Assembly: GCA_964019415.1 (NCBI GenBank)
Contig: OZ025889.1
Coordinates: 1,936,501 to 2,000,500, forward strand
Direction: 5' to 3'
DNA length: 64,000 bases
Source: Ianthella basta
Lineage: Eukaryota; Porifera; Demospongiae; Verongiida; Ianthellidae
The notes beneath the pieces were generated by a model, which worked only from the letters and a program-made list of their open reading frames with translations, had not been told where the DNA came from and did not search any database. This document shows positions 1-64,000 of this stretch, in pieces. Numbering within the stretch: position 1 is the stretch's first letter; every line of letters begins with the position of its first letter. The position numbers and the translations under genes are program-made.

Positions 1-240
1 TGAATGCATGTCTATCAAGTGAACCCAGGAAAGGGAATCTTGAGTTTCTATATCACTAAAGACACTGTATGCATAATTACATGTCACTGCCATAAACATG
101 CATGTGCAGTGCTGTGCTAGGTATAAATTTAATTTGATGACCACGTTTCCAAGTACCAAGTACACATCATTCCAGAGCCAGGGTTCATGAGGAAGTTCAC
201 AAGGTGATAAGTATCAAAGGCATCTTGCTAAAGCAGTAAA

Positions 241-414
241 CAGAATCAGAAAGGGTTGGTTCTCCAATACCAGCTACACAACAGGGTTGAAAACCTTGCT
301 GTGCTTGCTGCCTCTGGTCGAAACGTCGGCAAGGTTTTCAACCCTGTTGTGAAGCTGGTATTGGAGAACCAACCCTTTCTGATGCCTGAGCCAGCTGAGA
401 AGCCCTCACTTCAT
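241..414. repeat. Inverted-repeat element with half hammerhead motif
   Basis: Two arms of about 54 bp, about 247-300 and 334-387, are inverted copies separated by about 33 bp. The spacer holds CTGGTCGAAACGTC, the 3' half of a hammerhead-ribozyme core (stem II strand, GAAAC, GTC). The same sequence in another arrangement is at 33418-33530, and a tail-only fragment is at about 5668-5720. It lies in an intron, or upstream, of gene A. Confidence 0.6.
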
Positions 415-685
415 TCAGTAAACAGAATGTTTGTTTACAACTATAAAGTGATTGGGTTAGCAAATAAGAGCCCATTCAACACAGTGTGTTATGAGGTGTG
501 AAAGTGTAAACAGTGGCATTATCCAAATTTAACACACTGCAGCTTGCTTTGATGTATGGCTTCCTCATGTAACAATATTTCTTATGCAAGTATCTAATTT
601 TTATCTGTATTGACACTAGCCCATTATGTCATTTACACTTTACTACTATTGTCGTTACATTACACCTTTATTATCCATATTGCAG

Positions 686-1564
686 TGCCAACATTTAATT
701 TCGAAGTGAATGCACAGCTTGACAGTAAGTACTTGCATGTGAGGTACACTTAGTACAAAATCATGCAGTTAACCCTAGGCCTTCTGTCACATATGATTCC
801 ATTGAATAATTATGCAATTAACATGATCTTCTGTAAACCGTTAAAATTTTATATAACGGCTGTCCACAGTTTGGGTCATTTGCTGCTATTTCTTGCACAA
901 AAGTACACGGTGTAACAATAAACAAGTGCAAATTTGCATTAGTTGTGGCAGAAACAGCTGCAAAATGACCCCAGTGCTTGCACAGCTGTTATATAAGATT
1001 TTAATGGTTTATAGAAGACCATGTTAATTAGAAGTTTAATAACTTATACTAGAATTAAGTGACTGTTCATAACATAGACATGCTCTGTATGCATCCTGTA
1101 GGTTCAGGTGTGGCAGCTATCAGTGTGATTGCTGTTTTGGTCGTCATCATTACTCTTGTTCTCTGTGTTGTGGTGGCCATAGCAATTGTCATGAAGCTGC
1201 GAGCCCCAGGTAAGCCAGGGTTGCCTGCATGAAACTTGCACAAGTTTAAGCATAATTATAATGTACGTATGAAGTTAGAAATTAGCTGCTGTCGATGTTA
1301 TGATTTGACCATCATCGGTAACTATCATAACATGTAGTTTGCCAAAGGGGAACTGCAGACAAGACCAGTGGCTGCAAAACAATCCCTGAAGATGACTTTG
1401 GATTTCAGCTGGAGCGTAACCCAAGCTACAGTATGAATACGTTTACCAAGACATCTCAGAATGGAAAAGCACAACCAGCCAAGCATAAGGGCGGTGGTGT
1501 AGCAAAAAGCAATGTGTACACGTCTACTGAACAGGAGCCAGCTTATGCAAATGTCCTCTACTAA
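686..1564 (+). CDS. Gene A: 3' end of a type I membrane protein, paralogue of gene B tail (5' part outside window)
   Basis: Three exons are read: 686-724 (short, least sure), 1102-1209 and 1338-1564, with stop TAA at 1562-1564. Exon 1102-1209 follows a TAG acceptor and ends at GTAAGC; it encodes a hydrophobic helix of about 30 residues (starting GVAAISVIAVLVVIITLVLC) ending in MKLRAP, so one TM segment followed by a cytoplasmic tail. The last exon encodes about 75 residues with FQLERNPSYS (an NPxY motif of the type bound by PTB or endocytic adaptors) and a tyrosine-rich end, AYANVLY. Exon phases and layout match the last two exons of gene B (7220-7315 and 6866-7080), which have GVAAIS, MKLRAP, GFQL, NPVY and QPAK at the same places. 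The ectodomain would lie left of position 1; by analogy it probably carries EGF repeats, which is inference. The two genes point toward each other. Confidence 0.75.
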
Positions 1565-2023
1565 CTTGCATTTGGCTTTTGTTGCAATAGCAATACATTA
1601 CTGGAGTGTATAGCCATAGATTATGCTGTTTAATGTGTAACAACTTAGTTTCTGCATTTAATTTATTAGTTCCAGAACATTCGTAGTGTAACCTGTGTAT
1701 TGCTGCTTAGTTGTACTGGGCTGTAGACTATAAATATTCCTGCAAGATTGTTCAGTACATGTTCCAGTCTTTTCAGAACTGCAATTATTACATTTCTCTG
1801 GCTACCCAATGGCTGGCTTTGTTTGATCAAGCACATACTATTATACTGAATGTGCCCCTCCTCATAGCGGCTGTCGTGTCAGTTGTGCTGACCATATGCA
1901 TGTGCTGTGAAAGGATAAAGTTATTCTCATGCAATTCAGAAGACCACATGTATGCCACTAGCAGTGCGTGGTGATACAGCTATAGTGTAACTTGCAAGGA
2001 GTTCATTACTGTTGATTCAACAC

Positions 2024-2330
2024 ATACATTGAATCCACAGTATATATATTGCAGACTGACATACAGGTTAGTCCACAGCAATGAGTGGTAATAAAGTACT
2101 GAAACAACTACCAAACATGGTGCCAACAAGTGACATGCCTCTTGTGTGGGTCATTAAGATGCACATTGAATCCACAGAATATTATATACATATTGACATA
2201 ATACAGATATATATGTCCACAGCTTTGTATGAGTGGTATACGTAGTTAAGCACTGAATAATAAAAACAGCTATATACCAAACATGGTACCAACAAGTGAC
2301 ATGCCTCTTGTGTGGGTCCACAATGACGTA
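2024..2330. repeat. Tandem duplication downstream of gene A with duplicated AATAAA
   Basis: A segment at about 2024-2160 (from CATTGAATCCACAG to CATGCCTCTTGTGTGGGTC) is repeated at about 2161-2325 with small indels. Each copy carries an AATAAA hexamer (2090-2095 and 2259-2264), about 530 and 700 bp after the gene A stop. They are candidate alternative poly(A) signals for gene A. From 2331 to 3929 I see no convincing gene; open frames at 2283-2669 and 3110-3394 match nothing I recognise. Confidence 0.6.
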
Positions 2331-3928
2331 GCGAAAAGACTGCTCATGTTCCTGTGTGCCTGGGAAAACCATGTTATGGCCAGCCTGCAGGGAACCAAAG
2401 GAGTAATGGCTGAAAGCAGTCAGCTAGGCTTAACTATAGGGATGGCCTACAGCAACAAATTACGTGTTGTAGAGCATTGTATTAAAACTAATGTTAAAGG
2501 CTTCTCCTTATCTGGAGAAAGCATGCAATTATGTGCTACTCACTTTGTAAAGCGTTACACAGACAGCAGAGATACAGTAACAGCTAGTGATTACCACTAC
2601 ACACTCGATGGTGGTGCACTTTGTACACAAGAGACAACACAACTAGCTTCCCAGACTTACTGTCCTTAATTCACCACACCGTGGATGTAAAGTGGATGCA
2701 TATATTTGCAAAACATTACAAGGTGTCCAGTTGACAATCCCACTCCTGATACACAGCTCATGCAGGGTATAGGGTGGTTCCATGATGGGCTGATGTTGAT
2801 AACGACATAGCATAATTATGATAACAACTCTTGGCCTGCAAGTACTAAATTTAAATTAAATATAATGAAACAGACATTGAGTTGATGTATGAAGTGCGTG
2901 CTTATAATATATATCTGGCCATGGTCTGTGCACATGCAATCAGCATGAAGCATACAGAGGAGATAGAGGATTCAGAAACCGGTTTAAAGAGTTGTCTTCT
3001 ACATTGTTAAACATAAATTTCACTGTAAGTCAAGAGTCAAGGACAGGCAAGCAAGTAAAGTCTGCTGCATAGTTGGCATTGAGCCAGGACGCACATTATA
3101 CACTCTAATGTGGAGTTTCAGCCACCTGAGCCAGCTAGACACAGTGGTGATAATTCACATTCCCTTGCCCTTTATACTAGCAATGGAAAAAATGCAATAC
3201 AGCAACTGAAGGCCATGCCGTTGAAGCCAGTGTGGAATGATGGCAAGGTTCCACTAATCTCTCGTAAATGTGCATGTATCACTAAGAGCGGTAAATTGCA
3301 TAATAACTACAATCAAGTGACTATATTACCACATGTGCATGTGCATGTGTTTGGTGCTGCTTATACATGTACTGAACATGTAACATTGCATTGAGAGAGG
3401 TGAAGACTTCACAGAGTACCTCCAAATCTTTAAAACTCTTCTGATAGACAATAATGATTGTGGTGTACCCTGAAGCATGTATAAGGGGCACACATGCCCC
3501 AACTGTAGTATATATGCTGTAAGGAAAGAACAAATTCTGTTGGCTGTCAATAATTAAGGTGTGCTAGTATCTGCCATGAGCATCAGAACATCAGTACCAT
3601 CCTAACTGGGAAAGCTGCGGCTCTCTACCCTGCAAATTGTCCACTGCCATTCTTAAGGACCATATGCATGCACACATGTTACCTGTGCTGTTCCAGCCCA
3701 CCTCACAAGGTCTTTGTATAGAAACTTTGTAGTGTCCAAATATGGCTGCACCTCGTCCTCAAACTACAGCATGAGAGAATAGAACAGAGCATAACAAATG
3801 TGGTAGGGCTCGTGGCTCCTGTCTTCCATACAGTTTGAACTGGCCAATTAGTCACATGACATGCACATACATAGCTGACATACTCTACACCTACATACTC
3901 TAGACACCATTACAATACCTACTGCAAT

Positions 3929-4067
<139 letters not shown>

Positions 4068-4646
4068 AATCACCTGACACACAGGTCCTCCCAGACAGAT
4101 GTGCTTGCACACATGGAACAAAAGCTGGGACCAGTCACTTGTGCTGAACAATTAAATAATATAACCAAACATGGTAATAATACAATATAATATAATTATT
4201 TGAGTCCTCCAACAACAACATCTACAGAAAAACGTGAAGGCATTGTCAAGCAGAGCTACGTAGGAGGGACACACTCTGTTTAATTTGAGCACAGCTTCTA
4301 TTAAAACTGGTAATAAATGACCTGAGACACAGTACATGGATTCCAGACCTGGTGGCAATTTCGATCAGGCCTATTCAAGCCTGATTTCCATATGGACCAA
4401 TATAAATTCCAACTAGCTACCAATAGTACTATGTACATCACTGTTAATGTGCAATGCACCTATTGCCAATGGTGACCACTGTCCAGTTGAGGAACGAACC
4501 TGAATGGAATAGATAGAATAGAATTGGCATTACACTGTTTTCAGTGCATCCATTCACCTAGGTAGCGTGTGTTTGGTGAATATTCCACTAGCTTTTTCTG
4601 TTCTTTAAAACTGAATGTTGTGCTCTTCTGTGCCTGACCCATACAG

Positions 4647-5565
4647 CTGTTTGCCAGACTAGGTGCCAGAAACCTTGGCATACTTGGCATTGGTGTGTTT
4701 ATGGAAGATTAAGTCAGCCCAACTAGCCTGGTTGAGCTGTGTGGTGAGGATGGGACGGGCATGTCAACACTCCTGCACCACATGGCTGTGCAGTGTGTGC
4801 TCCCCAAGCAAGTCCCGGGTGGAGGAGGAGGAGAAGCGGTCTTTGTTCCTACTAACTGTATTATTGTACGTATGTACCATTGGCTTGTCTGAAGCAAAGT
4901 CGGCAGTCACAGTGGGTGCGACATCTGGGGCACCTGTAGCTACGTACCTGGCCTTTCTTCTTATTAGTCGCTGGGCTAGCGGCTACACTACTGGGCTTGT
5001 AGACCATGTATAATGGCTGAGGTGCCCAGGCCTCCTGTTGTCGTAACCACCATATGGACCAGCAGAGAGAATGAGTATTTCTGTAACTCCATCACTGTTT
5101 CTGCATATATACTACCTTCCCTTATTGAGTTTGAAGTGGCAGTGTGGAGTTAGGGGAATTGTGCTAGCTGAGTATTGTCAGATAAGCATATGACAATGTG
5201 TTGTGTTAACCTCAGTCACAAGAGCCAGACTCTTCCTTGTGCACCCCTAATTTTTACAGGAATGGATATGCAAGAGCACCTCCATGCATGTCTGCGGCAT
5301 GTCCATGTCTTCCACTGCTACTCCAGTTCACAGCTCCTCTCCACTCTGACACAATTAAAACAGCTCATCACAGACCACCCCACCATCAATCTGGTACTTA
5401 TTGACGACATTGGCACCTTCTACTGGATAGACAGGTTTGAGAGAGGGTATACAGCCACTGGAATGTTGTACCCTGATGAGGTGGCTAGACCTTTACACAG
5501 TGCAATCCAAGACCTCCTTCAATCGTGTCATACTGCTATTGTGGTTGCCAAGGCATCTCTGGCAT
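4647..5565 (+). pseudogene. Broken XRCC2 copy (exons 2 and 3 only)
   Basis: The exon-2-like part starts at 4647 after an ATACAG acceptor and reads LFARLGARNLGILGIGVF, then VELCGEDGTGMSTLLHHM, nearly the same as the intact gene at 36802. It has an in-frame TAA at 4710-4712, where the intact copy has GAA-GAT-GAA-GTC, and loses similarity at its 3' end. The exon-3-like part starts at 5260 after a TTTTACAG acceptor (MDMQEHLHACLRHVHVFHCY, LVLIDDIGTFYWIDRFERG). After AIVVAKASL, about 5562, it runs into unrelated sequence and stops at 5585, so the C-terminal third is missing. No exon 1 was found. The intron shares a block (4881-5150) with the intact gene's intron. This is a duplicated, non-functional copy of the gene at 36461-39792. 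Confidence 0.85.
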
Positions 5566-6865
5566 CATGCATACAGCACTCTTAATTGGCGTTCAGCTAT
5601 ATTATGCAGACTATTAAACCCACTGTTTAATGTACAACACATGGACTTATGCAAAGTCAAATGCATGTGGCAAGGTTTTCAACCCTGTTGTGAAGCTGGT
5701 ACTGGAGAACCAACCTTTTTCAAATGCATGTATATGCACAGTGTACTATATATAGGCCCCACAAGCTATGTCACCATACAGTATTTTATACAATTTATGA
5801 TGTTAACAGTCTTCATCATCTAATGCATATGGCCAGCAAGCAGTTGCTTCCCATTGTGCATGATAAAATTGAGTTTAATGTTATACAAACAATAGTGACC
5901 CCAGGACCCAACTTAGGTCCTGTTTTCTACTATGCGACTTTATGGATGCTCTGCGGGTGATTGATACAATATATTATGAAAGTTCAAAGGCCATGGAACA
6001 CTTGGAGTAGACTCTACACCTATCATGTGATGGACATCGTTGTATGTAGTGACATAAAGCAGCAATACTATAATAATTATACATGCAAGCAGTCTGCCTA
6101 TATCATAGTAGAACCACAGTGACTTCTTAATACCATGTATAATGGCTATAGTTAGCCAAGCCCCTGTGAGATGTTGGCGGTTTCAAAGACAACAGGTGCA
6201 CATTACAGAACACATTATGCATGTCCCATTGACTGCCTTGGCTATAACCAACCACAAGAGGTAGCTAGCTAGTTGTGCAGGAACTGCTAGCTATAGTATA
6301 ATTATACAGAAAAGCATCATTTATAATGTTATGCAAAAAAGGTAGAAAAGTGAATTCTGGAAATGCTGTGAGTAATTGCTAATGTGGCATGTGCAAATTC
6401 AAACCTGTGTATGAGCTGCAGCAGGAGATCTATCACAATCATCATAATTATATAGAACGTTCGAACCCTGCTGCAAATTCACTCTCATGCACATTGCCCA
6501 AGCCAGGTATATACATAGGAAGAGCCATAGCCAACTGCAGCTTTTATCTTAAATATAAACATTTTGCAATAAATAGTAGAATAAGTTGCATGATAATAAA
6601 TTTAGCTTATTTCTGCTGGTCCAGAAAAATACGTTCACTCATAATTATACTCAAAAACATAGAAAAGTTCAGGGTGAGCACACTACAGAATGTTCTAACT
6701 AGCCCTGCGACTAAAGTCCAAACACTATTTGCTACGTAATCACTCCACAAGTACCTATAAGCCTACCTCTCGTAAGATAAACAGGAACTACACCCGGCCT
6801 AAGAGTACCAGCCTAGAGTAGACAGAAGGTTAGTAAATCATTTCAAGGTTTCCATAAATTGGCTC
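5566..6865. other. Intergenic; second copy of the XRCC2 upstream region
   Basis: No gene is seen. About 5668-5720 is a tail fragment of the hammerhead-bearing repeat. About 5935-6340 resembles 35760-36120, the region just upstream of intact XRCC2 (shared ATGATGGACATC, then GTGACATAAAGCAG versus GTGACATGAAGCAG). The duplicated block therefore seems to have been rearranged, since upstream sequence now lies downstream of the pseudogene. The convergent 3' ends of the XRCC2 pseudogene and gene B meet here. Confidence 0.5.
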
Positions 6866-7315
6866 CTATTTTACAACCGCATAGACATTATCTGTCACCC
6901 CATCATCATAGTCATCATCATCATCATTCCCCTTGGCTGGTTGTACTTCACCATCTTGAGATGTACTGATGGCCAATTTTGTCACATTGTAAACTGGATT
7001 AGGGGCTAGCTGGAATCCACCATAATCTTCAGGAGTTGAGTCAGAACCACGATTTTCATCGAGGCGTTGCTTTCGACAAACTGCACAATATCAATGATAC
7101 ATGGAGTCATAAGCAATTTAAGCAGGTGAAAGGTTAGCCCTTATTTCTGCTCCACTATGCACATTTCATGCAGCGTGCAGTCATTGTTGTCTCCCCTATC
7201 ATATCTCTGTATGACTTACATGGGGCTCTCAGTTTCATAACAATTCCCACCAAGACACAGAGTACAAGACTAACGATGATGACTGAAATAGTGGCTCCAC
7301 TGATAGCAGCCACAC
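6866..7315 (-). other. Gene B TM and cytoplasmic exons
   Basis: Exon 7315-7220 encodes [20 protein letters not shown] followed by [12 protein letters not shown] (the TM helix). Exon 7080-6866 encodes [12 protein letters not shown], then [32 protein letters not shown] and TDNVYAVVK with stop TAG at 6866-6868. The Asp run is coded by an ATC/GAT-type triplet repeat at about 6902-6928. NPVY and GFQL are shared with gene A; the acidic run is not. No C-terminal PDZ-binding motif is evident. Confidence 0.8.
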
Positions 7316-10300
7316 CTGAACCCAAGATGAAAGAAATACAATTTTGCCATCAAACCCTAGACCATGAATAAAATTATGAGAACAGGTGTATGAACATTGA
7401 CCAATAAATTTTAAATAAAGCACATATATTCATTAAGACGAGTAAGCAAATAAAAATTATGCACCTCATATGCAAGTTAACTCACTCTCAAGTGCCCCCG
7501 GGGTAGGTTCAAAATCTACATAAATACAACAAGAATGACATAGAAAATATTACGTGCAAAGTGCAACAGGCAGAAACTGAATAAATCAAAGTACAATAAT
7601 AATTGTAAGTCAAGTTTCCTTGGGCAGCCAAAGCAACAAGTACACCCAACACTCCCACTGAACACCAGTTGGACCTTTCCATGAACTACTGACCACATAA
7701 TATGCATATACTATTATGGGTGCCTGAAGTAAGTATCATGTATACTAGTGAATGCAAAGCATTGTAGGGCGAGCCTGAGGAAGTACCATGCAGTGGTTGT
7801 TTCACTGATTCATGCACTGATTTAACAGTAAACAGAATGATGGTCTTCTGTTGCCCGGTGCTGTCTCTTCCATGCATACGTGCTTCTACATCCTAGGTCA
7901 ACTTGACGGTCTTGTTGTTCCTTCTGTGCTGTCCTCTTGGTTGTTATAATTCTGGTTCGTGTTTTAACCTGAGGATTAATTCTCATGCCAGGACCTTTCT
8001 CACTCTCTCCTCCTGCACAGGCGTTCCTCTCTGTCGCTAGTCGAGTCCGACAGTCTACAGTCAGTAAAATTGCCCGGGGTGCAATCCATAGCTGTAGCAT
8101 GCCATGCCCAATGATCATAGGTAGGGTTGAGTGTCCATGCTAATGACAGTATACAGGACATTGTATTGACACTCTCCATTGTGTGTGTGTGTGTGCTGGC
8201 CCCAGTGCAGGTATAATAATATGCATGATAGCGCAACCACAATGCTTATGAGATGCAAAATGGTTGGTATAATACTCATAGTGCGCGTTGCAGCCTCTGA
8301 CCAAAATATTACGCCAAAACTTTCCCCCGTGGCCCAAACGGATGTGCGACATATACAGACAGAGCCACGTTACTCCTCGTAAGGGAAGGGGCCTCACTCA
8401 GGCTCACCCAAATATAACTTTGTTCCACAGATACACATCTTGTATGTGACTGTAATTTTACAGTTTTGGCAGATTATCATGATCCAAGTAATAGTGCTGA
8501 AAGGAGTCTAGGTAGGTTCTTACAAGTCTGAGACGCCTGTCTAAGGCAACGTTGTTACTCCATGAAAGCCTGTCTTCCACTGCTGAAATAACAGAGTTCA
8601 ACCTATGTACAGTGCTTCTTTAATGGATGGGACTTGCTTAATTTGAACTATCTGTAGATTACATAATCCATGACTGTATAAGTGGTTCAACAAGCAGCTT
8701 TGGGATTGAGCATGGAGCATGGTGGTGCTTTGTACCCCAGTGTAAAGTGGTCTAATTCACCAGAGGCAATGATCAATGTCATCTAATAAAGATTACTAAA
8801 CAGGCAAAGGTGTGCCTGGAGATGGAGCTACTCAGCTGGTTCAGTCCTGTTGGCCACAGCTACCCTCTACTTTAGAACTCCTCATCAAGCTTACGGAATC
8901 ATGGCTAGCACAGACAAAGACTAGTTGTGAGGTGTGTAAAACAATGCCAGGGAATTAGTGGAATGCTGAGGATCTTGACTTACCTACACAGGTATCATTT
9001 ACAACTTCCAACATGAATCCTGCTTCACAAGAACATTTGTATCCTCCAGGAGTGTTGGTACAGATCTGGTCACATCCACTGTTGTCAGTGCTATTACACT
9101 CATTAATATCTATGCAAGTACAAGGATACAAAGTATAGTAAATATGGCAGAATGTTACTTCGAGATGGTTCCCATAATTTGCACACCTGTTGTACACACA
9201 TGCATCAAGGAATCCATGTACGCAATATGCATGTGTAAGGTGACATTAAATTTCAATTGCAATGAGTAGTGCGGGAATACCACTAAACTATATACTTGCA
9301 GGTCCATCTCCAATTTGCCCCTTCATGCACATATAAAATTAGTATATGCTATATTTGATAGAGATCAGCAGCAGCATTGTGGAATGCAATTCCAACGTAC
9401 TTGCACTGAGTTCACCTGGTTACTTGCTGAGGGTGTATTCCAAGTACACCATATGACCCTTTAGCCAACATACAGCTTTGTCATTTTAGTAAGTAGTCAT
9501 GTTTGACATCTCCTATCATTGCCCAATGCTCATGGATGCTTGGCAACATTGCTAACTGGTAAACACGACACCAATATCATCAAACAGTTCCTCCTTACAA
9601 TAGCCTACCAGTTTGTATGCCATTCACAGTGGGTATATTTCCATTCTCACGGCAGATATACGGTGACTACGTATAAGTCAAAAGCCTTGATTTGTAGCTG
9701 ATGATGTCCCACGCAATCCATACATTCTTAGACAAAATAGACACTTAGGCTTGAGTTTGACCAGACCCATTTCTCCACAATTGCACTTAGTCTATTATAC
9801 CATTATACATAGTCACATAGTCTATTATACCAGAACACAAGTAATGTAATGTGTTGGTCAGGGGAACCTGGACACAAGTCCAGGTTCCCCTGACCAACAC
9901 GTTACAAATGTTATTAATACTAAAACATTATAAAAAGTTATAAAAACAAAAAGCAATACACTCATATAATCTAAGTACATACAATACAGCATGCATATTG
10001 TCAGCATTGTCCTCACCATCACATGCATGTCCATCCTCATTGAGTGTATAGCCAGCATCACAGGAGCAGTTGTATCCTGGTTCAGTATTGGTGCAGTTGT
10101 GGTGACATCCACTGATATCTTCAGCACATTCATCAATGTCTATGGAAAGAGCAACTCACAAAACTGCATAGAGACTATATACCACCAACGAATGAAGCAC
10201 TGTCTGAAAGCATAACAGGTATACATGCACAGTGACACTATGGATCTGATCTGAAGCATGGGTCTATCTTAAACATCATTGTAGATAAATCTTATTATAG

Positions 10301-13300
10301 ATATGTACCTGTTTCACAGTTTTGTCCACTCCACCCTGTGGAGCAGTTACAAGTCTCTGGTAGCACACACTCTCCACCATTCAGACACCCTCCAGTGCAG
10401 ATCGCTGAAAGGAATGATACCATGTAGACAGACAACTCAAAAGCAATCCAGCAGGCACATCCCCAGTAAGTTGAAATTAAACAGGACTAGATAAGAGTTC
10501 GTTACAATATCATACAGCTGCCACTCTTTTGCTCCCTGAATAAGCCCTTCCTCGCACCAGCATTGGATGAAGACATATAATGGATTACCATGCATATGGC
10601 CAGAAATTCTGGCAGGGTCCTGAAACTATTATGGTGTTTGGCAGAGTTAATATTGGCAGTTGTGCATAGTCATAATGATATTCATAGCAAAAATGGCTAA
10701 TCCGGGACGGGCGCAGCTAAGTTTCAAATGCATTATGATGATGAGAGATGCGTCTGATGAGTACGCAAGCTGCTGCTCAGTCATTATGGTGTATTTTTGG
10801 TCTAATCCTGTGTCCCAACAATGAATTCTTCAACGTATGAACCATTGTGGTAGAGCTGCTGACGCTTGCCTGCTGCCTGTGAATTCACACACATTCATAC
10901 CGCTCCGAGGCAGAGACAGAGAATAGGCTGCCAAAATCTTCCTGAGTAAGTAATCAAAAGTGATGTCAATGTTAGTTTTCATAGTGACCGCATATACTAC
11001 GCCGTTCGGATTGTCTTCCTCACTCTGATAAGCTGAGACAGCTCTTCTCCCACCTCAGGTGTCTGAAACTGTTTGGAAACATGGTATCCTCCTGCACAGT
11101 TGTTGACTGTGAACTCCAACGATTAACCTATATGACTGGTGTATCAAGCTAAAAACCAGGAAACTATGATTACACCATATATAACGAGGCACATTTTGGC
11201 AAAAGAAATATTGGTGGAAGAAATATTGACGGATTGCTCTCATAGCTGCCAATCCTCCTAAATATATTCCCACCAAAATTTCCAACCATACATTATTTGT
11301 AAATTCAGCTAGCCAATGAAACCTGTGTGCATAGTCAAGTTTTAGTCCTATTGCATCATTCTATATGGAGATATAGCATTCTCTGCGCATATAAGTCAAC
11401 ACTGTAGAAATTTGTCACATCAATTTAAGCAAAAATGTCAATAGTTGCCAACATAACATCTCTTCATTTATGCACTAACATTTACATGCATACATGAGAA
11501 ACAAGCAGGTAAAAGTTTGCATAGCAGCATAAACAGTACATCCACCCATTGTATGTGCATGCATGTAGCCATCATGCACCTCTAGCTCTAGATCTACTGC
11601 ATATGCTCAGGCATTCTCCACAGAATAATTCATTAGTCTTCAACTAATTCAACTAGTAATAATCTTATGCTCACCATGGCACTTTCCAGGTTCCCTGAGT
11701 TCATATCCAGGATCACACTGACATATGCGGCTGCCAGGTGTGTTGGTGCAGTTATGGTCACAGCCTCCATTGTTATCAGCACATTCATCAATGTCTGTAG
11801 TTTAGGAGGAGGCCATGGAGAACCAATTCAAAATAACTGTGAATAGAGATCCGGCTGCTCCATGTACACAACAAGTATATACATCATCATAGAGTGCAGT
11901 ACTCTGTATCTATGGATCTACATCTGCGTGTATATAAGCACATGCACTGTACTACATACTTGCATATAATAATACATGAACTGTATGTATGATTCTTTCC
12001 TGCTCACCATCACAAGTGAGTGCAGCATCATTCTGTGTGAACCCTGATCTGCAGTTGCAGTGTCTTCTATCTTGGTGCAAGTCAGCATACTGTCTGCAGT
12101 AACAGCTGAAGGAGCCTGGGCTGTTGCTGCAGTGGTCTGAACAGCCATCGTTGTTTGAGGCGCACTCATTCACATCTACGAGTAGAAAGGTACATGCTCC
12201 ACTATACATGTGACAGTATGCATTAAGAAAACATCGCAACAATGCGTACATCTTTACATTTATGAAGGTGGCTGAAATTAAAGCACAGTGATAACAGTCT
12301 ATTATGTTGGCAGAAATATAATAATAATTATGGTCTACCAGCCAATTGCAACTTTCATTATACTGCATACATATCACAAATAATGTAGTGACGTGCCCAC
12401 ATCAATTATTTATGGATCTGATCTAAGCTGATACTGCTAACGCACATAGTATATAATTCTGTTCTTCTAATAATCGCATATGTAACAGTGGAATTGGTTT
12501 ATGTACTATTCTATATTTAGACGATTATTACATCATCTTATGTAGTGTTATGTATATATTCACATGGTAGGGTAAAAAGAGCGGTTTTCATGGTGATTGA
12601 TTGAATCATTGCTCCCTGAAAACGAGTTCATTGTTGATTGCATGCTCTCGTAGCCTTGCTGTTCAACATTGGTGCTAGCGACGTTACATCTGGAGGTCCT
12701 GCTGAGACACCGGAGGGGGAAATGGCCCAATCACAACGTATGTGGTTAGAGGGCCTGTGAGTTAATACTCCTCGCGACAAGACGTAGCTACGTACGTAGC
12801 TACCCTGGCACTTCGACCAGGACACTTGATTGCATGCTCTCATAGCCTTGCAATTGCTGTTCAACATTGGTGCTAGCGACGTTACACATACATTCTAAAT
12901 GTATATTATAATAGTAGAGTTGCTATCTTAGTATTATAGTGGGGGATATTTGTGTATGAGGGTATATATAGACGGTGAGATGGTGGAATGTTTTGATGTG
13001 AGGCAGGGAGTGAGGCAGGGTGCATGGCCACATGTTGCTGTGGGTATTTAACATCTATTTATGGTGGTCAGGGAAACACAAACCAATTAACAGGGAGGAG
13101 TGACCTTGAATACATGTAAGGTTCAGGTATTGCTCGTGTATAAGCTGAACAAGTCAGTTTTCCATTGAAACTATGTCCAGTCAAATGGAAGACTTGGAAT
13201 AAATGTAGGCGAGGAAGGGAATTAAATTGGCCACAGCCTGGCTGCTGAAACCCCATGATGGGGTATAAGTTGTCCCAGGTTCAATGGAGGCTGGTGCCAA

Positions 13301-16300
13301 TTTTCCCTTAATTCCTTGCCTACATCTCTTCCGGGTTGTGTCTTCCGTTAGACTTGACATTGTAAGTATTGCTGTTCACTGATTACAGAGTTTAGTTGCA
13401 GAAGTTGAGGTGGACCTGCGGACTGTTGGCCACAGCTACCCTCTATTTCAGAACTCCTCATCAAGCTTACGGAATGGCTAGCACAGACAAAGACTAGTTG
13501 TGAGGTGCGTAAAACAGTGCCAGGGAATTAGTGGAAGGCTGAGGATCTTGACTTACCTACACAGGTATCATTTACAACTTCCAACATGAATCCTGCTTCA
13601 CAAGAACATTTGTATCCTCCAGGAGTGTTGGTACAGATCTGGTCACATCCACCGTTGTCAGTGCTATTACACTCATTAATATCTATGCAAGTACAAGGAT
13701 ACATAGTAAATATGGCAGAATGTTACTTAGTGATGGTTCCCATAATTTGCACACCTGTTGTACACACATACATCAAGGAACCCATGTACACAATATGCAT
13801 GTGTAAGGTGATATTAAAATTCAATTGCAATGAGTAGTGCAGGAATACCACTAAACTATATACTTGCAGGTCCATCTCCAATTTGCCCCTTCATACACAT
13901 ATAAAATTAGTACAATGTCATGTTATATTTGATAGAGATATCAGCATGGTGTAATGCAGCTCCAACGTACTTGCACTGAGTTCAACTAGTTACTTGCTGA
14001 GAGTGTATTCCAGTATACCATATGGCCCTTTAGCCAACATACAGCTCTGTCATTTTAGTAAGTAGTCATGTTTGACATCTCCTATCATTGCCTGATGCTC
14101 ATTGATGCTTGGCAACATTGCTAACTGGTAAACGCAACACCACTATCATTGATCAGTTCCTCCTTACAATAGCATACCAGTTTGTATGCCATATGCCAAG
14201 GTGGGTATATTTCTATTCTCACGGCAGATATACGATGCCTATGTAAGTTAATGGCCTCGATTTATGGCTGATGATGTCCCACGCAATCTATACATTCTTA
14301 GCCAAAACAGAAACTTAGGCCCCAGTTTAACCGGACCTATTTCTCCACAATTGCACTATATACCAGCAGAGAATAGGGACTGGACACAAGTCTAGGTTCC
14401 TCTGACCAACACATCATAAATGTTATAAATACTTCTAACATAAAGCAATACATATAATCTAAGCACATACAATACAGCATATTGCCAGCATTGTCCTCAC
14501 CATCACATGCATGTCCATCCCCATTGAGTGTATAGCCAGCATCACAGAAGCAGAAGTATCCTGGTTCAGTATTGGTGCAGTTCTGATGACATCCACTGAT
14601 ATCTTCAGCACATTCATCAATGTCTATAGAAAGAGCAACTCACAAAACTGCATAGAGACTATATACCACCAACGAATGAAGCACTGTCTGAAAGCATAAC
14701 AGGTATACATGCACAGTGACACTATGGATCTGATCTGAAGCATGGGTCTATCTTAAACATCATTGTAGATAAATCTTATTATAGAGATGTACCTGTTTCA
14801 CAGTTTTGTCCACTCCACCCTGTGGAGCAGATACAAGTCTCTGGTAGCACACACTCTCCACCATTCAGACACCCTCCAGTGCAGATTGCTGAAAGGAATG
14901 GTACCATGCAGACAGACAACTCAAAAGCAATCCAGCTGGCACATCCCCAGTAAGTTGAAATTAAACTACAGGACTAGATAAGAGTTCGTTACAATATCAT
15001 ACAGCTGCCACTCTTTTGCTCCCTGAATAAGCCCTTCCTCGCACCAGCATTGGATGAATACATATAATGGATTACCATGGATATGGCCAGAAATTCTGGC
15101 GGGGTCCTGAAACTATTACGGCGTTTGGCGGAGTTTATCTTGCCGGTTTTGCAAGCATTATGCCATAATGATATTCATAGCAAAAATGGCTGATCCAGGA
15201 CGGGCGCAGCTAAGTTTCAAATGCATTATGATGATGAGAGATGTGTCTGATGAGTACACAAGCTGCGGTTCAATCATTCTGGAGTATTTTCGGTTTAATC
15301 CTGTGTCCCAACAATGAATTCTTCAACGTACGAACCATTGTGGTAGAGCTGCTGACGCTTGCCTGCTGCCTGTGAATTGGCGCACAGTAGTACAACTCCG
15401 AGGCAGAGACAGAGAATAGGCTGCCGAAATCTTCCTGAGTAAGTAACCGAAAGTGATATCAATGTTAGTTTTCATAGTGACCACATACACTAAGCCATTC
15501 GGATTGTCTTCCTCCCTCTGACAAGCTGAGACAGCTCTTCTCCCACCTCAGGTGTCTGAAACCGTTTGGAAACATGGCATCCTCGTGCACAGTTGTTGAT
15601 TGTAAACTCCAACGATTAGCCTATAGGACTGGTGTATCAAGCTACAAACCAGGAAACTATGATTACACCATATATAACGAGGCTAATTTTGGTGGAAGAA
15701 ATATTGGTGGATTGCTCTCATAGCTGCCAATCCTCCAAATTATATTCCCACCAAAATTTCCGACCATACATTATTTGTAAATTCAGCTAGCTATATAGCC
15801 AGTGAAACCTATGTGCATAGTCAAGTTTTAGTCCTATTGCATCATTCTATATGTATCAGTTATAACACCTCCTTGAGGGATGTCGCTGATTTATAAGCAC
15901 GAGGCCCGAGGGCGCGAAGCGCCCGAGTGGGGAGTGCATATAAATCAGTGACATCCCGAAAAGGAGGTGTTATAAGTGATTTATTTGCCGAACAAAGGGA
16001 AGCGTGGGTGAATATTAATTGGTTTCTTGCCAAATAAGGAAAGCATTAGGGGAGCGCGGGCGAATCTAATGCATTTTTATTCATTACGAGAGCTAGCTAG
16101 CGAGGAGCCAAGCGAGTCAGGCAGAAACGTCGGTACGCTGCACCTCCGGAAACCTATTCCTCTACGGAGGAGACGTCTTGCCGCGCTCCTGCAACGTGAT
16201 CGAAGGCGCCAACAAGACTTGAATCGTGGTCGGCGGAAGGTGCGCCCGACGGCATTGCAGGCGGAGGGAGCCGAGCTGGCTCACAGGGATCTGACGATGG

Positions 16301-19300
16301 GACAGCACGATGGATCGGTGATCAGCTGCGTTGGAACTGACCGTGATCTGAGACTCTATGTTCGTTCGGTAGCTAGCTAGCTGGCTACGTACTTAAGATG
16401 TCTTTCTGACAGGGTCCTCTCGTGCGGAAGAATCGGCCACCATCGACGCACAAATTTTGTCGAATAGACAGCTGTAGTACGGTAGAACGGCAGTAATCAG
16501 TTTGCTCAGTGGTTCCAATAGGATGAAGCTTAAGCTTTTTGCACCCTTTTCCATGACTGAAACTACATATACAGTGGCACCATAGATATTCAAAACCCAA
16601 CCATATTAATGGTTGGGTAGTGTAGAGCTACTGTATATCTCATTGAACTGTTCTTGTATTTTGATCTGAATGCAAGCACTTGCATGTGAAGTGTTGTTGC
16701 TATTGATTGAATGACACTGAACCCGATTAGATATTTTCGTGAACTCGATTAGATATTCTTGCTCTCCAATAAGATATAATCGCTCTCCTATAAGATATAA
16801 TCGCTCTCCAATAAGATGTAATCGCTGTCTGATAACAAATTGTCACCTTTCACTGCAAGTAGCACTTTTATAGTCACTCAATAAACATAGCAACCACCTA
16901 GCAACGGCAAATAAGGAGATATAGCATTCTCTGCGCATATAAGTCAACACTGTAGAGATTTGTCACATCAAAGCAAAATGTCAATAGTTGCCAACATAAT
17001 ATCTCCTCATTTATGCACTAACATTTATATACATACATGAGAAACAAGCAGGTAAAATTTTGCATAGCAACATAAACAGTACATCCACCCATTGTATGTG
17101 CATGCATGTAACCATCATGCACCTCTAGCTCTACTGCATATGCTCAGGCATTCTCCACAGAATAATTCATTAGTCTTCAACTGATTCAACTAGTAATAAT
17201 CTTATGCTCACCATGGCACTTTCCAGGTTCCCTGAGTTCATATCCAGGATCACACTGACATATGCGGCTGCCAGGGGTGTTGGTGCAGTTATGGTCACAG
17301 CCTCCATTGTTATCAGCGCACTCATCAATGTCTGTAGTTTAGGAGGAGGCCATGGAGAACCAATTCAAAATAACTGTGAATAAAGATCCGGTTGCTCCAT
17401 GTACACAACAAGTATATACATACATCATAGAGTGCAGTACTCTGTATCTATGCATCTACATCTGCATGTATATAAGCACATGCACTGTACTACGTACTTG
17501 CATATAATAATACATGAACTGTATGTATGTATCTTTCCAGCTTACCATCACAAGTGAGTGCAGCATCATTCTGTATGAAGCCTGGTCTGCAGTTGCAGCG
17601 TCTTCTATCTTGGTGCAAGTCAGCATACTGTCTGCAGTAACAGCTGAAGGAGCCTGGGCTGTTGCTGCAGTGGTCTGAACAGCCACCATTGTTAGAGGCG
17701 CACTCATTCACATCTGCAAGTAGACAGGTACATGCTCCACTATACATGTGACAGTATGCATTAAGAAAAATATTGCAACAATGCGTACATCTTGACATTT
17801 ATGAAGGTGGCAGAAATTAAAGCACAGTGATAACAGTCTATTATGTTCACAGAAATATAATAATAATTATGGTCTACCAGCCAATTGCAACTGTCCCTAT
17901 ACTGCCTACACATCACAAATAACGTAGTGATATGCACACATCAATTACTTATGGATCTGATCTAAGCTGATACTGCTAACCCACATAGTATGTAATTCTG
18001 TTCTTCTAATAATTGCATATGTAACAGTGGAACTAGAACTGTTTACGTACTATTCTATATTTAGACAATTATTACATCATCTTATGTAGTGTTATGTATG
18101 TACTCAGGCGGTAGGGTAAAAGTTGCTATCTCACCTGATGATGGATGTCTGCCAATGGCACGGGATTAAGAAGCTCAAAACAACATTATACCACCCACAG
18201 TGTGATGGGTTGGTAGAAAGATTCAACAGAACTCTAAAGAGTATGCTCAGGAAGCATGCGGCCGACTTCGGAGTCCAGTGGGATCGGTACCTCCCTGGGG
18301 TACTGTGGGCGTACCGCAATACGCCCCATGACTCGGCTGGTGAAAAGCCCTCCTTTCTCTTGTATGGAGTCGATTGCCGCTATCCAACGGAAGCTGCTCT
18401 GTTACCCCCGACTCCAATCAAGCCAGTTGCAGTGGAAGACTACCGAGAAGAGCTTGTGCTGATGCTTGGACAAGCCCGTAAACAGGCTGTTGTTGCCATC
18501 CAGAAGGCACAGAAGCGGTACAAGAAGAGTTATGATCAGTGTGCGAAGGATCCCACCTTGCAAGTTGGGGATTGGGTCCTAGTGAAATTTCCTCAGGAGG
18601 AATCTGGCCGCCTAAGAAAGCTGTCTAGGCCCTGGCATGGACCGTACCGCATCACATCTGTGGATTTACCAGATGTCACAGTGACCAAGGTTTATCATCC
18701 CGAAGATGGCTCACTGCAAGTCCATTTAGCACGTGTTCAGCCATGCCCACACACTTTCCCTCGTGGACTCTATTGGTACTGAGGAAGTCAGTATTCCCTG
18801 GAAAGGTACCTCAGTGGGTTCAATCTCTGTTGGACGACTCAGATGAAGCTGCCCCTCGATATAACCTACGCAAGCGTCAACCACCTAGAGTCCGTTAAGC
18901 TCAGGTCGAGCTCTCTCAAAGGGGGAGGTGATGTAACAGTGGAACTAGAACTGTTTATGTACTATTCTATATTTAGACGATTATTACATCATCTTATGTA
19001 GTGTTATGTATGTACTCACATGGTAGGGTAAAAAGAGCGGTTTTCATGGTCATTGATCGAATCATTGCTCCCTGAAAGCGAGTTCATTGTTGATTGCATG
19101 CTCTCGTAGCCTTGCAATTGCTGTTCGACATTGGTGCTAGCAACGTTACACATACATTCTAAATGTATATTATAATAGTAGAGTTGCTATCTTAGTATTA
19201 TAGTGGGGGATATTTGTGTATGAGGGTATATATAGATGATGAGATGATTGTTTTGATGTAAGGCAGGGAGTGAGGCAGGGTGCATGGCCACATGTTGCTG

Positions 19301-22300
19301 TGGGTATTTAACATCTATTTATGGTGGTCAGGGAAACACAAACTAATTAACAGGGAGGAGTGGCCTTGAATACATGTAAGGTTCAGGTATTGCTCGTGTA
19401 TAAGCTGAACAAGTCAGTTTTCCATTGAAACTATATATGTCCAGTCAAATAGAAGACTTGGAATAAATGTAGGCAAGGAAGGGAATTAAATTGACCACAT
19501 CCTGGCTGGCTTGAGCTGCTGAAACCCCACGATAGGGTATAAGTTGTCCAAGGTTCAATGCAGGCTGGTGCCAATTTTCCCTTAATTCCTTGCCTACATC
19601 TCTTCCGAGTTGTGTCTTCCATTAGACTTGACATTGTAAGTATTGCTGTTCAGTGATTACAGCTAGAGTTTAGTTGCAGAAATTGAGGCAGACCTCAAAC
19701 ACAGCATCACAGCACTCCAAGAAGCAGCAAGAGACCACAAGTCAAGAATCAATTAACTGGGGAAAGACAACCACCATGGTGGTTCCATAATGGTATAAGT
19801 GGTTCAACAAGCAGCTTTGGGATTGAGCATGGAGAATGGTGGTGCTTTGTAAACCAGTGTAACGTGGTCTAATTTACCAGAGGCAATGATCAATGTCATC
19901 TAATAAAGATTACTAAACAGGCAAAGGTGTGCCCGGAGAGGGAGCTTCTCAGCTGGTTCAGTCCTGTTGGCCACAGCTACCCTCTACTTTAGAACTCCTC
20001 ATCAAGCTTAGGGAATGGCTAGCACAGACAAAGACTAGTTGTGAGGTGTGTAAAACAGTGCCAGGGAATTAGTGGAATGCTGAGGATCTTGACTTACCTA
20101 CACAGGTATTATTTACAACTTCCAACATGAATCCTGCTTCACAAGAACATTTGTATCCTCCAGGAGTGTTGGTACAGATCTGGTCACATCCACCGTTGTC
20201 AGTGCCATTACACTCATTAGTATCTATGCAAGTACAAAGATACAAAGTATAGTAAATATGGCAGAATGTTACTTCAAGATTGTTCCCATAATTTGCACAC
20301 CTGTTATACGCACATGCATCAAGGAGCCCATGTACACAATATGCATGTGTAAGGTGATATTAAAATTCAATTGCAATGAGTAGTGCGGGAATACCACTAA
20401 ACTATATACTTGCAGGTCCATCTCCAATTTGCCCCTTCATGCACATATAAAATTAAATTAGTACATGTTATATTTGATAGAGACGTCAGAATGGTGGAAT
20501 GCAGCTCCAACACACTTGCTCTGAGTTCACCTAGTTACTTGCTGAGGGTGTATTCCAGTACACCATATGGCCCTTTAGCCAACATACACCTCTGTCATTT
20601 TAGTAAGTAGTCAAGTTTGACATCTCCTATCATTGCCCGATGCTCATTGTTGCTTGGCAACATTGCTATCTGGTAAACGCAACACCACTATCATTGATCA
20701 GTTCCTCCTTACAATAGCATACCTGTTTGTATGCCATTCAAGGTGGGTATATTTCTATTCTCACGGCAGATATACGGAGAATATGTAAGTTAATGACCTT
20801 GATTTATAGCTGATGATGTCCCACGCAATCTATACATTCTTAGCCAAAACAGAAACTTAGGCCCCAGTTTAACCGGACCTATTTCTCCACAATTGCACTA
20901 TATACCAGCAGAGAATAGGGGCTGGACACAAGTCCAGGTTCCTCTGACCGACACATCATAAATGTTATAAATACGTCTAACATAAAGCAATACATGTAAT
21001 CTAAGCACATACAATACAGGATTATGTCAGCATTGCCCTCACCATCACATGCATGTTCATCCTCATTGAGTGTATAGCCAGCATCACAGGAGCAGAAGTA
21101 TCCTGGTACAGTATTGGTGCAGTTCTGATGACATCCACTGATATCTTCAGCACATTCATCAATGTCTATAGAAAGAGCAACTCACAAAGCTGCATAGAGA
21201 CTATATACCACCAACGAATGAAGCACTGTCTGAAAGCATAACAGGTATGCATGCACAGTGACACTATGGATGTAGATCTGATCTGAAGCATAGGTCTATC
21301 TTAAACATCATTGTAGATAAATCGTATTATAGATATGTACCTGTTTCACAGTTTTGCCCGGTCCATCCTGTGGAGCAGTTACAAGTCTCTGGTAGCACAC
21401 ACTCTCCACCATTCAGACACCCTCCAGTGCAGATCGCTGAAAGGAATGGTACCATGCAGACAGACAACTCAAAAGCAATCCAGCTGGCACATCCCCAGTA
21501 AGTTGAAACTACAGGACTAGATAAGAGTTCGTTACAATATCATACGGCTGCCACTCTTTTGCTCCCTGAATAAGCCCTTCCTCGCACCAGCATTGGATGA
21601 AGACATATAATGGATTACCATGTATATGGCCAGAAATTGTGGCAGGGTCCTGAAACTATTATGGTATTTGGCAGAGTTTATATTGGCAGTTGTGCAAGCA
21701 TTATGCCATAATGATATTCATAGCAAAAGATGGCTAATCCAGGACGGGCGCAGCTAAGTTGCAAATGCATTATGATGATGAGAGATGTGTCTGATGAGTA
21801 CACAAGCTGCTGCTCAATCATTCTGGAGTATTTTCGGTTTAATCCTGTGTCCCAACAATGAATTCTTCAACGTATGAGCCATTGTGGTAGAGCTGCTGAC
21901 GCTTGCCTGCTGCCTGTGAATTTGCACACATTCATACCGCTCCGAGGCAGAGACAGAGAATAGGCTGCCAAAATCTTCCTGAGTAAGTAACCAAAAGTGA
22001 TGTCAATGTTAGTTTTCACAGTGACCACATACACTACGCCGTTCGGATTGTGTTCCTCACTCTGATAAGCTGAGACAGCTCTTCTCCCACCTCAGGTGTC
22101 TGAAACCGTTTGGAAAGATGGTATTCTCCTGCACAGTTGTTGACTGTGAACTCCAACGATTAGCCTATAGGACTGGTGTATCAAGCTACAAACCAGGAAA
22201 CTATGATATATAGCGAGGCAAATTTATTCATACCGCTCCGAGGCAGAGACAGAGAATAGGCTGCCAAAATCTTCCTGAGTAAGTAACCAAAAGTGATGTC

Positions 22301-25300
22301 AATGTTAGTTTTCACAGTGACCACATACACTACGCCGTTCGGATTGTGTTCCTCACTCTGATAAGCGGAGACAGCTCTTCTCCCACCTCAGGTGTCTGAA
22401 ACCGTTTGGATAGATGGTATCCTCGTGCACAGTTGTTGACTGTGAACTCCAACGATTAGCCTATAGGACTGGTGTATCAAGCTACAAACCAGGAAACTAT
22501 GATATATAACGAGGCAAATTTTGGTGGAAGAAATATTGGTGGAAGAAATATTGGCAGATTGCTCTCATAGCTGCCAATCCTCCAAAATATATTCCCATGC
22601 ACCAAAATTTCCGACCATACATTATTTGTAAATTCAGCTAGCCAATGAAACCTGTGTGCATAGTCAAGTTTTAGCCATATTGCATCATTCTATATGGAGA
22701 TCTAGCATTCTCTGCGCATATAAGTCAACACTGTAGAAATTTGTCACATCAATTTAAGCAAAAAAAGTCAATAGTTGCCAACATAACATCTCTTCATTTA
22801 TGCACTAACATTTACATGCATACATGAGAAACAAGTAGGTAAATTTTGCATAGCAACATAAACAGTACATCCACCCATTGTATGTGCATGCATGTAGCCA
22901 TCATGCACCTCTAGCTCTAGATCTACTGCATATGCTCAGGCATTCTCCACAGAATAATTCATTAGTCTTCAACTGATTCAACTAGTAATAATCTTATGCT
23001 CACCATGGCACTTTCCAGGTTCCCTGAGTTCATATCCAGGATCACACTGGCATATGTGGCTGCCAGGTGTGTTGGTGCAGTTATGGTCACAGCCTCCATT
23101 GTTATCAGCGCACTCATCAATGTCTGTAGTTTAGGAGGAGGCCATGGAGAACCATTTCAAAATAACTGTGAATAGAGATCCGGTTGCTCCATGTACACAA
23201 CAAGTATATACATACATCATAGAGTGCAGTACTCTGTATCTATGCATCTACATCTGCGTGTATATAAGCACATGCACTGTACTACGTACTTGCATATAAT
23301 AATACATGAACTGTATGTATGATTCTTTCCTGCTTACCATCACAAGTGAGTGCAGCATCATTCTGTGTGAAGCCTGGTCTGCAGTTGCAGTGTCTTCTAT
23401 CTTGGTGCAAATCAGCATACTGTCTGCAGTAACAGCTGAAGGAGCCTGGGCTGTTGCTGCAGTAGTCAAAACAGCCTCCATTGTTTGAGGCGCACTCATT
23501 CACATCTACAAGTAGAAAGGTACATGCTCCACTATACATGTGACAGTATGCATTAAGAAAAATATCGTAACAATGGGTACATCTTGACATTTATGAAGGT
23601 GGTAGAAATCACAGTGATAACATTCTATTATGTTGGCGGAAATATAATAATTATGGGAATTGCAAATGTCATTATACTGCCTACACATCACAAATAATGT
23701 AGTGACGTGCCCACATCAATTACTTATGGATCTGATCTAAGCTGATACTGCTAACCCATATAGTATATAATTCTGTTCTTCTAACTAGAAATAATATAAA
23801 ATTCTACAAAATTGTAAGGATGTAGGGATGGCATAAAAGGACAGAAACAATTAAAAGCTGTTACACAGTGGAGCATTAACCATGGTCCCTACATGCAAGA
23901 ATGTCACACCTTATAGTCCTAAATCCTTGAATGTAGGGATGATGGTTAATGCTCCACTGTGTAACCAGTTCGTTTCTCGGCTCTGGTTCATAGCCGGATT
24001 GTTGCTTTACCCTGTTTCTTGACAAAACAAGTAAGCTTGGCAACCTGTACGTCGTAAGCTGTTGCGTATTTTAATAAACAGCTGCAGTTCTCTGCTATAA
24101 AATTCCTATAAAATTCCCAGTGCGAACGATGCGCCTTAGTTAGAGCCCAGCTAGACAAAATAGAAGTCGTGGTGCGAAAGTACAGCTGGGGTGTCTACGA
24201 GGTGTAGAGCTTGCAAAAGATGCCCGTTTCCATGGTAACAAGATCTATATGTGTATGTAAAGTGATATGTAATTCTACATACAAAATATATCTATAATGA
24301 TGTTTATTAGCTGACAGCTACACCATAAACTGCTCTTTTCATACCAACTAGTAAACATAGTAATAATTATTTTCCACCACAAAGATGGAAACATATCAAA
24401 TGCAGCAAACACTATAATTATATTGGTGAACTATGGCTCAGGTACTATAGCAATGAGTCATTTGCCAGCTTTCTAATAATAACTGTTATCTCAGTTACTT
24501 TAGACAGCCACTCATGCAAGGAAGTATATACTATAATTAGAAATACAAAATTACCAATGGCCAAAAGCATTCCGTCTTGCCAACATGTTTGCCATACCTA
24601 TTTCACATGTTTCTGATGTCCAGCCACTGTTGCAGGAACAACTTCTTTGCTCCTTTGTATCTGAATAATCAACAATACAAGTGCCATGGCCACACCCATC
24701 ATCTTTACACAGATTCCGATTTCTACAACGACCATACTCTGTTGTACAGAAAACTATGCAGAAAAGAAGGAGATAAATACAGTGCAAGTTACAATATACA
24801 CCACTAAATAAATCTAAAGTATAAGAATAAATAAGTAGGAGATATAACTGCAGCTCATACTATGCAACAGGTGCTATACCGTGCTTAAATTTTGGAAGAC
24901 AAAATTTTCACAAATGTCCAATTTTCATTTTGTTCGTGGTTTTTTCTTTTGCTGATGCTAGGTACCATACCGTATTTATGTAATCATATACGTTATTTAC
25001 CCATATTAATACAGAAGAAAAAGCTGGACATGCGGATTCCCTTTTGCAGGTTCTTCTTCTTCATTTGTCGAATATATATTTCACACTACTGTGCACTGCA
25101 GTTCTGCTCCATAGACTTTACCAAGGAAGAATGCGCAACCTTCTCCAGCTAGCCCTTGAGCACATTGCATTTCCAGCCTAACAGTATACACTTTAGAAGC
25201 TACATCATACAAACAAAACAATATACTGGACCCTTATTACTGGGGAACCAACATACATACCTGATAACCAATGAAGCAACATCCATATTTAATCTACATC

Positions 25301-28300
25301 GCATGCAAAGGCGGCAATGGGCATTGTTGCATGGTTCAGCGTCAATTATACAGTTATGCAATGCCTTGTTCAAAATGTTCACAGATTACATTATTTACTG
25401 ATGGCTTCTCAAACTGCAAAATCTGCAAAGGTTTTATCCTATGAAAATTTAAGCCCATACAGTATGTAAGAATATTACTACACTGGATCTCTGTTCATTT
25501 GTGTGCTTTTGCTATTATACTATATGTGCTCCTGGGACCACTATAGAATTTCCCTGCATGAAGCAATTGAAATGCGTGGTGTCAGGTGTAGAAGAATCAG
25601 TGGGATGCTTTAAGCTATTTTGTTGGCTTTCTGCCCATCAATATCTTGACTGAAATACTTTAGCCATGTACAATGAGACACCATTTTCCCTATGGCAAAC
25701 TGTTCTTCCAGTCACTCTCTAAGAATGCTACATGCATAACATCATGGTGGTGTCTATGCTCATATACGTATATTGCACCACAACATTGAGTTGCTCCATG
25801 GCTGCAACCAGATCATAATAGTATACATAATGGAATTATATTTCAAAGTGAATAATGCACCTTCTATGGCATGGGTATATAGTAGCTATTATGTCACATT
25901 CACCAACACACTGTTATGTTGTACAGAATAATTCATGCTGCCAGTCACAATCATGCAGTCACCACTATGACATGCACTATATATGAATTTAGCATCATGT
26001 CCCATGTGCCAACAGCTGCACCAGCATGTACTCTGCTTGCTGTAGCCCATGCTATATACTGTATGACTGTATAATGACATCTGCTAGAGTATGCCAGACT
26101 ACATACAGTGCACAGCTATATATATCAATGTATGAGATGCCAGCATCCAACAAATTAATCTGGTAGCAGCACACCAGTATGCAACATGCTTGCATCAAGA
26201 GCCTGGAGCAGGACAGTCTGCTAAAGGCAGGCTATATAGTGTAATTGTAACAGTTACATAGCCTGTCCAGCACGTAAACAAATCACTAAATTAATGGTGG
26301 CACTTACTTTGGTTACATGTTGATCCCTGCCACCCGGGCTTGCACTGACTACAATCTGTACCTCCGTAATTTCCTTCACAGGTAAGTGTGACTCGCATAG
26401 TAAGCTGACCAGTAGTAAAATATCTGGAGCTTCGATCATCTGGAAGTCCTCTGAAATGAAATCTAAGTGACCCAAGATTGTCATCGTACCTTAGATCTAC
26501 ATCCCATACTTCCACATATAGCACCACACCAGCAGATCCCTGCATTATGGTACATAAATAGACAGGGCACAACAACAACAGAAAGAACATCTTCAACAAA
26601 TGTCCCAACAGAGCCATACAATTGAAACGTCTATTTGCAGCTATAAGGCTTTCTCTTCCAACGTCTAACTTCCAGCTGAAACATCATATTGCATACAAAC
26701 AAAGTACTGGAAGATAACAGTGTCACCTTTTTCAGGCCATGAACTGACATAATTATTACCATTTGCATGCAAGATGCAGGGACCATGCATGATTAATGCT
26801 TCACTGTGTAACAGCCTTTACTTGTTTCTGTATTATGTCATTCCTATATCCTTACTATGTTTAATTTGTAGAAGATATTAATTTCATTACTTCTATAATA
26901 ATTTTACAGTAGAATGTACCTGTCTAACATGGTCACTGTATAGTACAGTCACCTCCTTATATATAAGACTGCCTCCCTGGCCCCAAATAGCATTAAAGCA
27001 TTGCAATCTACCTCTGTAGAGCAGGCACCTCCCTATATAGGTCAGTTAGAACTGGCCCACATGGGTGGCTGTCTTAGACAGTTTCCACTCTATCACTACA
27101 AGCAAGTGTGAACCATTAGCAGTATGATAAATGAAATATGCTGTAGAACAAATTGAAAAATATGAAATATATTTAGATATCCACTAACTTGGCTAGAAGG
27201 CATAAATTGGAACCTGCATCTGTAACGCACCTACCTCTCTATAAATGTCAATTATAACAGGCCCACAGGTGGCTGTACCAAGATGATATCAAGATGCATA
27301 CATGTGAAGTGTGCTTGTCAAGATGACAGCCATAGCTAGCTATTATGTGCCATTTTCTTTAATGTAACTCTGCCTTGTAATAATTGCAGCAGCTACCTTG
27401 TGCAGTACCAGGATGGCCAGCCTCTAGATGCTGTACAACCTTGTTTTGCACCAGCTTATCACAACCTTGTTTACAAGGTGGTATAATTATACAGTCACAT
27501 GAAAACGTGTCAAAAGCACAGTTGAAATAAGGTGGTAACAAGGCAGCAACGATGAAATAAGGCATGTGGTATCAAGGCGGCAGGCAACCTTCATAACAAC
27601 CTTGTAGAAAGCATGATATTTTAGTACTGGTACACAACAATTACGTACAGGGTAGTCCATATTCCAAGGTTGACGATTAATTTGATTGAATCTTGCTTCA
27701 GTCACTTCATTTCCTTCGTGATATCCGCGTGAGCCAGAAATGTCACGATTCTTGCAGTTAATGTTGGTGTTAGCACAGGCGTAAAAACGAAATTCACAGT
27801 ATCCAGCACAGAATACATCACAGCATGTGTGTCTGTGATTGGAATAGCGATGGTATCTGACACTCAATGTTCCTCGCTTCACTGCCAGCACCTGCATGTA
27901 GCAGAATGGGGGTACAGAACAATTACTGTCTGTTGAATACAATAGCCAAAATACATGGAGATTGTTGAGGTAGTGTGCTAAGTACTGAAATGGATAGCTA
28001 AACCTCCAAAGCTAAACACTGTGTTGTTCCAATCAGAGAGTAATGCTCAGTATGTAGAGATGACGATAGTTCTCTATGTAGTGGAAAAGACTACACTACA
28101 GAATTCCACGTTATACTATTGGCCAATTAGCAAACAAGAAAGTTCCCAGTATATGTAGTTCACAACAGCAGTGTTCCTTCATTGTTGTTAGCTAGTAGCT
28201 GTATCTCACAAGGAAGCCATCATTATACATACACTTTTTCCCACCTCCTTGGCTCATTATATAATACTAGTGTATGTACCACTGCATAAAGCACCAGTGT

Positions 28301-31300
28301 ATAAAAATTCCTTTAGAATTAAAAGGAATTTAGGAATGGCCATGCAGCAGAAAAAGCATAGAAACAAGCAGCAGCAACTCTACACCATGATACATAATAC
28401 ACCACATATCTGTGAAGTTCGCTCTGCATTCCTAATTTCCTTGTATATACTGTAGCTGCAAGATACCCAAATGTTAGCTAGCTAGTCCCATCCAACTAAA
28501 GGAAATTAGGAATGGAGAACGAACGTCCTTTCAAGATGGTGGGAGGCTGCAGAATATGCTAATTTATTGCTTGGCAAGACCACTTTTGACGCTCAACCGT
28601 TCATGCATGACAGTGCAACATCCAAAAGGCCTACGGATACTCAGACCAATGCAGCGCAGGCAGAAGTCACTATATTTTTAACACGAAGGGAAACATATGT
28701 TATAGCTACAGCGTGTTCTACTTTCTTTATTGCGTCAATGCCTGGGTATAGGGTGTGGCATCATAGTTTGGACACACAGCTTTCTGCAGTCAGGACAGCG
28801 TGGACATCCAAAATATAACACCCCCACCTGCCCCAATTTAGCGAAGAAGTAGCTGCAGGGCGACCATCGAATGGTTCCATTTCAGTATGCTACTGTTGGT
28901 AGGTCAAAGATGTGGCTTGATACTGACTATGATAGAACTCCAAATAGGTCTTTGTTGGTGATGATACAGCCGGAATCCGAACTATGATGACATTAGCTCG
29001 AAGGTATATATGTTACTTTGGACAGTTCCTTCTCAACGGTCTAACATTTCAACAGTAGCAGCTGCAACCGCCTTTTTTCGATCCGTAGCTAGGTTGCTAC
29101 AGTGTTCTCACCAGACTGTTTTTAAAGGGTACAGAACCCTTCTTGCTCCCTTAAGAACCCTCCTTGAGGCTGTAAACATGGCAATGTACCCTCCTTGAAA
29201 GGCACAGTGCCACTAGTCATTTGGTGCGGGCAGTAACATTTGCATGCATACACACCATGTCACAAGGCTCTCCCTGTATTCAACTAATGCACATTGCATG
29301 CGAAAGTGACACCCTCTTCCACACCCAACCATCCACTAGCCACTCCTCACATGACAGCTGGTCAAGTGTCCTTCTTCTATTATTTCCTGGGGAGAACTTC
29401 GGGTTGCTATTCTAGCTTAAAGAACAGTGTGTCAGATCTATGATGGCGGCAGTACTATGATGCCGCACAAGTGAAACAAGATAGCCAAGAACTGCCTAGC
29501 ACTTAGGGATGTAGCTGCCTTAGAGCCAACTGAGGCAGTTGCCTCAGTTAAAAATATGGACTTGCCGGCAATATAATAATGGCCTAAAAGTGCACACTTG
29601 CAAGTTTTAGCACAAATATTCACAGCAGACCTGAGACAGCATATATATATTGCTGTTATGTCACTCTTGACTCAGATGGTTAGATGGTGATCTCTGCATT
29701 GTCAAGTTAGCTGCAAGAGGGCACCTGTTTGAAAATGCCTTCAGAAGCCATTTTTGTTGCTAAAATAGAACAGGCATTCCCTTCTTCAGGAGTTTTCAGC
29801 TCGAGGACACTGACATTTTATAGACACACAATTATCACTTTACCCCCGAATTCCTCTTTGCATATATTGGTAAGTAATTGCATGCAGCTAGATGGTTCAT
29901 ATAACATCCTGGCTACGCCCCTGCCTATGCAGGAGAGGGGCAATAGGTACTAGTTATCACATGGCCGCGAGGGCGTTTCGCTAATTTATCGCACTCGGGC
30001 GCTTCGCGCCCGAGTGCGATAAATTAGCGAAACGCCCGAGGGGTCATGTGATAACTGGCTTGTTACAGTCGAACAGAAACGATTTGCGCTTGAATTCCCT
30101 TGCCGTCGTATCATTTTACCGAACGAACTAGACTGTAATTACTATAGAAACCGGAAAATACGCCCTTCTTGACGAAGAAAAGTGAAGGGCTAAGCGTAGT
30201 GAGGGTAAAGGCTGTCAGCGGCCTCTCCTTCTGAATAAAGTGACGCCAGTGTTTGAGTCGGCGCTATGGCAGATGATTTGAAGACCTGCTAACGGCGTAT
30301 GAACTCAGATCATCCCTGCAGAATGCAGACTGCATGAAATTGGAAAGCCTGTAGAGCTTGGAGAGTGGAGGGACCTTCTTACACACTAAAATCACATTCA
30401 GAAAACTTTAAAGATATTGCATGCACAATTCCAAGTCTCTGCCATCAAACATGCATGTGCAGTGCTGTGCTAGGCATAAATTTCTGAGGATGACCATTTC
30501 TAAGTGTTATGCACTCATCATTGAGGAGCCAAAGTTCATGTGAAAGTTCACAAGGTGCTGAATATCAAAGGGATTTTGCTAAAACAGCAGACAAAACGTT
30601 TACATAAGGCTAGAATATGATTGGATATGTCAATAAAAGCCCCTTTTTCGAAGCAGTTCGTTATACAACCAACAAGGCGTTATACACTTCCAAGGCAACT
30701 GTGCGTTATCCAGTGCATTTGCCAAAATAACACACAGTTGTTTCCTTTGATGTATGGTTTCATCATGTAACAAAATAAGATAACTCCACCACCATAAGGT
30801 GATAATTGCTCAGCAAACGCACCTCGTTGATTGGTACGCGTACACAAGTGAATGTCAATTTCTCCTTATTTCATCCTATGCATGCGAATCCAGCATGACG
30901 CCCCATTCGCTCTAAATCGCCCTAACGGTGATTCTATACTGACAGACATGATAACCACTGCATTACAGTACCACTTCACCCGCTGTCCAAGTGACAGAGA
31001 AAAGAGCAGAGATAAACCAAAGGTAAAAGCCATCCTGCCATGCACAATTGCAAGCCCTTTCAAATGACACCCAAAACGCCATGACATTGCGCAAGGCCAA
31101 ATGGCACAAGCTGTCCCGGCTATGGTTCGCATGTGTGTTCTATGCATGTGTCTCCGTTTGATTGTAGCAGTTACCAAGCTGCTGTAATCACATGGATGTT
31201 TTGTATGATACTGAAGCACTCTTATCAATGAAAACGGAGTGGTAGCTATATTCTACTCTGTTTTGCAATGATTTGCGGCAGTACTCCGCCTGTGTGCAAT

Positions 31301-32620
31301 GAATAGAGTTAGTTACTCCTTTTAATCCTACATCCACTCGTTGTTACAACACCCCCAGAGCGACTACAGTCCTAAAAGACACTGTTTCGGGCACTTTTCT
31401 CAGCAATTCCCAGAGCACCTCTGAAAGTAGTAGGGACTGCCAGTTCAAATATGCTTTCAATTTTGACAATAATCATTTTCGGATTCACCTACTACCTTTT
31501 GCGATCAGTATGAGACTTTTCTTATTCAAATCCGTTCAGTAGAAGCGGAATTACGAGCTTGTGAACATTGGTACCATACAATTTTTTCTGACATGTAGTA
31601 TAGCAACTGCGGTATATGGTACTGAATCATGCACGCATGACATCGCTGGATAGCTAACCCAAAGTCCACCAACTAGCTACTACCAACTTGCAGAGATATA
31701 TAAAGAAGGACTATCCTGACTTTAGCCGCTGAAACAAGGCATCCCCAAGCACCCATGTACTATTTTACAATGGCCTATTCCTTTTTCTATGGTTTGGAGC
31801 TGTATCTCATAAGGGAGCCATCAATAAATATGTTATTGAGCACCTGTCCTACTTCCCATGCTCACTACATTATAATGAAGCATAAAGTCACCTCGATCCC
31901 ACTTATCATGCTGAACAGTATTCATACGGAAAGGATTAGAATAATTATGTAAAGAAAAGGTAAATATAGTTATGTACAATTCCAGGAATACAAATCTCCA
32001 GTGTAAACTTTACCAAGCCCATATATATTATACATATAGTTGGCTTAGTAAGAAATGCATGCAGCAACCCGCAAATCTCAATGCTCCAAATGCATTGCAT
32101 TGGAATGTAGTCACGCAGGCATTTAAAGATTTGTACTATCAGCTAGAATTAGGGACTATAGAGACTATAGGCATATATATAGTGCGAGCCAGGTACTGTA
32201 GATATGCATAAAATCATACATGCATCCACAAGCCTCCCTCGTGCACTAATTAAAGGTAAAGTGTTGGCAATATTGGGGGGGGGACAGGGTAGGGTAGTCA
32301 CCATATGTACCTCCCCCCCCCCCCCTCATTTATTGCACCCAATCACTGGGTGATTCCAAATGAAGAAGTACGTATACTGAGCTCCAAAACCTAAATGAAT
32401 AAGTGTGCCAAAGTACTGTGGTACTTCTAGATGACCTCAAATGGACTGACCATAGCGTGCTAAACATTGTCCATCAATCAGGCAACACATACTCAAACTG
32501 CTTTTAGCCTATAGCTACCAAATAAATGTGCTGTAAAGCTGTCACTGAGTTAATAATACCACTTACCTGAGATCCAAATGACAGACACAGGAGTAGAAAC
32601 AAACCAAAGGTGCATGCCAT
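6866..32620 (-). CDS. Gene B: Delta/Jagged-like Notch-ligand homologue with 16 EGF domains
   Basis: There are 21 exons on the minus strand: 32620-32567, 27891-27649, 26539-26308, 24738-24598; cassette 3 23505-23338, 23123-23004, 21436-21341, 21165-21043, 20223-20098; cassette 2 17713-17546, 17331-17212, 14888-14793, 14623-14501, 13682-13557; cassette 1 12175-12008, 11794-11675, 10404-10309, 10139-10017, 9109-8984; then 7315-7220 and 7080-6866. The exons sum to 2880 bp (959 aa) with all phases compatible. Residues 1-18 are a signal peptide ([18 protein letters not shown]; good start context AGGATGG). Residues 19-99 are MNNL-like, 100-176 are a linker plus a reduced DSL-like region, 177-223 an EGF, 224-856 fifteen EGFs, about 857-886 a TM helix, and the rest a tail with NPVY and an Asp-rich run. 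Notch ligands act in trans at the cell surface; the ligand role here is inferred from the N-terminus. Transcription would run away from XRCC2 across a 3.8-kb divergent intergenic region. Exon order could differ in real transcripts through cassette skipping. Confidence 0.8.
7316..8983. other. Gene B intron before the TM exon
   Basis: No exon or RNA gene is seen. It contains a short (GT)8 tract at about 8179-8196. Its last 300 bp belong to the tandem cassette unit. Confidence 0.5.
9851..9900. repeat. Perfect 23-bp hairpin private to cassette copy 1
   Basis: Arms of 23 nt (GTGTTGGTCAGGGGAACCTG plus GAC) are exact inverted copies around a 4-nt loop. Copies 2 (about 14370-14412) and 3 (about 20920-20958) have only the right arm, with unrelated sequence on the left. 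Confidence 0.9.
12481..12886. mobile_element. Ty3/Gypsy-type LTR remnant (fossil)
   Basis: One LTR of about 208 bp (12481-12688) starts TGTAAC and ends GTTACA. It is followed by about 140 bp of apparent leader and a partial second LTR ending at 12886. CATA flanks both sides as a 4-bp target-site duplication. It belongs to the same family as, and sits at the same position in the cassette unit as, the element at 18020-19150. It is broken; only terminal parts remain. Confidence 0.8.
15857..16913. mobile_element. 1.06-kb palindrome-ended insertion in cassette copy 2 (possible Helitron-like)
   Basis: Comparison with copies 1 and 3, which are continuous at CTATATGGAGAT, shows about 1.06 kb inserted here in copy 2 only. 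The left end holds a 114-bp imperfect palindrome (15861-15974) with a GGGCGCGAAGCGCCC centre. An Arg-rich open frame, 16027-16380 (117 aa), matches nothing I know. Repeated TAAGATATAATCGCTCTCC-like units lie at about 16770-16825. No clear target-site duplication is seen. On the minus strand the left end reads AACTGA then T, compatible with a Helitron CTRR end next to a hairpin; that class is only a suggestion. Confidence 0.6.
18020..19150 (+). mobile_element. Ty3/Gypsy retrotransposon fragment (fossil)
   Basis: Parts in order: a truncated 5' LTR piece (18020 to about 18120), a 3' integrase region on the plus strand (about 18123-18782; core [19 protein letters not shown]-type end [10 protein letters not shown]), a polypurine tract near 18918-18930, and a 3' LTR (18932-19150; TGTAAC...GTTACA). 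No gag, protease, RT or envelope remains, so it is broken. The overlapping LTR parts differ at about 5 of 100 positions, which suggests modest age. Its presence at the same site as 12481-12886 places insertion before the copy 1/copy 2 duplication. Confidence 0.9.
19795..23790 (-). repeat. EGF cassette copy 3 (exons a-e, tandem unit)
   Basis: Exons are a 23505-23338, b 23123-23004, c 21436-21341, d 21165-21043 and e 20223-20098, again 168, 120, 96, 123 and 126 bp. Small coding differences from copies 1 and 2 include FDYC in exon a and [12 protein letters not shown] in exon e. It lacks any gypsy LTR at the site shared by copies 1 and 2. Intron b-c contains a private tandem duplication (21928-22520). 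The flank at 19795-19980 matches about 8690-8860 before copy 1. Confidence 0.9.
21928..22520. repeat. About 295-bp tandem duplication inside cassette copy 3
   Basis: TTCATACCGCTCCGAGGCAG at 21928 recurs at about 22228 and similarity continues through CAGGAAACTATGATATATA to about 22515. Copies 1 and 2 have one unit, so this is a private, recent intronic duplication. Confidence 0.9.
23785..23965. mobile_element. MITE fragment (same family as 56284-56646)
   Basis: It begins CTAGAAATAATATAAAATTC, continues with GTAAGGATGTAGGGATGGCA and a palindromic core (GGAGCATTAACCATGGTCCC ... GATGGTTAATGCTCC), and is cut off after GTGTAAC. It lies in the gene B intron between the first EGF exon and cassette copy 3. 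A half copy is at about 26785-26905. Confidence 0.75.
24598..27891 (-). other. Gene B N-terminal exons: MNNL-like, DSL-like, first EGF
   Basis: Exon 27891-27649 (81 aa) has [10 protein letters not shown], then [20 protein letters not shown], the Cys pattern of the N-terminal domain of Notch ligands, and ends [10 protein letters not shown] at a GTACGT donor. Exon 26539-26308 follows with [32 protein letters not shown], then [18 protein letters not shown]. Jagged/Delta proteins have ...VEAWD...IRVTCDDYYYG.C... at the same place, so homology looks real. The middle of a normal DSL domain is absent: the sequence goes from NYGGTDC directly to a CxPGWxG ending. Exon 24738-24598 is an EGF ([19 protein letters not shown], then [12 protein letters not shown]). 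All four junctions keep frame. Confidence 0.7.
26785..26905. mobile_element. MITE half copy
   Basis: ATTAATGCTTCACTGTGTAA, CAGCCTTTACTTGTTTCTGT and the terminal ATTACTTCTATAATAA match the 3' half of the element at 56284-56646. Confidence 0.7.
29951..30056. repeat. 105-bp near-perfect palindrome
   Basis: AGTTATCACATG ... GGGCGTTTCGCTAATTTATC, then centre GGGCGCTTCGCGCCC, then the inverse arm ending CATGTGATAACT. The layout, GC-rich centre and TTATAA/TGATAA edges resemble the palindrome at 15861-15974, so the two may mark ends of one element family. The left edge on the minus strand reads ATAACTAG then T. Confidence 0.85.
30980..31033 (-). CDS. Candidate alternative or relic first exon of gene B
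   Basis: ATG at 31033-31031 opens [18 protein letters not shown], 18 codons, then GTGAAG as a possible donor. It aligns without gaps to the real first exon ([18 protein letters not shown]; donor GTAAGT), including the AGGATGGC start context and the sequence after the donor. The phase is 0, so splicing to 27891 would keep frame. It may be an alternative promoter and exon, or a decaying copy; the weaker donor favours decay. Confidence 0.5.
32274..32330. repeat. G-tract / C-tract inverted pair
   Basis: A run of about 9 G near 32275 and a run of about 14 C near 32313-32326 lie about 30 bp apart and could pair. It is in the gene B first intron, about 240 bp downstream (gene-wise) of the signal-peptide exon. 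Confidence 0.7.
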
Positions 32621-33417
32621 CCTGGCCCTACTCTCCCAGCACAGTATTATTGGTAAGCACAAGCTCGTAACCAACTCGGGTCAGGAACTTCTGGTACGGC
32701 ACACAGCCACACACAATTTAATTGGCTACATATACCCTGCAGGAAGCTTATATTGGACGCAGGCCACCTGCAATTATATAACCTAGTAGTAAAGGAACAG
32801 CACAGCATCGATGAATAACGTTGCTTATTAGGTATAGTAGGAAACAGCCACCTGCACCCACCCACATGTGCTATCCCATTGTATTCAAGGCTGACCAGGC
32901 ACATCAGAAGCAGCCCGCTTGTATCCCAAAAAAAACATCCAGTTTCAGTCGATTTTGAGATCTTTTAACAATGACTTTGTTTAACATATTGTGTATAGTC
33001 TTGCATATATATAGCCAGACCACTTCACAGAAGCAGTTAGGCTTTAGCTACACAAGACTAAGTAACCATTATGAAAACTTTCAAGCTGACACACAGATGT
33101 TCAAAGAGCTGTATGGCACTCCTACATGTTTTCAGCTTTATTTTTAGGCTTTGGTATGGCTTCATATTTATATTATATTTCTATGTGGATACCTACTAGA
33201 TCCTGTTGCCATGGCAATGGGCATCTATTCAATGTCTTGTAGACTTGGACTTTGACAGGGAGTCTCGAAATCTGACAGACGCCCTCCACGAGAAGTGTGT
33301 ATAGGACATCAAGTTATGTAATCTGATAGATCCCTCTGACATCATGTGGTATCATCATTGCAGGATAGCCAGTTAGGCCATAAATGAAGTGAGGGCTTCT
33401 CAGCTGGCTCAGGCATC

Positions 33418-33530
33418 AGAAAGGGTTGGTTCATCTTCGCTCTGAAGAAGACCAGAGCATCTGGTCGAAACATCGGCAAGGTTTTCAACCCTGTTGTGAA
33501 GCTGGTATTAGAGAACCAACCCTTTCTGAG
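33418..33530 (+). repeat. Repeat with hammerhead-ribozyme-like motif
   Basis: Positions 33442-33474 read CTGAAGA, then a 6-bp stem (GACCAG / CTGGTC) with loop AGCAT, then GAAAC and ATC. This is the type I hammerhead order: core, stem II, GAAA, very short stem III, cleavage site. The first core block differs from CTGATGA at one base. Flanks CTTCGCT and GGCAAGG can form 6 of 7 stem I pairs counting wobble. Short terminal inverted repeats (TCAGAAAGGGTTGGTT) frame the unit. Similar repeats are known from Penelope-like elements. Confidence 0.7.
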
Positions 33531-34184
33531 TTAGGCCATAGTAGGTAAATTTCCTGCTTCTCATCCCCTCCCTCATACACTTCCTGGAAGTGGAGCTGGC
33601 AAAAACACAATGCATTAAGGTCTCCCAAGTCCGCATTGAATATTGCCTTTTGAAGCTTTGAAAAGCACACACAAATGTCTCACATGCTGCTTGATGCAGC
33701 TTTAATGTTGACATTTGCTTTACACAGAGACCATGTCCTAGGATACCATTAAGAGAAATGGCATCATTGCTGTGTATTCCTGTCTGGCAGGGTGGGGGTG
33801 GTAACTACAAATTTTGCCACTTTGGCACTCTTTTGCTATTATGCAATATAAATCATCTGTGTAATTGTTTCCTGTGTTTATAATTTGCCCTGCCCGCCCA
33901 CGTAGCTTTGAAGCTAATAGGTAGGATGAGAAACAGGAAATTTACCTGCTTATGTCATATATATTTAATTTCTGGTGATAATCAAATTGGAGGAAACAGT
34001 GGCATGGATGAACCCTAAAAAGGATTGCACAGCTGTCTATGGCTTATCAATACTTGCTGGATGACTGCATGAGTAGGAGATGATCATGATCAGTCACTGG
34101 CTGGTGGCCTTGCATGCCCTAGCAACTGCAGCCGGTGACCTTTCAGCTGTTTGCATGTGTGCCAGCTGCAGGTGTGTGAGTATG

Positions 34185-34190
<6 letters not shown>

Positions 34191-34267
<77 letters not shown>

Positions 34268-34274
34268 GTGTGTG

Positions 34275-34330
<56 letters not shown>

Positions 34331-34360
34331 TGTGTTTGTGTATGTGTGTGTTTGCTATCA
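34191..34360. repeat. (TG)n microsatellite, interrupted
   Basis: A TG tract of about 165 bp with CATG, CG and TACG interruptions. The open frames across it are artefacts. Between gene B's first exon and XRCC2 I see no other gene. Confidence 0.95.
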
Positions 34361-36460
34361 ATCTGCATTTTGCCTTCATCACACAATGTGTTTGCTCGAG
34401 CCCACAAATGTCATATGTGTGTACATTGCATCCCAATGCGCACTCCCAGTTTCATTCCATTCACATCAACCCATCATCCAAGTGTGCTTCATTCTCGTCA
34501 TTGGATACTCATCCCACACAATCACTGCATTTGCTGTACATCATGTTTGCTCAGGCTCATCCCAAATCGCCCAGGATTCACTTAGCATTATGGTGAATAG
34601 CAACCTGCAGCCATACCACCCACTTTTCATGCAGAACATCATTCATGGTATGCAACGGCTAAGCTACAATTCCAGGAATCACACATCTCCCATTTCCTAT
34701 ATGTTATTTTAAAGTTATTCATGGTCTGAGTTTTGATGAGTATTGTAAACAAAGGCAAGAGAGGGCAGAGGTAGATTTGGCTCAGCTTGCACTGACCAAA
34801 TTAACAAGACATCTGTACTTTGGGCCAGGCTGACGCAGTTGAGTACAGTACTGGCACTGCAACAAGTTGGTTGTGGGCAGACTTCAAAATGCACATGTTT
34901 CAATATTGTAAATTAATAAATACTGCATATTAGAACAACAGCGTATTAGAGTATTGCTGTATACAACCAACAAGACCACTTTCACTCTTACAAACGAAAA
35001 TAAGTTCAAGTGTCCTCGGCATGGCCTAATTGTACCTTGTTTTCCATACTTTGCATACTGTGCAGGCGTGTAACATATACAAAGCATACAATATACATAT
35101 ACAGTACCCTTTGACACACCTGGATGTCTTCAGGAATAGAACACTACCGTGGTGAATGCTCACACAGTCTTCGAATTCACTATGTATGCAGTACATAAAC
35201 ACATACAATACGTATAAAGTTAGTAGTAAGTAAGACTTCTCCAATGAAAGCAATATAATTGTAAACATACACACATGTACTGTACATAGTTTTGAAATAG
35301 CCCCTTTGGAAGACACATTGTATAATTTGCCATTAAGCTTGAGCTTGTCGAGTAAACAAGAAAACAGTTTGTAGGAAACACCTTTCGACATGACTAAGGG
35401 ATGTTCCCAGTTAGCTACACAGTAACCCAATTACAACAGCCCCACGTATACCCCAGGCCTCAGCAATGTATGCATGGAGCTACGTACAGTATGTACAACT
35501 TTCTGACCGTGGTAAGAGGCTGCTAGATTCGTGCCACTGGGCTAGTAATTACTCAGATTCCATTGGTTGATTGGTAGGTATACACCTTAACAGATGGCCA
35601 AAACTGCAAACGTTTACCTAGTGGAAAGATTTGAGCAAACAGGGCTATAGCAGACTCAAATGTGACACTGACTGATACCCATCCTCAGCTTTCAACCTTC
35701 AGTAAATAACACTTTAATAAGCATCATACTGGAATGTGGTATACCTAATTCAAATGAAGAGTACAATGGGACATCAGGGCCTTGGAGTAAGTGCTATGCC
35801 TATCACATATGATGGACATCATTGTGCAAAGTGACATGAAGCAGTAGTCGAGCAGTCTGCCTTCTGAACATACTGATGACAGGGAGCCGTGTACAGGGGC
35901 TTTCTATCTGGTATATAGAGGTAAGCTCATATGGTAGAAGCACTTGTAAGAATTTAAAAAAATGACTTGGTAGAACAACATTATTAAACTAAGACAACAA
36001 GTGCAGGTTGCCATCCCATTGACTGTACAATCGCCAACAAATTGCTAGCGAGCTAGCAATTTCTAGCTAAATGAGCACTAGCTAGGTAGCTATACAGAAG
36101 AGCATCACATACTGAGGACTCACCGAGTAATTGATAACTGCACCCAGGAATGAGTAAGATAACGCTTTTACTCTTGCTGCAGGTAGACCTTTAAGTGTTT
36201 GTTAACTCTATAGCTAACGTAGCTAACTAAGCTAACGCCTTTCTCTTGCACGAAACTGGCCAAGTCCTGTAATACAGTAATCACGTTAACACAACACTCA
36301 TAGATAGGCCTTTAGCTATATACAGAGCTACACGACAGGTATAAGTATATTCCCATTCATGCCAGCTCGCAAGCCCAGCTAGGCAGGCGCTATGCTTTTA
36401 CGCAACCGATGGCAGCCATTTTATTCCCTGCTGACCAGCTGTAAATGTACGGCAGCTAGC

Positions 36461-39400
36461 ATGCCCAAAGGAAGAGAGATTAGGAGTGAAACTGCAGCCC
36501 AGGTAGTAAATGTAGCATGCAGTTAATGAGTCTGTAGTTTAAACTCACTGGCAACGTATGGTTGCGTGGTTTGGAGCATATGTGAACTACCCTAGCTTAC
36601 CCTTGTTATAGTAGCTGCATGTTGAAGCACTATTCAGTGGAGCAAGGCCAGCAGTTGCTTCGGATTTCTGTAACTATTACCTATACATGGAATCACCCCA
36701 GACGTTTTTGGATGTGTTCTGCCTACTTTGGAGTATTTTCCACTGGCTTTCTCTGTTCTTTAAAACTGAATGTTGTGCTCTTCTGTGCCTGACCCATACA
36801 GTTGTTTGCCAGGCTAGGAGCCAGAAACCTTGGCACACTTGGCATTGGTGTGTTTATGGAAGATGAAGTCAGCCCAAGTAGCCTGGTCGAGCTGTGTGGG
36901 GAGGATGGGACGGGCATGTCAACACTCCTCCATCACATGGCTGTGCAGTGTGTGCTCCCCAAGCAAGTCCCGGGTGGAGGAGGAGGGGAGGTGGTCTTTG
37001 TCACTACTAACTGTGGTGTGAATGTGCACATGATGGTTTCAATGCTCACCAAGCGACTGCAGTGCCTTCACCAGTTGCAAGGTGTGTTCACGGGGGCATG
37101 TACAGTAGCTACGTATGTATACTGTATGTGTAGAAGATACGTTTTTCATACGTACATTCGTTTATCATGCAGTAATATGATACGACAGTGAATGGATCTC
37201 GTCCTATGTATAGTTGAAACTATTGGCACCGTCTACCTTATCAGTGCAGACAGTGGCGGCGGAACATGACATGGTTTGGGGGGCTGCATGGTGGCAACAA
37301 CGGTAGATGTTTTTGGCCACTGCTCTAGGGTCAAGAATTATTGGGGGGGGGGGGGGGGGCTACAGCCCCCTAGCCCCTCCTGTTCCGCTGTTCTTGAGCG
37401 CAGAAGCCCTGTGGTGCCAAGGTAGGCGTTGTCCTGTGTTGTATGTAGGTTAAAACCTTGCCTGAGAGAGAGGCTGTAGAGATGAATCCACACATACGTT
37501 GTGGCAGACATGTTAGGCAGGGCCTTGGCTGTTGTTAAGCGTGTTGTGTCCATCCTTTGGTAGGCCTTACGTGACACAGTTGTAAATTGCCATGTTTGCT
37601 TATAATGTTATTGTGCTTTTGAAGCCATCTGCGTATGCCCGTGGCTGAAGCAAGGTCGGCAGTCACAGTGGGTGACACCTGGTTGGTACCTTGCTGACCT
37701 ATAGTGAATACAGTAGCCACCTGGCCTTTCTTCTTATAGTCACTGGGGCTTGTAGTCTAGCTGCTAGCCCCTACTTTGTCATCATGCACAGGGGCAGAAG
37801 AAAAGAAACTTTTCTTTCGCCCCCACGTGCGATGACAAAGTATGGGCTAGCGGCTAGACTACTGGGCTTGTAGACTATGTATGATGGCTGAGGTGCCCAG
37901 GCCTCCTGCTGTTGGAATCGCTAGTGAAGAGAATGAGTATTTCTGTGAATCTGTCACTGTTTCTGCACACTACCTTCCCTTAGCCAGTTTTTGCAGTGAT
38001 AACACTGCAAAAACTGGCTAGGTGTATTGTGGTAGCTGAGTAATGTCATCATTAAGCTTTATCAATGCGTACATAAGAGCACACACTGGTATAGACCAAG
38101 ATATAGCAAGGATAGTGTCTGTTTTACATAATATTATGCTTGCTCTATGTAAGTGGTGGATAAGTAAGAACGTGCACTATGTGTACTAAATGAAGGTGCA
38201 GCTTCCCACTTATATGTTGTATGTAGGTTAAAACCTTGCCTGAGAGAGAGGCTGTAGAGACAAATCCACGCATACGTTGTGGCAGACATGTTAGGCAGGG
38301 CCTTGGCTGTTGTTGAGCGTGTTGTGTCCATCCTTTGCTAGGCTTTGCGTGGGACAGCTGTGAATTGCCATGTTTGCTTATAATGTTATTGTACTTTTGA
38401 AGCCATCTGCATCTGCCCGTGGCTGAAGCAAGGTCAGCAGTCACAGTGGATGCAACACCTGGGTGGTACCTTGCTGACCTATAGTGTATATAGTAGCCAC
38501 CTGGCCTTTCTTCTCCTAGTCACTGGGCTTGGAGTCTAGCTGCTAGCCCCTACTTTGTCATTGTGCATGGGGGTTTCTTTTCTTTCGCCCCCGCGTGCGA
38601 TGAAATATGAGCTAGCAGCTACACTACTGGGCTTGTAGACTATGTATGATGGCTGAGGTGCCCAGGCCTCCTGCTGTTGGAATCACCAGCGGAGAGGCTA
38701 AGTATTTCTGTGAATCCGTCACTGTTTCGACACACTATATACTTTCCCTTAGCTAGTTTTTGCAGTGGTAACACTGCAAAAACTGGCTAGGTGTATTGTG
38801 GTAGCTGAGTAATGTCATCATTAAGCTTTAACTATACGTACATGAGAGCACACACTGGTATAGACCAATATATAGCAAAGATAGTGTCTGTTTTACATAA
38901 TATTATGCTTGCTCTATGCAATTGGTGGATAAGTAAGTACATGCACTGTGTGTATTAAATGAAAGTGCAGCTTCCTATTTATGCATGCTATGGGATACAG
39001 TCTTCTCCCTAGCATGCTATAGGGGAGTATCCTCAGCTGTTTACAGTTAAGCATATGACAATGTGTTGTGTTAGCCTCAGTCACAAGAGCCAGACTCTTC
39101 CTTGTGCACCCCTCACCTTTACAGGATTGGATATGCAAGAGCGCCTTCATACATGTCTGCGGCATGTCCATGTCTTCCACTGCTACTCCAGTTCACAGCT
39201 CCTCTCCACTCTGACACAATTAAAACAGCTCATCACAGACCACCCTGCCATCAATCTGGTACTTATTGACGACATTGGCACCTTCTACTGGATAGACAGA
39301 TTTGAGAAGGGTACAGCCAGTGGTATGTTGTATCCTGACGAGGTGGTTAGACCTTTACACAGTGCAATCCAAGACCTCCTTCAATCTTGTCATATTGCTA

Positions 39401-39792
39401 TTGTGGTTGCCAAAGCATCTCTGCTCAGTTCAAGATCAGAGAGATACGACTCAAGTAGGAGCACTTCAGTGCAGGTTAAGGAGCCTGTTGACTTTATGCC
39501 CCTTTACTGGCGGAAGTTAGTTACACATCGCATTGTATTGAAGGCAACAGAGGACCGCTGTGATCTTCATGAGCTGGAAAGGAGGAGTTTTAGGGTGCCC
39601 CTTCACAAGGCTTCTCAGAGCACTTCTGTTGTCCAATGCATTCCCAGTCCGTACAGTGAGTATCGCGCTGCGTCAGATGGTAGAAAGGGTGACCTGCTGT
39701 ATACGATATGCACTGCAGGCAATGTAGTAAAGAACAGACACAAACTGTACCAGTATGTTGCTTCGGATGTAGGAATAATCAACCTGCACTGA
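36461..39792 (+). CDS. XRCC2: XRCC2, RAD51 paralogue in homologous recombination
   Basis: Exons are 36461-36502, 36802-37081 and 39125-39792, total 990 bp, 329 aa (human XRCC2 is 280). Exon 1 encodes MPKGREIRSETAAQ; exon 2 continues LFARLGARNLG, matching from memory the human RAESGTE/LLARLEG start and the same intron position after a short first exon. Walker A reads GEDGTGMS at about residues 47-54: the usual Lys is Met. Walker B is LVLIDDIGTFYWIDR, close to human LILDSLSAFYWIDR, and WRKLVTHRIVL matches WQQLVKHR. XRCC2 works in the BCDX2 complex to load RAD51 at breaks and stalled forks. The Lys loss may be tolerated, since the Walker A of vertebrate XRCC2 is reported to be dispensable. The C-terminus is longer than usual. 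The donor GTGTGT at 37082 is weak. A broken copy lies at 4647-5565. Confidence 0.9.
37437..38985. repeat. Two tandem units of about 775 bp in XRCC2 intron 2
   Basis: GTTGTATGTAGGTTAAAACC at about 37439 recurs at about 38217 and similarity continues to about 38210 and 38985. Each unit includes a 17-bp inverted repeat AGCCAGTTTTTGCAGTG with a 4-nt loop (37982-38019; partner about 38751-38788) and a second, longer hairpin around GTCTAGCTGCTAGCCCCTAC (about 37753-37863). A related block occurs in the pseudogene intron (4881-5150). Confidence 0.85.
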
Positions 39793-42771
39793 CTTTTCTT
39801 TGGATACTTGCATATTGACAAACTTGCCATAGATAAGTATGTGTTTCTTACAGACATGACATATCTACTCATATAATATTGTGTATGAGTGAAAACACAC
39901 CTGCCGTTCATAGAATTTATGAATGAATCAAGTCTTAAGTTTACTTCGCATGAGACAGATTGACGACCTTTCACCAAACAATGTATATCATTGCAACTGA
40001 CTACAGAGTGTAGTCTGTATATGTCCCTCAAGCAAAATTCCTTTTTGCCCTCATTTCTTACATATATACATATACACTGGCAGTGAGATCTCTTTAAAGG
40101 GAAGAAAGCAAAACTGACCAAGTAATATGGGTGAGGTGCACACGAAGGGATTTCCAGGAAGGGGTACTAGATTGAACCAAGGGAAACAAGGTTAATGATG
40201 GGAAGCAAATGCACACGCTCTCACACACACCATCCCCACGCACCCTGGCTAGTTGCTATGTTTGTCTCTTAAACTTGCCAGACTTACGGCAGTCAACAGT
40301 CATCAACTCCTAGCTGTATCACATACACATAGCTTCGCTTCCAATGTAAGCATGCACTTACCCAGCCTATTGTTGCCCTGACTGGATCTGAAAAGTGACC
40401 TGTCCACGAGAGGGTGTAGCTCATTCCAGCCATCTCCAAATTTGGTACAATTGTAGCACATGACGGTGACACAAATGTGTGTGGAAGGGGGGAGGTTCGG
40501 TCTTAGGTCACCAATACAGTGAGAATACCTTTATCTCTTGCATGGCCTGCTATGCATTGTATGATTGCAGTACTAGTGTATGGCAGCTTCACTGCATGCT
40601 TCAGTCATCACAAAGTGCAAGATGATAACTTGAATTATTGTTCGGAATTATGTGCAGTATAGGACTCAGCTTGTTGGCAGCAAAGTCTTTCAGTCTTAAT
40701 GCTTGAACTGCACTTTCTATTACTGCAAGTGCATTTATCACAGTAATGTGTCACAGTGATACTCACATGCATTATACTGTACGTTTACGTACGTAACATT
40801 TGCACAACTGCTGTCTATTTGCATGGACATGTACAGTGCTTCTGATGTTAATGTGTGGCAACCAATGAAATGATATATAGCTTTAGCCGTATGTAACGCT
40901 TATTACACCATACACTTGTTCATTATCTGCTCAGTGAGCATTCCGGTCCTTCTATAAATCCGGGTGTTCAATTTAAGAAGCCTTTTGTTGACCACGGAAC
41001 CTTCAGTAAATGTCTGTACATTCAGTGTCATTGCTACACAAGACTGTGCACATTTATGCTATATAATTATAAGTTCATTTACAATCCATTGAAACTGCAG
41101 CGTGCAGGAGCTTAGTTGTATACTTCCTGCATGGGGGCCTTGTACTATACTGCAAGTTTGTGCATGCCTGCATGAGCTGAGCAGGAGGTCATATCACATC
41201 ATCATAACCAGCTGCCACCTGCCCATTATTGCCCAAGCATGCACCTGCACACACACACACCGCCCACAACATTGGAATGAATACAGTTGTTTTGTGAATA
41301 TTCATGTTATTCACAAGTTGACACTTAGCATTTATGTTTGTTTGCCAGGACCACACCCACTATGGGTGTGGCTGTGTGTGTTTGGGGAAATCAGGAGCCC
41401 ACACACAGGAGAGGAGAAGGGCTGGGTTTCTTCTTACTGTACCAGTTCCTCCAGAGCCAAAGATCTCCAATCATCACACAGTCAGAGTGCATAGGCCTCT
41501 TATCAGTGTACTTGCTACCAGACTGATGGTCCTGGAGTAGCAGATCAGGTATGTTCGTTTCTGGGTACTGTGGAGGTGAATAAACCAAAAGTAACACTGC
41601 AGTGTCGGTTTCTGTCCATGTGTTCTTGAATTGTGTCTATGTGTGTGGTTTGCTGAGAAAGTATGTACAATACAGCAGTATATATTATTGTGAATCCTGT
41701 TTACTACATTATACTGTGTGCACTGATGCACCACTATAGGGTGTAGCAGGGACTGTTAAAGCACTTTTTCCTTGAATTCTTGTGCACGCAATTAAGTATC
41801 AACGATTTATCCAATCTGTCAGTAATGTTGGCAAAACTGTTACCATAGTCGTCACTAGAGCAACGACAAGCAGACCATATATGCATGGAAGTTGGTAACA
41901 ATGGAGTGATGATGGTCACTGCTGAAACACATCTGGCTGTGTATTTGATCGAGTACCTGATGCAGAATTGCTGCTGCAACCTAAGACTGTCAATCTGGAA
42001 TAGTGGGTGTTCATTAACAGAGTTCCAAGTTAAAAGGTCTTCACACGCTAACCACCAGCAGTGTCAGTACCATTGGTATGCGTTTTACTAGCACACAGTG
42101 AATTACCCAAGAAATAGCATGAACATGACTTACAGCTTCCGATAGTGCTGTAAAGTGCTGGTTGCAGTGCAGTTTGTGTTTCTTTCTCATTGCCTAGCTA
42201 TAGCATAGAGAAGTGTGTCTTACTCTCGTACTTTCAGCAGATATCAAGTGCATGCTGCATTGTTCACATATGCAAACACACGTCACAGTGTTATAGAGTT
42301 ATTACATATAGCATCAATCATATATATATATTAGTGTCAATGTTGTGCATGTGTGCATTGTTGAATGACAATCAGTTCACAGTGTGTGGTAGTGATTTGA
42401 CAGAGGCTCATAGCTAGCTGCATTGGTTGAATCAGCATGAAATTTGGAAAGCAGTACTACAGCTTAAAGCACGGGGGAGGTGAGAGCAAGATGTTTTGAC
42501 CCAGAGGTCTTTGTCAACTGTGTGAAAAACAAGCTTCAGTATTGTTTTCCAAATTTCATGTCGAATGTGTTAACTGCTATTATATAGCACCCTACACACC
42601 ACTTTAGGTTAAATGCATCCATACATCACATGAGTTGGGATGCCTACTTTTGTCATCTTTAACTATATTCATAAGTGACTGTGTCTTGTCTGTGTATGAT
42701 TATGCATACATAATTATGTAATGAATTTCGTTATGAGGCAGCGAGTCAGCACATTCTTGTGTGTAATCAAC
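39793..42771. other. Intergenic between XRCC2 and gene C
   Basis: No gene is recognised on either strand. A loose inverted repeat (GAAATTTGGAAA at about 42440, TTTCCAAATTTC at about 42550) lies near the gene C end. XRCC2 poly(A) signals were not located with confidence. Confidence 0.5.
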
Positions 42772-42802
42772 AGTAGATAAGAGACATCATCTCTTATCTA
42801 CT
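42772..42802. promoter_or_regulatory. 13-bp stem hairpin just upstream of gene C start codon
   Basis: AGTAGATAAGAGA and TCTCTTATCTACT pair exactly around a 5-nt loop, 42 bp before the ATG at 42845. If transcribed it would sit in the 5' UTR. A function is not shown. Confidence 0.6.
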
Positions 42803-42844
42803 CTTGGTGTTATATATCATTCTCCAGGAACAGCCAGCTCAGCA

Positions 42845-59154
<16,310 letters not shown>

Positions 59155-59543
59155 CAAGCACTGTAGTAACTATATGCACTAGTACAAGGATATTTTTATG
59201 TAGAGCCTAGCATACTACAACAGCGTATAGGGTTGACCTTAACTGTAGCCACAAAACACTAGACATTGGCTAATGCACTATTTACAGTGTATACTAGACT
59301 CGCAACTGTTGTAGACTTTTTATAGTGAGTTTCTTAATAGCAACTTTCCTGCAAACTGCATGCATGCATGATGCTATAATGTATGCATTGGGTACATATA
59401 GTATAATATTAGATATTGAACTCAGTCCATATTATGCACCTCGCATGCATATATGCATGGAGCTCGAGCCTGCATGCAATAACGTCAACATTGATCACTA
59501 TAATTATTAACCTGGTATGATGGGCAGATTTATAAACAGCTGT

Positions 59544-59549
59544 AATAAA
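59544..59549 (+). terminator. Candidate poly(A) signal of gene C
   Basis: AATAAA about 390 bp after the gene C stop codon and before the converging 3' end of gene D. Confidence 0.5.
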
Positions 59550-60060
59550 CATGCACTGCAGTACATACACTGAAGAACTACAATGAACAAGACAGAAATT
59601 ACATAATGTGACTGGTGTCTACTAATAGCTGCTGTATGAATACAGATCCGCAATGTTACAGTTCGTAAAGGTTAAGCTCCAAAGGTGTACACTTTGATTC
59701 CATTGCCAGCAACTCCAACACAGCAATTCAGACTGCACTGCACTGCTGTGAATCCAGAACTGGGTGCACAGAAGAGGTAAAATGGACACACAACACACTG
59801 TAATTACAGTACAATTGGCTGTACATTTGCACTGTATTATTATACTCTTCTATGCAATGTGCATTCATTCTACACATTGTATTTAGATTTGCAGTTTGAG
59901 TGGACTGCACAAAAACTGCTGCTCAATCTCCGGATAAACAAGTTTAAGGTAACCCTGAATGCAGCCAAGAAACTCAAATGAAGACATCCACACACGTTGA
60001 GCAGTATTTGCTACAAACATCACCGGTCGTGACCCTAGTCTTGTCCCCCACTGGCTGCCA

Positions 60061-60066
60061 TTTATT
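60061..60066 (-). terminator. Candidate poly(A) signal of gene D
   Basis: TTTATT on the plus strand (AATAAA on minus), about 290 bp beyond the gene D stop codon. Confidence 0.45.
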
Positions 60067-60356
60067 TGCAGCCTCCCATGGAACAACATACACAAACTGG
60101 TTCAGTACAGATTTTATACAGCCCAAATCTCCATGGAAGAGAGAGAATTACGTAATACACAAAACACACACTGTGTAAAATGTACATAATATTCGTACAT
60201 ACAGTGTACATACATGAAGCTATGGTACGCTCATGGAATACAGTACAGTACATCAAAGAAATGAACTGTACCTGTACACATACATGTATGGCACTGTATG
60301 CAATACATAAATACATACATTCAATGCATAAAATATGATGTATATATACAGAGAGC

Positions 60357-60624
60357 TTACTGCTTCTTCATGGCCACTGATCCTCCCAAGAGAGTGTATT
60401 TACTTTCGAGTCTGGGGTGTCCCTCCCCCTTGTTCCAGCGGTACACTCGTAGTGAGAAGTCAGTGGAGCAGGAGACCATTCGGAATGCGTCCTTAAGCAG
60501 CAAGCAGTGCAGAACAGATGAGAGGTAGAAAATGCACACAAAAGTGAAGTCAGCACATATTCAGTATTTCAAGAGAATAAAATGCTTCTACAGTGGAAAC
60601 AGAAGCATGGATGTACGTTTTAGG

Positions 60625-60708
<84 letters not shown>

Positions 60709-61715
60709 ATGCATGCGTGCATGTGTGCATGTGTGTTCAGTGTGTGGGGGGTGCACAAGTGTGTGCGTGTGTGCACGCATGCTTGGTATACAATAAGTGA
60801 TGTGAAGATATGCAAGCATACACTAACAGTGAATCTATAATTCACATAGCCACAAGATAACTAATATTGCATAAGGTCATATATATCACACAAAGTGGAT
60901 GACTGCTTGAGTGGCTTGATACTCATAGTCTCGCGTAGCCAGACCGCCATCTTTGCTCAGACCCCGCCTTCTCAAAAGGTGGAGTCTGAGCAAAGATGGC
61001 GGTCTGGCTATGCAAGACTATGATACTCATACGAGATACAACTGAATGGATTAAAACTGATGTACTGCTACTACTAATAACAATAATATAACACTAACTG
61101 TACAGACAGGCATGCATGGTCACTAGATAACGAACACAGGCACTACTTAATATTAATACTAACCCCAAACAGGCCGGTGACTGCACCCTTGTGGTCTCTG
61201 AACTGTTGTGTACACACCCCCTTGGCAACGTCCCATACCTGGACACACCCAGCAGCATCCCCAGTGACTAGGAACTCCCCCGACGACACCAAACAATGGA
61301 CATGTGCTCCCAAGTTCAAAACCCGGGTAGGATCCACAACTTTGTAGCCGTCATCAGGTGCTCGCCACGTCCTATAGTTCTTCTTACACTCATCCAGCTT
61401 ATTTGCAATGTCCCACAATTCAATATCTCCTCCACATGCCACAGCCAGTACCCCAGTCTGCAAAGGCAACCACTGCATTCTGCGAGGAGCATTGACAGCA
61501 AAGAGTGGTGGCAGTCTGCGTGCACGAGCGATAGGAAATTCATCCAGGTCATCAAAGAAAGGGTCGTCCAATAGAAGGATTGGTGCCCTTCCACGGTTGA
61601 GAGAAATGTGTGGTAGAGGGTTCTCTTGCTCTGCAAAATCCTTCTTCATCAAATCAACAATCCAAATCTGAAACACAAGAAATTGCCACAGAATTCCAGG
61701 TGTGTGTGTGTGCGT

Positions 61716-61788
<73 letters not shown>

Positions 61789-63682
61789 TGTGTGTGTGTG
61801 TAGCAGCTCCAGAGATGAGCACCATTCAATTTCATTCTCTAGGTTTGTTGCATGTATGTGCTACAGTCCTGCACCCAATCCTGCCATCCTAGCCACTGTT
61901 ATGGGGTTGCAAACAAAATGGCGGCTGGCGGACAGGGTTGGATACAAGACCAGACTAATACTATGCATCATGTGGATCATGCAAGGGTAACAAAGGTGCA
62001 ATGACTGGTTGTGCTTACTGCCACATCCCCTCTGCTGCCAGTGACTGCCACAAGACCAGTCTTGCTGATCTCCATAGCAGTCAGCAGTCCAACCAAGGAG
62101 CTTCCCCTCAATGTTCCAAGACGTTGGTACGATGGGCATTCCAACACCTGTACATCACCATTGTCAATGCCAACCTACAGTATTGGAGCAACTGCATGTA
62201 CGTATGTGCCATGTGCCAGGATCAAATCACAACATTCCACATCATTCTGTAGATTCAGGAGGTGTAAGAGAGTAGATTCATGCAAGCCACACAATCTTAA
62301 CTCACCAGTAGAAACCAAGTGGGCTCTTTGCCCTTCCTCTCTGCCAAGTAGCAAATCTTGCAAGGGACAGTGCCTTCTCCAGTATTGAACGACGTCTTTT
62401 CCTTCCATTCTGCAGTGTCGTAAATGAGTACCCGCCCCCCTGACACACCAACAGCTAGGTCGTTTGCCTCTGGATGAACGGCTGCACTGCTGCATGCACC
62501 TCCAGCCTCAGTGGTCCACACACATTGACCCTACAGCAGATTAAAATCATGACAGGGCATTAGAAGAAACTCTGTTGTAGTGTGACTTACAGACCAAGTC
62601 AAAGTATAACACTCTCTAATGTACTGTAACATCAGTGGTCTATGTAGCTTTGGGCACTGTCGCTCAATGTATTATGGTACCCCCTGCATGCTCTCAAGTG
62701 GCTGGATACATCAGCAAATGACTAAACAGGACAATTTAGCTGTGACGGACAGTCCTAACACCTGTATTCATGGACCCTAATGCCTTGGTCCAATAAATTT
62801 AGTACTGCTACAACCAATCACTCAAAATATGCAGCATTCACTGCTATTCTTATGAATATAGCCATGTGTCTTTAGGACAATTTGACCAAACCTTGTTGGC
62901 GTCCCAGGCCTTGATGGTTCCATCTTCATAACAGCTTACAAGCAGAGGCAGCAAAGGCTTCTCCCAGTTTACAACATCTCCTTGCACAAAGTTCATCTGA
63001 GTAACAGGACTCTCAGGGCCTCTAAGTGTTCTGGCCTGCAAACCAAGTAGAAAACACAGACCCCTCTCAGCTGCAAGACTATTTAACAGAAATTGGAGTG
63101 AAGAGCAGTATTTCCTTGCAGGTATGTGTGCCCAATTATGGTGCAGTTCATGTTAGCACTGCTCATACAGAGCCACAAGCCTCAGCAAACCACATCAAAG
63201 CAGAAACCTAAGTAAAGCTGAATAATTACACAATTTCACCTTCCAAAATAATTCTGTGCTACGCTAAACACTACAAGAACGTATGGGATACCTTAAGGCT
63301 ACAAATTTTAGTGGCAACTAAATTTAGCATTATGAAAATCTAGGGTTTGGCATGTCCTAATTTCTTTGTGTATACTTCTTCACCCGTACAAAAAATCTTT
63401 TGTGGGTACAATTTTTTTAGCAATTTTGCATTACATACTTGTTAAATTCACTCTAAACTCTCAAGGAATAGATTTCATAGAAAATTCATTAGAGTGAAAG
63501 ACTTCAAGCAAACACACCAAATCACTGTACTTTCCATACCTACCCTGTAGTCAAATCCTGGGCGGCCTTGGTCAATGTTTGCATCAATCCGTGCACGAGC
63601 ATAGAAGTACCTCCTCCACCTTCCTGGCCCCTCTGCCACCTGAGTTACGTCACAGAAGGTCCACCGCTGAAGGGCATGGTGC
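60357..63682 (-). CDS. Gene D: WD-repeat protein, possibly F-box/WD type (5' part outside window)
   Basis: Exons on the minus strand: 63682-63544, 63035-62892, 62530-62306, 62174-62019, 61667-61164, 60491-60357 (stop TAA 60359-60357); about 433 aa, all junctions in frame. The first visible exon (WTFCDVTQVAEGPGRWRRYF, then YARARIDANIDQG) leads to ARTLRGPESPVTQMNF and then WD blades: LLVSCYEDGTIKAWDANK, LAVGVSGGRVLIYDTAEW, FLLVGIDNGDVQVLE, LVAVTGSRGDVAIWIVDLM, LAVACGGDIELWDIANK, LVTGDAAGCVQVWDVAKG and FRMVSCSTDFSLRVYRW, which is about seven, enough for one propeller. A long loop (DDPFFDDLDEFPIARARRLP) lies between two blades. The W-R-R-x-F...R-x-L-R-G segment before the propeller resembles F-box/WD proteins, whose F-box would be off the window; this is a guess. 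F-box/WD proteins select ubiquitin-ligase substrates. The gene converges on gene C. Confidence 0.8.
60629..60709. repeat. (TG)n microsatellite
   Basis: About 40 TG units in the last intron of gene D, followed by a CATG/TGTGCA-rich stretch to about 60780. Confidence 0.97.
60926..61020. mobile_element. 95-bp hairpin MITE with 9-bp target-site duplication
   Basis: Arms TAGTCTCGCGTAGCCAGACC... and ...GGTCTGGCTATGCAAGACTA extend as inverse copies for about 45 bp each, with GCCATCTTTGCTCAGA inside. TGATACTCA is directly repeated at 60917-60925 and 61021-61029. It lies in the last intron of gene D. Confidence 0.9.
61699..61801. repeat. (TG)n microsatellite in gene D intron
   Basis: About 50 TG units with GC and TATG interruptions, starting about 32 bp upstream (gene-wise) of exon 61667-61164, close to its acceptor. 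Confidence 0.97.
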
Positions 63683-64000
63683 CTAGAAAATGGGGTCAAG
63701 AGTTACACACACAAATCCAAGTGATACACACACAGCACATGGAGACCAGGCTTGTCAGAATATAGACGCTCGACCCTGTGGTCACAGTGGTCGAAATAAC
63801 GGTCGGTCATCGGTCAATTTAGGAGCATTTTAGTTGAATGACAGTGCACTATTTCAAGTAGTCAGTAAAGCGACTGATCAGATTTTTCAGCCTAAACCTT
63901 GACCAATATTCTCCAAAGGACTTCCATGTTCACTGGTTATTAGATGAAGGGTACTAATGACAATTTTGTGAAGTACAGACTAGTAAACTAGCACTTAATC
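63683..64000. other. Gene D intron to window end
   Basis: No further exon with convincing splice sites and WD or F-box sequence is visible here. Confidence 0.4.

Follow-up and report, generated by a model that had tools for sequence, protein, structure and literature searches.

A predicted EGF receptor gene of the sponge Ianthella basta, probably joined from two exon families and carrying a triplicated block

EMR2 (ADGRE2), a mammalian EGF-TM7 receptor, is described in the cited sections of PMC2077338 (citing Kwakkenbos 2006) and PMC2720389 as a chimera with an EGF region like that of one opposite-facing adjacent gene and a membrane part like that of another, with upkeep by gene conversion. 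As far as these sections go, EMR2/CD97/EMR3 are the closest precedent for the gene studied here, gene B, in which EGF exons a to d likewise resemble those of one neighbour and the membrane part resembles that of a different gene. Unlike EMR2, gene B is predicted to be single-pass and contains a block triplicated in tandem. Internal duplication of several domains at once within genes was described by Bjorklund 2006, where, in the part cited (PMC1553488), EGF and IG domains were most often duplicated singly; gene B differs from this EGF pattern in that its unit consists of five EGF exons. An EGF-type ectodomain, a single transmembrane (TM) segment and an NPxY tail motif are shared with MEGF10/Draper/CED-1 (cited portion of PMC8092387), but gene B has no EMI domain in the pieces tested and four of its five cassette EGFs are calcium-binding-like at their start. 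With the Notch ligands (Delta/Jagged; five Deltas in Amphimedon, cited portion of PMC3482393) it has in common EGF repeats and a TM segment after an exon 1 with a distant resemblance to the C2 end and DSL start in other proteins of the genome. Unlike these ligands, it is without a Pfam DSL domain. Dumpy was set aside as a precedent since its concerted repeats, in the cited text of PMC2930355, are not EGF exons.

The window, i.e. the whole stretch of 64,000 nucleotides that was analysed (assembly GCA_964019415.1, contig OZ025889.1, positions 1,936,501 to 2,000,500), contains gene B on the minus strand. Its exons a to e occur three times, introns included, within 8667-23807, and are readable as phase 1-1; phase 1 was imposed on both exon ends in the exon search by which all cassette exons were located. 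The exon lengths are 168, 120, 96, 123 and 126 bp for a to e. In copies B2 and B3, exon d scored higher in a 153-bp form than at 123 bp (18.5 vs 17.0); the shorter form was retained, since 123 bp is its length in B1, in the C genes and in D1/D3 (see below). The predicted features of gene B are as follows.

26308-26617, minus strand: exon 1 with predicted signal peptide, C2-like stretch and short EGF/DSL-like end (open frame, GTAAGT donor; weakly similar to ORFs of C2/DSL type in this genome)
24598-24753, minus strand: EGF-like exon preceding the cassettes, phase 1-1 (Pfam EGF models below cut-off only)
23338-23505, minus strand: exon a, copy B3
23004-23123, minus strand: exon b, copy B3
21341-21436, minus strand: exon c, copy B3
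21043-21165, minus strand: exon d, copy B3 (153-bp alternative scored higher)
20098-20223, minus strand: exon e, copy B3
17546-17713, minus strand: exon a, copy B2
17212-17331, minus strand: exon b, copy B2
14793-14888, minus strand: exon c, copy B2
14501-14623, minus strand: exon d, copy B2 (153-bp alternative scored higher)
13557-13682, minus strand: exon e, copy B2
12008-12175, minus strand: exon a, copy B1
11675-11794, minus strand: exon b, copy B1
10309-10404, minus strand: exon c, copy B1
10017-10139, minus strand: exon d, copy B1
8984-9109, minus strand: exon e, copy B1
7220-7315, minus strand: TM exon, D type (BLASTP 86% to D2, 70% to D1 and 64% to D3 over overlapping stretches)
6866-7080, minus strand: cytoplasmic tail and stop, with an NPVY (NPxY-type) motif

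When joined as predicted, the 15 cassette exons and the four other exons form a single open frame of 892 aa, to which each cassette contributes 633 bp or 211 aa. The threefold occurrence of a to e with introns, claimed in the initial annotation, was confirmed by the exon search and by the similarity of the units (94-95%), and growth in 211-aa steps is supported. Pairs of copies were 93.98, 94.15 and 94.87% identical over the whole unit, in an alignment made after removal of the 1.06-kb repeat from copy 2 and of one unit of the 296-bp duplication from copy 3. The a-b introns were 95.8-97.7% and the c-d introns 97.0-98.8% identical, and dS between copies was 0.06-0.10. The copies lie head-to-tail, introns included and in frame, as in an internal tandem duplication. 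They are also mosaic: 151 runs of informative sites were counted against a shuffled mean of 189, with none of 10000 shuffles that low, and the longest run is close to indels. Three further features lie among the copies.

15850-16915, plus strand: dispersed repeat of about 1.06 kb, only in copy B2 (b-c intron)
12480-13417, no strand assigned: repeat-rich spacer between B1 and B2, with a counterpart between B2 and B3
22226-22521, no strand assigned: tandem duplication of 296 bp seen in B3 only, repeating 21930-22225

The 1.06-kb repeat was found at 39 other places with 86-94% identity, among 40 scored of 743 candidates. A counterpart of the spacer was sought above copy B3 and none was found. Similar copies arranged head-to-tail are a classic assembly trap, but it is extremely improbable that the triplication is such an artefact, given the private insertions and the divergence of 5-6% between copies that all lie within one 6.2-Mb contig. 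This divergence looks far above allelic difference, because a gene C protein on a contig of different length, presumably from a second assembly, differs from the window in one of 1225 residues.

The neighbouring gene C has the opposite orientation. Its EGF exons, all located by exon search, are listed below.

44407-44502, plus strand: exon p, precedes exon a
45413-45580, plus strand: exon a, 168 bp
45779-45901, plus strand: exon b, 123 bp
46766-46861, plus strand: exon c, 96 bp
47109-47231, plus strand: exon d, 123 bp
49798-49920, plus strand: fifth EGF exon, 123 bp, no close kin of gene B exon e by identity and tree

With the big exon of gene C as query, five paralogues were found on one contig of 4,745,187 bases and, on other contigs, six further ones at 72-75% plus six weak matches. 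Gene C and four paralogues (the five C genes) were compared with gene B. Identity across exons a to d was 79-96%, more than chance would give, and the introns are hardly alignable, which differs from the near-identity of the EMR2 EGF region to CD97 in the sections cited above. B-C dS over a to d was 0.33-0.50, compared with 0.29-0.48 among the C genes. Exon a was not found outside gene B and the C genes in the genome search, where matches beyond them had partial cover and about 50% identity; nine proteins in the protein collection are related to it, of which one belongs to the window itself; among the remaining eight, six lie on contigs below 10 kb. Gapped blastn joined a-b (74-75%) and c-d of B and C with their introns at 67-75% overall. 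The introns alone were close to shuffled sequence (z between -0.2 and 2.4; in the lowest tail, 7 of 200 shuffles) when copy B1 was compared with the five C genes over two introns in 10 comparisons, and introns common to B and C were not borne out. The initial annotation had assigned the same five exons to gene C. Five consecutive EGF exons are indeed present at 45413-49920 and a to d are related, but exon e is not, and exons b and e are 123 bp long in all five C genes against 120 and 126 bp in gene B. Exon e of gene B showed 62.6-65.9% identity to the C genes with a dS of at least 1.6 or saturated (not computable for one of the five pairs).

For exon e, TM exon and tail, gene B instead follows the type of a separate local group of three genes, D1, D2 and D3. 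Exon e was 91.3-92.1% identical to D2 and 74-78% to D1 and D3; its length of 126 bp is that of D1 and D3, while D2 has 129 bp. The NPxY-type motif of the tail reads NPVY in B and NPSY in D2 and D3 (the D1 tail was not recovered). Over exons c to e, B-D2 dS was 0.14-0.17, and the B-D2 introns are homologous, at 85% and z 33 for c-d and at z 145 for d-e. The exon d of D1 and D3 was 59-62% identical to that of B and 50-57% to that of C, compared with 83-90% between B and C. The similarity of B to D2 stops at D2 position 1903365 and a stretch shared by D1 and D2 starts at 1903372. D2 looks like a mosaic with a D1-like 5' half and a B-like 3' half, the change of partner being located in the intron that precedes exon c. 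This change is not entirely sharp: one stretch of D1 has a further, out-of-order match in D2 (1902741-1903249, 66%) and matches B at 65%.

In the trees, D2_e falls with the B_e exons (starred support 97/91), exon d sequences from B, D2 and C form one clade (99/100, starred) and the p exons of D1, D2 and four of the five C genes are related (99/96, starred). In the a-b tree, a branch sets the C genes apart. Eight clade hypotheses were submitted to the AU set, yielding seven p values, uncorrected for number, and one case without need of a test; one more clade hypothesis, for the a-b tree, needed none. For single exons the outcomes were mixed. The p values for exon c were 0.003-0.015. With about 120 columns, neither a clade of B_d and C_d that leaves out D2 (p 0.474) nor a C-only clade for exon b (p 0.394) was rejected. 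Sites that bear on gene conversion between the genes are few: in exon c of B, six agree with most C genes against D2 and none with D2 against C, and in exon d one and nine sites do so, respectively; both exons are short and some of these sites may be private D2 changes.

Judged from these sequence comparisons, gene B is probably a chimeric single-pass EGF receptor, in which C-type exons a to d were linked to a D-type e, TM exon and tail and the composite block was then triplicated. In the initial annotation, the entire a-e cassette had passed between B and C as a unit before expanding in B. The equal order of five EGF exons readable as phase 1-1, the clear kinship of a to d and the blastn matches across introns agree with this, and a B_e + C_e clade was not rejected by the AU test (p 0.133, about 120 columns); EGF exon sharing between neighbours was retained from this proposal, but not the unit of five. 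Exon e contradicts it in identity, in length and in dS, the introns alone are not clearly common, and the model holds only if e moved too and was then overwritten by D-type sequence, which makes it very unlikely. On identity, dS and shuffles, transfer of the whole cassette with introns was rejected for exon e and gained no support for the introns. Since a to d are of gene C type but e, TM exon and tail of D type, exon e shows the grouping with other EGF genes that had been named as contrary to that model; its identity, its length, its dS and its branch in the tree agree on this, though the AU test taken alone does not. Equal exon order and phase are insufficient to infer a common cassette because the fifth EGF exon is of another type.

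A history without transfer, in which B, C and D stem from one ancestor with all exons and D1/D3 lost a-b and diverged in c-d, would fit the similar phase of all EGF exons and the related p exons, and a D-family clade for exon d was not rejected (p 0.156, about 120 columns). It is unlikely, however, as the identities of the D1/D3 exon d would require very different rates within one gene, for exon c a clade of the D family was rejected (p 0.003), and D2 goes from D1-like to B-like inside one intron. The C family could also have acquired a to d from a gene B/D2-like ancestor. Its one-sided position in the a-b tree accords with this, and B-C and C-C distances of equal size suit either polarity of the exchange. 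This direction is nevertheless also unlikely: a to d look foreign in the D/B group because they are present in five C genes, exon a was found nowhere else in the genome search and the exon d of D1/D3 is divergent.

Under the preferred chimeric origin, a run of C-type exons a to d would have been linked to a D-type e, TM exon and tail by recombination in phase-1 introns, and with exons of phase 1-1 the reading frame would have survived the joining. This composite of a to e would then have been copied in tandem to three, probably through unequal exchange, and the copies appear to have exchanged short tracts since. D2 seems to come from the same modular history. The relative dS series of about 0.4, 0.15 and 0.08 suggests how a cell-surface receptor may be assembled, first by exon shuffling between neighbour families, then by halves re-paired within an intron, and last by block duplication. 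Gene B is a well-resolved case of an already known kind of patchwork gene. A bolder reading, which is distinctly unlikely, takes the C22 cluster as an active exon-exchange system in which the intron upstream of c is a recombination hinge that combines different EGF heads (a-b or p) anew with one shared c-d-e-TM tail, and in which the cassette number of gene B varies between individuals. If true, exon exchange would diversify receptor reach and specificity, e.g. in self/non-self or microbe recognition.

Gene B had been called Delta-like. DSL (PF01414) gave no match in its N-terminal part up to E 1 and E 10, with HMMER filters that drop most weak matches, while five matches over the cut-off were found elsewhere in the genome and none in the window. 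Membership of the Delta family was rejected on this test, and what is left of the name is the distant likeness of exon 1 to ORFs of C2/DSL type in the genome. Exon 1 matches one such ORF with E 2.7e-4 (that ORF reaches C2 only below cut-off), and the alignment has 28-36% identity with the middle of DSL missing. The N-terminal C2/MNNL region of exon 1 had no Pfam match, no candidate relative was found in the protein collection, and an AlphaFold model from the single sequence had a pLDDT of 54, at which the fold is unreliable. Pfam detected no EMI domain in the first two exons of gene B, and neither EMI nor DSL in incomplete N-terminal models from near gene C and near D2. Among the cassette EGFs, a, b, d and e start like calcium-binding EGFs and c does not. 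From its architecture and one short motif, each cassette is predicted to add an EGF rod before a short NPxY-type tail, in the manner of engulfment or scavenger receptors, and the triplication would thus add 2 x 211 aa to the ectodomain.

The window is C22:1936501-2000500, in a genome of 209 Mb and 96 contigs. EGF, Ig, Sushi and Ephrin_rec_like were the Pfam-type domains found in the window, and DSL was found elsewhere in the genome; such a set would fit an animal, possibly a sponge. The EGF genes concerned are:

Window 6866-26617, minus strand: gene B, as modelled
Window about 42.8 to 59.2 kb, plus strand: gene C, both ends guessed from open frames
C22 1.884-1.890 Mb: D1, exons c-d-e
C22 1.899-1.908 Mb: D2, exons c-d-e
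C22 1.930 Mb to about window 1.5 kb: D3, exons c-d-e

DNA self-comparison of gene B yielded three alike tracts (8667-12577, 13423-18121 and 19784-23807). Fifteen exons, five per tract, were readable between phase-1 splice acceptors and donors, the phase being imposed by the exon search. The lengths of exons a to e are 168, 120, 96, 123 and 126 bp in every copy, where exon d of B2 and B3 was taken as 123 bp after B1, C, D1 and D3, although a 153-bp form outscored it in both; the 123-bp end of D2 exon d was likewise set by comparison. The predicted frame of 892 aa is stop-free and joins a signal-peptide exon, one EGF-like exon, the 15 cassette exons, a transmembrane (TM) exon and a tail exon. 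The triplicate cassette of the initial annotation is thus borne out by self-comparison, exon search and joined open frame.

The three copies are 94-95% identical pairwise over 3488-3507 aligned columns. Their dS is 0.06-0.10 and their dN/dS 0.34-0.41 with 18 to 27 changes per pair, which is consistent with a coding function being kept. A 1.06-kb dispersed repeat occurs in copy 2 alone and a 296-bp tandem duplication in copy 3 alone. The copies are mosaic among themselves, the longest run (9719-9866) lying near indels. The spacers between them hold dispersed repeats that occur elsewhere in pairs about 5.5 kb apart and, from this spacing, look like LTR elements. Above copy 3, a spacer of this kind was not found and two other repeats are present instead.

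Gene C exon a was searched against the genome and 150 of 433 candidates were scored. Eight of these were strong matches, and all eight lie on C22: one is gene C itself, three belong to gene B, and the remaining four fall in as many paralogues (1.70-1.78 Mb), one apiece. Exons p-a-b-c-d-e are present in all five C genes; exon p of C3 groups apart from that of the other four in the tree. The paralogues are arrayed in tandem at intervals of about 25 kb, their strand being opposite to that of gene C (C22:1696001-1780519; loci L009-L011, L013 and L068-L071). Exon a was not found in the D group among the 150 candidates scored, nor exon b in the D stretches read, which for D3 start 1.5 kb above exon c. 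On the plus strand, the last part of D3, with its TM and tail stretches, extends into window 1-1550 and stands tail-to-tail with gene B.

Exons a and b of the three B copies share 83-92% and 81-88% nucleotide identity, respectively, with the C genes. For exon c, identity was 79-96% with the C genes, 87-90% with D2 and 73-78% with D1/D3; for exon d, it was 93-96% with D2, 83-90% with the C genes and 59-62% with D1/D3. The initial annotation had placed the same a-e cassette in gene C, moved as a unit. Kinship with the gene C exons is borne out for a-d (79-96%) but not for exon e, which is D-type (91-92% with D2 and 74-78% with D1/D3 versus 63-66% with the C genes). Synonymous divergence is in line with these identities: dS over a-d was 0.33-0.50 for B-C and 0.29-0.48 for C-C, dS over c-e was 0.14-0.17 for B-D2, and B-C exon e reached 1.6-2.9 in four pairs, one pair not being computable. 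Among the five C genes, dS of exon e is 0-0.2, far below that of their exons a-d.

In the exon e tree, B groups with D2 (97/91, starred) and with the D group (89/94), the C genes' exon e being separate (99/99, starred); in the exon d tree, B, D2 and C form one clade (99/100, starred). AU tests on these short exons gave a mixed outcome. Three exon c hypotheses were rejected (D-family clade, p 0.003; C-only clade, p 0.015; B+D2 clade, p 0.003), while neither a D-family clade (p 0.156) nor B plus C without D2 (p 0.474) was rejected for exon d, and a C-only clade was not rejected for exon b (p 0.394). A B plus C clade was not rejected for exon e either (p 0.133), so it is identity, exon length, dS and the starred branch uniting B with D2 that carry the conclusion on this exon, and not AU.

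D2 and B have DNA in common that starts downstream of the gene, takes in the TM exon and exon e, and extends as far as the intron preceding c (76-82% identity; B 6569-7747, 8677-11412 and equivalent parts of the other copies). The introns alone were compared with trimmed splice ends against 200 shuffles. B1-D2 introns scored far over the shuffled level (z 33 for c-d, 145 for d-e). Between B and C, gapped blastn ran through a-b and through c-d with the introns included (67-75%), but the B1-C introns alone (a-b and c-d, 10 comparisons) were near the shuffled score: z ranged from -0.2 to 2.4, and the two top values were equalled in 7 and 8 of the 200 shuffles. An exon-limited mechanism is unnecessary to explain this, since C-C introns are mostly scrambled too, z exceeding 5 in just three cases (C3-C5 and C4-C5 for a-b, C1-C2 for c-d), and old exchange with later intron turnover is enough.

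The 5' halves of D1 and D2 contain stretches that are 74-79% alike (86% in one of 51 bp), reaching down to D2 1903372, and D2 is collinear with B from 1903365 onward. D2 therefore appears to change partner in the intron upstream of exon c, where gene B also has a-b instead of the D-type exon p. Against an entirely clean switch, one D1 stretch also has 66% identity with D2 1902741-1903249 and 65% with B, though the order relative to exon p differs. In exon c, six sites unite B with most C genes against D2 and at none do B and D2 agree against C; the corresponding counts for exon d are one and nine. This suggests an additional exon-sized exchange in c, though 96 bp hold little evidence and some sites are perhaps private to D2. 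Most likely, C-type exons a-d would have been joined onto a D-type e-TM-tail, giving gene B, and the composite block would then have been triplicated.

Gene B would be a clean example of an already known kind of case. PMC2077338 describes EMR2 as a chimera whose EGF region nearly matches that of CD97 and whose TM region is closest to EMR3, kept by conversion with adjacent genes in opposite orientation; PMC2720389 describes it more briefly. Internal duplication of several domains is reported in PMC1553488, where EGF is among those domains for which single copying is commonest. Among the open-licence papers listed, none deals with this locus or with a triplicated cassette of this kind.

Exons a, b, d and e start with D-x-[ND]-E-C, the pattern of calcium-binding EGFs. 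Pfam was applied to exons a, b and c: both a and b passed the cut-off for FXa_inhibition, b also passed it for EGF_CA, and c gave EGF. Exon a has eight cysteines, not six; its EGF-like module (window 45413-45580 and the gene B copies) is 15 residues longer than exon d, and the eight-cysteine form also occurs in seven ORFs on other contigs (61-75% identity). No Pfam match reached cut-off in the N-terminal exon of gene B, which has a distant likeness to ORFs of C2/DSL type in this genome and, in its last part, to the TYRP1 EGF. An EGF like the end of this exon is contained in four long ORFs elsewhere in the genome (L077, L079, L080 and L081; 548-603 aa), presumably tyrosinase-like by motif pattern. 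The tail of gene B contains an NPVY motif, those of D2 and D3 NPSY. The predicted architecture may point to an engulfment or scavenger-type function.

Within gene C, one uninterrupted open frame (window 52570-56283) encodes 1238 aa and includes Ig-type stretches; it has ten relatives at 72-88% and one near-identical. About 780 bp are duplicated in tandem at window 37437-38982 (89.7% identical), and an ORF at 61143-61835 on the minus strand has WD40-type matches under curated cut-offs.
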